A stretch of DNA of 64,000 nt, from positions 1-64,000 of the forward strand of contig JAPDOI010000415.1 in assembly GCA_029168955.1 (NCBI GenBank), read 5' to 3'. Below, piece by piece: positions 1 to 64,000 of this stretch. The position numbers and the translations under genes were made by a program. Position 1 is the stretch's first letter. Every line of letters begins with the position of its first letter. Source of the DNA: Aplectana chamaeleonis. Lineage: Eukaryota; Nematoda; Chromadorea; Rhabditida; Cosmocercidae. The notes beneath the pieces were generated by a model. It was not told the DNA's origin, made no database searches, and worked only from the letters and a program-made list of their open reading frames with translations.

Positions 1-1060
1 ACATGTGAGAAATTTGCTGGACTGCACTATACATACACTTTTGCACTTTAAGCCCTCTCTACACAAATGCGATGGGCGCTGTTCGTCCTTGCAAACATCC
101 TCATTTTTTTCGCATAGCACTAGCTTCACCAATTTAATACGACAAGAGTAATTGAACTGCAATCAAACACAGTAGATGCAAACCTGCTAGATAAACACTG
201 TTTGAACACATCAGCTCTAGGTTGGGAGGGTGGTAGAACACGGTCAAAACTTGACCTTCTCACGCTCCTAGGGGAGGTTCTGAGCAAACTGGCCGCCCAG
301 CACCGCGGGCAGTATCCTGGTCTCATAATTCTACGACAAATAACGAATTATAAATTATGATTTCAAGATTTTTTCGTTAGGCGTTAATTGTTAATTTTCG
401 AGAATAAAAACAGCGTTAACCTGTTAATGTGTTAATACGTTAACGTTATAACGCATAGCCCTGGAATACACTATTTATAACACGATAATTTTTATTTTGG
501 TAGTTTGAAACCGCTTGAATACTACATTGAACTTTTGAGAGGCCTTATAGAGAGCACGAAACCGGAAATTTTTATCTCAAGCAGCAGCAACTCGAGCCAA
601 AACACCTAAATTCGAATGCTGCCTTGACCGTAACAGCTCGCACATTGACAACCGCCGAGTTTCTTTGGATGGTCGTTTGTCACTTCAGCCTGAAGTTAGC
701 TGAGAAAAAGACACAAAAAACAAAAAAGTAAGGGTTTGGGTAAATAAAGAAAAAATCGGAAGAAGAATAAATAAATAAAACAATTCCAATTTTTCGGATG
801 AGCGATCTGTTGTAGTTGAGTTTTATTTGAGAAAAATCATTCATGATTCTTAAATAATGTAAGTCGAAAAAATCTCATAGATGACACCGACTGATGGCGT
901 AGTCTAAGAGTTAGAGGGTCAGAAAAATATATGAATCGATCCTATTTTTTGCGTTAATATTTTCGTGTTTTGGCAAACACGTTTGCTGAGCAGATCTAAG
1001 TTGTCAACAACAGGTCGATAGGATGTCGTTCCTGAAAATGACTCCAGGTAAAACCCTCAG
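1..1060. other. Non-coding, repeat-like; no gene seen
   Basis: No convincing exon. The stretch around 375-460 is rich in GTTAAC/TTAAC motifs and ends in CGCATAGCCCTGG near 462, which resembles the inner-to-outer order of a hAT-type terminus (ending in CCCTG), so it may be the right end of an element that starts outside the window. This is weak because the other end is not visible. Confidence 0.3.
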
Positions 1061-1210
1061 AAAGACTAGCACATGTGTCTGTCGTAGCGAAAACTATACC
1101 TAAATTCTGTTCAGAAGAGACTCTCCGTCTACGCGTTGGGCGTGCGTATGAAGTGGCCGTCTCGAAAGCATTTCACGGTTGCAAACGGCTGGTTAACCCA
1201 TTCACGACCA

Positions 1211-1743
1211 CGTGTCCCACCGGTGGGACACGCGTTGACTACCACTTCGGACCGCGTGTCCCACCGGTGGGACACGCTTTTCAAAAATCGATTTCTCCGC
1301 CACAAGAAACTACTTTTGAACCTACATGTGATCAATGTCTTGACCTACCCGAGACCTAAATAAAAACCTCGTGGTCCATCAGTAGGTCAAATGCAACAAC
1401 ATATTTAGAACTTTCTAAATTCAGGTGGGCTGAAGTAGAGGAAAAAAACTGCTGTAAAGCAGCTTAAGCAGCCCGTAGTGATTTCTTTTTCCTTCTATTG
1501 CTAGCTTTTAGGTTGTTTAGTACAAACCTATCGTTTGAAGCTCGTTTACTTTTCTGAAAGCGTTGTAGCTCAGTCGACCCCGTTCTGGTTTTGAGTAATT
1601 GTTTCTCGATAACGAGAGCGTCTCGGAAGCTCAGGTTCTGACACTGTCCGACCATCGTTGCTAGCTACATAATGGACACAATAAAGAAAAATGAATCACC
1701 CGTGGGACGCTATTCAAGCCAGCGTGTCCCACCGGTGGGCACG
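1211..1743. repeat. Dispersed 22-bp perfect palindromes
   Basis: The half-site CGTGTCCCACC is followed directly by its own reverse complement at 1211-1232 and again at 1255-1276. A third copy at 1723-1743 lacks one base in the right half. The first two are 44 bp apart from start to start. The open frames over this region are generated by the palindromes and show no protein-like composition. They could be termini of a small palindromic element or a binding site. Confidence 0.7.
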
Positions 1744-1815
1744 TTATACGGTGACGCAATATTGCACGCGGTCCGAACGTGCAGCCACCCAAAATTAGGC
1801 GTGGTCGTGAATGGG

Positions 1816-2307
1816 TTAAAGGCAGTGTTCACGATAATCTCCAAATCTGAGATCATTCGCTATATTGATTAAGTGGCCCCCGGGTAGACCTAAAATAACG
1901 GAGAAATTGGGGAAAACGCACCAGAAGTACACGAAATCCTTAAGTATCACCCCGCCTCTTAAGTATCACAGGAACTGTTTGTTATGACAATGAAATCTTT
2001 TCTGGACCCGTCCTTTGCGATACTCTACTCTATAGTGCTGCGTTCTTTCCTCAGGGTCCTACCTAATCCAGCTTTTCATAAAATATTCTTCTATTTTCGA
2101 TTGACCCAATTTTCCACCGGTGACAACTACCATGAACATGTTCATCCAACCGGACAACTAGTCCATGTTGCTGAATAATGTCACTGAAATACGACGTTTC
2201 GATGCGTTTCCCGCCATTTATCCGCAATTTTGGTAACATTTGGAGGCCAACGTATTGTTTTATGTGAAAAACTCGGGGAAGAAAATCATCGTGAACACTG
2301 CCTTTAA
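1816..2307. mobile_element. TTAA-flanked MITE (AGGCAGTGTTCACGAT family)
   Basis: Begins with TTAAAGGCAGTGTTCACGAT and ends with the inverted copy ATCGTGAACACTGCCTTTAA, about 490 bp apart including both TTAA sites. There is no coding capacity. Target site and size match PALTTAA-type non-autonomous elements known from Caenorhabditis; the autonomous partner would be expected to be piggyBac-like, by inference from TTAA only. Confidence 0.75.
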
Positions 2308-2789
2308 AGGCAGTGTTTACGATAAGGATCGTTTTTCTGTTTTTTCACCTATCTTGAAGACGGTCCCATGCTGATTCCAATGATGTTTTTGGAATCGTAC
2401 AAGACCTTCTAGGAACGGAATTATGTTCCCTCAAAAATTGAGCTAGGGAAGCATGGTGGACGAGTTGTCCGAGGCTTGTAACTTCCGTCTTTCGCGGCCA
2501 ATGTATGCGAGCCGACCTGAGTAAAGAGAGGAGTTGAGAATGAAGGGAAGAACGGGGCTATTGATCGGAAACCACCGCTAATCTCACAATCCCGAGCATT
2601 CATTTTATTCACGTCGGTGGGCGTGGAAAGTGCATCTGGGGTGTGACGAGCTGATGGGTGTCCAACCTTGGGGCCGTAGGGGACCGCTCATTTTTCTTAG
2701 TTTTTTCAACGTTAGGGTTCCGCTAGGCCCTGCAGCAGCCGATTCCACGAAAGAATCAGACATTGCTTAATCGTGAACACTGCCTTTAG
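2304..2789. mobile_element. Second TTAA MITE sharing its target site with the first
   Basis: Starts at the TTAA at 2304-2307 that also ends the preceding element, so the two are back to back across TTTAAA. The left end is AGGCAGTGTTTACGATAA and the right end is ATCGTGAACACTGCCT, followed by TTAG instead of TTAA (one substitution). Internal sequence (GATCGTTTTTCTGTTTTTTC and onward) resembles that of the element at 8745. Confidence 0.7.
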
Positions 2790-2879
2790 GATATTATTCA
2801 CTCTTGGTCTAAACCCCCTTCGATTGGTTTGCATTTCCGTAAAATGCCTTCCTGCATGCCGCTCGGCACGCGCGGCAAC

Positions 2880-3720
2880 CTCATGGGCGATATACTTGTT
2901 ATCCGAAGATAATTCTTTGGATAATGGATCGATTCGGATAATGCCATTTTTCCAGTGATTCAGATACGGATATCCGGTCGGATAATTTCGGATAACTTTG
3001 GTTAATTCCGGAACCAAATTGAGGCAAAACGGTGAAAAATAAACCAGGCACTCAAGGCAAGCCTTTGAAAACATCCATAATTGAACAAACAGTAGTACTT
3101 CATTGCATTTGCAGCATGTTCACATACAAACTTCAATCTTCATACATGCATATTACAAAAAATGTGAAAACAAATCTTCAGTTACTATGCCGTCGTTGGG
3201 AAGCACAGTGTTATCCCAACACAGGTTTTTCAGGACAACTAGCAAGTGAAAAGTACGCAAAGCATTTTTCCAAAAAACTTCTACACTGAATAACTAGCCA
3301 CTTGGTAATCTCACTTGACCACGCCCACTTTTCTGCGCCGCAACGACTCTTTCGATTTCGGAAAGAGGAGCAAAACCCTGGGTGCATTTACTAAATAGAA
3401 GGCGGCACGGAAAAATGGGCGTGGCGTAATGCAATTTTATATGATCTTATCCAAAAATCATCCAATTTTATCCGAAATTTTACCCGGATTTTATCCGATT
3501 TTATCCGAATTTTATCCGAACTTCCGACCCTTCGGATAATGGTTCGATTCAGATAATGCCGATTTTAAATTTCCCGGATATTGGTTCGATTCAGATAATG
3601 AGCTTTTTCGAATTTGCAGATATCGGATTATCCGAATCTCGGATATCCGGTCGGATATCCGAAAAGGAGTGATTCGGATACTAAGTATAATGGGCGGGCA
3701 GTCTCTTCGGGAGAGACTAT
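2880..3720. repeat. TTATCCGA-rich subterminal repeats of a DNA transposon
   Basis: Two blocks (about 2905-3005 and 3440-3690) are made of many copies of TTATCCGA, TCGGATAA and GGATATCC in both orientations. Such short subterminal repeats are typical of hAT-like ends. The same words occur at both ends of the element at 57442-60333, so this is probably a relative or an internally deleted copy. No exact terminus was identified. Confidence 0.45.
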
Positions 3721-4675
3721 AGATATTCGCGGCCAACGCTTTTGGCCGCCCAAAGGTCCATTTCCCGTTGATTGGCAGTGAGCGAGCTCATTTTTTTGCA
3801 GAACCTCATACAGTCCTGATAGTCAACAGCAGGACTACAGAGCCCATCTCAAGAACTGCCTCCATTAGCTCCCTGAAAATGGGGATGGTTGCCGCGAAAT
3901 ACCAGTCCGGTTTTACCCTGTCTGGTCGCATTTACCGTTTTTGACTCTCCAGCCATCTGCATCCCTTTTAACAGCCATAAACAGCAAACGCGCTGAAATC
4001 CAGGTTGTCAACAGCAGGTCTACAGGGTGTCACCTCGTTAACTTATTTAAAAAGGCGGGTTTGCAGCTAAAAACTTCCCATTTGTCCCGAAACACCTGCC
4101 AATCACCCTGGAACTCTGGTGATCTACCCAAAAAAATATTAATAAAAAACACAGGATAACAACGCACGTTCATAGTATGAAGCTTTCGCAAATACAAAAA
4201 ATATGTAAAAAGAAGAATTTCTTACACCTGTTCAAAGCAAAATATCATTTAGAAACAAAGGGATATGTACTTGAAAGACAACTAATTTTAATCCAGATTT
4301 TAAAAATTCTATTGAACAACGTCTATACGACGAATCTAGAATTGAATCAGTCTTTCAATCCCGCTTGTCCATCTGATTCCTTGATGTCTTCCACAAACTG
4401 ATTCCTGTCCTACAATTGCCGCGAAACGCCTGCCTTTTACCTCGAGGCCTGAGACACGGGAGAAATACAGCGTATAAAACAAATTTAAACGACGAAATGT
4501 TTCAGAAATTGATAAAATAGATTGTTCAAAGACAAAAATTCCGGGAAAAAGTTTTAAAAACAAAATACGCAAGGGAACAAGTCGCCAAATGTGTAGAAGG
4601 GGCCCGGAATTACCTATCGTTCCAGTAAACCTTAAAAAAGCGTGCCGTCATAGTTCTGAAGTGCACTGTTCAGAC
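3721..4675. other. Repeat-like intergenic sequence, no gene seen
   Basis: Contains short dispersed words such as GTTGTCAACAGCAGGTCTAC, GGGTGTCACCTCG and CCGCGAAACACCTGCC, which recur (diverged) near 1005, 3815, 4415, 60740 and 60885. No exon with consistent splice sites was found. Confidence 0.4.
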
Positions 4676-5225
4676 CAGGGATGAGCGGAATTCCGCGTTT
4701 CGCGTTCCGAAACCCGCAGTTTCGCGCGTTTTTGGCCTTCCGCGTTCCGCCTTCCGAAAACCGCAGAAAGTGCTGCGGAACGCGGAAAATGCGGAACAAA
4801 ATATCGCGACTTCGTCTTTATTGAAAATCTCCCGGATGATTTTTCTACATTGATTCGAATATTTTGACATTACATCAAATCTTCTATTTTTTCTTCTCGT
4901 ACCTCGTCGTGAAAGAATATTATCCTGACAATTATTATCAGGTTCTGAAGACCGGTCAAAACTACCAAATTACAGCTGATCTGGGTGCCATATTCCGAAT
5001 ATTTTTCTGTTGTTTTACTGTTTAGTGATTTCTTTCTACGTTCCATGTATGTAAATTGTGTTGTGCGCTAAGCGTGTACTAGATTTGGCTACAACTCGCA
5101 CTTGCGCAACCCTGCGATTCTGGAAACAACGCTTGGAGTAACTAAGGAGGAAACTACTCAGAGGCCTTGCTAACTCCTTCAAAACTCTATTTCTCAAGCG
5201 TTCCTTTTCAAGCGCAGGCCCCACT

Positions 5226-5807
5226 TTAAAGGCACTGTTCGCGATAAACATCGTCCTTGATTTTTCAATGAAAAACAGTTGTAGTAGCCTTTCTAAGTAG
5301 ATCAGTGCGGAAAAAACGGATCTGAATGCATTCTCAGAGGCAAAAAACGGCTTTGAAAAAGTATTCTAGTGGGCAAGTCCGGCCTCCTCGGGTTCAATTG
5401 TTGTCATCGACACCGAGACATCTCTATCACTGATGCGCTTTGACCTGCGACCATCAGCAGTGGCTTTTATTAAACTAAGCAATGGATTGGACAGATTTTT
5501 GCCTGACGGAGATTTCGCGATTAGTTTCGACAACAAATTCTCAAATCTAATCTCTCTTCTAAGAAAAAAACCACTGCAGATGATCGCAGGTCAAAGCGTG
5601 GCAATGATAGAGACGTGCCGGTGTTGACGACGGCAACCAGACCCAAGGAGGCCGGCCTTTCCCACTGAGGTAATCTTCAAAACCGTTTTTTACCTCTAGG
5701 AAGGGTTTCGAGTCCGTTTTTTCAACACTGCCCTGCTTCTGGGGGCGACCACCATTGTTTTTCGAAGAAAACTCAAGGACGAAGTTTATCGTGAGCAGTG
5801 CCTTTAA
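5226..5807. mobile_element. TTAA MITE nested in the 3.3 kb hAT element
   Basis: Left end TTAAAGGCACTGTTCGCGAT; the right end is its diverged inverse, ATCGTGAGCAGTGCCTTTAA. TTAA is present at both edges. The right TTAA (5804-5807) is shared with the next element. No coding potential. Confidence 0.7.
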
Positions 5808-6280
5808 AGGCACAGTCCAAGCTAGTGGGTAAAATTTGATATTATGCTCCTGCCGCTGTGTGTAGCAACCCTACCAAACGCGGAATCTCAACTCTTCAGA
5901 ATAAGCGAGAAAAATTGAGCACCCGTTCCTCCGTCTCGCAAATCAGCACCCATTCGCTCGGCCCACTAGAGCTTTCGAGCTCAGTAGGGACGAGACACGT
6001 CATACATTTTAATCAGAATCTTAGTTCTTCCAGTTGTTATCGGTATGTCTTTATAATGTAGTCTGCTCCAGCGCGACGGTTGCAAATGACAAGGAGAACA
6101 AGCCCGAGACTACTCGTCCACGAAATTATCGTACTTCCTTTTCGCATTTTTGAAGGGCCATAACTCTGCTCACAGTGTGTTATGAGCGATTTTTGAAAGA
6201 CCGTTGTGATCAGCGCTGAAATTCTGATCCAGACAAGTAGTAAAATTCGAAAGCGATTCGGGGTTGGACTGTGCCTTTAG
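5804..6280. mobile_element. TTAA MITE (AGGCACAGTCCAA family), second copy
   Basis: Runs from TTTAAAGGCACAGTCCAAGC to TTGGACTGTGCCTTTAG. Internal sequence (lock of TGATATTATGCTCCTGCCGC, reversed) matches the copy at 61595-62082 in opposite orientation. The terminal TTAA has become TTAG on the right side. Confidence 0.7.
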
Positions 6281-7984
6281 AGGCACATTCCACCACATGG
6301 CTGTCCGTAGGCAGTTTTAAAAAGGTATGGCACAAGGATTGAATCGAATCGAATAGCGAAATTATCGCATGAATTAGGCCGTGATGGTACTTTCCGCGAC
6401 CAGCGACGGCGACACTGTAAATCAGGCTTATCAATTTTCTGTCGATATTGATGATAAACATTGCGTAGCAATGTAAAACTTAGTAGCAGGTCGAAAACTA
6501 TCGAACAGACACTAGATTCGTGTTCAGCGCCCTACATTATGGGTGCTCATAACTTTTTTCAATGAAGACGTTTTTGTATTCTGAAAACGTTATCATTATC
6601 ACAGCTCGAATCCCTACATATTACTGTCATTGTGGACGGAAGTTCACTAAAATTGCTTTGTTTTCGAGTGAAATTTTTTTGCAATTGTTTCTCAGAAGCG
6701 TTGCGCGCGGCAATGTGCGGCGAAACTTTGAGTGCTAATTGTACAAGTAATAGAAGAGCGATCTTTAGGTATTCCTTGTGAGTTATATGAAAGGGGGTAA
6801 TCTCGAGATCTGTGCAAGTTTAGTTTTCGAAATCTTTTATTAAACTTGCTCGAAAGCTTCCTAAAAAATCGGACTTCTGTTGCGAAAGCCCCATACCGAT
6901 ACATGAAGGAGTTCGAGAATTCAACCAGCACACATCTCGGGATTGCTTCATCTTCCTCTTACCCACAAAGAAAACATAGGGATTGCTTTTCTATTACTTG
7001 TAGAATTACTACTCAAAGTTACGCCGCACTCTGCCGCACGCGACGTTTTTGAAAAGCGACAGTTTTACTCAATAATAAAGCGATTCCAGGGAACATGGGT
7101 TCACAAAGCAATTTATTGGGTAGAAATTCGAGCTGTGAATATAATAGCGTTGTCTGAAACGTCTTCGTTCAAAAAGTTACATGCATCGTACGTTTTTTGC
7201 AAAGTTTGGCAAATGCTACCCATTTTTACCAGACTTAGAGCGGGTACTGTATGTAGTAAAACATTTTCCAGGTTGTTGTATTGCAGTCAACACTAGTGAA
7301 GCTGGGAAACCGCAGCGCTCCAATCCAAATTGTGCTTTATTTTGCTTTGATACGTTCAATGGAAAAGCTTGTAAAATCCGGTCCCTCGTCTATTTACTTA
7401 TCGATAATTGGTCCATGTTTGACCACCAAAACGCATTTGTAATGATCTCACTACATTTCCCAGTTTCTTCTTTACGCTAGGTTATTGTGAGCCAAATATT
7501 TTTCATGAATATTGCAGGACATTTTTTGACTCATTTGACCTCTAATTTCTCGTAAATATGGCATTACCTAGCCATCACTTTTGCCAGAGAGAGCTTAACT
7601 ATTAAACATTCTCCACTGTTCAAACTGATACGTTGGTTCTGACAACTCATGGACGTTTCCTTTCTCCAATGAATAATATAAAGTGTTGTACATATATCTG
7701 TGCATGTTTCGGGATCGATTTCTATATGTATAGTTGGTAATTTATTAAGACAGAATCTCTTTAAAAATTATTCCCTGGAACCAAATGTGCTTCTGAGACT
7801 TAAGGGTAGTTTAAGGAGATTTTTAGAAAATTTCCGCGTTTCGCGTTCCGAAAACCGAAGTTCCGCGCATTTTTGGGCGTTTCGCACCCGATTTCCGAAA
7901 ACCGAGAAATAAATTTCTGTTCCGAAACCCAAAAACCGATTTCCGAAATTTTGAATTTTTATTCCGCTCATCCCTGGTTCAGAC

Positions 7985-8744
7985 TATCGGTGGTATGTCC
8001 TTATCATGTTGCAGACCTTGGCATCATCATGCTGGGAACTAGGAGAATCTTTTTCTTTTCTCAACGGTGGGGATAATTAACCAGATGTTTCACGGGTTTT
8101 GAAACTGCTGGGAGATGAAAAATTTAGGTTACCAAATTGTTTTGAAAAGAAGCTTTGTGCGCTTTCTGTTTTCTGACGGGAACTTATAGCTCACTGGGAA
8201 AACGCCAGCAAACCATCAAAATTAGGTAAAGTTCAACGTAACCGTGAACGTTTCTGTTAAAACTCTTGCGATATGCTGAACAAACATAAATAAAAAATCA
8301 ACATAAATAAACATAAAACATAAATTAAAGGGTGAAATTTGAATTCGAGACTTTATCAAACAGACTCTACACGTCAGGTAACGGGCACAATCGTGGCATC
8401 CACCTGTAACTACATTTATGCCTTAGCCCACTGTTACTCTTGAAACGGACAGCAGATTCGTGTTCAAATTGCTTGAATAACAGACCAAACTGCCCGGCCG
8501 GGGTGAAAAGTTCTACTTCAAATGGTATTAATGGGCTACAGTGAAAATTCGATAATGTCCCGAGTCTATATAAGTATTCCCTAATGGACAGCACCCAACA
8601 TGCGATGTCACTGAAATATACAATTTTCAATTTTTCACCGTTCTCGCCGAAAATTCCCCGTTTCGCGCTGCCTATGAAAGCAGTCGGCTGAATTCGTCCG
8701 GTATTCAACATAAGTGGGGGATGGTTGTAAGCAGAGCGATATAC
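7985..8744. other. Intergenic, no gene seen
   Basis: AT-rich, with a run of ACATAAATAAA-like words near 8280-8330. No exon was supported on either strand; the minus frame at 8367-8711 has no recognisable motif. Confidence 0.35.
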
Positions 8745-9212
8745 TTAAAGGCAGTGTTCACGATAAAAGTCGTTTTTCTGTTTTTCCGCCTATCTTGGAA
8801 ACGGTCCCATGGTGATTCCAATGATGCCCTGGAATAGTACAAGACCCTCTGGAAACGGAGTTATGGCCTCGAAATTCAGCGAGGGAAAATTGTGGACGAG
8901 TTGTCCGAGGCTTGTAACTCTCATTTTTTGAAGTCGATGTGCGCTAGCTGACCTGAGTAAAGAGAGACGTTGAGAATGAAGGGAAGAGCGGGGCTTTTGA
9001 TCCGAAACCATCGCTCATTTAACCACAAATTCAGGGAAACTGTTATAGGACGTGGGCGGAGTGGCCCAATGGGTCGGCTGGCCCACGAGATTTTCACCCA
9101 CTTACCGGCCGTTTTTCGTCGCATTTTCGTTCTTAATCTTCTTATAGGGATCCAAAGCTTACGTTTTAGCTAAAAAAAGGGGAAACTTTTTCTTTGTGAA
9201 CACTGCCTTTAA
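8745..9212. mobile_element. TTAA MITE (AGGCAGTGTTCACGAT family), third copy
   Basis: Left end TTAAAGGCAGTGTTCACGAT and right end GTGAACACTGCCTTTAA, with TTAA on both sides. It shares internal sequence with 2304-2789 (GTCGTTTTTCTG and CGGTCCCATG nearby). Confidence 0.75.
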
Positions 9213-11300
9213 GAGCGCGGCGCGGCCTGATGGCACTCTGCTCAGCCCCTGAATCAGGCGAAAAGGAGAAACAACCGCTGTACTCCCAGTAGAGCGAGTT
9301 CATTGCTGCATAGCGGCTTTGTAGAGCCAGGATCATGGATGTGGGGAAAAAGACTTGGAGAGTTCGGCAACCGGCAAAAAATTCCAAATCGGTCGGTAAA
9401 CGGCAAAAAACCTTACCTTTTTGATTGAACCAGAGTTTGCCGCTCTACTTTTTCTTCTTTTCTCCAATACAAATGTCTGTATTCTGACAGTTCCAATTGA
9501 GGGTAATAGTTCTAAGTCAGGTGCCATGCCATCTGGAAGGCCGAAGCTGCCTCATTATTTCCGAAGTTGACAAATACAATCGAATCCGTACTCTAGACAA
9601 AGAAGATCCCCCACAGATAAATTTTTAGCCAAAATCTGACCATGAATGAGCTACCGTAAACCCACCGTAATCAACCGTTACCTTTCACAAATCGATGAAC
9701 AGACCTCAGATTAGTGTTGAGGCGTTGCGTCAGGCACATCATGTTCTATCGCCAAACTCGCGCCTCAGGAGCGTGCCGCACTGGCGTTGGGGAGTATGAT
9801 TAGCGCCTAACGATCCGCTTGTCGAAATTTTCGCTATTAGAGGGGGGGGGGAAATTTCGAGGAAATAAATGCTTTCGAGGCAGTGTTCTGGTTAAAAAAA
9901 ACGTAATCTAGTTTTCTATGATTTGAAGGAAGCAAGTATACGAAGTAGAGGATGTAAAGGAGAAGTCCCCATAAAACTCTCGGAAATCAGAGAAAGAACT
10001 GTTTCTACATCTCCTGAAATTTCATATACGTCTGCTGGATCTGTTTTGCGCACTACGTAAGAAAAACCCTAAACCAAACGCCGCAAATGGTTTTCAACTG
10101 CGTAATTCTTTGGTGAGTGACTTTGTTTTCTCTTCAATGTACCAGAAACTCCTTGAAAATACGAAGGTTACATGCTCATTTTTGGTTATCGAAATTTTCA
10201 GGAGTAAAAAGTATTCAGAATTTGGGCAACCGTTCCTTTGATGAAACAAACGTTGTGCAATTGTTACAAGGTGGGGGCGTAGTGATCTAATAGGTCGACT
10301 AAACCACGAGATTTTCACAAACTTCTGGGTCGTATTTTCGTCGCAAATCTGTCCTTACTATTCTAATATGGGCCAAAAGCTTACGTTCCTGCGAAAAACG
10401 GGAAAATCTGTCATTGGTTTACGGTAGCTTAGTGAAGGTCAGATTTTGACTCAAATTGTCATTGCAGTGGTTCTTCGGGGTGGAGAACACGAAGTTGACG
10501 TGTGATTGTCAATTTTGGAAATATTGAGGCAGCTTCAACCGCCTAAATGACCTGGCCCCCTCCGTAACCTACACTTAATTTGAACTTTTTTATAAACGGA
10601 CCGCGAAATCGTATCCAAGATCCTGAATAACCCTTACATGAAAGGATTGAGACAAATTCGCGAAAAGCTTTTGAAACATCGAAAATACTGTATGATGGGC
10701 CCTTCTCGCGAAGCTTGAAAAACCCTTGCAGATTTTCGGAGCAAAGCATTTCGGCACTAGACACTATGCATTTTTGACAACCCCTACTCCTTGCAGAGGC
10801 ATGGAACGCTTTAGACACTTCTTTTGTTGGTCTAGACTTGTCGCGACGAGCAACAGGGCATGCATTTCAGCATTCATACTGATCGAAAATTGATATGGCT
10901 GGTATGCACTGTCGGTTCCGAGCATCATGGGAGGTACACTCTATCCACAACATGAATGAGTTCATTTTATTGCAATGGAATCCAAAGAACACTCTTATAA
11001 AGGACGCGAAACAGGACTTTTTTCCCCAACAGCAGCGATTCGAGACAGAAAAAAAAGATTTTTCATCATTTTTCGTCTCTTCTTTCAGGTTTATTCGCAG
11101 ATATGCCCGCGGTGGACCAGGAAATCGACTTTACCGTGCAAAGCAACGCGAAATTGAGGACAGAATCCTGCAAATATCGTCGATAACCACCAATTTTTAC
11201 CCTCAAAATGCAGGCATGGCTTTGGCGTGTTTCCAGCGCCAAAGCTGACTCGATGTGGCTTTTTTTATACAATTTTCTCCAATTTTTCTTAGTTTCCAGT
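9213..11300. other. Intergenic repeats, no gene model
   Basis: Contains a 10-12 base G tract near 9841 and parts similar to the 8745 element (the CCCACGAGATTTTCAC segment recurs near 9085 and 10300). A frame at 10543-10818 (minus) and one at 10895-11248 (plus) are open but show no known domain and no supporting splice structure. I leave them uncalled. Confidence 0.35.
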
Positions 11301-11309
11301 TTCCAAAAC

Positions 11310-13370
11310 CCACCTAGAGCCAGCGGATCGGCGACTGCGGCGCTGGAAGCTCTTCTGTTTCGGGAGCGTGCGGCCGCAAAGCGTGTCGAGACGCAATTGC
11401 GGACCGGAATTCGGCCCAGATAAGCACAGTATATAACTGGAGAATAACTTTCTGGGTGTTCTGTGCCTTTAACGACCCTGGAATAACCTGTGATAGCAAA
11501 GAAATTTTCTCTTTCAGTTGAAATATTTGCCACCTCGAGGTGCATATGAAGGCTGACAAGCAAAGATTAGCTCCTCAACGCCAGGGCGTGACGCGCTGGC
11601 GTGGCGTCAGGCCATTCAAACTCCAACGCTAGGAGTATAAATGGTGCTTATTTGACTGATGTGGAAATTTGGTAATGTATGTAATTAGGTGGTATCATTC
11701 TAATTGTAGAGTGCTATTCATACCCTTCAACGCCTACGCATCACGCGCGTGACGCCCGAGCGTCGCGTTGAGGTGAAAATGCTTTAAGTACGCGTAACGA
11801 ACTTGCGTAGACTACGGATAGTTCAGCGACGACGCTATTGCGGAGCGGATTGAAGTTGGCCTTAACTTCGCCAAGAGAGCAAAATCTGTTTGCGCGTTCG
11901 CTACCATGGTAGCAGAAGATAGCACCAAAAACTATTTATATGGAATGAAATGAAATTAATGATGCATTAATAATGAGAATGGTGAAAAAGTCGTTATAGT
12001 CGCCGTCTCCATGATGGAACGGACGTCAGGCCATTCATACTCCAACGCCATACGCGCGCGGCAGCAGCGTGACGCGCAGGAATTGAGTGTAGATAGTGTC
12101 TAACGGACAAAAAGTAACATGTGAGATCAAGGAAAGGTAATTTTTTGAACAAAACCTGCCCCTAAATCGGACGTGAAATATTTTTCATTAATTAACAGTA
12201 GTGACAGCTTGATGATGTTCTGGCTGAACCTCCGAAGCCAAACCGAGCTACTTCGGTTCGGCCTTGGAGGGCGGAAACCAGAGGAATTTCGGAAAAACAA
12301 GTCAAAACTACGCTTACCGAGGCTCGTTGGTAGGGTAGGGTGTGCAGTCATTAATAACTGAAAATTTTGGCCCCAAACAAGCTTCTCACTGCAAAAAGTA
12401 ACAATTCAGATTTTCAAGTTGGGGGGGGGCTCAGCTTCGTTGAGGTCATGGACAACGGTCTGCCTGACCCTGATTCCAAAATTCGCGCGTCAAAAAGCCT
12501 TAAAACTTTTAAGCCGTCTCCGGCCTAGAGCATCGTTTATATCTCAGCCTGGTGAAGAGCAACTAAACCCTTCTAAGCGCGACGCTTCGAAGCGGCTGCA
12601 AAAGACGTGAGACAGCAAAATGCTAAAAATTTAACCTTAGTTTACCTTAGGAAGATTATTTGGGATGCTGATCACGATTCTGAGGATTTTTTCAAAGTTT
12701 TCGGCTAAATGCGTTCACAACTTCCCGTCGGGAACATTTTGTGGGCAAAACGCGACTTTTGACGATTTCTGGATTACTACGATGAATGTGGCTCGAATTG
12801 ATTTTCCTGGGGATTAATTGGAGTGCATCATACAAATCCGAGGTCTGTTCAAAATTTCTACGCGGGTTATGCTTCGGAGATCCCGTAGGCGATCGCTGCC
12901 CCTCACCCATCCACCACGCCACGCCGCCGTCAGGGGTCGTTTATACTCCCGCCTCCGAGCGGCGCGGCATAGTGCATTTCTGTAATATTGATCACGTGGC
13001 GCGGCACGTTCGAAATCGTAGGATTGCACTTCGCCGGATAGGATTGGCGGCGGAAGTATAAACGACCCCTCAGGCTGGTTAGTTTAGAGAGGCGTCTGTG
13101 CGTTTCACAAACTCCGTGGGGTCCTTGGAGAAAACAGCCCCAAAGTGACTGATCACGGTACCTACGGTATGGTAATTGAGGCAAGGTTGTCTTTATTTAC
13201 ACGGCAGTTCTGAAGAATGCGGGGACGATTTCTAAAAAGGTGCACGATGGGCCCACTTTCGTTAAATGGTGGTTGACTAAAATGGCCGGAATAACTCGAA
13301 GAGGGCCTTTTTTCGCAGCTTTCACACGTTCCTTAGGACTACCTGTGGCACACACTCCAATTCAGCGGTA
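11310..13370. repeat. 2-kb repeat segment, copy A (partner at 42215-44285)
   Basis: Collinear with 42215-44285 from AGCGGATCGGCGACTGCGGC to GCACACACTCCAATTCA, with scattered substitutions and small indels. Inside are the right end of a TTAA element (GTGTTCTGTGCCTTTAA near 11457-11473), a block of CAACGCC/GTGACGCGC words (11575-12090), a G-tract site (12418) and a small TIR element (12932-13070). No protein-coding gene is visible. Confidence 0.8.
12932..13070. mobile_element. 139-bp TIR element inside repeat copy A
   Basis: Left end AGGGGTCGTTTATACT; the right end AGTATAAACGACCCCT is its exact inverse. The same element is at the same place in copy B (43852-43990). The right-terminal sequence also occurs next to the hairpin at 31594-31735. 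Confidence 0.7.
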
Positions 13371-13734
13371 AATCATAAAATCGAATATCTGCCCGGACCC
13401 TGCTTTTAACAAGGTACCACCCCCGGTGGAGAAACGTCCTGAAAAGAATTCTTCTGAGAGTTGTGGGGGATGGATAGAGTAACATTACTGCATGTTGGAT
13501 TTTTCCTACAGGCTTTCGGATATTCACGAGAAAACGAAAACCAAGCGAAGCTACCTGCAACTTCCTATTCGGTGCCGCTGGAATGAATTCATATACTAAG
13601 AACATATTTAGTTACAATACAACTGCCCAGTAAAAGGTTTGGCGGTTTATTCTGGCTCATTCGAGAAATATAAGCAATTTCCGAGCTCACTGTGCATTCA
13701 ACTCCTCTAATCACTTGATTGAAGTTGCCACTAT

Positions 13735-13835
13735 GAGCGAGCAGAAACGGCCGAGAAGATAACGCTGGGGAATATTAAACCACGAAGGTCTGCTGGGGTC
13801 GCGGGTTCGATTCCCGCAATGCATCTGCTGAAAAA
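13735..13835 (+). repeat. tRNA-derived (SINE-like) sequence
   Basis: Contains a perfect T-arm/B-box block (GCGGG TTCGATT CCCGC at about 13802-13818) and, about 55 bp upstream, an A-box-like GGCCGAGAAG. The partner at 40960-41045 has a better A box (TGGCCGAGGGG) and a poorer T stem. The acceptor stem does not close, so I call a tRNA-like or SINE head (Leu/Ser type) and not a functional tRNA gene. Confidence 0.45.
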
Positions 13836-14155
13836 ATTGTTTTGCATTTATTCGATTTTTCATTCACGAGGTTTCTCATTCAATTCAAACTTGTTTTTTT
13901 TCAATCTTATTGAATTTTCAACTTCTATCGTGTGAATCCCTGCAGTATATGAGCATTTCCTCACCTTATTCAAAAAATATCCTTCTTCTGCTAGGATTTC
14001 GGGTTCATTGAGGAATATTGTAGTGTAGGCATCAATATCTCCGTATTACTTCGCTTGAGTGAAGGAAAACACTTTTCTTGAGCACATAAAAGTCGATTGC
14101 TAATCATCGTAGAGGAAACATCGCCATTGTAAGAAGAAGAACGGTGAACTCTTCT

Positions 14156-14813
14156 TTAAAGGCAGCATACACGCTCGCAAACATAGTCGAGATAACAGCT
14201 TAGATAGGTCCGCACGGCCCGTACTATGTCGTCAACGACGTTTGAAGAGCTGAAAACTGTCCAGGATGACATACTTGACAATATTTGAGCAATCTTGCCT
14301 TCCACGCCCGTATTTTCACACCCCTTCGAGTAACAGAATGAGAATCGATACTTGAGAAAACATGTGATAACTTAGAATGATAGCACTATAAAAATGGAGT
14401 GCAGTAGAGAAAAACTCGATTTACCTCAATATAACATGTTTGTGCACTGATAAAATCCTCCATTTCAAGAGGTCAGCCAAAGCAGAGCGGCATTCTCGAA
14501 AGTGGACAAGAGTTAATAGGTATGCAGACATGTTATACTCAAGTAAACCAAGCTATTTCTCTCGTGCACTCCCATTTGATAGTGCTATTACCCTCAATTA
14601 TCACACGTTTTCACAAGTATCGATTCTCATTCTGTTCTTCGAAGGGGTGTGAAAATACGGGCGTGGAAGGCAAGATTGCTCAAACATTGTCAAATATTGT
14701 CATTCTGGACAGTTTTCAGCGCTTCAAACGTCGTTGACGACATAGTACGGGCCGTGCGGACCTATCTATGCTGTTATCTCGACTATGCTTGCGAGCGAGT
14801 ATGCTGCCTTTAA
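14156..14813. mobile_element. 658-bp TTAA foldback element with ~240-bp arms
   Basis: Begins TTAAAGGCAGCATACACGCT and ends with the diverged inverse. The arms stay complementary for roughly 240 bp (for example GGTCCGCACGGCCCGTACTA near 14208 and TAGTACGGGCCGTGCGGACC near 14743). The related locus at 41385-41400 lacks the element and retains only a TTTA-like target, so this is an insertion with a matching empty site. Confidence 0.85.
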
Positions 14814-15006
14814 ATATTATCATCATGGACCCAGTTTTCATTCTCAGAAGGCGACACTCGGTTGCCCAATACGACTGCTAACCTTTCATAGAAAACTACT
14901 GAGGCTGGTTCGACCTCGCAGAAATTTTTTCAGATTCTCCGGAGCTCGAGGGTGAACGAGTGAGTATTAGGCGAAAAAAAGGCGAAAAAAGTCCCCTACT
15001 TTGATT

Positions 15007-16719
15007 CAAATCAATCAGATTGAAGAAGATGTGTGTTAAAAGTGATAGTCAGCCGATTTTTGCTTCTGAAAAACTAAAAGCACAGCCATGGCGGCTGCTT
15101 GAAGAGAATACCCCCCCCCTAATTACTCTTGTCTTTTTCAATTTTTTTTCGCTCTAACGTAAGGTCCATAGGGATAATCCTACATCCAGTATGTCACGCT
15201 ATCCATCCCCCACAAATCTCAGAAGAACTTTCCCAGGACGTCTCCTATCCCGGAGAGTCCTTCCTTGTATGTTATAATTCCTCCCTTGATGAAGCCGTCA
15301 TAAACCGCACAAAAATCTAATCTTTGGGAGTGAAATTTTCCCGTTACACAGTAACCATAAAAAAGCCTAATCTCTATGACTTTGATAAATCCATAGCATC
15401 CAATGGCAAGATCTGAATCTATACTATAAAAAAATTCCAGTGAGACCCTGCTATACACCAGGGGTGTGCGTTAATGGGAAATGTTCTTTTTTTCGTTAGG
15501 CGGCATTCAGAGTTTACTCGCGGCGCGACGCGATGTTATAATCAGCCTACGTATCGATCAGGCGACGTCGCTTCGCGTTTTCGTTGGGGTTTAACAATGA
15601 ACAAGCGTTCGAAATTGCGCGCAATTCGCCATCGCGTGACACGTTTCGCGTGCGTCGCCTTGCAATGCAACGCGACACAATGGACCTCGCGCGGTGGCAA
15701 ACTCGTTACTGCTTTTCGTAAGTGTTTTTTTTTTCATTAATACATCAAATCTAACAATAAGAGGACTAAAATAAGCATATTTAGGATCACATGCACTTGA
15801 AAAAACGCGAAAAAAAGTTGGTTTTGCTACAAAAAAAATTGCAGCTGCTTTTTTACGACAAATTTCGTACGTGCGCGTTTGCGCGCAGTCGCACAGTGTT
15901 TGCGCAGCGTGTACATCTGCATATCCTCCGTACAAAATCGATATTATCATCACTCACAGCGCAGCGCCACGCTGCAGCCTGCGTCTGACCTACGCCCTCT
16001 CGCTGCCTCTAACCTCCGCTTCGCACCAGCACGCGTCGAAACCATGAGAATTTCCGTTTTACAGCCTATACCTAAGCCTGAGCTTAAGCCTAAGTCTAGA
16101 ACTCGATACTTCCTGCAACACTCAAAAACAATCCGTTGAAATTTGTGGCAAGTCATTGTTTGCTTGAGATGTCGATGTTGGACATTGTTTTTTTATAATG
16201 GTTACCTGTGGTACTGCATTATTGGGTAAGGGGTATCATGATATGAGGTGTCGACACCTCTGGTATTGTTTAGTGTGTGGTGTGCATAGCAGGCGTGCCT
16301 GGGTCAGGTGCACCAATTATTACCTGGAGAAGGCGTCTACAATCTCTCCCATAGTATTCCTTACATTTCTTTCGATTACTCGCACTTCCTGAATAGAGCG
16401 AGTATGAATCTCAAACTTCATTTATTAATAGACCTACATTTAGACCTTGTTCCTCAATTACACGAAAACTAGTTTCATATTTCAATTCTTGTAAGGCCTT
16501 CACCTAAACCGTGTTCCTCAGCTAAACCAAAACTATCGTGGCACCTGCATTGTATTAACAAACGAGTATATTTCATATTAGGTAATCAATAAATTGCAAA
16601 GATCTAATCTTATAAATACACAAATCCTCAATCCTAAAGTTCATCTAATTAAACATGTTGAATTAATGCCCGAATAGTATTTGTGAAATAAACAAAAGAC
16701 AAACCTGGAGAGGGATTGA
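15007..16719. other. Intergenic, no gene seen
   Basis: The words CCAGGGGTGTGCG at 15460 resemble the hAT terminus seen at 38502, but no matching right end is visible. 15490-16030 is rich in CGCG words. 16070-16110 has a short AGCCTAAGCCTGAGCTTAAG run. No exon is supported. Confidence 0.35.
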
Positions 16720-17192
16720 GGAGATGAGAGGTACACGTTGTGCTTAGGATTTAAGGATGGCCGGTGCAGGTACATTATTTTTCGGAATATTATAAGGTAA
16801 ACTTTGATATTTATTCGTATTTCAGAACTTCCCGTGACTTAAAGTTCGAGATATTCCCTCAATTAACGGCCGTGCTGTTTTCTAAACTGGAAAATTCAAG
16901 AGGGCAAATTGTTTCGGACTACAGGTATGGAGCTTTTTCTTCATCACTTTTATACGATTTGTGACCGATGAATTGGAACGTGCACTCGCAACATAACCTC
17001 TTGATTTGGCATTACGCAAAGGAATTGTGTTATCCACCAGGACCGTTACAAATCAGAGGTTCTTACCGGTTGTCGCGACCATTTCCGAAGTCGGAATGTC
17101 AAAAACTCTTTCGAAACTTACGTCCCACCCCAATCTATTTCATCTATAACCTAAAGCAAAGACAAGAGAATAAATTTTTAAAAAATCTATAA
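16720..17192 (+). CDS. Putative 3' exons of an unrecognised gene
   Basis: Three segments can be spliced with matching phase: about 16720-16769, then a 56-bp intron (GTACAT...TTTCAG), 16826 to about 16925, then an intron of about 130 bp (GTATGG...AATCAG), then the last exon to the TAA at 17190-17192. The peptide ends in RPFPKSECQKLFRNL followed by a basic tail. AATAAA-like words follow at about 17170 and 17206. I do not recognise the family and see no start codon, so the 5' part is unknown. It lies 260 bp upstream of the SET gene on the same strand and could be its neighbour or a decayed part of it. Confidence 0.35.
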
Positions 17193-17243
17193 AATAAAAC
17201 ACAGAACACCAAGCTATAATGCATGAACTGAAGATTCAGCTTG

Positions 17244-17414
17244 AAACTAGTTGGGGGGGGGCACACAAGATCATTGAAAGAAATGGATGTTTTCTCCACG
17301 GCTACACGTATTAGAAACTTATGAAACGTGTCGTATCACGAGCCAGAAACGTTTCAAAAAGGCTTCATATCGATCACTTCATTATAAATCTTGAGTGCCC
17401 CCCCAACTAGCTTC
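17244..17414. mobile_element. 171-bp G-tract TIR element
   Basis: Left end CTAGTTGGGGGGGGCACA; the right end TGCCCCCCCAACTAG is its inverse. It lies directly upstream of the SET-gene exon at 17455. It shares the terminal style (G7-G9 next to CACTCAAGAT or CACACAAGAT) with elements at 20423, 23555 and 26706-27930. Confidence 0.65.
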
Positions 17415-17454
17415 ATACCGAAGATTCAACAAATGTTTACTCCACTAATTTCAG

Positions 17455-19137
17455 AAAAATTACAGCTTCTTTATGAATTATATTGATAATTCAGATGCCC
17501 ATCAATCGGAAAAACGTTTCGAAGAAATGATCATATTGGCACATGACCAAATATACAAAGGGTCCGTCACTATTGAGCGGTTATTCAACTACAGCTCTAA
17601 GCACCCCAATATTAAGAACCAATTACTGGTCAAAGAACATCAAACCGATCAAGGAATGCAGCCTATGGTGGTCATGTACTTTTACGCGACACAGAATATC
17701 AAGGTAAAGAATTTTTTCGAAATCATCATAAATGAATGAAAATAATCCCGCAAGCCAGGCCGGAGAACAACTTATGTGGATCTATGGGCAGCAATACTGG
17801 AAGCGGATGTTTAGAGACACTGAGTTTGACCCCAAAGACATCACATGCATGTGTCCCAAATGCACCAGAAACGTAGGCCAGTTTCTGTCCTGATTGATAT
17901 GGTTTTGACAAATTAATTGTGAATGTATGAATTACAGAATCTTCTCGATTCTGGGAATTCCCATCCCCGATTCACAGAGGCAACCTATTAGAGGTGTACC
18001 TGCCGACGAAGAATCGCATTCTCAACAGATGTGGGATGAAGAGCGACTAACAGCTTGTCCCATAAACGCGAGCAATGTTTTCTACTCTCTCAATATCAAA
18101 ACTGTTGAGCCAGGTTTGATCTTCGGCGAATCCTTTGATGATCTATACGAAGCATATTGCCTGGGAAGACAATTTATTCTAGGAACAGAGGTAAGAACCC
18201 CTTTTCTAATTGGATTCCATATACATCACAACTACTATCACCGTTATCATATCTTATGATGAAATTCTCGGTTATATATTTTCTCGGTTATTTCTCTGTT
18301 ATACCTTGACTAAATCTCGGCTTCTTCATTTCCTTTTTGTGAAACGCCGCGAAGTAGCCGGGAAATAGCCCACCATGGGCCGCTGCGTAGCCTGGTGGGC
18401 TATATCTCAGCTATTTCGCATCCAAAACTCTCAGAGGTCCGAGTGAAAATTATTTCCGTTCATCGCGTGAGTCCGTGCGCGGACGTTGCGTCTCCTTCTC
18501 ACCACACTTTCTCGCTGTCTCTACCCTCGCTCCGCGCAAGCTTGCGAGGGAACAGAGAAAAAAAATTAAGTCGGAACTAGAAGATATAGGCAGATAATTT
18601 CCTCCACATGATTTATCATCAGCACACCTGACTGTTATTTCTCAAACAACATGAATGAGTCTCATATATTTTTTCCAGGGAGGATGCCCTTCGTCTTTGA
18701 ATATTGAGACGTATGGGGACAACAATAACAATTTGTTAAAATTCTTGCTCTTATGCAGAAGTGATGCCTATGACAAAGGAAACACTGTTGTTCTTCTGCT
18801 GAGGTCCGGACAACGACTACGTGGCGCGTCGTCTACTGCTGTAGCGGGGTTCGGTCCGCTCACAGGGGCAATCGAAAGAAGACGCTATGGGAACTGCCTA
18901 ATGTACAACTCTAAAGAGGATAAAACCTATATTACGGTAAGTCCTCCCAATTTCAACCTGTTTGCTTTGTGCAGGACAGCCTGTAAATTGATTTTTATTC
19001 AGGTTCCGCGTATCCCGCATAAAAGGTTGAATCCGTCCATGAAGAGTGAATTCGAAAACGCGAACCTCTTCTTCTTTCAAAGAAGTCACCATCCAATTGG
19101 TGAAGAGATATTCAATTCACCTAAAACATTGGAATGA
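17455..19137 (+). CDS. Divergent SET-domain protein, 5' end not found
   Basis: Five exons keep one frame: 17455-17703, 17759-17872, 17978-18190, 18679-18936 and 19003-19137. All junctions are phase 0 with GT...AG borders, giving 322 codons plus TGA. The first two exons join to YFYATQNIKAGEQLMWIYGQ, which fits the C-terminal half of a SET methyltransferase domain (A-x-x-x-I-x-x-GE-x-L-x-x-x-YG), followed by a post-SET-like CMCPKC. The usual N-H-C motif upstream is replaced by SKHPNIKNQLL, so methyltransferase activity is doubtful. The remaining roughly 200 residues are Ser/Asn-rich and unrecognised. The 17872 donor could alternatively be a downstream GT paired with the acceptor at 17937. Inference: a nematode-specific divergent SET gene; the upstream exons holding the start and the rest of the SET domain are missing from my model. 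Confidence 0.65.
18345..18425. repeat. Intronic hairpin
   Basis: In the third intron of the SET gene, GCGAAGTAGC...AATAGCCCACC is followed by GGTGGGCTAT...GCTATTTCGC, an inverted repeat with a loop of about 15 bp. It looks like a small MITE inside the intron. Confidence 0.5.
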
Positions 19138-20422
19138 GAGATGTTTTGGAAGTCCTTGGAAAAATCAGGAATACATAATGTGACGATTCCTTCCAGAGGA
19201 CTCCTTTAGCCTGTTGAAGCAGAAGTTCTCCATAACGAACATATCTATAGCGCAAAATTTAATTCATGTAATATATAATTTCTGTAATAGCGTAATAACT
19301 TTAAGTGCCCGTATCTGGCTCATGATCTCAATAAAATATTTGTACCGATTGATTGACTATCTAGATTTTGTTAGCATTTCCAAAGCAAATTTTCAAAAAT
19401 GATTTCATGTTATGCAGGCTTAAACCGTGTGGAAAGGTGGTAAACATATCCGTAAAAACAGCAGATTAAGCTGTAACCCATTGGAACTCAATCCACACAA
19501 TTCCGATTCTACGTTACCTAGAAATGGGATGTTTTTTTAACTGTTGCGGTTTCTTGCTCTTCTAATGAATCTGAATTGTTTTGGATCCTACATATCCACA
19601 TAAAATATAACAATCCAGATGAGCATTATCGATGAAAGTTTCCATACGGAATGAGATAATTTCCGAACAATAAAATATAAATCATCAAACTGGATGAAAT
19701 ACTCCTTTGTTCGGAAACTCATAGCTAATATATCCTGCGCGGTGAAGCTGTATAGTTCTAATCCTTCTCCCCATTATTGTACACTTCTAAACTCTAATGG
19801 TCATGACTGACGGCGAACGAGATTCTCGACGTAGAATAGCCTGCTAATCCGTCCGTCGGTTACGGACACCACAACTTACTCAGAAGTTTGGGGCCCGCCA
19901 CCCGCGAAGCGAAAGTCCGGTGGCGAGCAACCCTTTTCGCGAATGGCGAGCGAGATGGCAGCGGGTGGCGAGCGCTGGCCGGCCGGGGCTCGCCGCCCGC
20001 CCCCACTAATTCGGCGGCGCGCTCGCCACATCACACTCACCCGCTCGCCTCCCTCTGGTCGTCGACGAAATGGTAGCGGGTGACGAGCACTCTTGCGTGA
20101 TTGCTTAGCAGTAGCTCACGCCTAGATGATTAAACTCTCGTACAGCCATCTAATCCCCTCCCCACCTCTAACCCTAACCTCCCAGTAATAGAATTCTGAT
20201 TTACAGTTGGTCAAAATGTATTTATCATTATATTATTACGGCACTAAACGTTCACATCAATATTTCACATCACATGCGTTCAATCAATGAAATCTTTAAA
20301 ACATGGTTTCTCATGCGGAATTCATATCGATTCCATAATCTCACTGGTCACAAATACATTATTTTCAAATATTATTACATGTAGCAAACGATGGACAATA
20401 TTATGTCCATCAATAATCATTT
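19138..20422. other. Intergenic; GC-rich module at 19888-20090
   Basis: No exon is supported. The sub-region 19888-20090 is far more GC-rich than its surroundings and repeats words such as GGTGGCGAGC and GCGGGTGGCGAGCG. A second module with the same words is at 22070-22250. The translated frame over it is a by-product of base composition. Confidence 0.45.
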
Positions 20423-20580
20423 GGTTCTATCCTAGGGGGGCACTCAGGATTAAGTCTAAAAAAAGAGGTAAAGCTACTTGATAGCGGTCGCGATCAGTGT
20501 ACTTATAAACTATAAAAATACTTCGATAGTCATTGGTACATTTTCGTCCAATCCTGAGTGCTCCCCATCTAGGATAAACC
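20423..20580. mobile_element. 158-bp G-tract TIR element
   Basis: Left ATCCTAGGGGGGGCACTCAG; right CTGAGTGCTCCCCATCTAGGAT. The same terminal words (ATCCTAGACGGGG...CACTCAAGAT) bound the elements inside the satellite array at 26.7-27.9 kb. Confidence 0.65.
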
Positions 20581-20949
20581 CAAGTACATTCCGACCTGGT
20601 ACTAAATATCAGTACATAAAAACTCTAACTCTACTTATCACAATACAATTATCACATTATGATAAAACATTGCATCTGTAAAAGACATCAACTAGAATGG
20701 AATATTTCTTCTTTTTGAATCGGGGAATCGGGAAAATAAGGGAATCGAACAGAAAATTTCCTGACGCTCAGAAAAATTCCTCTTTTCAGAGCCAAAAATA
20801 AAGAAGTCTGGAACAATTCTGAGGCATGTTTTTGTCGCGAAATTTCTTATTGATACACAGGCCCATACCTATAACATGCACGGAAACGAGGTGGATTGAA
20901 AACAAGCCCGGGGTTGAAAGCGTAAAAATCGTTGACACTTTTCAAAATG

Positions 20950-21312
20950 ACTAACGAATCAGTCGTGGATCATCTTCCATGTTCCTTCGCCCGCTTCCCA
21001 GACACTCCAAATCGGCGGCTCTTCTTCTAATTCGATGCTCTAACATCTCTAAAAAGATTCGGATTGTCAGTATCTCAAGGAAAACTAATAAGTCAATTTT
21101 GTTCAAGATTCTCCAACTGTACTCATAAAAAATATCACCTATTCCACAATTTGGAGCTAGCACTCTTGCTGTCTGAGATACACCCGAGGAAAAGATCAAC
21201 AAACAATTAAAAATAGCATTTTACCTCCATAGGCGCGTACTCCCATATCGTGCACTGTGTGGACCGGTTCCGGGATGAAAGCATGCATGCCAACGGAAAA
21301 TTTTTTCATCTG
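20950..21312 (-). CDS. Putative minus-strand exons, unrecognised
   Basis: Reading leftward there are three segments bordered by good splice sites: a segment opening with ATG just after TTTTTCAG (about 21312-21228) followed by GTAAAA, a 34-bp segment after ATCTCAG (about 21176-21143) followed by GTGATA, and a segment after TTTTTAG ending in TAG at about 20957. The last segment in its best frame reads RIRRRAADLECLGSGRRNME, but phases do not all agree: with strict phase the joined frame stops 12 codons into the last exon. It may be a real short gene with a wrong junction, or a decayed gene. Confidence 0.3.
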
Positions 21313-23540
21313 AAAAACATATGTTATATTATTCAGGAGCGGGGTAAAATAAGAAATGAAGAAATACGTGTAGGGGAAAACACTTAATAGAGGGTAACAG
21401 GGAGACCAAAATTAATTTTGCAGCGAAACAAAACTATAATGTCACATACTCGATTTAAAACCTTTCAGAAATTCAAATGCCCGGCCGAATATTCTTTTAT
21501 TATTTGGCAGAATCAGTATTCGGATAAATTTACAGTTATTGACTTTCATCGAATATATTTCACGTTTTTTTCAATTCACAGACGTTCGAAATTTGAGAAT
21601 AAGAGATGAACGAATTTTTTTTTTCATTTAATTTTTTCAGACTAATTTGAGGTGTTTCAAAATATTTCTGTAAATTTATTCAATAATTCGGAAATTTGTC
21701 CCGGCTGCAAAAAAAAGGTTGAGGAAGAAGTCACGCACGATGCGGATGACGGAGGCGTATCGAATGATACGTTGACGTGAGGATGGTGATAATGGACGCG
21801 TGATTGCGCGGGAATTGCAGTGCGAGTCATTAACACCTCACATGGATACTCGTGGGTACACCTAAGGCACACATAATACATAATTATGTGCTGCCCCTCC
21901 AAATGACAAAGAGGTCGCACGAACGGTCTGGCTAACGGGACACAGCAACCACGTACGTAAACTTTATCGTAGTTTTGAATCACAGGAGAAAATAAAAGCA
22001 AGAGCAAAAGAAAAGAAATCAATGCAGTGGTGAGAGACGCCAACATTGATTATTTGAGAATAGCGGGTGACTGGCTCGCAAAGTGCTCGCTACCCGCTGT
22101 ACCACCACCACTCGCGCTCCCGACCCGCTGTACCGATAGCGGGTGGCGAGCGGAGACGAGGGGGCAGCGGGTGGCGAGCACTTCAAAATGAGGGGTAAGC
22201 GGGCGGCGAGCAAAGCCCGAAATGCGCGCGGGTCGCGAGCACTGAGTTCCTGAGTAGTTGTCTTCCACCAACTACTAGTTTTGGAGGTCGCTTAAGTTTC
22301 ATACTTCTAGATGAGAATGGATGTTCTTCGTTGTATAATTTACGTGAGGTGTTGAACAAAAAAATACTCATGTTACTCGGCAAAACAATCTAAAAGGGGA
22401 TTAAAAGTGGTCAGAGACAACAATATTTTTGTGATATGTACACCCTCAGTATGGTAGTTTAGGACCATGATAAGAAGTGGGAAGCGGAAGGATGAGTGCA
22501 AGAAAGGATTGTATTCAGAGAACCGTAAGCGGCTCACAGCATCAAACCTAGTGTGAGAACAATTACGAGTAGCAGATCCAAATGCTAGAGGAAAATGAGA
22601 AAGGATCAACAAGGAGGATTGAAAAACTGAAAAAAAACTGTTAAGCTTGTTCACCTCGACCTTTCACAAATTAATAAGCAGACCTCAGACTAGTGTTGAG
22701 CACTCCGAATAACCCCAGAAAAAAATAGAGCCTCATCTTCCATAGCATTTCGTAATATATAATAATTTTACGTTTTGCAATCAATGTTTTCCTGGAACGG
22801 CTCGAAGCTAAAGTCTCTCTGAATGAGACTGTCCACCTAAGCGGCCTGGGTGCGGGTCGATGGCTTATTGGACTTGAATTGAATTAGCAGGAGTATCAGG
22901 TGAATAGTGAACAATATCCCTGTCAGACATGTCCAAGTTGTGGGAAGGCTCCTCTGAGAAATTCATTGTGATGACCGAAACGCGATCTCTGACGATTTCT
23001 GCATTACTTCGATGAATGTGGCTCAGATAGTTCACCATTTCTATGCGGAGATCATTTGAGGTGCTGAATACGACTTTGATGTTTGTTGAAAAGAAAAGTT
23101 GAAGAAAGAAACATAACTAGAAAGAAAACATAAGTAATGGATTAAACAGGAAATCAAAACGTTATCAAAAATACTATACAAGTCAGCACAGATGTGGCGT
23201 ATACTCAGAAGTTTCTGACAAGGTTACATGCGAGTTAACGACTCCTAACATGTTACCTGTGGCATTTCTTTCACAAGTTTGAGTTACGTGTAACTTTCAA
23301 CATTGCACGTATGTTGCGCGGCATGAGTTGACTAACATGTGACATAAAATACTCGCGTGTAACTTAAACTTAAAATTTTAGTGCACATATAACTTACATA
23401 GGCTGTCGAAAGTTGCGTGTAATTAGACTAATGACGGGTGTGTTACATGAGAGTTTGCGTGTAAAATGTTTATTGTAGGATTCGAATGTGACGCGACAGC
23501 CCGTCAAATAGTCGGCAAAATTTAGATTTGCGGGTAATCG
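21313..23540. other. Intergenic, no gene seen; GC-rich module at 22070-22250
   Basis: Several open frames exist but none has a domain or splice support. The module at 22070-22250 repeats GCGGGTGGCGAGC and its inverse and resembles 19888-20090. Confidence 0.35.
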
Positions 23541-23968
23541 TTGGTATAAAACAAGTTGGGGGGGGGAAGCCCTCAAGATTTATCGCTCCAGCCGCGAAGC
23601 GGCTGGAGAGGTTTGGTTTTGCCTAGGCCTTGTGATCACTTAGAATTTTATAAAATAGTTTATAGAATCTTTGAAACAAAATTTCTGAAGATTTCCTTCT
23701 GGATATAAGCGAAGGGGTCCAGAAGACACCTGCTGTCCGAATTTCAGCAAAATCGCTTCACAAATAACAAAGTTGTGAGCCCGAAAGCTTAAGAAAATTT
23801 CATGGTGTGCGCCGTAGGCCGTGAGCCGTAGGCCGTAGGCCGTGGGCCGTCACGCTTTTCAGTCCTCACTGCTATTAGACACTGCCAATGGTCTCAGGCA
23901 ATCAACTTGGCAGACAGGTGAGTTGATAGGAGGTACGTAGGCTGGTAATTAACCGATTTGTAGGTGAG
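23541..23968. repeat. Repeat leading into the satellite array
   Basis: Starts with a G9 tract after ACAAGTT (23555-23568). Includes the short hairpin CCAGCCGC GAA GCGGCTGG (about 23587-23605) and five CCGTAGGCC/CCGTGAGCC words at 23811-23850. A second G6 run at 23967 borders the first satellite unit. This looks like another G-tract element at the edge of the array. Confidence 0.5.
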
Positions 23969-26700
23969 GGGGGATTCTGATGACGTCATCGGGACGTCGT
24001 GAAAAGTGCTTCGGGCTTCTGATGACGTCATCGGGACGTCGTGAAAAGTGCCTCGAGTTTCTGATGACGTCATCGGGACGTCGTGAGAGTGCTTCGGGCT
24101 TCTGATGAGGTCATGGGGACGTCGTGAAAAGTGCTTCGGGCTTCTGATGACGTCATCGGGACGTCGTGAAAGTGCTTCGGGCTTCTGATGACGTCATCGG
24201 GACGTCGTGAAAAGTGCTTCGGGCTTCTGATGACGTCATCGGGACGTCGTGAGAGTGCTTCGGGCTTCTGATGACGTCATCGGGACGTCGTGAAAGTGCT
24301 TCGGGCTTCTGATGACGTCATCGGGACGTCGTGAGAGTGCTTCGGGCTTCTGATGGCGTCATCGGGACGTCGTGAAAAGTGCTTCGGGCTTCTGATGACG
24401 TCATCGGGACGTCGTGAAAGTGCTTCGGGCCTCTGATGACGTCATCGGGACGTCGTGAAAAGTGCTTCGGGCTTCTGATGACGTCATCGGGACGTCGTGA
24501 GAGTGCTTCGGGCTTCTGATGACGTCATCGGGACGTCGTGAAAAGTGCTTCGGGCTTCTGATGACGTCATCGGGACGTCGTGAAAAGTGCTTCGGGCTTC
24601 TGATGACGTCATCGGGACGTCGTGAAAGTGCTTCGGGCTTCTGATGACGTCATCGGGACGTCGTGAAAAGTGCTTCGGGCTTCTGATGACGTCATCGGGA
24701 CGTCGTGAAAGTGCTTCGGGCTTCTGATGACGTCATCGGGACGTCGTGAGAGTGCTTCGGGCTTCTAATGACGTCATCGGGACGTCGCGAAAAGTGCTTC
24801 GGGCTTCTGATGACGTCATCGGGACGTCGTGAAAAGTGCTTCGGGCTTCTGATGACGTCATCGGGACGTCGTGAAAAGTGCTTCGGGCTTCTGATGACGT
24901 CATCGGGACGTCGTGAAAAGTGCTTCGGGCTTCTGATGACGTCATCGGGACGTCGTGAAAAGTGCTTCGGGCTTCTGATGACGTCATCGGGACGTCGTGA
25001 AAAGTGCTTCGGGCTTCTGATGACGTCATCGGGACGTCGTGAAAAGTGCTTCGGGCTTCTGATGACGTCATCGGGACGTCGTGAAAAGTGCTTCGGGCTT
25101 CTGATGACGTCATCGGGACGTCGTGAAAAGTGCTTCGGCCTTCTGATGACGTCATCGGGACGTCGTGAAAAGTGCTTCGGGCTTCTGATGAGACGTCGTG
25201 AAAAGTGCTTCGGGCTTCTGATGACGTCATCGGGACGTCGTGAAAAGTGCTTCGTGCTTCTGACGACGTCATCGGGACGTCGTGAGAGTGCTTCGGGCTT
25301 CTGATGACGTCATCGGGACGTCGTGAAAAGTGCTTCGGGCTTCTGATGACGTCATCGGGACGTCGTGAAAAGTGCTTCGGGCTTCTGATGTCGTCATCGG
25401 GACGTCGTGAAAAGTGCTTCGGGCTTCTGATGACGTCATCGGGACGTCGTGAAAAGTGCTTCGGGCTTCTGATGACGTCATCGGGACGTCGTGAAAAGTG
25501 CTTCGGGCTTCTGATGACGTCATCGGGACGTCGTGAAAAGTGCTTCGGGCCTCTGATGACGTCATCGGGACGTCGTGAGAGTGCTTCGGGCTTCTGATGA
25601 CGTCATCGGGACGTCGTGAAAAGTGCTTCGGGCTTCTGATGACGTCATCGGGACGTCGTGAAAAGTGCTTCGGGCTTCTGATGACGTCATCGGGACGTCG
25701 TGAGAGTGCTTCGGGCTTCTGATGACGTCATCGGGACGTCGTGAAAAGTGCTTCGGCCTTCTGATGACGTCATCGGGACGTCGTGAAAAGTGCTTCGGGC
25801 TTCTGATGAGACGTCGTGAAAGTGCTTCGGGCTTCTGATGACGTCATCGGGACGTAGTGAAAAGTGCTTCGGGCTCCTGATGACGTCATCGGGACGTCGT
25901 GAAAAGTGCTTCGTGCTTCTGACGACGTCATCGGGACGTCGTGAAAGTGCTTCCGGTTTCTGATGACGTCATCGGGACGTCGTAAAAAGTGCTTCGGGCT
26001 TCTTATGACGTCATCGGGACGTCGTGAAAGTGCTTCGGGCTTCTGATGACGTCATCGGGACGTCGTGAAAAGTGCTTCGGGCTTCTGATGACGTCATCGG
26101 GACGTCGTGAGAGTGCTTCGGGCTTCTGATGACGTCATCGGGACGTCGTGAGAGTGCTTCGGGCTTCTGATGACGTCATCGGGACGTCGTGAAAAGTGCT
26201 TCGGGCTTCTGATGACGTCATCGGGACGTCGTGAAAGTGCTTCGGGCTTCTGATGACGTCATCGGGACGCCGTGAAAAGTGCTTCGGGCTTCTGATGACG
26301 TCATCGGGACGTCGTGAAAGTGCTTCGGGCTTCTGATGACGTCATCGGGACGTCGTGAAAAGTGCTTCGGGCTTCTGATGACGTCATCGGGACGTCGTGA
26401 AAAGTGCTTCGGGCTTCTGATGACGTCATCGGGACGTCGTGAAAGTGCTTCGGGCTTCTGATGACGTCATCGGGACGTCGTGAAAAGTGCTTCGGGCTTC
26501 TGATGACGTCATCGGGACGTCGTGAAAGTGCTTCGGGCTTCTGATGACGTCATCGGGACGTCGTGAAAAGTGCTTCGGGCTTCTGATGACGTCATCGGGA
26601 CGTCGTGAGAGTGCTTCGGGCTTCTGATGACGTCATCGGGACGTCGTAAAAAGTGCCTCGAGTTTCTGATGACGTCATTGGGACGTCGTGAAAAGTGCGG
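23969..26700. repeat. Satellite array, 41-42 bp units, each with a CRE palindrome
   Basis: About 65 tandem units. Each contains GATGACGTCATC (the palindromic CRE TGACGTCA with matching flanks), then GGGACGTCGTGAAAAGTGCT and TCGGGCTTCT. The GAAAAGTG form makes a 42-bp unit; GAAAGTG or GAGAGTG makes 41 bp. The block around 24768-25304 is nearly all 42-mers, so both strands stay open there with repeated 14-residue peptides; where 41-mers are mixed in, the frame breaks. A shortened unit (GATGAGACGTCGTG, lacking GACGTCATCGG) occurs at about 25188 and again near 25808, suggesting that part of the array was itself duplicated. The peptides are a consequence of the repeat, not evidence of a gene. Confidence 0.95.
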
Positions 26701-28010
26701 GCCTACCCCAGACGGGGGGGGCACTCAAGATTCAAGTCAGAAATGGAATGAACCACCGATCTATAACGCTATCAATCAAAGTATTTCTACACAACTTCAT
26801 CAACAACAATGACTGATAGCAGCATCAAGCACCTTTTATCAAGGTTTCCATTCATTTTCATGAGAAAGTCGTGGAGTGCTTCGGGCTTCTGATGACGTCA
26901 TCGGGACGTCGTAAAAAGTGCCTCGAGTTTCTGATGACGTCATCGGGACATCGTGAAAAGTGCGGGACTATCCTAGACGGGGGCACTCAAGATTCAAGTC
27001 AGAAATGGAATGAACCACCGATCTATAACGCTATCAATCAAAGTAACTCTACACAACTTCATCAACAACAATGACTGCTCGCACCACCAAGCACCTTCTA
27101 TCAAGGTTTTCATTCAATTTCAAGAGAAAGTCGTGGGTGCCCCCGTCTAGGAAAGTCCCAAGAGTGCTTCGGGCTTCTGATGACGTCATCGGGACATCGT
27201 GAGAAGTGCGGGACTATCCTAGACGGGGGGCACTCAAGATTCAAGTCAGAAATGGAATGAACCACCGATCTATAACGCTATCAATCAAAGTATCTCTACA
27301 CAACTTCATCAACAACAATGACTGATAGCAGCATCAAGCACCTTTTATCAAGGGTTCCATTCATTTTCATGAGAAAGTCGTGGGTGCCCCCCCCCCGTCT
27401 AGGATAGTCCCAAGAGTGCTTCGGGCTTCTGATGACGTCATCGGGACATCGTGAGAAGTGCGGGACTATCCTAGACGGGGGGGGGGCACTCAAGATTCAA
27501 GTCAGAAATGGAATGAACCACCGATCTATAACGCTATCAATCGAAGTATTTCTACAGAGCTTCATCAACAAGAATGAGTGATAGCAGCATCAAACATCTT
27601 TTATCAGGTTTTCCATTCATTTTCATGGGAAAATCGTGGGTGACCCCCCCCCGTCTAGGATAGTCCCAAAAGTGCTTCGGGCTTCTGATGACGTCATCGG
27701 GACATCGTGAGAAGTGCGGGCCTACCCCAGACGGGGGGGGGCACTCAAGATTCAAGTCAGAAATGGAATGAACCACCGATCTATAACGCTATCAATCGAA
27801 GTATTTCTACAGAACTTCATCAACAACAATGATTGATAGCAGCATCAAACATCTTTTATCAGGTTTTCCATTCATTTTCATGGGAAAATCGTGGGTGACC
27901 CCCCCCCGTCTAGGATAGTCCCAAAAGTGCTTCGGGCTTCTGATGACGTCATCGGGACGTCGTGAAAAGTGCTTCGAGCTTCTGATGAAGTCATCGGGAC
28001 GTCGTGGAAA
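26701..28010. repeat. Higher-order repeat: G-tract element plus one satellite unit, ~253 bp
   Basis: About five copies of a TIR element (GACTATCCTAGACGGGG... to ...CCCCGTCTAGGATAGTC, inner sequence with CGATCTATAACGCTATCAAT) alternate with one or two satellite units. Satellite blocks begin near 26876, 27165, 27418, 27671 and 27927, so the last four steps are about 253-256 bp. Satellite units in this zone share GGGACATCGTGAGAAGTGCG, unlike the main array, which shows that the composite was amplified as a unit. Confidence 0.85.
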
Positions 28011-30235
28011 CCCGGATAGTGGGCAGGTGTTTGAGACCCGTTGCTGCTCATCCGAAAAGTTGTGAAGACCACCCCGTAGAGTGAGCAGGAGCCCAGACTC
28101 GATGCTAGCCATCCGAGAAATTATGCCCCGGAATTTGCGCAGGAGAGAACACCTTGCAAAACTTTTGTAAAAGTGTAAGGATGACAAGCATAGCAAGCAG
28201 AAAGTTTGAGATGTTATGTGAGTCATGTCAGGTCATGTTGCCAGGCTGCTTTTCAGTTTCGTAAGGTCATTCACACAACCCCATTTTGAGTGCTCCCTCT
28301 TCCTTCTTCACCAGCCTACTGATTTTTCTGCAATAAATGGTACTTGCTTATTAGCATCCAAATTCAAAAACAAATTGTTAGAACTATCTCCATTCGCAGC
28401 TCAGCAGAGCTTTTTCATATCAGATTCATGGAATCGAAGCGGCTGTTCTGCGAAGGAATGGGGCAACGAAAACGAAATAATGAGTATGTAAAACTGCTTT
28501 GTTCCACTGATGTGAAAGTGTCCAGATGGAATGGAAGGTAGTTTCTGACTGTCCCGGTTTCAAGTTAGTTTCATTTGGAAGCGAAGAACTGCAGGCAGAT
28601 TCTGCATCCGGCTGTAGGCCAGCAGGCTTTCATGATTATCGACCGGGCTGGCTACGTCTGGGCGACCAACTATAACCGGGGCCTAAGGTCCCTGTCAGAG
28701 TTGGTTGAGAAAATCACCGTGGCCGACCCGTTTGATACGTATGAAAAACATGGAAGGTGCAAATAACACCCGTTGTAGCCAGATGTGGCTGACGCGATCA
28801 TTATGAATGAATTATGTGGAACGATATCATGGATATCATTCATTTCTTAGCTAATATCATGTGAACATCGGTCTTGTCAGCCACATCGAGTGATTTTTCT
28901 GAGATAGTTTTACAACAGTTTGGGTCATTGATTCTTGTGACCACAGAAAGAGGACTGATCTAGTGGGGAGATGAAGAGGTCTTTGTTCGAAATTCTTGCA
29001 TGGGATATTACAGCGTAATATCAAGAAAAAGTGAACAATTCTGTAAAAAAGGGGTCTCTCAAGCAGAAGTGGTTTGGTTAGCGTTACAAATGCTTCAACA
29101 AAAAGAGAACAATAGGAAAGCGGAATGAGGAGAGTCTACAAAAAATGAACAATATCCTCCAAGAACTCTTTTCTTTTTCGAAACTTCCAAACAGCGGAAA
29201 CAAACCGTTGTGGTATTTTACGAGGAAGAATTGACTGGTTCCCTAAAACAATTTAACATCATCTCCCCTTTTAATGATAGCTATTAGGTTCACATGCATA
29301 TATACATATTTTATCGGCACTCACATAATCAAAGTCCTTTATGGAGCCAAAAGCGCTTCCTCATAGAGAACCACAACGGTTTGTTTCCGCTGTTTGGAAG
29401 TTTCGAAAAAGAAAAGAGTTCTTGGAGGATATTGTTCATTTTTTGTAGACTCTCCTCATTCCGCTTTCCTATTGTTCCCTTTTTGTTGAAGCATTTGTAA
29501 CGCTAACCAAACCACTTCTGCTTGGGAGACCCCTTTTTTACAGATCCATTATTAAATTGAATTTCCCCTGATATCAGATGCGTGATAGCGTTACCAGTCA
29601 TTGTTTCCATAGAAACTTCATGTAAATATTTAATTTCTTTAGGCGGTATCATTTATTCTTTACTTGAACCCTGTGTGCCCCCACAACAAGAGCGCTAGTT
29701 TTCGAATGGGTTAGTGCTGTTCTTCTCCAACCGGTTGTTCGAATGTGGCTAACAGAGCTTGACCATTCGGATTCCGGCAATGTGCCTACAGCGGGTGACG
29801 GTAGTAGTTTTGGCGGGACCTCCTACCGCTCGACTGCGACGCATGTTCGGCAAACGCAGTTTCGGAGTCATTTAGCAACTATTTGGCCAGCTTTTCCTCG
29901 GGATTTCTTATCTGAATAACGAGTAGTGTTGTTTTACCGGTCTTCAATGGGATTAGCAGGCAACTTTTTCGCTCGTATTTGCCAGAAGTTCTTGAACGTG
30001 GCTCTGATGAAGTATACGCTCCGTAATCAACCTTCAACATCACTTATATGAGGCCTGAAGAAAATCATAGCATAGTCAGATTTGAAAAAACTAATCAATA
30101 CAATGCCAGTTTGCATTTCAAAGATCATGAACGCCCGAAATTCCTGACATCATGCCTTCATTTCATCCTCTTTAGGGTTACTAAGGGAACTTAAGGAGCC
30201 CTAAATCTCAATTACGCCTTACAGAAATTCTTAAA
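28011..30235. other. Intergenic with inverted repeat; no firm gene
   Basis: 28270-28500 and 28575-28766 contain open plus-strand segments (one reading ATNYNRGLRSLSELVEKI) that could be gene remnants; the family is unknown. An inverted repeat pairs 29040-29200 (AAAAAAGGGGTCTCTCAAGC...) with 29370-29540 (GCTTGGGAGACCCCTTTTTT), arms about 160 bp, giving a foldback element of about 500 bp. Confidence 0.4.
29040..29545. mobile_element. Foldback element with ~160-bp arms
   Basis: Left arm from about 29048 (AAAAAAGGGGTCTCTCAAGC) through AACAATATCCTCCAAGAACT to AACAAACCGTTGTGG (about 29213). Right arm from CCACAACGGTTTGTTTCCGC (about 29369) back through AGTTCTTGGAGGATATTGTT to GAGACCCCTTTTTT (about 29539). 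The arms are nearly identical, which implies a young insertion or gene conversion. No coding sequence. Confidence 0.75.
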
Positions 30236-30299
30236 CGAGTGATCCCCTCGACTACGATGATGCTTTTAAATTTGCCGAATGAAGAAACAACTCCGACAC

Positions 30300-30781
30300 C
30301 CTATCAAATTGAACGAGTAGTCGGCCTCCATCTACACCGATCAGCTCGAGAAACTAGCCGCCGCCATCCGAGAAAAGCATCCCCGACGGGCTTCGGTCCA
30401 CCTGCTGCACGACAACGCGCGCCCCCACGTGGCGAAGTAGACTCAGCAGAAGTTGGCCACGCTCGGCTGGGAGACGGTTGCCCATCCGACGTATTTCCCG
30501 GACCTCGCCCCCTCCGACTACCACTTGTTCCGCCCGCTGAAGCACCATTTGGCCGGAAGAAAATTCACCAACTACGACAACCTCAAATCCGACTTCGCGG
30601 ACTTCTTCGAGTGGCAGCCCCCGGAGTTCTGGGCGAAGGGCATCGGCGACCTGCCCAATCGATGGGCCACTGTTGTGGATAACTGTGGTGATTATATTGT
30701 TGACTAGACTTGTTCTTCAATAAAGTTGAAGAAAAATTAAAAATGGTGAAATTTTCGGACAAGAACTATTGGACAACCTGG
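30300..30781 (+). pseudogene. mariner transposase C-terminal remnant
   Basis: The frame ending at 30707 contains HDNARPHVAK, and downstream HPTYFPDLAPSDYHLF. The second and third catalytic aspartates are 34 residues apart, the DD34D spacing of mariner transposases. A TAG at 30438-30440 interrupts the frame just after the second aspartate, and the N-terminal DNA-binding part and first aspartate are missing. The 3' end of the element appears to be GGACAACCTGG followed by TA (30782-30783), as expected for a mariner terminus, but no left end is visible. The coding part is clearly richer in G+C than its surroundings, which fits recent acquisition from another genome. Confidence 0.85.
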
Positions 30782-30783
30782 TA

Positions 30784-31590
30784 CCTGTTGTGGGTTCTTC
30801 TCTAAAATGCACTGTCGGTCCACATCTGACAAAATAAGTTCTTAGAAAACGCGAATATTGAAGCAGAACCCACACCACGAGAATTTTCGCAAAGAGCACA
30901 CTCCAGAGGTGCCGTAGGCTTCAAACGGTAGGGTACAGAGTGTAGTTTCCTAAAGCTAGGATTTTCTCCAGGTACCTCATTTAAAACTTAAGTTACTGCA
31001 GTTTCAAAGCCCTAGTTTAGGTTCGTGGACTTGGAAGTTTTTTGCCCTCTTCCTATATCAGTGTAGCGGTCTTCGGCATTCATTTTGGACGCCGAAACTC
31101 AGCATAGAACAAATCCGCCACGCTGCACTCAAATATACTACTCCCGTGACTTTTAGTTTTCACTCAGAAGATACGAAATCGCCTGAGGGTAGCTAGTAAT
31201 TCCAGGAATGTCCAAGAAAAGCGCATAGCGAAGTAAAAAGGACTCGTCCACGAGAAGGTGCGCGCTCCATTCGCTCTCAGGTCCCTTACATATCAGAGTG
31301 ACTCTTCGTGCGCACCCCATCACCCTTTGTGTCACGTACTTTTTCTTAACGGGATACTACTCCGAGAAATTCAAATTTTGTTCAAAAATGTCAACAGGTT
31401 TGCAACGCAGCAGAGTCCTGAAGCGGATATTTCAGGAACTAGAAAAATTCTTTTCGGGCCCCCCGGTCAGAACACTGAATCCACTGCAGCTCTGGAACGA
31501 CCCCGCTGTGAAATCATCGTGCCCGCACCTTTCCTCACTGTCCAATAAGTACTTTTAGGCTCTAGATATAAACCAGCGGAATGAAAACGT
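30784..31590. other. Intergenic, no gene seen
   Basis: Open frames at 31258-31558 overlap in three frames without any domain. The sequence before the hairpin element ends in CCAGCGGAATGAAAACGTC, which recurs near the right edge of the window (63880). Confidence 0.35.
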
Positions 31591-31593
31591 CTT

Positions 31594-31712
31594 GCGATGA
31601 CATTGCCGCCGCTTGCTGCGTGGATCAGGGACTCGTTTGCAATATCGCGTCTTTGACGCAATATTGCAAACGAGTCTCTGATCCACGCAGCAAGCGGCGT
31701 CAATGTCATCGC
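31594..31712. repeat. 119-bp near-perfect hairpin
   Basis: The left arm GCGATGACATTG...CAATATCGCGTC pairs with the right arm (GACGCAATATTG...CAATGTCATCGC) over about 55 bp with only a few mismatches and a very short loop. Adjacent 31713-31735 is the terminus AGTATTAACGACCCCT of the element also seen at 12932-13070. A second, diverged and truncated copy runs into the right edge of the window (63897-64000). Confidence 0.8.
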
Positions 31713-32470
31713 AGGCGGAAGTATTAACGACCCCTCAGGCTGGTTAGTTTTGAGAGGCGGCGGTGAAATTCTTGATCGCTTACGAGGTCGACCGAGAACG
31801 AGTCAATGACCATGACCCCGTAGGTGATCGGTGAACCTCAGCCACCCACCACCATAGGTTCGTTAGGGTGGAGACAGCGGTCCTAGAGGTGAAGGTTGTT
31901 TAGGATACCTGAGTGGGGATTGGTGAAGGTTCCCTATAGACTTGGAACATCAAAATCTGACGTTTTCTCAACCCTCTTTTTCTTGCAATAAGTATATTTT
32001 TTTAATCATTAATTTTTTAACATTTTTTTCGTTAGATGACCCCCTTTTGAAGTTTACTATTCTCAATGATATGATCTGCCTAGGTCATGAAAAATTCCCT
32101 TTGAGCTGTCTTGGAGTGAAAAATTTTCGGAAAAATTTTCCAAGCGACTTTTGAAAAATTACCCGTTCTTCGCTCATAAAATTTTTGCCATTTAAAACAA
32201 ATCTTTGAATGGAGCTGTTTCCAAAGTCTCGATAGAATTTTGCGTCGAATAATGTTTTCATTTTGAGAAAAATACGTTTCCAGTCTCTCAGCTGATTTCA
32301 GTTTTTGAAGTAACGTTTCTTTCACCAAAAGCAATCAGTTTTTCGTCCATAACTTTTTTACCCTGGAAGATAGCTCTCTGGTGAAGGTGTTTTCGGAATC
32401 CTCATAAAATTTTGCATCTAATAGCGTTTTCAGTTTCGAAAAATGCGTCCCCCTCCTACGTTCCCCTTCT
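31713..32470. other. Repeat-like, no gene seen
   Basis: Includes a stretch similar to the sequence downstream of the 12932 element (CGACCCCTCAGGCTGGTTAG). It then runs into AT-rich sequence with GAAAAATT words and no exon. Confidence 0.35.
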
Positions 32471-32473
32471 ACG

Positions 32474-33041
32474 CGCCGCATTCAATGCGTGTCAAATATG
32501 CATTCAACTCGAGTGACCACACCCATAGAAAGGCTCTATCACAGAAGCACGTGCTCCAAACAGCAGCATGTGCTGCAAATTTTCATACCAGGAGCATGCG
32601 CCGCAAAATTCAATCGCAGGAGTACGTGCTGCAAGGTAGTCTAGCGATATCGCAGCAGCACTCAGACGCGACGCGGCTGGTACACCGACGTGCGACGCGG
32701 CTCGCTCGCCGAGCACCATCTGGGGCCGTCAGCGATTGGACGAGGCCTCCAGCGGCCGGGCGGGTGAAGTACCGCAAACATGGGTAATCGAACCGGCGAA
32801 GCTGCCAACCTCTCAGTTCCGTCTCAGGAGTGCATCGTATACCTTCCTTTTTTGGATAATCGTTTTGTCATCGAGTTGAATGGGTATCATGAACGCATTG
32901 GACGGCTTATTTGTTGGGGCACGTGCTGTTATTTGAAACACAATAGAAGTACGTGCTCCCCTAGCAGCACGTTCCCTGACTGTGCTCGAAACCACGTTGT
33001 CTTCGTGTTGAATGAATATTCGACACGCATTGAATGCGGCG
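32474..33041. mobile_element. Inverted-repeat element, ~570 bp
   Basis: The left end CGCCGCATTCAATGCGTGTC is the exact inverse of GACACGCATTGAATGCGGCG at the right. Internal words AGCACGTGCTCC and GTACGTGCTGC repeat several times in both arms. No coding sequence. Confidence 0.65.
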
Positions 33042-33054
33042 ATAGCCTGAGTTG

Positions 33055-33370
33055 CTGCCGAGATGTCGACAAGTCTATAATTGGCCACCGGCACAAAATT
33101 CTCACCAGTGTTGTAGATTTTCTTTTCTCAAAGTTTTCCATGTTATGGGCTCGATATTGTGATAACATTATCGCCGGTGAGGCTGTTTCCCTTCCCCCTC
33201 GCCTGTTCACACCTTCAGCCGCTTTCCTCTTCAGAAAGACGGTGTGTGAATGAAAACACACCGCTCTCCATTTCTTCTATACTCTACCCCTTATCAATTG
33301 GCTATCATCAATTTTGTTTACCGTTAGGATTTTGTGCCGGTGGCAATTTATAATCGTCTGAGATGTCGTA
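33055..33370. mobile_element. Inverted-repeat element, ~310 bp
   Basis: TTGGCCACCGGCACAAAATT near 33080 is mirrored by ATTTTGTGCCGGTGGCAATT near 33330. The arms extend outward to GAGATGTCG on both sides. It lies directly after the previous element. Confidence 0.55.
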
Positions 33371-33537
33371 CGTTCGTGCCGTGGCAGTGTGGATTAAAGA
33401 AGATCACCTCCGCGCAACCTCCCCTCCACGAAGAGGGTTTTTGTCATGGGAGAGGTGCTAGCCGGCCGCAGCTCTCCTTCGGATTCTCCTGCTAAGGGCC
33501 GGTGTGGAGAGGAATCCTGGACCCGCTCAGAAGTAAC

Positions 33538-33790
33538 CTTGCGCCACGTGCGGCAAGGATGTCACATGGTGGAAAACAAGCGTCCAGTGCTTCGGATGCC
33601 AAAGGTGGGTGCATCTCTCCTGTTCGGGTCTCAGCTCTGTGAGGCATCATAACTCTTCTTTTCGATGTGTTTCGTGCTCCTAACCTACCATCTCTGATTC
33701 CTCAAACTCTAATCGCCCCCCCCCTCCATTGTAATCTCAATGGCCTTCGTGCCAAGCTTTCTGAGCTCTCTCTCTTTGCAAGTAGCCTTC
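33538..33790 (+). pseudogene. LINE 5' fragment: PHD finger then endonuclease start
   Basis: From TGC at 33540 the frame reads CATCGK, QCFGCQRWVHLSCSGL and FRCVSC, a complete C4-H-C3 PHD finger pattern, ending at TAA 33681-33683. A second frame just downstream contains HCNLNGLRAKLSEL (about 33738-33780), which fits the opening of the APE-type endonuclease domain of non-LTR retrotransposons. PHD fingers before the endonuclease are known from CR1-like LINEs. The endonuclease frame is cut at about 33786 by the palindromic element. No reverse transcriptase follows. Confidence 0.7.
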
Positions 33791-33945
33791 ATTTCCCCGC
33801 TACTCGCACTTTTCTCTATCACTATCATAGAAGCGGTGAGGTTTTGAGAATGATTTCTTCATCCTCACGGTTGAATTTATCGAGAAACAACCGTTTCGCA
33901 CCTACGATACTGATAATACGACTTCGAGTAGCTCGGAAATGAAGG
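33783..33945. mobile_element. Palindromic ~160-bp element, first copy
   Basis: Starts AGCCTTCATTTCCCCGCTAC and ends with the diverged inverse GTAGCTCGGAAATGAAGG. It interrupts the LINE fragment. A second copy follows at 34046-34208 in the same orientation. Confidence 0.7.
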
Positions 33946-33984
33946 ATACTTACCATCCAGACGTGATCATCCTACTATATATAT

Positions 33985-34235
33985 TTTGGTAAATTTGTGT
34001 GTGTGTGTGCGTGTGTGTGTATGTATATATGTATGTATGTATGTAGCCTTCATTTCCCCGCTACTCGCACTTTTCCGTATCACTATCATAGAAGCGGTGT
34101 GGTTTTGAGAATGATTTCTTCATTTCCGTAGTTGAAATTTCCGAAAAACAACCGCTTCGCACCTGCGATTGTGATAGTAGGAGTGCAAGTAGCGGGGAAA
34201 TGAAGGCTATGTATGTATGTATGTATGTGTGCGTT
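33985..34235. repeat. Palindromic element, second copy, between GTAT/GT microsatellites
   Basis: A (GT)n/(GTAT)n tract at about 33996-34045 leads into AGCCTTCATTTCCCCGCTAC (34046). The element ends in GTAGCGGGGAAATGAAGGCT (34208), followed by another (ATGT)n tract (34209-34228). The arms are better preserved than in the first copy. Confidence 0.75.
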
Positions 34236-34304
34236 TCTCTGTGTGTTTGTTTGACCGTTTATTCGGCTTGACTTTCAAGACGGGCGACCTTACGGGTACG
34301 GGCT

Positions 34305-35515
34305 CAAGAGCGCGCAGAACGCCGTAGAAAGTGTGCGGGACCCAAGGTAGAGTGCGCCGGACGCCGTAGAAAGTGTGTGGGACCCAAGGTAGAGTGCCCC
34401 AGACGACGTAGAAAGTGTGCGGGACCCAAGGTAGAGTGCGCCGGACGCCGTAGAAAATGTGCGAGACCCAAGTGGAAGTGCGTAGGAAAGCCGTAGAAAG
34501 TGTGCGGGACCCAAATGGAAGTGCGTAGGACGCCGAGGAAAGTGTGCGGGACCCAAGTGGGAGTGCGCAAAACGCCGAGGAAAGTGTGCGGGACCCAAGT
34601 GGGAGTGCGCAGGACGCCGTAGGGAGTATGCGGGATCCAAGTGGAAGTGCGCCAAACGCCGTAGAAAGTGTGCGGGACCCAAGGTAGAGTGCGCCGGACG
34701 CCGTAGAAAAGAGTGTGGGACCCAAGGTAGAGTGCGCCGGACGCCGTAGAAAGTGTGCGGGACCCAAGGTAGAGTGCGCCGGACGCCGTAGAAAAGAGTG
34801 TGGGACCCAAGGTAGAGTGCGCCGGACGCTGTAGAAAGTGTGTGGGACCCAAGTGGCAGTGCGCCAGAGGCCGTAGGGAGTATGCGGGATCCACGTGGGA
34901 GTGCGCCAAACGCCGTAGGGAGTATGCGGGATCCAAGTGGAAGTGCGCAGGACGCCGTAGAAAATGTGTGGGATCCGAATGCGAGTGCGCCAAACGCCGA
35001 AGAAAGTGGGCGGGACCCAACTGGGAGTGCTCAGGACGCCATAGAAAAAGTGCGGGACCCAAGTAGGAGTGCGCAGAACGCCGTAAAAAGTGTGCGTGAC
35101 CTAAGGTAGAGTGCGCCGGGCGCTAGAGAAAGTATGTGGGACCCTAATGCGAGTGCGCCGGACGCCGAAGAAAGTGTGCGGGACCCAAGTGGGAGTGCGC
35201 AGGACTCATAAAAAGTGTGCGAGACCCAATTGGGAGTGCGCAGGACGCCATAAAAAGTGTGCGGTACCCAAGATAGAGTGCGGCCGACGACGTAGAATGT
35301 GTGCGGGACCCAATTGGGAATGCGCAGGACGCTGCAGGAAGTGTGTGGGACCCAAATGTGAGTGCGCCGGACGTCGTAGGAAGTGTGCGAGACCGAAGTG
35401 GGAGTGAGCCGGACGCCGTGTAAAGTGTGTGGGAGTGCGCCAGACGCCATAGGGAGTATGCGGGATTCGAGTGGGAGTGCGCTGGACACCGTAGAAAGTG
35501 TGCGGGGCCGAAGTG
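34305..35515. repeat. Second 42-bp satellite array, ~28 units
   Basis: Tandem units of the type GGGACCCAAGGTAGAGTGCG, CCGGACGCCGTAGAAAGTGT, GC, with a second common form carrying AAGTGGGAGTGCGC. Most units are 42 bp, hence overlapping open frames on both strands. Unlike the CRE satellite, units diverge noticeably from one another. Confidence 0.9.
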
Positions 35516-36430
35516 GGTGAGAGCAGAACTTCGAAATCGTTTTGTGCGTCTATAAAGAGTGTATACCACCCCTTTCTTCAAGTCCCCTCCCCCTTAACCA
35601 CTAATTTCAACTGCTTAGCTGTTTGTATGCACCAACCTTTCTAAATCGGGTTTATATACGATGGAAATGTGAGTTAATCGAAATATGCATCCAGAAAACA
35701 CAAACATCATTATACTTCATTTGACAATAAAAGTAGCAGGGTATCGGTTGGTCATGGAGGCCTTTACTAAATCTGAAACAGCGGTAGTCTTTATCATGAC
35801 AGAAATGGATATAAATGAGCTACCATTTTAGGACCTCTTAAAACTAGAGAAGGGTCGGTGTGCAACTGCATAAGAAAGTAGGTTAGCAAGGTTTGCAAGG
35901 TTTGAAATGCTTAGTAACTTCTGATTGCTCGAGCGTTGTCGTCGAAACCAGCTCATGGGCCGGCGCAACCGGACTCCAGCGACAGAGGCCGGCGATAGCC
36001 GGCAAGCGTGAAAACTTCTGAACGCCAACTCACATAGAATCAGCGGATGTCGATTATACTCAAGATGCCGGCGAAGCCGGCAAATGGACCGGCGTAGCCG
36101 GACCCCAGCGGCAGAGGCCGGCGTCAGCCGGCCGACGCCGCCGGTGGTTCAATAAACCGCGCTCTCTCTATCCCCTACAAATCCTCATCCCAATATCCCA
36201 GGTATCACAAATGTGATTAAAAATGTAAAGAGAGATGCTAGATGGAAAGTCATGTTTCGAAATATCAGTGCATTCCTATGTGCGTTTCTCAGTGGCAATG
36301 TAGAAAGATAGGGCCAGAGATAGCGTGCTGTAGCTAGGAAACACAAGCTGGGAAACACATCGGTATAAAAGTCAGTGAACGACGCACCATCACGCATCTC
36401 CTCCACAGCTTCTCTGTGCATTAATGCATA
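35516..36430. other. Intergenic; short GCCGGC-rich repeat at 35940-36150
   Basis: 35950-36010 and 36066-36140 repeat words such as GCCGGCGTAGCCGGAC, GACCGGCG and AGAGGCCGGCG. The minus frame 36185-36421 has no recognisable domain. Part of 36180-36430 is probably the 5' portion of the LTR described next. Confidence 0.4.
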
Positions 36431-36666
36431 AATTCTTCTTGAATCTCAAGAGCATTTGATTTCGTAGTTTTAGATAATTTGCCTTGAGGTAATAATATGC
36501 CTACCTATTGTCACTTTCTATTGATGTTTGTAATTGTATTTGTATGTATGTGATCGCATTTAGTCTTGTTAGTTTATTGTAATACATAAAGTTTAATTAC
36601 CCAAGTTTGAGGTGCAAACCCAAAAACCGCGTGGCAACACCAGACTCACTATTCCAACTGTTCAGC
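36430..36666 (+). mobile_element. 3' portion of an LTR
   Basis: The sequence just upstream of the primer-binding site has an AATACATAAAG polyadenylation-like region near 36580 and ends in ...GTTCA (36664), two bases before the PBS. LTRs end in CA close to the PBS. The left boundary of the LTR is not determined and no second LTR copy was found in the window. Confidence 0.5.
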
Positions 36667-36685
36667 TGGTGCATCGGCCGGGAAT
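36667..36685 (+). promoter_or_regulatory. Retrotransposon primer-binding site for tRNA-Gly
   Basis: TGGTGCATCGGCCGGGAAT is the reverse complement of the CCA-tailed 3' end of a eukaryotic tRNA-Gly(GCC): acceptor stem TGCATCGGC plus part of the T arm. A 19-nt match directly after an LTR end is strong evidence for a reverse-transcription start site. A shorter 13-nt version is at 50057-50069. Confidence 0.8.
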
Positions 36686-36771
36686 ATCCTCGATGCTGTT
36701 GAATGGGGCAGCATAGGCGATGCACAAGAAGCCTCTGTTATTTTTACTATTCGTATCATCTTGATGGTAGG

Positions 36772-38350
36772 ATGAGGACTCCAAGTGAAATGAGGGCTTT
36801 CATTGAAGCAGACCGAGGAAGGAAGTTTCTCTATGTCAAGTTCGGAGAAAAGTCGGTGAAGATTCGTTGATTTGACCAGTCAGACCCAGGTTTACAGAGC
36901 CGTTATATTATTCACGAAAAATACAGCGGGAGAGGTTGAACTAGCGGGTCTCATAAGCTCCAATGAGCAAGGGCCATGGAGTTTCATGAACCCCAAGCTC
37001 TATCAAGTCGAAAAGATGCCCACAATACCTGTTGAGATTCCAATGCAGGTTGATTTACGTAATGGGAGTCAGGAAGTAACGATCCATCCGGGAGCAGGAA
37101 AGACCAGAGATATTTTACCGCGTTTGGTTGAAGATGCCCTCATTCAAAAACGTGAGATAGTTGTATCTGCTCCGACACGAGCAATTTGCTCTTAGATGTA
37201 TGTCACTCTGGTTGAGTACACGCAGAAACGAGAAATTCCTTGTGATATTCTGTGTCGTCATCGAAAGCGTGACCTCACAAGAAAGACGTTCGGATCCGTT
37301 GGGAGAATAACTATCATACCTCATGCTGTGCACGCAAGAGAGCTCCTTCTCACTAGCAAATATCAAAGGATACCCACAGTGTTCATCGTCGACGAAGCAC
37401 ATTATCCCGATGTCATATCGATAAGACTCATGTCTGTGCTCCGAAGGTTGAGGTTTAACCCGACGTTCACTGTCATCGAGCTCTCGGCTTCTGTGAGGAA
37501 TTGGAATACCGGAGTTCTTAACTTTCAGGGTGGTTCTAATTATCATATAGAGGAAGAGGAATGCGCTCCCGAAAAACTCAAGGAGACCTCACGGGAACAT
37601 TCAGGGAAAGGATTAAATGTAATGGTCTTCTGCGGGTCGGTGCACGGTAGAGGTGTATCATGTGCAAATGTGGCAAAAATGCTGGATACCGGCCTAGTTA
37701 TCAGGTTTCACAGAGCCACTTATGGCAGGTATACATCAGTCATACAAGATATGAAAGCCTCACCTGAAGGCCTGTTTATTCTAGTTACCAACATGTGTGA
37801 GTGTGGAATAAACCCTGCCGTGGACGTTTTCGTGGATCCCATGAGGGTGATGGTTTTTAAAACCAAGACCCCTGGATTGTGTTGCCTTGAAGAAGAGTAT
37901 GATACAGCATCAAGTCAGCTCCAAAGAAGGGGTCGAGAAGGACGTCACAGGGAAGGTGTGTACAAATCACCAGTGGGTGTGAACCTCATCCGAGGTTGTA
38001 CCACATCAACTCCAGAGAACTTGAAGCGAAGTTGTGTCTTGAAGCCTTCGGATTTTCTCTGGCTGTCGGAGAACTTTCGGGGTGGGAAAATGTTGATTTA
38101 TCGGTATCCATTCAACAAGCAAAACTTTTTCTCGATCAAGAAACAACCGGAAAGACCAGCTTGATTTGTATGATGACTATGACAAGAGCCTTTACAGCCA
38201 CAGCTCCGACGACAGACCGACCAAGACAAAGGATGTGAGTGCAAAGAAGGTCTATCCAGGTGCGCTTAAGCGAGTTCATTTGGAGGAAAAGATTACATCG
38301 ATCAAGACATACCTGGAGCTAATTCGCATGTACCAGAGAGGAAAATAAGC
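36772..38350 (+). pseudogene. Endogenous flavivirus-like NS3 helicase (old viral copy)
   Basis: Superfamily 2 helicase of the flavivirus NS3 type. Seen directly: motif I HPGAGKTR (about 37084-37107), motif Ia APTR, motif II DEAH (37391-37402), a motif V-like VTNMCECGIN, and motif VI QRRGREGR (37922-37945), in the right order and with spacing reasonable for the family. Motif III is altered (SASV in place of the usual TAT-like core). The longest open stretch is 37196-38164. Breaks: TAG at 37193-37195 in the same frame as the upstream part; an apparent frame change near 36868 at the N side; and further apparent changes near 37985 and 38160 at the C side. The protease catalytic triad and polymerase are not present. 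It is a helicase-centred fragment with decayed function. No other cellular DExH family has the GAGKTR/QRRGREGR combination that I know of. I do not join or repair the frames. Confidence 0.8.
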
Positions 38351-38356
38351 CGATCG

Positions 38357-38501
38357 AATGTGATGAGAGAAGAGGAACGGTTTCTACGGTGCTCCTTCTG
38401 CTTGGAAAAAAGACAACACTATAGCGATCGTTGCCCCGAGCTCGTGAGCGTCGAATTTCGTCAGAAGCGCATCCGATGCACGCTATGCCTCGACGCCAGA
38501 C
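38357..38501 (+). pseudogene. BEL/Pao-like Gag zinc knuckles (interrupted)
   Basis: First knuckle CSFCLEKRQHYSDRC (38390-38434; C-X2-C-X5-H-X4-C). A second begins CTLCLD at 38477 and is cut after 38501 by the hAT element; its His and last Cys lie at 39694-39710, beyond the insertion. Paired knuckles of this spacing are typical of BEL/Pao Gag C-termini. The frame after the second knuckle ends at 39729-39731. No pol follows. Confidence 0.6.
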
Positions 38502-39685
38502 CAGGGGTGTGCATTTTCCGTTTACCGATTTACCGATTTCCGGATATACCGGTGTTTTTCGGTTTGCCGATTTGCCGATTTTATCTCAAAATTTACCGAA
38601 ATTTTTACCGAAAAGAAAAATTGGGTGTTTTTCGCCCAATCGGCCTACTTCTAACTCGTATTTCACGGGTTTGCCACCGATATGGCATGCACTTGGCGCG
38701 ATCACCTTCTTCATCCTTCCTTTTTTTTACTCTTTCTAACCCTTTGGTTTACTTTTTGGAAGTTCAAACGATCTCTTCACCTTTTGTATCACGTGCTTCT
38801 ACTTTTTGAGATTTTACTACGAGAAATCCCCTTCTGGCAAAGTTAAAGGCACAGTACACCCTCAGATATGAATTTTGGGATATTCGTGTAATTGTGTAGA
38901 AGACCCCTTCTATATAACACGTGCCAAATGCGAGATTTTAATTCCTTCGAGTAAGCGAGATATAAGTGACCACCACAGGCCCGACCCCCTTCGCTCACCA
39001 CTACAGGCCCGACCCCCTAACAGATTTTCGAACTCGATAGCGGCTCGATGAATGGATGAATTCCAACATGTCGTCGTTCTTCAGTCCATCGCAGGCCTAT
39101 CTTCTCATCCTGTTTTGCTCTCCTGCAGCGATTGCGAATGAAGAGTAATACAGGCCTGAGACAACTCGTCCACAAAATTGTCGCCCCTAAAATGCAGGCA
39201 TTTTCAAGGAGCCATATCTCCGTTCGTAGGGGGTCTTGGACGATTTCAGAGATATCACTGTGATCACCGTGTGACTCTCTCCGAGATAATCATGGAATCT
39301 AAAGATAATTTCTTGGGTGTTCTGTGCCTTTAAGGCGGAAAGAATGTTTTCCTCAGCTGGCCTGATTTTGAGTCACTACAGAAAGGCCTTGACGACAGAA
39401 AATTTCGAAATGTTACTTTCTCAATATCAGTGTCGCGCTGATTAGGTTCAGCCGTTGAGCTCAGTTTAATATGTAAAACTCACTCAATATTTGCACTATC
39501 CTCATGCACTATTGAAAATTATACATAAATAATATTATTCATTTCTGCTATCGCATCGGATATGAACCAAAATCGAAGCCAGAGTTTTTACCGAATTTTC
39601 CGTTTTTACCGTATTTACCGAGAAAAAATTTCGGTAAAAACTTTCGGTAACAAATTTACCGAAAGTAATTTTCCGCACACCCCTG
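38502..39685. mobile_element. hAT-like element, 1184 bp, with 8-bp TSD
   Basis: Left terminus CAGGGGTGTGCATTTTCCG; right terminus TTTTCCGCACACCCCTG. The flanking direct repeat CGCCAGAC is at 38494-38501 and 39686-39693. Subterminal TTTACCGA/TCGGTAAA words are clustered at both ends. It has no transposase, so it is a non-autonomous copy. It sits in the second Gag zinc knuckle. Confidence 0.9.
38843..39333. mobile_element. TTAA MITE nested in the hAT element
   Basis: TTAAAGGCACAGTACACCCT at the left and GGGTGTTCTGTGCCTTTAA at the right, TTAA at both sides, 491 bp. Near-identical in layout to 56807-57298, including the internal CAGGCCCGACCCCCT duplicated motif. Confidence 0.85.
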
Positions 39686-39693
39686 CGCCAGAC

Positions 39694-40845
39694 ATGAGAT
39701 GAGGAGATGTCCGAAACCAAGGAGGGCGTAACTACGAGAAAAAAGACATAGAATAGGCATGATCTTTTTTTTAGTTCAAGGATCATTCAAGAAGCTAGGT
39801 TTCGAATGAATGACTGATTCGAGTCATTTTTAGAACATCTCGGATGAATGAAATTCTCGAATATGGGCCTCTTATGATTTCGAACCAAATGAATTTGGAA
39901 AAATCATTTCAAATTTTCCAAATGAATGGATTTTTCCAATAACGCGTTCTCGAAATTTCAGAGTGGAGGAATAAATTCGAGTGAACCCTATGAAATTTTT
40001 GGAGGATGAATTATATCAAAAAGTGTCCTCTGGCCGACTCGAATGAATCGTCGGAAACATTGTTGATAATTCCGAAAAATTCATTGGTATGTTTTTTTTT
40101 CCAGAGGCCGAATATTCGAGTAAGGTAAGACAAAATTGGCCGAATAATGGGAAAATCGAACGAATTATCTTCTCGAATGAAGGGGGGCCGCAGTGACGAA
40201 TCATTCGCTGGGAGGGGGGGCGCATTCCCCACCGACCGGTCCCATTGCCACGCCTGACCCTGATTTGGCCCAGAGAACGGCAGTACTTGCACTTTGCTAT
40301 TTTTACTTTGCTAGAGTTTGGGATGGGCATAGTTTTGAGGTGAATGTGAATTTTTTTCGACGCATTCCCCAAGATCGGAACCAACTCCGTCCTTCAATTT
40401 TTTTTATGAGAAAACTAAAGTCAATCTATCTTTGCGAGCCTTCAAAACGAGTAACGACAAAAAGATATTTCGATTCGTATACATAGGCACGATGAAACGG
40501 GAAACATTAGTGATTAATTTTCTGAAAAAATGTTCACATCATAATATTTTTATCATTGAAAGCTTTTTTCTGCTGAAATCGTGGGTCTCATTAAAGGCAA
40601 AAAACATCTGGAAAATAATTCCAAGATTTCATATTTTATCTTGGAGACATGCTGGTGACATTAGTATCTGTGAAATAAATTTTCTCATTCCGCTCCTTTC
40701 TGGTGGAAACCAAAAACTATCGCAAAAAATTAAAGTTTGAGAATCGGGCCTCGCGATACGGCATGAAATTTCTTGTCGACTTCCGAAAGTCGGAGGGAAG
40801 GCAAGGAAATGCGGAAAGGGCAGCTTTTTTTAATTCCCCAATACA
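39694..40845. other. Gag tail, then intergenic repeats
   Basis: 39694-39731 completes the interrupted Gag frame. 39780-40200 is rich in ATTCGA/TCGAATGA words and ends in a G7 run (40203-40215), which looks like another transposon terminus. No further pol-related frame was found. Confidence 0.4.
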
Positions 40846-41586
40846 AGGTTTGACGGTTTGATTCTGGACCATTGGTGAGATATAAGCCGTTTCCGAGCTC
40901 ACTTCACTATGCATTCAACTCCTCTAATCACTTGATTGAGGTTGCCACTATCATCGGGCATGAATGGCCGAGGGGATATTGATGGGGAATACTAGACTAC
41001 GAAGGTGTGCTGGGTTTGCTTGTTCGATTCCCGCAATGCATCCTCTGAAAAAATTGTTTTGCATTTATTCGGTTCCTTATCCACGAGGTTTCTCATTCAC
41101 ATATAAACTTGCTTTCTATCTTATTGAATCTTATTGAATTTTCGATTACTATCCCGTAAATCCATGTAGTACATATTTGAGCATTTCCTCACCTTATTGA
41201 AAAAACTGATATTCTTCTGCTAGCATTTTGGGTTCATTGAGAATTATTGTAGTGTAGCCATCTCCTATCTTCGTATTACTTCGCTTCAGTGAAGGAAAAC
41301 ACTTTTTTTGAGCACATAAAAGTTGATTGCGATTCATCGTAGAGGAAACATCGCCATTGTAAGAAGCAGAGCAATGAACCCTTCTTTAGAAATTGTCATC
41401 CTGATCACAGTTTTCATTTTCAGAAGGCGATTTTCGGTTGCCTAATACGACTGCTAAGCTTTCATAGAAAACTACTAAGGCTGGTTCAACCTCGCAGAAA
41501 TTTTTTTCGTCTCACCGGTTTTCGATGGTGAATAACAAGTGAGTGAGTATAAGGCGAAAAAAAAGTCGAAAAAATCCCCAACTTTG
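40846..41586. repeat. Second repeat segment, copy B (empty site)
   Basis: Partner of 13628-15006. It includes the tRNA-like block at 40960-41045 and, at about 41385-41400, the uninterrupted counterpart of the site where the 658-bp element is inserted in copy A. Confidence 0.75.
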
Positions 41587-42214
41587 ATCCTTGGCAATGG
41601 AATGTGATAAAAATTCTGATCTCGTGGATATTTCCGACTTTTTCCGCATCTTCGGGCTTGAAAAGGGAATCGGAAGTCGGAGATCCGACGAAATCCTGCA
41701 TGACACTTATATATGTATTGTTCCTCCTGCACAGAGCCGTATTCTATTAAAAATCTGGAAACGAACAACATGATAGTTTTATGAAATGAACCGACACGAG
41801 TGGAATCAACCCTTTAAACCGAAATTTCCCTGTTTCAGGATGCCTATGAAAATATCCGGCGAGATTCGCCCGCCATTGAGGTATGACAAGGATATAAAAG
41901 TAGTGATTTCCCAGTGTATATAGTAATCACCCAAAGCAACCAAGGATGCAGAATTACTAGGAAGGCTAAAAACTGTCAACACAAGTGTATAGCAACAGTA
42001 TGATGCGAACGAGCATGCGAAAAGCCCCCACCGCCTTCGACTACGAAAGGGGCCGGCACCGGCTGGCAGCAAGTACTGCGCCGATCAATCAGCTCTGCAG
42101 ACGAGGGGAGAGGGGATGGCCGTCGTTGAAATTTAACACTCCTCCGAGGGCGACACATGCGACGGCCGCCTGCCAAGCACGCTGGCCGCGTGGGCCGCCA
42201 TTCTCATTCAAGCA

Positions 42215-44285
42215 CGCTTTAGAGTCAGCGGATCGGCGACTGCGGCGCTGGAAGCTCTTCTGACTCGGGAGCGTGCGGCAGCAAAGCGTGTCGAGACGCA
42301 ATTGCGGACCGGAGTTTGGCCCAGAGAAGCACAGTATATAACTGGAAAATCACTTTCTGGGTGTTCTGTGCCTTTAACAACCCTGAAATAACCTGTGATA
42401 GCAAAGAAATTTCCTCTTTCAGTTGAAATACTTGCTATTTGCCACCTCGAGGTGCATATGAAGGCTGACAAGCAAAAATTAGCTTCTCAACGCCAGGGCG
42501 TGACGCGCTGGCGTGGCGTCAGGCCATTCACACTCCAACGCTAGGAGCAGAAATAGCGCTTATTTGACAGATCAAGAAAATTTGGTAATGTAATATGATG
42601 TAATTAGGTGGTATTTTTCTAATTGTAGGGTGCTATTCATACCCCTCAACGCCTACGCATCACGCGCGTGACGCCCGAGCATCGTGTTGAGGTAAAAAAT
42701 GCTTTAAGTGTGCGTGACGAGCTTGCGGAGGCTACGAATAGTCCAGCGACGACGCTATTGCGGAGCGGATTGAAGTTGGCTTTACATCAGCCAAAAGAGC
42801 AAAATCTGTTTGCTCGTTCGCTACCATGGTAGCAGATGATCGCACCAAAAAGTATAATTATGGAATGAAGTGAAATTAATGATGCATTAATAATGATGAA
42901 AAAGTCGTTATAGTCGCCGTCTCCATAGTGGAACGGGCGTCAGGCTATTCATAATCCAACGCCATACGCGCGCGGCAGCAACGTGACGCTCAGGCATTGA
43001 GTGTGGACAGTGCCTAGCGGACAAAAAGTAACATGTGAGATCAAGGAAAGGTAATTTTTTGAACAAAACCTGCCCCTAAATCGGACTAGAAATATTTTTC
43101 CTTAATTAACAGTAGTGGCAGCCTGATAATGTTCTTGCTGAACCTCCAAAGCCAAAACGAGTTACGTCGGTTCGGTCTTGGAACGCGGAAACCAGAGGAA
43201 TTTCGGAAAGAACAGGTCAAAACTACGCTTCCCGAGGCTCGTCGGTAGGGTAGGGTGTGCAGCCATTATTCACTGAAATATTTGGCTTCTCACTGCAAAA
43301 AGTAACAATTCAGATTTTCAAGTTGGGGGGAGGGAGGAAGGGGGGGGCGCAGCACCGTCGAGGTCATGGACAACGGTCTGCCTGACCCTGATTCCAAAAT
43401 TGGCGCGTCAAAAAGCCTTGAAACTTTTTAGCCGTCTCTGGCCTAGAGCATCGTTTATATCTCAGCCTGGCGAAGAGCAACTAAACCCTACAGATCACGC
43501 GACGCTTCGAAGCGGCTGCAAAAGACGTGAGACAGCAAAATGCTAAAAACTTAATCTAAGTTTACCTTAGGAAGATTATTTGGGGTGCTGATCACGATTC
43601 TGAGGATTTTTTCAAAGTTTTCGGCTAAATGCGTTCCCAACCTCCCGTCGGGAACACTTTGTGGGCAAAACGCGACTTTTGACGATTTCTGGATTACTAC
43701 GATGAATGTGGCTCGAATTTATTTTCCTGGTGATTAATTGGAGTGCATCATACGAACCCGAGGTCCGTTAAAAATTTCTACGCGGGGTATGCATCGGAGA
43801 TCCCGTAGGCGATCGGCGCCCCTCACCCATCCACCACGCCACGCCGCCGTCAAGGGTCGTTTATACTCCCGCCGCCGAGCGGCGCGGCATAGTGCATTTC
43901 TGTAATATTGATCACGTGGCGCGGCACGATCGATATCGTAGGATTGCACTTCGCCGTATAGGATTCGCGGCGGAAGTATAAACGACCCCTCAGGCTGGTT
44001 AGTTTAGAGAGGCGTCTGTGCGTTTCACAAACTCCGTGGGGTCCTTGGAGAAAGCAGCTTCAGTGAGTGATCACGGTATTTACGGTATGGTAATTGAGGC
44101 CAGATTGTCTATATTTACACGGCAGTTTCGAAGAATGCGGGAACGATTTCTAAAAAGGTGCACTAAGGGCCCACTTTTGTTTAACGGTGATTCACTAAAA
44201 TGGCCGGAATAACTCGAAGAGGGCCTTTTTTCGCAGCTTTCACACATTCCTTGAGACTACCTGTAGCACACACTCCAATTCATCG
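42215..44285. repeat. 2-kb repeat segment, copy B
   Basis: Partner of 11310-13370 in the same orientation, including the 43852-43990 TIR element and the right end of a TTAA element at about 42357-42375. A G-rich insertion (GGGGAGGGAGGAAGGGGGGG) near 43326 distinguishes it from copy A. Confidence 0.8.
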
Positions 44286-46030
44286 GGGAAAGACCCTGCA
44301 CAACGCGTTGTGTTGCCCGCACAACCCGTTGTGCAAAACACAACGAGTCGAGACGCATTCCCTCGACTTGGTGCAAAAAAGACAAAATTAATATGAATGA
44401 CATTCTGAAATATGCAACTCTAATTTTTTTCTAAAGCTGTTACTTAGTGAAGCAGGTGGCAGTTTCAAGTGCATAGCGTTTAATATTTGTATAATGTCAG
44501 AAGTAAATCCATAAAATTAATTTGAAGACTAAGAAACTTAATTTGCACGCCAAAGAGACGGTTTCGATTGATAGGTTGGCTTCTGAGACCTTTTTCAACG
44601 TAGATTCCAATAAATAGAGCTAAAATGGACGTCGGATACTCCGCTTAAAGTTACTAATATTTCCAGATTATTCGGCTCCTCCTTAGGGCGCGAGTGAGAG
44701 ACAGTCCCATATCTAGAACGAATAATTACTTCTGAGGTGCTGATAACAGATTTCATTCAAATTTATAGGTACGCAAACGTTCTGTACCATGTTTTGACGA
44801 AAGCTTGGCGGACGTTTAATATAAATTTCGATCAATGCTTCCTATTCAAGGGTAATTTTGGATGTTCTTCTGAGAACACTAGCAAGTCGGCACTTAAATT
44901 AGAGTTGTTTAGTTTTACTTCCGGTTCTGTAACTCTACGCGGTTCTGTATTATCTCGCATGATCTTTTTTTTCAACGAGCCTCTCTCTCGGAAAGCACCG
45001 AAATTCGAACCATGAAATCATTTTCGAAATGATTTGTGGGCAAAAGACTGGTTGTGAGTAATAGTCAGATTTCAGGAATGTTCATTTTATCTACTAATCT
45101 TCCAACGCATGATGGTACGGACGTGAGCTCTAAGGCTCCGTTCATAGCAGACGAGCAGCGGCAAAGCACCAAGGCGTCGGAGCATCATGCGCCAGCGCTG
45201 AAACGCTGGCGCATGACGCTCGACGGCTGGCGCAAGCAACGTGTCCGAGGACGGCACGTGGTTAATGATGGTATCGATAATATATGTGACAGCCGCTACT
45301 GCCGCTATGCCTCCACCGTCAGCGTCAGGGCGCATGCAGTGGTCGCTGGGGAGTCAGATCAACAACGAGTGTTAAAGATGCAAACCCCTGGCGTCACTTG
45401 GCGCCAGGTCGTCTGCTGCTATGGACGGAACCTAACTAGGAAAGTGTTAAAAGACCTCTTGTTCGTCTGCAACGGATTATATTCCTATTAAGTGGCGTTT
45501 ACGAAGTCTGTAGCTGGTAAGGAAATTCGAAGAGGGGGGTAAGAAAGGGTATTCTCAGCTAGGGGGAAGGAAGCTCCCATCAGGCAATTTTCAGGGAGTT
45601 CACGAAAATGGTTTCAAATTCAGTTCAAACATGTTTTCTGAGAGTGTCTCATAGTGTTGAATACGATTCTGGGCTCCGTTTATCGGCAACCTGGGACTTA
45701 CTGTAGGTGGACTTAGATATTATGCCATTTAGTTGGCGTGAACTGTCTTCGTACTTCAACAGTCGATACGTGGGAACCGGCGATCTATAACGCTATCAAC
45801 TGAAGTATTCCTAAGGAATTCTATCAACAACAAAGATTGATAGCAGCATCAAGCATCTTTTATCCGGTTTTCCATTCATTTCTATGAGGTGGTTCGTTTC
45901 ATTTCTGACTTTTACTTGAGCGCCCCCGTTTAGGATAGTCCTCTCGAATACACCCCTTTCCCTCCTAATGAGGTCCTCCGCTAAATCTGAGAAAAGAATG
46001 TAGTCACTGAAGACAGAAAATTCCAGGTGA
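44286..46030. other. Intergenic; includes a single G-tract element remnant
   Basis: 44300-44340 holds CAACGCGTTGTGTTGCCCGC-like palindromic words. 45780-45940 matches the inner part of the element in the 26.7-27.9 kb array (CGATCTATAACGCTATCAAC to GCGCCCCCGTTTAGGATAGT), without adjoining satellite. The 151-codon frame at 45036-45491 crosses a GCGCTGGCGC-rich repeat and is not convincing as a gene. Confidence 0.4.
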
Positions 46031-46034
46031 TTAA

Positions 46035-46684
46035 GGGCTGTAGTAAACCCCCTCAAAATGAAGTTAAGATGATCTTAACCGATCGTATGAAGAAATGTTG
46101 GAATGATCTGTAAGATTATCTTGATGATATGGTGAAGGATATGAATCTCATCTGTAAGCGCATCATTCAGATGATGAACATTTTTAAGATGATGCTAATT
46201 TCATCAGGTTAGCTGAACTTCTACAGATCATCTGGACAGAGAAAAGCGAGAGAGCACGCACTCCCGCAGAAGCTCGTCTTATCTTTAAGAGTAACCCCGG
46301 AGCGCCTCTTATTCTTCAGATGAAATACCAGTTATCATTATCAGCTATCACAAAACAACAAACATCTCATTTCGTTCATTGAGAAAGAAAGCATGGATTT
46401 GGTCGATTAGAGAATGACCACCTGCAGAATGAGGTCCGGCTTTTCTTATTCTCACACGTATAATCATGTGTTATCATATCATGAATATGCGAGAACGGCC
46501 GCTTTAGGGCGAATCACCGCTAATGAAATGAATACGGGCCTAAGATCAGCGACCAGTTGTGACTGATAGCGATAATTATGAATCAATAGGGAATTAAGAT
46601 AATCTGAAACTTGTCTGGAAGAATATCGGACCATCTTATCGAAATAATATCAGATCATCTGATAGGGGTGGTTTACTACAGCCC
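46035..46684. mobile_element. PIF/Harbinger-like MITE, 650 bp, TAA target site
   Basis: GGGCTGTAGTAAACC at the left and GGTTTACTACAGCCC at the right are inverse copies flanked by TAA on both sides (46032-46034, 46685-46687). A 3-bp TWA duplication and G-rich ends are typical of PIF/Harbinger. The inside is built from AGATGATCTTA/GATCATCTGA words. No transposase. Confidence 0.75.
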
Positions 46685-46687
46685 TAA

Positions 46688-47340
46688 GTGTGAGAGACTT
46701 ACTATGAACAGAAAGTTGAGCGAAGACATTTGTGTATAGCTCGTAGCTACCTGACTCCTGAGTTTTTTCGGGGTTTTTATATGGCACCTAGTGTTTTCGA
46801 GAAAAAAACGGCATGAAGCAAAAACAAGGCACCTGTTTTGAAAACAGGAAAAGAATCTGTGCATACAGTTATTGTATGTATGTGTTTTCGATAATTGCAT
46901 GAAGCAAAATATGGCACCTGTTTGGAAAAACGAAAAGCAATCTGTGCATACAGCTACTGTATGTGTTTTGGAGGATCAGTTCCTGACGGTTTAATCTATG
47001 ATGAGCACGGTTCTGGGGTAGAAGGAGAAAATATTGCCAAAAAGGCATAACGTCGGCATGGGACCTAATGAGACTTTGGGTTCCCCATTGGAGGCGAGCG
47101 CCAACTTGGTGCTCCTATGTTGTAGCATATGGTACTGAGTTTGCATCAACCTTTAATAGTGAACGCAAAGTCTCATAAGGATCCATGCGTCCAAATTGGG
47201 TTCTGTAAGCGTAAACGCTGAGAGAAGCGTACACAAGTAGAGCTGCTCGGTTCTCCAATTTCAAAAGTTCCAATAACTGCGTGATGATGAGTATGGATCC
47301 TCCATGTGCGACTCTCCATGAACCTTGGCATAATGAGCAG
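46688..47340. other. Intergenic, no gene seen
   Basis: A duplicated block GAAGCAAAA...GGCACCTGTTT...CTGTGCATACAG occurs at 46813-46880 and 46901-46960. No exon. Confidence 0.35.
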
Positions 47341-47343
47341 TCA

Positions 47344-48010
47344 GTCTTTCTTTCTTGTTGAACTCAGCACAAGGTTGGTAGTACTGTTTATGGCCGACGT
47401 TTTGGAGAAACCTCCTTCTTGAGAGCCTGAAAGGATCGAATAAGATTTGTGCTTGCTCTCCCGCGTGGGTGTGAGTCTGATATCGCAGCGCGAAAAAACT
47501 TTAAAGGCATTTTTTATTCAAGGTTAAGACCCGCAGATTAATCGGAAGGGAGAAGGTCTGCATATAACCGTGGAGCTCAGGCCATACCTAAGACTACCCT
47601 TCTAACATCACAAGTGGTGGTCTACAGCGATCCTGTAGGCTTTCTTCCTCATTTTGAGCCAGTCGAAGAAAGGCTTATCGGGCGTATCATGTCAAAATCT
47701 TCGAATCACTGTTGTGTTTTGCCATGACCAACCGCTCCGCTGCTTGCTCTGCTCGCACTCAAATGAGCGAGACGGCTATACTATCGACTTACCGCGCTGT
47801 TTTGTTTACTAGCGAGTTCCTGGCTGGGTGAGGTTCATCTGCCTTCCTCACTCACACCCACACGAGGAAATTTGGGCTCTCGGATCGGTAAGTTTGAGGC
47901 GACGGCACAAATCTTATTCGATCCTTTCAGGCTCTGAAGGAGGTTTCTCCGAAACGTCGGCCATAAAGAGTACTACCAACCTTGTGCTGAGTTCAACAAG
48001 AAAGAAAGAC
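47344..48010. mobile_element. Foldback element with ~105-bp arms
   Basis: The left arm starts GTCTTTCTTTCTTGTTGAAC and the right arm ends GTTCAACAAGAAAGAAAGAC. They remain complementary inward past AACGTCGGCCATAAA to GATCGAATAAGATTTGTG (about 47453 / 47907). The arms are highly similar; the 450-bp interior is non-coding. Confidence 0.75.
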
Positions 48011-49565
48011 AGTATGGATTCTGTTTATGGTGTACTGCACAGTTTAGTACATGGAATGCACCGCTAGAACCGTGGGCAGTGATTTTATAAGCAAACCTGG
48101 AAGGCTCGCGTACAATCTCTACGTTATTCTTTGTTTTATCGTCGGCATACTAATATCTGTTTTGTATTCCTATACCAAACAAGGTTCATAATCAGAATGT
48201 TCCATTTTGGGCCTCCCGCTTTGACCAGACGTCGTTTTCAAAAATCTGGAAAGTTGAGAAATATTCTAATCATAATTCGCCCAATCAACAGTGTCGTCCT
48301 TTGAAGTGATGGGAGGATCAACAGACGTATTCGATCAAGATCAGTAGAGCCCACCACGACGCTCTCCCTTCTAGCAGCAGCCCTCACGAGAACAGCCCCA
48401 GCAGCCTGTGCTGAATGGGCTGCCTAACTTGAAAGGAATTGTGTAACTGCAGGTTTCGCTTCCATGCCAGATACAACAGCACCGCTCATGGGACTTAGTC
48501 AAAATGACGCGTTCCCGCGTCTTTTCCGTTTTTCTTGCATAATTCGCAGAATTCCGGCTATTAGTAGTGTTGCAGTCGCTGAGAGATTATATGAAAATAT
48601 CTTGCATCCTGTTTCCGATTTATTTTGCGCCCACCGTTCTTGTTTACTGCAAATGGAAAAGCTTCTCTCTTTGTCTATGAAAGCGAATAATGAAATTAAA
48701 TATTTGCTAAAAAAATCGCTGCAATAACTATCAGATTGTCAAATAGAATAACCAAAATTTCGCTAATGCACACATTCATCTCTCATGGAAATCGAGTCTC
48801 GCAGCTTGTTGAGTTTCATAAGCAGGTAAGGAAGAATGTTCGATATCAATGGAACCAAAAGAGGAGATCCGTTTTGTCGAGAATAACACTCAAGAGATTG
48901 AGGCACTATAGTGAGAACCGAATAATTTGTGTTCGAAAAATTATTATAGTTTTTCGATCAAACTCTGATTCGAATACTCACGTATTCGAAAAGTAAATAT
49001 TCGAACATTACTCGAGTTCGACTATTCGCTAAAAGTGAATATTCGAACATTGCTCAAATTCGAATACTTGATAAGCTATTAGTAGTCCGCGCATGGTTCG
49101 GTCCTTGACATAGGCGCATAAAATACTTTGACTGATGGCGGTAACAGATATCTGATATCAGAGAACTTTTCATCTTTCAAAATTCATCTTGGCTGGTCCT
49201 TTTCTAGATTCAGACTGTGCGCTAGGGGCACAGAGGTCAAATCGGTGAGTTCTGCAAATCGTTTTCGGCTTTCTTGTAATCGATTATCGTTTGTTACCGA
49301 ATTTCGAGCAACTCGGTCCACGTCCTTCCAAAAATGATATTGGGGGGGATGAAGGCGGTGCCGGAGGTCGACGAAAAATATCTCGCGTAGTGTAAAAGGT
49401 CCTCTGAGCATCCTCTGAATGCGTTGACCGATCTCGATAAAAAATAGCACTGGCAGGGCTTCGAACAGTGTATAGCTTATTGCGCTGGTGACACCATGAA
49501 TAGGTGATCTCTGCTTAGTATATTTGGGCAGGAAGGGATGAAAGCCAAATATGATGCATAATATT
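48011..49565. other. Intergenic, no gene seen
   Basis: 48940-49070 is made of ATTCGAA/TTCGAATA words in both orientations, similar to subterminal repeats. Short open frames at 48464-48996 have no known domain. Confidence 0.35.
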
Positions 49566-49569
49566 CCTG

Positions 49570-50053
49570 CCTCTGGTTGTATGTTTACAGTATAACAATA
49601 TCCAATCCCTTCCGCTACGATGTTAGCAAAACCGAATTATTCACCTCCCCCCTCCAAAGCTCCGATGCGCAATATATAACGCGCTCCACTGCCGAGCTCT
49701 GACCAAGAGTCGACCTCACTGGATTTTTAAGCAGACGCCAATAGTTGCTCCTGCCACTCTTTTTCGGGGGTCCCGATTCGGGACTCTTTTGTTCATATTT
49801 CAATGAGTACCTTTTTACTTTTGTAAATGAGCTGAGGCAAGTAACCACCCTGGTGGCCCTTCCTTTCGTATCGTATTTCATACGACCCTTTACGAACGTA
49901 AGAGGGCGGATCATTTGTGCTATGGACTCAAGTAATTATATTCTGTTGCTGTGCGTCTTAACGCCTCGCGGGGAATAATAAAGAGTCTGAACCCGCGAGT
50001 ATTTTCTGGGCATTGATAGCCCATAGTGGTTAAATAATCCACTGCCACCAACA
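49570..50053 (+). mobile_element. Probable LTR with promoter and poly(A) signal
   Basis: Starts about TGTATGTTTACAG and ends in ACA at 50053, so it obeys TG...CA. Contains CAATATATAACGCGC (TATA-like, about 49671), followed 300 bp later by GGGAATAATAAAGAGTC (poly(A) signal, about 49970). Three bases after the end comes TGGTGCATCGGCC (50057-50069), a 13-nt match to the tRNA-Gly 3' end. The left boundary is approximate. Confidence 0.6.
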
Positions 50054-50157
50054 ATTTGGTGCATCGGCCAAATTTGTGAAGCTGTAGTGATATTAAGTAA
50101 AAAAAAATGCGTCTTGAACTCCTCTATATGACCAGTAATACCGTATTTAGTGCGAAT

Positions 50158-50408
50158 CTATGTGATTTTTCTGGAAAGACCAAGTTCTCCAGCTATTTGC
50201 TCCTTTATTATGGTTCCAGGAACACCTGTGTCAGAAAAGAATATCACTCTTTCAAAACTGTTGGTGTTATAATTCCAAACTTTGCCCTCAGTTGTCATCA
50301 GAACAGCTTGGTCTTTAAATACATCGGTCTTATTTCCTGCTGTGGAGCTGGGAATAGTTTGAATCCCGCATGTATCTACGTATTTTGGTCCTCTCGATGA
50401 GTAGTATC
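50158..50408 (-). pseudogene. BEL/Pao-type retropepsin fragment, antisense to the LTR
   Basis: Reading leftward, one frame gives QAVLMTTEGKVWN, then VIFFSDTGVPGTI and AGELGLSRKIT before TAG at 50158-50160. D-T-G followed by a hydrophobic patch and A-x-x-LGL is the retropepsin active-site context of BEL/Pao elements. The fragment is about 80 residues, with a stop upstream near 50410. It faces toward the LTR at 49570-50053, which is opposite to the direction implied by that LTR's primer site, so this is a rearranged or nested pair of elements. Confidence 0.55.
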
Positions 50409-50410
50409 AC

Positions 50411-52414
50411 TAAGGTTATTACGCCATCAATTTGGGTTAATACGCGTTACGTTCGATGGCACTCCGAACACTAGCAAGAGTGATAAAATTATTCTACGTT
50501 TCGATGCAGAGATGCAACTCTAGAAGGTCGACTGAATATTTAGTAACCAAGTTGACTGAATTGGAGACCGTTTGTTACAATAGACGCCGAAGCAACCTTT
50601 TTTTAACAAAGTAATTTACAATCGGTACACTCTCAAACTTTATATTGAACAGGCCATTTCCAAGGTCACGGTCGTATGAGTACAGAAGCCTCACTCACCA
50701 GGGAACAGTACTGAACCAAACTTTACTATTTATTTATTTATTTATTAAATACGATGCATAAGGCATACGTGAGAAACACAAACACAGCAGGTTAGTAGTG
50801 TACAGATTGAGCGCAGATATGAATCGCTGATACAACGTGATCTCCATCCCATCACCGAACTTCCCGTTAAAAACACAGTAACTTTTTTCTCGCAATACGT
50901 TTGAATGATCTCACTCCAGATCGAACGGCAGGTATCCCTTCTCTAAATGAAACAAAGAGCGATCCAGCCCTGCACGTAAACGAGCAGGACCTTACTAGAT
51001 GTGCTAATACAAGCTGTGGGCAGAACATTACAAGAGAAATCGCTAGAGGAGTCAGGTTCGAGTGAGCGCGAGCGGACAAAAATCAACATTGATTGGGAGA
51101 TCACGGTCTCGAAAAAATTGGGCTGATCTGGCGCAGATGCCACAAACACATAGTTTCTCAAAAAAAAGCTCTCTTTATGGAGAACTACTGTAGGTTGAAG
51201 TAACCAAGATACCATATTCCTATCGTAACCAGCAATAGTCGACTTGCGCATCAAAGAGAACCTCATAGTCGTGTTCAGGGACCCAAATAACCCCCCTAGA
51301 CCACTTCTGGGCAAAAATCCTTCTTCGCAGTCTCACGCAGGTGGTAACTCAACCCCACTTCTGGGACTGCACAGAGAAGGCCAATGTATGCAATCAAATG
51401 CCGTCTTGAAGTCCATTAAGACAACAGCAAGGCAGGGGAGACTGTGGACGACCCCGTCAGAATATCAGGCTCCAGGGATCCTCGTGAGTAGAGCAAAAAT
51501 CTTAGACCGGTATCATACTTCCCGCTATCACCATCGACAAAAATCAGGATTATCGATTTTTGGTAAATAGCGATTGTAGACATTGCGTCGAGTCGTCGCC
51601 GCTGGAAGTATGACCTCGGTCTTACGTGTGGAGGAATCTACTGCAGACCTACAGTAGCCTTATGGTCAATCAACCCAGGGTCCAGCAGCCCGCTGACAGA
51701 GGCCGCAAAATACTTACGATCCCCTCGGAGGTCGGTCCGCGCCCAAAGATATGGGAATTATAACGACCCTCCCCCCCTCCAGGAAAAATTCGGTCCTTCT
51801 GTTTAAAAAAATAAAAGAAAATAAATTGGAACGGTACAAAAACACCCCGCCCGCAGCCTCATCCAAAATAATCCTGCAAAAAGTCGGCAGTAGGCTGATT
51901 TTGACAATTTTCCAGCAATTCACCACTAGCCCAACCAAAATTCATTCACATAAAAATTTGGGCAGGCTGGAACATGCAAAAATTAAAAAAAAACAATCAG
52001 CCCGACGCCCGCCCAAACGCGGGCGTTAATCGTGAATTTTGGGCACTGAGATGAAGTTTACGTGCGAATAAAACTCGATGAATGTTAACGATCAGAACAT
52101 TTTATGTAAATATATTTTTTGCTATACCATTTATTGACACATGCGTGGTTAACTGGATTACGAAGGCTTCCGGAGAAAATGTCCACGTCTAAAATTTTTT
52201 ACCCACCTCAGACTTAGCCAAACGTAGGAGTTTAAGGAAGGGCCCATTCTAAAATCGAAAAAGTTGTTGGCCTAGGAGAAAAGTCCTCACCAAAAGACAA
52301 ATTTTAATTCCAGCTAGATTCTGAGATATCAACGCCTAAAAAAAGGCGATTTCGGATATTTGCTCCTGTAATCGATTAAATTGAAGATTGTAATCATTAT
52401 TTTGACTTTTTGCT
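50411..52414. other. Intergenic/retroelement debris, no gene model
   Basis: A (TTTA)n tract lies at 50727-50745. Frames at 50943-51570 are open on both strands but without a motif I can place. 51985-52030 has a short GCCCGACGCCCGCCC...GGGCG hairpin. Confidence 0.35.
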
Positions 52415-52416
52415 TA

Positions 52417-52865
52417 CTCAGGCAAACTGGGGCGTCGGCAGCAGGTTGATAAGTTGTCATCTCATAAACCGCTCCCTGTTGACAAGTCAAATCGCGCGTA
52501 TTGTCAGCCTGAGACCTGCCCGTTGCCCAGCGACGTCCGCCTGTTGTCCGGCTGTTGACAACTCGATGTGTCGCGTTGAGCGGTCTATTTACCACCAGCG
52601 GACATTATACAGGACTGTTACATCTAGATTAGGAACTACCTTACGCCGAAAAATGCGTCGTATACTTCTCTTGTATCTTGAGCGTTAGCTGTGCAACAGC
52701 TCGACATCGACGAGATCATAAATCGCGGCCTTAATTGCTGTGCAACAGCTCGACATCGACCAGAGCATAACACGCGGCCACGGCCCCGCCGAATATCGGC
52801 GCGTTGGCCAGCGGTGACTCATGGTGGGCGGATCAACCTGTTGTCGACGCCCCAGTTTGCCAGAG
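52417..52865. mobile_element. TA-flanked TIR element, 449 bp
   Basis: The left CTCAGGCAAACTGGGGCGTC and the right inverse GCCCCAGTTTGCCAGAG are flanked by TA on both sides (52415-52416, 52866-52867), as for Tc1/mariner-type elements. Inside is a 48-bp direct duplication (GCTGTGCAACAGCTCGACAT at 52689 and 52737). Confidence 0.7.
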
Positions 52866-52867
52866 TA

Positions 52868-54755
52868 GTTGATGATGTCATTTTTCAGTAATAATTTGTT
52901 ATACAAATTCGGAAAATATCGATTCGCCTCCACTCGGGCGAAGAATCAACAAGAACGACCAAGGTGATATGGCAATAATAGAATGCGCCTAGGCCTCGCG
53001 CCCTTCCCACAGTGGCGTCCGGGCGTGGCGCCCTTTATGGTGCCTTACATATATTTAGGTATTATTATTTCGGAAGTTTGAGAAGCAGGGAGAAAAAGCT
53101 CAGTGCAAATTTCGGCAAAGTCCATTTATCTCCAAGTCTGGACCCTTGCTGGTTCAAAATCTTATTGCTGAAAGGATGCCACCCGTTGGATAGTGATGTC
53201 AAAAACCCTGCGATTTGCCAACGTGGCTTGCCAACGTGCACCACTTTACCTCGCCCTAATCCTTGTAACCAGTCGGGTTGGGAAATGAACCTGTGATCAT
53301 TTGTGGGGAATTCTAGAAGGATTTCAGCTTCTTTTTTTGTAGTTGAAATTTTGATTTTCAATGGGGGTCGTACGCCTTATAGTGGATTTTGAAGATGAAA
53401 ACAGCGAATTTCCGCCTACAAGGAGATTAAAAACAGTTGAATGGGCTGAGAACTGGTTCTTTTTGGGTTGTAAACAGTTGCAATTCCCTCATTAATCCGC
53501 ACAGACCACTTTTCTACATATCCTACTACGTTCTTGTCTTTTCCCAATGAATTCTATATAGTCTCCTTCACGAAAATTTTACGACGCCTCCAAATTTTCG
53601 TTTTTCAACAAAAATTTTCACGACCCTCCTCACCACTCGTTGGCAAGTTATTCACACCTGCTGGACCCTAAGTCAACCCTCTGCTGGGGGTGATGCTACT
53701 GACTTCTCTGTGCTAGGTTCTGGCCCATTCTGAGACATCGAATATTTGACCATATACCAACAGTAACCTCTGGAACGCCAATGAACATAAAGAAACAACC
53801 AAACACGGAAGCCCAGAGCTCCTCATTGCTTAGTTAGCGGACTGCATGCCTGCGGCATAAATATTCAAACTTTATCCACAAGTTAAGAACGACCAGAAGC
53901 GTCTACAAACCCATTTTACGGGTTGTTGGAGAAGCAGCTGAGGAGATATTAAAGACGTCCGTCCAGTTCTGTGATGGACCGTACACAACAGGGATACCAT
54001 TGATGCAATCCTTGTCGTTGTGGTTGCTGGTGAACACGTGCACGAGAATGATTGTATGGTATCCGTTTTCATTTTAGTCTCACGCATGGACAGGGCGGCT
54101 GGCAGTGCGGGGTTGGCGGCCTCAATGGAGAATGGGGTTTCGATTCGCGCGGGGTGATCTACCGTCGCAGCCCCGTCCATTCATCAGACTAAAATGATTG
54201 CGCGAACTCTATAGGAGCCGACTGAAAATTAGGGTAATGAAATAAGAATAATGATAAATTCTCAAAACTTCATCTTTTCAGAGTAAAATTCCTTTCTGAA
54301 TACTTTTTTCTGAATACGAGCCATTCCGTGTTATTACATAGGACAATTTTCAGATTTTCTTCTCAAAAAACTATTCATACTATGAAAAAAGTGCAATTTC
54401 GCGAAATTTTGCTCCATTCACATAATTGAAGATTTTTTCAAATTAGATCCACAAAAACAGGCACAACAGGCTCGTTATCCGTGAAGAATCGCCTGGATTC
54501 TATCGAGAACCTGCCACCCCGGTTCTGGAACGGAGCCAAAGCCTCGGATACCAGGCAGATTCGCGGAAGAATCAGGGCACCACTTAGATTCTGCCGAAAT
54601 CCCAGAGACCCGAATAGGCGAGGGCGCGACAATGCCAGAATTCTGCCGGGAATCTGCCTCGATTTACGCCCGTGAATCCCAGGATTCGAAAAATTGACAC
54701 TTACCAATCCATCCATTTATAGTGCAGAGCGTTATCGACTTAGCTCTACCCGGGC
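52868..54755. other. No gene seen
   Basis: Several open frames (53012-53361, 53872-54180, 54438-54716) show no recognisable family or splice consistency. 53580-53640 repeats AAAATTTT-CACGACCCTCC words. Confidence 0.35.
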
Positions 54756-54759
54756 ACTC

Positions 54760-55860
54760 TCACTGTAATGAATTCCGCGGTTGAGACTTCTTCGCGACGA
54801 ATATGCGCCATTTCGACGTCATGTTTGAGGCATTTTCTCGGAAGCCAATTTTCGGCAGCGTTCCGTTTTGTCTTTTTGCGGTAGTTTTGCATAACATCTA
54901 TAGCCTGTCCGAGTGGGGCTGTCCGCCCACGCGGTCGGCGTGCGTGCCAAGCGGCCACTAGGGAAGCCATCTTCTGGACAAGAATTCCCACTGCTGTTAA
55001 CAGCTAACTGGGATATCATTCATTATTGGTCTTACATTCCTGCTAATCCATTAACACGTCCAAGAATGTCTTCGCAATAGCCGCTCGACACGTGTACTCA
55101 TCGCGTCGGTGGACGATATAATTCGAACAGACTTTAGTTCCGCGGTTAGCTTTTCGTAGAATCTATGAATTTTCTCTAAGAGTTGAATTTAGGACAATAT
55201 TTGAATTTTTACACCCTTCTCTTTTTTAGATTGAAATCTTTAACTGCATGATGGTTTTTCTGAACTTGCGTAATAAATCAGCACAAATCACCCAGCCCCC
55301 TCTCAGCATTTGCGTCGATTCTATGTGATGGACTATTAAATAATTACAGGAGTGTTCTATCGAATCGTAAGAAAGCTGACTTACCGAGAAAAAACAGTCC
55401 CAGCGGTACCAATGCTACTTTGTCATACTTGCTAGCCACCGCAGCCGCCAGAGCAGTATACTAAGAGATTTTAATTATTTCTCTTTTTTTTACAATGAAA
55501 ACGTGAAATTTCTGAATGATAGTATATTTTGTTCATGTGATACACACACACCAAACCCTCATTTTTGAAATCAAACAAACTCACCATTTTCAGCTGCAGG
55601 TCTAGGCAAATTGAGCGTAGCGTAGTCATGGGAATAGGGCGAAACCACTTTTTGAACGAGTCGATGACATTCTGCTAAAGAGAGCGGCCTCTCTGAACTC
55701 CAACAAACCTCCAGTAGGTTCACAACATCCAATGAAGAAATTAATGTTTTTTTTTTAAATCGAAGTTGTACTAACTCACAACATCTAACATAAAAGCGCT
55801 GTTGTACAGACAGTTGAGAGATGTGATTCATCAGGGGCAGAATCACTCTGAAAAAAGTTA
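54760..55860 (-). CDS. Putative multi-exon gene, unrecognised, incomplete
   Basis: On the minus strand, candidate exons with splice-like edges are: about 55850-55783 (after TTTTTTCAG, before GTGAGTTAG), about 55685-55583 (after GTTCAG, before GTGAGTTTG; reads LAECHRLVQKVVSPYSHDYA), about 55467-55386 (after TCTCTTAG, before GTAAGTCAG; reads ALAAAVASKYDKVALVPLGL), and about 54985-54775 (after AACAG, before GTGAGAGT; reads KKTKRNAAENWLPRKCLK). Codon use looks protein-like, but phases of neighbouring exons do not fit in my hands, so boundaries or exon membership are wrong somewhere. Family unknown. Confidence 0.3.
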
Positions 55861-55919
55861 AAGGCTCTTTTTCCTGATTTCCAAATTCAGCGCACCTTCC
55901 AGAACGCCTACAGTTCACC

Positions 55920-56151
55920 TCCGCACTGCCGTTCAGTCCGCAAAGTGCACCCTGATTGCGAAATCTTGCTGCGGCGCGGTTGCGATCATCCTCAGACAAG
56001 GATGTGGGATCACCCGGGCGCCTCTGGCCTTCGGTGCCCGGGTGATCCCACCGCCCGGGTGATCCCACATCCCTGTCTGAGGATACTCGCAACCGCGCCG
56101 CAGCACGATTTCGCAATCAAGCGCACTTTGCGGACTGAACGGCAGTGCGGA
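55920..56151. mobile_element. 232-bp foldback element
   Basis: The outer arms TCCGCACTGCCGTTCAGTCC and GGACTGAACGGCAGTGCGGA are perfect inverses. Complementarity continues inward through GCAAAGTGC, TGCGAAATC, GCGGCGCGGTTGCGA and GGATGTGGGATCACCCGGGCG. The centre is GGTGCCCGGGTGATCCCACC with a repeat of GCCCGGGTGATCCC. The minus open frame over this area is a by-product of the palindrome. Confidence 0.85.
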
Positions 56152-56424
56152 AGCGAAGAATACATATCTTTCGAAAAAACTGGAAACGGATCTCATAATC
56201 GTGCTTAGCGCCTACAACAACCACCAGGTAAGGAGTTTGAGTGACATAATATTTTTCGAACTCAGCATATAGTGATGGTCTTCTGTACTTCTACGGTTTG
56301 TCGGCTGAGCATTTACTTATACATATCAATTAGAGGGTTCTGTAAATGTGGAATGGTTTTTATGGCTAAAAGTGGTCTCCTCGTTAGCAATACCACTACG
56401 CCAACTTTGAACGTTGCAGAGCCT

Positions 56425-56805
56425 TAGGCGCTATTCATACTACTCAACGCAAGCGCGGCAAGCGCGTCACGCGCTGGTGGAGCGTTGGAGCATGAATACT
56501 TTCTACGCGCGTCACGTGCGTGCCGCGCTTGTGGAGACTATGGATACCCCAGCGTTGATGTCATGACGGAGCGGAATAGAGGCTACCTTAATCTTTCCAA
56601 GCAAGCGAATTCTGTACACGCGCTCACAGTCATGGTAGCAGAGGATCGTGCTGGAATTATTTACGAAGAAACGGAGAAATTGATGATGGATTACTTAAGA
56701 AAAGAATGAAAAGGTAGTTACGGCCGTCGCCGCCATGGCGGAGCGGCCATTCACACACAAACGTCACTTGCGTGCCGCGCTGGCGTTGAGTAAAATAAAT
56801 AGCGC
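56425..56805. repeat. CAACGC/GTGACGCGC repeat element
   Basis: Begins GGCGCTATTCATACTACTCA and ends GCTGGCGTTGAGTAAAATAA; the ends are diverged inverses (GCGCTATT... / ...AATAGCGCC). It shares words with 11575-12090 and 42485-43015. It directly abuts the next TTAA element. Confidence 0.55.
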
Positions 56806-56806
56806 C

Positions 56807-57298
56807 TTAAAGGCACAGTACACCTTCAGATATGAATTTTGGGATTTGCATGTATTCGTGTAGAAGACCCCTCGTGTATAGCACGTGCCAAACGCGAGAT
56901 CTCAATTCCTCCAAATAAGCGAGATATAGGCTACCACCACAGGCCCGACCCCCTTCGCTCACCACCACAGGCCCGACCCCCTAACAGATTTCCGAGCTAG
57001 ATAGCAGCGAAATGGATGGATGAATTCCAACAAGTCGTCGTTCTTCAGTCCACTGCCAGGCTGTCTTCTTATCCTGGCTCGCTCTCGCGCAACGATTGCG
57101 AATGAAAAGAAATACAGGCCTGAGATAACTCGTCCACCAAATTTTCACCCTCAAAATCTAGGCATCCTTGAAGTGCCATAACTCTGTCCAAATGGGGTCT
57201 TGGACGATTTCAGAGAAACCACTGTGATCAGCGTGTGACTCTCTCCAAGATTAGCATGAAATCTAAAAATTAATTTTTTGGGTGTCCTGTGCCTTTAA
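56807..57298. mobile_element. TTAA MITE (AGGCACAGTACACC family)
   Basis: TTAAAGGCACAGTACACCTT to GGGTGTCCTGTGCCTTTAA, 492 bp. Same family and orientation as the copy nested at 38843-39333. Confidence 0.85.
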
Positions 57299-57844
57299 CC
57301 ACTTCGGATAACCTTTTAATCGTCGCGGTAAACGTGGGAGAACACTTATAGATGCCGTAAAACGGGGACAATTTTCTTGAGCGCCAGTATTTCAAGAAGA
57401 AAAAAAAATTAAAGTCTCAGATTAGCTCGACCCTGACTGCTATACATTCCATCCGACGGAGTCGGTTCCCGATATCCGGGTCGGATAATCCGATCGGATA
57501 TCCAAATCCGATCAGAGAACCGGGAAATCGTATAGAAAAACGGTTAAAAATGGATAATCGATCGGATCATAATCGGTTGAAAATCGGATAATTTCGGATA
57601 AAGCGGATAATTTTGGATAAAACCGCATAGAGTTGCGTTCATTTTCCTCAAATCGACAATCGCGCCCTAAAAAAAATTCTTGACCCTTTGCCCACTGTTT
57701 GTGTCTTGTTCGAACTATGAAATCTCTTTCCGTCAACGTGCACGACGCAAATGACGATGATGTGTGTCTGTGATTTACCCGCGCACGTGTAAATTGACGC
57801 ATTGTCGGCGCCAGAATTGAAATTCCGAGATCCAGAAGGTTTTT

Positions 57845-58860
57845 TCATTTACTATTCCTCTCCTCAGTTATTAGAGGGCATCGCATCAGAGGCTTAGAAA
57901 TTTCGATAACATCACATGGCTTGTACCTTAAATATTGAGCAGACAGGGTTCTAGGTCTGACTGGACGTGAAAATAGATGCAACAAATCATGTTCAAGACG
58001 TTGACAATCAGGACATTTACTGGGTACTGGCTGGTCAATCCTGTGTGCGTAGGCCTTCACGTAGGTAGAATGACCGCATCATAGACCTGCTAGGATGATT
58101 CGAGTACGCCTGGGCAGGTCAGCTTCACTATCATCGACTCGAGGAGGCACACCGTCATATATGGGATTCAGCTGAGCAGCAGACAAGTATTCTGTCACGA
58201 AACATGTATGCTCAGCCATCTGCAGTCCTCTACGCGAGAGCTCGAACGTTGATGGTCAACAGCAGACAGGGTAGCATAGAGCGGTGTGCGTATGTTGCGA
58301 GGTTGGGGGACGGATGATAGGAGGAAGCGGTTGAGATGGGTCGGGTTCTTGACGATGCCAATGAGAAACTGCTGAGAGTGAAGCAGGGCTGCTTGACAGG
58401 AGCAGGACGGTTTTCTGGTGGAGATGGTGGATAGGCGTCGATTTGGGACATACTGTAACGAGCCTGAGTGCAGTTTTCTGCGCTCTCTGCAATCTGCATC
58501 AAGAGGTTTCAGACAGATGCCTAGTCCAAATGGGGGCGCCATACTTAAAACAGGCAGTACACTGGCTCTATATGTTGTACGCAGAACTTCCTTTGTGCTG
58601 CTCCAGGCGGTGCCAGCAAGGGCGCGCAGAATGTTGTTGCGTGAATTGGCTGCAGCACCACGTATACGTGTGTTCTCGTGGAAACGTAGAGAGGGATCTA
58701 GGAAGAATGTTTTACACCTACTTGTATTTGTCAAGATCCCAGTCTTCCATTCTGGGGCCGAGAATCGGAATGTGTCATCCTTCGTCACGATTCTATGAGC
58801 ACTTGTACCCGCCGCGATCTTAGGTGGATTTTTATCTGTCAAATAAGCCCATGTATACAA
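57845..58860 (-). pseudogene. Non-LTR retrotransposon 3' fragment (RT thumb and Cys-His tail)
   Basis: Reading leftward: FLDPSLRFHENTRIRGAA, NNILRALAGTAWSSTKEVL and ASVLPVLS, then in another frame LQ-like MQRAQKTALRLVTVCPKS, and finally AYAHRIDQPVPSKCPDCQRL with a following H-DLLHLF. This order (post-catalytic RT region, N-ALR block, terminal C-x2-C...H) is that of the C-terminal part of Jockey/CR1-like LINE ORF2. At least two frame changes occur between 58500 and 58060. The catalytic YADD part is absent. It could belong to the same LINE family as the PHD/endonuclease fragment at 33.5 kb, but nothing here proves it. Confidence 0.75.
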
Positions 58861-59173
58861 AACAACTTTGTATAGTGTATCAAACCTCTAGGACACTTAC
58901 TATTCATATTTTGAAAGGGGAGGGAAACTCCGGGTGTTGTGAAATTAACGAAAGGTGAAACACCGAGTAATGACGTCACCGCGGCCGGCGGAACCCAGTT
59001 CTTGGGCGATCCTTTTGTCACCCTGCCATGGGTTATATCTCCGCTTTTTTTTCGGACGCGAGCAATGAAAAAAAAAGCAGCCAAAATAATTCCTGAAGCT
59101 TGTGCTCGTACTTCTCTATGTTTCGTGCTGCGTACGTCCAGAACATTTCGCTTACGCCTCATTTTGATTGCCA

Positions 59174-59858
59174 CTCCGACACTGGCGGCGGTCTCCTACG
59201 GGAGAAAACGACCACCGTGGTCAACCACAGGAGGTGTTTTGTTGTGTGGATGACCGGACTAGAGAGAACCGGTCTCGTACAGGTCATAGAGCCGCATTGC
59301 GCGTCGCGCGCGGTACTTCGGGCGTCAGTTATGCAGTGGCAGCCGCAGCCGACGCAGGCAAGCATTTTATATGACGTCTTAAACCAAAAAACGGCCAATC
59401 AGACGTACACGTTGAACAATCGATGCAAACTCGCGCCGCATACGAGGCGCACAAGGATGGGGTGGAGAGACAATGGCCATGCATCAAAGTCCGAGAGAGC
59501 ACCAAAATCGAGCGAGGAGATCATGTGGTTTCCATCTTTGACACGACGAGGAAACAAAGAGCTATGATTGAGCTCAATCCCGAAGGCAGTTTTTGAATGT
59601 GGCAGACAAGTAGCCATGCGTGCTATTTTTAAGCTTCAAGAAAAGTAATCACGGAAAGCCGAATGATTTGGCTCAGACTCTTCCTTAAAGCCGTATTTGA
59701 AATTCCCTCCAAAATGAGATTCCGTTCAACTGCTGTACACGGTTCGTTCTCCTACGGGAGACAGATAGGACTCCTACATGTGGCAAACAGGAGTCCTATA
59801 GCTGATGAGGCTAGGACTCCCAGCCGACTCCCGTAGGAGACCGCTGCCAGTGTCGGAG
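59174..59858. mobile_element. Inverted-repeat element, 685 bp
   Basis: CTCCGACACTGGCGGCGGTC plus TCCTACGGGAG at the left is mirrored by CTCCCGTAGGA plus GACCGCTGCCAGTGTCGGAG at the right. Inner copies of TCTCCTACGGGAGA (59744) and AGGAGTCCTA palindromes are present. It lies within the 2.9-kb TIR element. Confidence 0.7.
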
Positions 59859-60333
59859 CACGAATGCGCTGTGCGATTGATGCAGCCATACCAGTCAAAG
59901 ATCTCCAATCATGTTTTGTTTTATGGTCACCACGATAATTTGTTGTATTTTTTCAATCTGAAGGTTTGCTAGTACCGGTCCAACTGCTCATGTCGACTAT
60001 TGCTTTAAAATAACCCCAAACCGGTGATTCGCTTGTTTCTACAAATAATATATGAAGATTACATTTGGTTTTGGAATGGTATTTGCTTTAATACATGGAG
60101 TTGAATCCTCGGTACTACTGAAAATTTTTCTTATCCGTTTTTTCATCCCAATCACACGGGGATCCGATCTTATCCGATCGGATACTCGATAACCGATCCG
60201 GTCGAAAATTCTCGTTTCGGATAGGATCCGTTATCCGAATTTCTCGTTTGGGCCAGTCCGAACAGTCGGTTTCGCAAAATCGGCAATATCCAAAAATCTA
60301 ATACGACGCGATTTTGGCCATCGGAGGGAATGT

Positions 60334-61594
60334 ATACTGACCGCCTGCCCATCGAAATCCGAGATGTTTCTTCGGATGCTCGTCGTCAGTTGCGCGTGAA
60401 AGGTATGTTGGAATAGGGAATTGGCTCCAGTCTAAAATAAACTCCTAGAAGGTAAGCAGAAGAGCACAGAATAGGCATTGAAGTGATTTTTTATATAGAA
60501 GGTGAATTAATAAAAAAACAAAATAAGTAATGGATAAGATCAATATCGACTTCTTGTTTACATAAATTTCTTTTAACTTATTTGTTTTTTTGGAAAACCT
60601 TATAAAACTGAAAGTAGCAAAATGCGAGTACACTGCAACAGTGGTTCACCCTCTGTCTCAGTTGTGAATCGCAAACCAATAGGATGTTTTCTCAATAACT
60701 GCCACCAGCTTGGAATCCATTCAAACGGCGGGGTCGCCGCGAAACACCTGCCTCTCACAACGAAAACCCCTCCTGCATTCTTCGAGCGCTTTAAGAAGTT
60801 CAGCTGTGCTTGCCCCATTCATCACTAACAAATTTGTTTGGAAGAGCTCAGACGAATACAGTTGTCAGGAGCAAGTCAATAGGATGTCACCTCGAAATCA
60901 AACCGGAAGGACCCTCTAAAGAAGGAAATGTCGAGGAACATGCCTTTCATCTCGAAGCACCGGTTCACCATCTCGAGAATCCTTTCTGCTGCGACCAACG
61001 TATTCGACTTTACACCGGTCCGCATTCCATTGATTTGCAGTAAACAACCAGCTTCCTCCGGAAATGTTTAGGCAATGCCAATTTTCAATAGAAGGTCTAT
61101 GTATACTCTGAAAATAGGTCAAGGGCCAACCCCTGCCTATCAAGGCAATGGTGGGACTATCGCCAGCTAGTTTCGCTTAGATTACCGCTCCTAGTGCCCT
61201 CGTCGGGCGACCGTGTACTTTTGTGGTCTCCGCGTGCGGATCGCAGCCATCTGGCTGGCAAATAGCGGTACTAGGAAAAAAGGATCACGCGAGCGAACGG
61301 ATCACTGACAACTGGCGTGCGGATCGCTGACTAAACGCAGGCAGATCGATGTCTACTGCGGGCGGAACGCTGACCACTGGCGGGGTGAGTGTAAGTCCAC
61401 CCGCTAAAGGGCAGCGATCCGTCCACAACTCTTGTCGGAGGTTGATGTCATCTTGGAACACGCCTCCAGCTGACGTCGGAAAGGCAGGATTGACGCGGGA
61501 CAATGCTCTACCACTACGAAATACTTTTCTGTCATCCTGAAACCCAATTCTGATTAAATATAACGCTTTTGGTTGCCACTTGGTTCACACTCTA
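60334..61594. other. Repeat-like, no gene seen
   Basis: 60640-61020 contains diverged copies of the short words also seen at 1005-1050 and 3815-4440 (AATAGGATGTCACCTCG, CGCGAAACACCTGCC). 61190-61400 repeats GCGGATCGC/GGATCACTGAC words. Confidence 0.35.
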
Positions 61595-62082
61595 TTAAAG
61601 GCACAGTCCAATCTCAGAATCGCTTTCGAGTTTTATAACGTGTCTTGGAGAATATTTCTCGCTGATTACAACGGTCTGTCCAAAATCGCCCAGAACCCAC
61701 TGTAAACGGAGTTATGGCCCCTCAAATGTTGTGAATTGGAACTGCGAGAATTTCATGGACGAGTTGTCTCGGGATTGTTTTTCCTTGTCATTCGCCGTCA
61801 TCGCACTGGAGCAGACTGCATTATAAAGATATACGGATAAGAAATGGAAGAACATAGATTTTGAACAAAATCCATGTCGTGTCTCGTCCCTACAGAGCTC
61901 GGAAGCTCTGCAGTGGGCGGAGCGAATGGGTGCTGATTCGGGGAGGGGAGGCGGGGGCAGCAAGTGCTCGATTTTTCTCGCTTATTCTGAAGAGTTGAGA
62001 ATCCGCGTTTAGCAGGGTTGCTATAAACAGCGGCAGGAGCATGATATCAAATTTTACCCACGAGCTTGGACTGTGCCTTTAA
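61595..62082. mobile_element. TTAA MITE (AGGCACAGTCCAA family)
   Basis: TTAAAGGCACAGTCCAATCT to GCTTGGACTGTGCCTTTAA, 488 bp, TTAA on both sides. The second copy (5804-6280) is inverted relative to this one. Confidence 0.85.
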
Positions 62083-62250
62083 GAGTTGATAAGAAGATGC
62101 CATTTTTTTCGAAAGCGCTTCGGCGATTCCGGTCGTCATTAGCATTTTCATTAGCATCATCATTTTGCTTCCAGTAGGCACCTTCAAAAGAGCAGGATTT
62201 TTGGCGGAACACAAGTCTGTCAACTCAGAACACCTACTTGTTGCCCCTAA

Positions 62251-62635
62251 GGCCTATGGTATACTTTTTCGACACATGCTCGCTGTCCCTGAACGCAGCG
62301 GAAGCGACGGAGTGTAGCAGAATGATACCAGAGACGGGTAACTCCGGTACTCTGAGTGTATGATACACTTCTGAGACAGCAACCGCATGACGCAGAGCTC
62401 CGATTCTTCAAATCTGTCGCTGTCTTAGTGCGCTGCACAGCGACGAAAGACAGTTGCACCGCGAGGCTCCGGCACGTTTGCAGTATGCTAGCCTTTCGAG
62501 GCACGTCCCTGCGACGGGCGCGCGACGACTGTTCTTACGACGGTACTATGCCATTGCTTCGATGCTGTTCCGGCCACTAATTGTGCCAAATGACATGCCT
62601 GTCGCTGATCACAGCGATGAAGTATACCAAAGGCC
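62251..62635. mobile_element. PIF/Harbinger-like MITE, 385 bp, TAA target site
   Basis: GGCCTATGGTATACTT at the left and AAGTATACCAAAGGCC at the right, flanked by TAA (62248-62250 and 62636-62638). No coding sequence. Confidence 0.65.
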
Positions 62636-62859
62636 TAAATGTAGTCACCTTCTGCTTCAGAGTAAGATTGACTCTTTTCCTCCGCGTGCGTGTGCGTAAC
62701 GAGGAGTAGGACAGCGAGAGAGTGTGGTGAGGAGGAGGATCAGCGCAGCAAATGGGCCCTAATAAATTCGGCTCCGAAACGGATGGTACAAAAGCAACAA
62801 CCTCAATAGCATGCAAAGGTTCATTTCGAGAAATTGCGGAAAAAATGTTTTTTCAGTCC

Positions 62860-63184
62860 TTATATTGGTCCAGTCTCGTAGGGGTAGGTGACGCATTCGT
62901 GACATTCGCATCTGTTTTGTCCTTCATGTAAAATGCATTTTCCGTATCCGCATTGCTGGAAGATATAATTAGAGTAATCCTTATTCCAAAAAAAATGTGT
63001 TGATTGAGGTCTCTTGAACACTCTCGTCAAAGAAGCAGCTGCTATAGCATAGACTCCTTATAATGGGAGCCAGAACTTCATTTCCAATGTTGGCGCACAC
63101 CAAATTCTTCTGGACGTAGGAAGGAGGACGCTGGCTCATGACAACGCTCAAGAGTGCCGCGAGGCACAGCGCAAGACGTTTCAT
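62860..63184 (-). CDS. ASABF/ABF-type defensin (secreted antimicrobial peptide), two exons
   Basis: Exon 1 runs 63184 to 63020 (55 codons) and exon 2 runs 62955 to 62860 (31 codons plus TAA), with a 64-bp intron ending in CTTCCAG; the junction is phase 0. The start is the ATG opening a clear signal peptide (MKRLALCLAALLSVVMS). The mature part has eight cysteines: a C-x3-C pair (LCYSSC) in the helix, then QCGYGKC (the G-x-C gamma-core), and CECHEC near the end, i.e. the CS-alpha-beta pattern with the extra fourth disulfide typical of nematode ASABF/ABF peptides. The family acts outside the cell against bacteria by damaging membranes. Total 86 residues, normal for the family although the C-terminal tail is short. 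No close neighbour of the same family lies in the window. Confidence 0.88.
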
Positions 63185-64000
63185 ACTCTGGAATTGGGGA
63201 CAACCAGTTTAGGAAGTGATCAGAAATTATAGGACAACGAAAACCCTTCTAAATACGAATAACTTCAAAGTAGGAGAGATGTGAGTGTGATAGGAAATGT
63301 GCGTGGGCTACCGAGCGCGGCCCACTGGCCCAGCACTGGCTAGATTTCACCTTACCCTCAACGGAGAATGATCGGAAGCTTTGAGCTAACACATGGAGTA
63401 AGGGTGCTCTAGAAACACGGCAAGACTGATGACCAAGTAATGATTATGCGATCTGGCACCTTGCTTATATTGGGTTGCCCCCAGACTGGAGAGAGTAGAC
63501 TATGGTCAAATGACAAACGCAGAAAATGATCACCATGGATGAGAGATTACTGGAAATTGATAGAGGTTAGGATTCAGCTGATACTTAAAATGCGCGTGAA
63601 TAAAATATGATCACCAGATGAGTGTTGATCAAGAATGGGATTCACCAGTTACAGCTTTCAAAACACCAGTGTTCAAATTCGAATCGTTAATTGTAATATC
63701 GATTCCAGATTGGTTGCCAGTTGCAATGTTCATCAGGGGTGGCGTGCAGAGAGCAGCTCCGCGGCCTACGCGCAAAGCGTGGGTCAGAGGTGACTCAAAA
63801 CACGTGCCGTACTCATCGCGTTGAGACGCAACCTCACTGCGCACGGCGACATCCCCGCATAAGGCCTTAGTTATACACAAGCGGAATGAAAACGTCCCGC
63901 GATGACATTGCCGCCGCTTGCTGCATGGTTCAGGGACTCGTCTGCAATGTTGCGTCTTTGACGTCTTTGACGCAATATCACAGACTAAAAATTCCCGGGC
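63185..64000. other. Upstream of the defensin gene; repeat at the window edge
   Basis: 63185-63880 has no exon I can support and would include the defensin promoter; no clear TATA box or GATA cluster stands out. 63880-64000 is a diverged copy of the 31575-31690 sequence (GGAATGAAAACGTC, then the hairpin left arm), cut by the end of the window. Confidence 0.4.

Follow-up and report, generated by a model that had tools for sequence, protein, structure and literature searches.

A flavivirus-type NS3 helicase piece combined with a BEL/Pao-type LTR element in the nematode Aplectana chamaeleonis

The LTR element and its uninterrupted relatives

We analysed a 64-kb window of the Aplectana chamaeleonis genome (contig JAPDOI010000415.1, positions 1 to 64,000), which is rich in repeats. 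Between 36202 and 39735, one strand carries an LTR, a tRNA-Gly primer site, a piece of a flavivirus-type NS3 helicase and zinc knuckles. Defined junctions link the LTR, the primer site, an antisense piece of a host FAR gene, a permuted flavi-like NS3 block and a knuckle ORF, and the locus is a genuine chimera in which viral sequence is combined with a single LTR element. The order of LTR end, primer site, NS3-type helicase and knuckles had been noted in a sequence-only reading of this DNA and was borne out by the primer-site match, by the Flavi_DEAD and 6m40 matches and by the relatives L011 and L012; that reading lacked the permutation, the FAR fragment between primer site and virus, and the accessory identity of the knuckle ORF. 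Pfam searches of 94 window ORFs (read stop to stop, at least 90 aa, two satellites excluded) gave one ORF with Flavi_DEAD and one with a doubtful CEMIP_X match, and Rfam gave no match at gathering scores across the whole window.

The LTR (36202–36664, plus strand) starts at the position common to five aligned copies (window, L011, L012, L015 and L016) and ends in CTGTTCA, with L012 departing from the other copies after CTGTT. The upstream flanks differ between copies except that L015 equals L016, so that the five copies represent four contexts. The window LTR is 85% identical to L011, 90% to L012 and 78–79% to L015/L016. It contains at 36591–36611 (plus strand) a 21-mer followed by GT, which we take to be like spliced leader 1 (SL1), and the same SL1-like 21-mer lies at the equivalent position in the LTRs of a second BEL/Pao family. 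Rfam detected no SL RNA in the window at gathering scores, nor in L060, L011 or L013 at E values up to 5.

The primer binding site (36667–36685, plus strand) matches 19/19 the complement of the tRNA-Gly(GCC) 3′ end plus CCA. The tRNA sequence used is the one we presume for tRNA-Gly(GCC), and host tRNA-Gly loci were also compared; in the two examined, CCA is present in the genomic sequence and the 5′ ends are unusual, so they may not be working genes. The second-best site in 64 kb differs at 5 of 18 positions, and ~5e-7 exact 19-nt sites are expected by chance (calculated). The match extends over 14 nt in the sister-family LTRs that are followed by a primer site (7 of 13 LTRs) and over 12 nt in L011. 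Elsewhere in the window, a 13-nt primer-like match occurs at 50057, near a minus-strand protease remnant.

The knuckle ORF of the retrotransposon is represented at 38152–38501 on the plus strand by its C-terminal part, with 93.7% identity to L011 (38152–38452) and 93.1% to L012 (38371–38501). This part holds knuckle 1 (C-x2-C-x5-H-x4-C, 38390–38434, plus strand) and the first half of knuckle 2. The rest of knuckle 2 lies at 39686–39735 (plus strand), 93.2% identical to L012 over 39686–39729 and divergent thereafter; the element stops within knuckle 3, which is lost after ~39735. The motif alone is weak (one found against a mean of 0.63 in 30 random sequences), Pfam gave nothing above cut-off for the knuckle, and a homologous-protein search with the knuckle region found none. 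Its identity as a knuckle is established by sequence comparison with L011 and L012.

Knuckle 2 is split by a non-autonomous hAT-type insertion of 1184 bp (38502–39685). The insertion has terminal inverted repeats (CAGGGGTGTGC) and an 8-bp target-site duplication (CGCCAGAC, at 38494–38501 and 39686–39693), and L012 retains the empty site. Window ORFs of at least 90 aa contained no transposase domain.

L011, on contig C80, provided the uninterrupted relative against which the junctions could be placed, a comparison that had been called for earlier. It shares the LTR and primer site of the window, and these are followed by a 577-aa ORF, with no FAR and no virus. This ORF is open across the place of the viral block and its C-terminus matches the window from 38152 on (94%, against 85% for the LTR and primer site). 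A normal gag aligning through 36772–38350 was sought, and the L011 ORF aligned only from 38152 onward. Relative to L011, ~1.5 kb of leader and ORF is replaced in the window by the FAR piece and ~1.42 kb of viral sequence.

The sequence-only reading had taken the knuckles for a BEL/Pao-like Gag. We rejected this label since L060, an apparently full-length BEL/Pao element on C15, encodes a separate Gag (DUF1759, E 8.6e-22) and carries before its 3′ LTR an ORF related to the knuckle ORF of the window. Judged from these sequence relationships, the knuckle ORF is an accessory ORF rather than the BEL/Pao Gag. No second LTR is present in the 64 kb.

The host FAR piece and the permuted viral block

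Part of the first exon of a host FAR gene (36674–36731, minus strand, hence antisense) is fused inside or at the end of the primer site. Of its 58 bp, 57/57 are identical to FAR and one is an extra G, which completes the 19-nt tRNA match and is absent from the other FAR-piece loci (2/2). The donor ORF matches Pfam Gp-FAR-1 with E 9.8e-50. Another locus, L013, is an intronless FAR copy with SL1 upstream of the ATG, which indicates that FAR mRNA was reverse transcribed in the host germ line at some time. The piece in the window falls within a single exon, so an RNA donor and a DNA donor fit alike. Strong-stop synthesis copies 18–19 nt of the tRNA, and the left junction of the chimera lies at the 3′ end of this copied stretch; the break is at most 1–2 nt from the strong-stop terminus, within a region of ~1.5 kb.

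The viral block begins with a tail (36729–36894, plus strand) that corresponds to the region downstream of the helicase in relatives, with 65–69% nucleotide identity to L019, L045, L046, L047 and L056. It continues with a head (36895–38152, plus strand) that comprises the last part of the NS3 protease region and then the helicase, with the Walker A motif HPGAGKT. The head contains one in-frame stop and one frame change. The viral segment had earlier been placed at 36772–38350; viral sequence is indeed present there, but its limits are ~36729–38152 and 38152–38501 belongs to the retrotransposon ORF.

Positions 36860–37192 match Pfam Flavi_DEAD (E 4.9e-8), and 37196–38161 match 6m40, the NS3-like chain of Jingmen tick virus (E 1.4e-10). 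The latter piece was closest to Jingmen tick virus (44.1 vs 17.5 bits), and the former to orthoflaviviruses over 38 residues (30.1 vs 15.6 bits). The relative L046 has a 472-aa open frame that matches NS3 protease-helicase chains (best E 5.3e-15) and was also closest to orthoflaviviruses. The protease-then-helicase order of Flaviviridae NS3 is present in L046, whereas the window carries only the end of the protease region. A search with 37196–38161 found no homologous proteins at E 1e-3 among 830 candidates, and four scans of viral contigs found no relatives. AlphaFold predictions of the two helicase pieces, each alone and with no alignment, were uninformative (mean pLDDT of 29.6 and 36.9).

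The viral relatives in the genome are 62–69% identical to the window block at the nucleotide level, and no endogenous donor was found among them, whereas the FAR piece matches its gene at 57/57. L046, L047 and L019 carry ~145 bp extra near residue 178, which L018 and L045 do not; we read this as a lineage insertion and dropped the idea that the helicase is a spliced host gene.

The order of the viral block is circularly permuted, with the helicase tail ahead of the body. Clear head homology starts at 36911, placing the tail-head joint between 36894 and 36911. In all five relatives that hold both parts (5 of 8 viral relatives), the head and tail ends are 6–9 nt apart. These five represent three lineages, since L019, L046 and L047 are duplicates of one family. 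The calculated probability of such a coincident cut point is ~1% over 1.4 kb. No circular viral molecule was observed.

Duplication and origin of the chimera

The chimera lies within a 628,544-base contig and occurs in two copies that differ from each other, and is thus embedded in host DNA; together with the Flavi_DEAD and 6m40 homology to an RNA-virus replication protein, this marks an endogenous element of a non-retroviral RNA virus. The 1.04-Gb assembly gave 48 candidates, 40 of which were scored; besides the window copy, one was full length. The stretch 30000–44290, which includes the whole chimera, recurs on this contig at a distance of 113 kb (30000 being the edge of the stretch compared, not the boundary of the duplication). 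The second copy matches at 98.4–98.7% in both flanks and also holds the hAT-type insertion. Because both flanks are shared, we consider it a segmental duplication, and the reading of the second copy, on C1503, as an independent transposition was rejected.

The sequence-only reading had also proposed that the helicase travels with a retrotransposon lineage able to move it. The existence of two LTR-PBS-helicase-ORF copies agrees with this, but the lone other full-length copy among the 40 candidates scored has the same flanks where a mobile family would give different ones, the frames are broken, and none of the eight other viral loci shows the LTR or the knuckle ORF in the 3–10 kb compared at each; such a lineage is very unlikely. 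It is equally hard to credit that unrelated fragments happen to lie side by side. The window is crowded with repeats and a single knuckle motif is near chance level, as that explanation would have it, but in L011 the LTR, primer site and ORF end follow one another as they do in the window and with almost the same spacing (about 1.49 against 1.47 kb), which refutes it. The chimera looks inert now, since its frames are broken, it has a single LTR and no pol was found, and it looks like the relic of one copying accident rather than a jumping gene.

The locus is probably an endogenous viral element that arose from one aberrant BEL/Pao-type reverse transcription in the nematode germ line. Within this, we infer strong-stop mispairing, FAR copying, a circle lap and a return switch. 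Plus strong-stop DNA, made up of the LTR and a copy of the primer tRNA-Gly 3′ end, would have mispaired with FAR mRNA, part of which nearly matches the tRNA end, and ~46 nt of that mRNA would have been copied. A switch on AAG would then have led to circular viral DNA, copied for one lap from cut point to cut point, and a further switch, on AAGAC, would have brought synthesis back onto the minus strand of the element within the knuckle ORF, after which the product would have integrated. Integration by the element's integrase can only be presumed, since no 3′ LTR, pol or target-site duplication of the element was found at the locus. Later, the hAT-type element would have inserted, the 3′ end would have been lost, and the chimera, along with 14 kb or more of the DNA around it, would have been duplicated. 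The virus is sense and FAR antisense, the orientations required by this copying order, although such agreements are coin tosses; beyond the junction position, the tRNA-copy argument rests on one G. The locus may thus be a germ-line fossil of the circular DNA of a flavi-like virus, lapped exactly once by a BEL/Pao reverse transcriptase after a tRNA-templated strong-stop misprimed on a host mRNA, a detailed account that we hold tentatively. The template switching onto viral RNA suggested earlier is supported in part: the junctions relative to L011 fit switching by a reverse transcriptase, but the best reading has circular viral DNA as the template.

End joining typically leaves short microhomologies and filler of unrelated host DNA. 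An existing LTR copy could therefore have been broken between the primer site and the knuckle ORF, with ~1.5 kb lost, and repaired by end joining, with 57 bp of FAR as filler and a viral circle that had been linearised. The matches at AAG and AAGAC, read by eye, and the host filler fit this as well, and one opening of a circle explains the 6–9 nt between head and tail ends. However, out of a region of ~1.5 kb, the left break would have hit a point 1–2 nt or less from the strong-stop terminus, and the tRNA match is completed by the extra G, so we regard DNA-level capture as rather unlikely. Linear template switches dispense with the circle: the reverse transcriptase would have entered viral RNA twice and exited by chance at its first entry point. 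Published chimeras have been put down to copy-choice recombination (PMC5177903; PMC6797480), but the ~1% coincidence at the cut point makes this improbable here.

Comparison with known virus-LTR chimeras

Virus-in-LTR chimeras are already published; what is unusual here is the permuted order and the junction at the primer site. According to the accessible text of PMC5177903, eBxnv-1 is a nodavirus RdRp in a Bel/Pao (Tas-clade) element of Bursaphelenchus xylophilus. It shares with the window a nematode host, a positive-strand RNA virus replication gene, a Bel/Pao element with a primer site and a missing gag, and no further full copy is reported in that text. However, eBxnv-1 retains two LTRs and pol sequences, whereas in the window a single LTR remains, the viral block is permuted, a host FAR piece is present and the locus is duplicated. 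In Aag2 cells, a CFAV NS2A element is flanked by a Ty3/gypsy LTR and gag, so that flavivirus-type sequence adjoins the LTR and gag of one element, as at our locus, and circular viral and virus-LTR hybrid DNA were found (PMC6797480, in the text available). Circular viral DNA, which our reading of the locus presumes, is thus demonstrated there. That system differs in involving mosquito cells and Ty3/gypsy, and the available text mentions no permutation.

AeBunya1 of Aedes aegypti likewise places RNA-virus sequence within a BEL/Pao element, although it belongs to another virus group (bunyavirus by name) and its Pao-Bel element is full-length (PMC5497376, available portion). Tick genomes hold endogenous flavi/jingmen-like genes derived from segments 1, 2 or 4 of jingmenviruses, as described in the accessible parts of PMC13155725 and PMC10675110, whereas the window carries an NS3-like piece in a nematode, inside an LTR element. 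In the literature searched, mostly outside subscription journals and partly as excerpts, no flavi-like EVE lying within an LTR element came up for a nematode, nor any EVE in permuted order.

Arguments about how RNA viruses that lack a reverse transcriptase enter animal germ lines often appeal to the closeness of LTR elements. At this locus the junctions themselves are readable: one coincides with the strong-stop end of the primer site, and two show one circle lap, with a host gene piece between, so the step-by-step copying model is testable by strain comparison. If true, the locus is a nematode record of the intermediate, circular viral DNA, that has been described in insect cells. The flavi-like NS3 relics of several lineages are an addition to a nematode genome and bear on which animals such viruses infected.

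Composition of the chimera

The chimera begins with an LTR (36202-36664, + strand) followed by a primer site (36667-36685, +), which is complementary at 19 of 19 nt to the tRNA-Gly(GCC) 3′ end plus CCA. The 22-nt complement of that end has at least 788 exact copies in the assembly, where repeat counts are lower bounds, and the reversed control has none. ARAGORN called tRNA-Gly(gcc) at both loci fetched, each giving a 19-nt run with the primer site; both encode CCA in the DNA and have odd 5′ ends. Many listed copies of the 3′ end lie in tandem arrays (~164 and ~174 bp; C75:879955-893432, C82:2012513-2016403).

Overlapping the primer site is an antisense piece of FAR exon 1 (36674-36731), with 57 of 57 FAR bases and one extra G. 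The FAR product falls in the nematode family of fatty acid and retinoid binding proteins (Pfam Gp-FAR-1, E 9.8e-50). Outside the window and its duplicate, the piece occurs at two loci, with introns on C69 and intronless on C1431, both without the extra G. The intronless copy (L013:4746-5345) carries a spliced-leader-1 (SL1) sequence immediately upstream of its ATG, and a second SL1 lies 2.1 kb on, at 6847, with the same upstream bases. This copy and the second SL1-headed stretch are probably retrocopies of trans-spliced mRNAs. The FAR gene and the SL1 sequence heading its retrocopy are the two indications that the host is a nematode.

Flavivirus-type NS3 sequence follows (about 36729-38152, +), then zinc knuckles (from 38390, +). 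The sequence-only reading had proposed both the tRNA-Gly primer site, which the host tRNA loci support, and an NS3-type helicase, borne out by matches to Flavi_DEAD (E 4.9e-8) and to 6m40, an NS3-like chain of Jingmen tick virus (E 1.4e-10). Judged by its sequence, the viral block is NS3 of a flavi-like virus. Among solved structures, the second helicase piece is nearest Jingmen tick virus, while the first piece and the viral relative L046 are nearest orthoflaviviruses. The window locus has one LTR only, and neither pol nor a target duplication was found there.

A permuted viral block and its proposed copying

Comparison with the viral relatives reveals that the block is permuted. In L045, L019, L046, L047 and L056 the head (window 36911-38152) precedes the tail (36731-36894), and the window has the tail before the head. 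The two parts lie 9, 9, 9, 9 and 6 nt apart across these five relatives, which represent three lineages since L019, L046 and L047 form one duplicated family; no tail was seen in L018, L020 or L054, the other three of the eight. Because head and tail ends are so close in the relatives and their order is swapped in the window, the block reads as one lap of a circle, whose two cut ends now abut FAR and the ORF.

Plus strong-stop synthesis copies 18-19 nt of the tRNA primer, and the left junction of the chimera coincides with the end of such a copy. The tRNA match is shorter in related elements: L011 has 12 nt, and each of the seven sister-family LTRs followed by a primer site (13 read) has 14 nt. 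FAR mRNA contains a stretch that nearly matches this tRNA end. We propose that strong-stop DNA would have mispaired with FAR mRNA and then been extended, yielding the observed sequence including the extra G. A second switch, from FAR to viral DNA, could have used a shared AAG, and the last, to the knuckle ORF, a shared AAGAC (both by eye). The junctions are read directly and the copying steps we infer from them; as support for tRNA copying the extra G is a single base, and a DNA-repair route acting on the same putative circle is possible, if rather unlikely.

Published reports describe Jingmen-like and other Flaviviridae sequences in nematode transcriptomes (PMC11445058), a nematode Bel/Pao element holding a nodavirus gene (PMC5177903), a flavivirus piece adjoining an LTR and gag, together with circular virus-LTR hybrids, in mosquito cells (PMC6797480), and a Pao-Bel element with bunyavirus-type sequence (PMC5497376). 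Since nodavirus, flavivirus and bunyavirus-type chimeras are published, this kind of virus-in-LTR locus is already known. Three features are new as far as the literature searched shows: the permuted order of the viral block, the fusion of the primer site to a host gene, and the presence of flavi-like NS3 in what is probably a nematode.

Uninterrupted relatives and the knuckle ORF

L011 (C80) has an LTR and primer site 85% identical to those of the window and, ~1.49 kb beyond them, a counterpart of window 38152-38452 (94%). An open 577-aa ORF lies in this interval and continues into the knuckle. The knuckle ORF of L012 (C1451) has three knuckles, is free of the hAT-type insertion (window 38502-39685) and reads on into an LTR. 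Together these two loci make LTR-PBS-ORF-LTR the probable original unit, relative to which ~1.5 kb of leader and ORF is replaced in the window.

The knuckles had been labeled Gag. The C15 element, whose LTR-type repeats lie 10.5 kb apart, starts with an LTR, a primer site and a DUF1759 Gag (E 8.6e-22) with, by eye, knuckles and aspartyl protease of its own, and it places a relative of the window's knuckle ORF directly upstream of the 3′ LTR. We therefore prefer to describe the window's ORF as an accessory knuckle ORF belonging to BEL/Pao elements. The C15 protein matches the L011 ORF at 42% over residues 442-546 (E 3.9e-10) and 32% over residues 295-422 (E 1.1e-16). From listed matches, C1455 and C149 have knuckle-ORF relatives and repeats at similar distances, with a primer site only after the repeat far from the ORF. 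Judging from two fragments, the L011/L012 type looks like a BEL/Pao derivative with the knuckle ORF only. The L011 ORF may itself be a fusion, because relatives of its N-terminal half (C1:3058265-3059384, C1445:104282-104917) have no listed match to the knuckle end or LTR. A possible retroelement aspartyl protease remnant in the window (50161-50406, minus; Pfam E 0.036, below cut-off) is perhaps another BEL/Pao fragment.

An SL1-like stretch followed by GT (window 36591-36611) recurs in the LTRs of two diverged BEL/Pao families, 55 nt upstream of the primer site in the window and L011 and 52 nt upstream in the sister family. It is present in all 13 sister-family LTRs read (L059, L060, L061-L071), which were picked using the motif itself; Rfam found no SL RNA at this stretch. 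One idea is that, with such an LTR, RNA trans-spliced to SL1 could remain usable for first-strand transfer.

Copy number, viral relatives and other repeats

We searched the assembly (1.037 Gb, 2087 contigs), in which the window is C1503:1-64000, and scored 40 of 48 candidates, among which one other full-length match was found, near 149 kb on C1503. It belongs to a repeat spanning window 30000-44290, save a variable-length satellite and 1.26 kb of sequence inserted into the copy. Copy and window agree at 98.5% in the LTR, 66 of 66 positions in primer site plus FAR, 97.3% in the viral block, 99.1% in the knuckle ORF, 98.4% in the hAT-type insertion and 98.4-98.7% in the flanks. None of the eight other viral loci has the LTR or knuckle ORF within the sequence fetched around it; L012 matches seven of them, solely in repeats outside its LTR and ORF. 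A mobile helicase-carrying family, as earlier suggested, gives way to one event, the sole other full-length copy among candidates scored being a duplicate with shared flanks.

The viral loci comprise a family on C10, C40 and C946, duplicated together with its own flanks, and separate loci on C188 and C433. They reach only 62-69% nucleotide identity to the window block, so no close donor of the capture was found in the assembly. L046:1498-2916 (minus) and L047:760-2028 are flavi-like NS3 relics with open frames of 472 and 422 aa. On both C10 and C40 there is an inverted pair whose members are 7-8 kb apart, and the two loci are alike at 92% over 6.5 kb.

Elsewhere in the window, fold-back repeats (14155-14814, 29040-29544, 5224-5809, 6550-7179, 55914-56157) are 68-85% identical to their own reverse complements, and two distinct 42-bp satellite arrays occupy 23971-26698 and 34308-35434.
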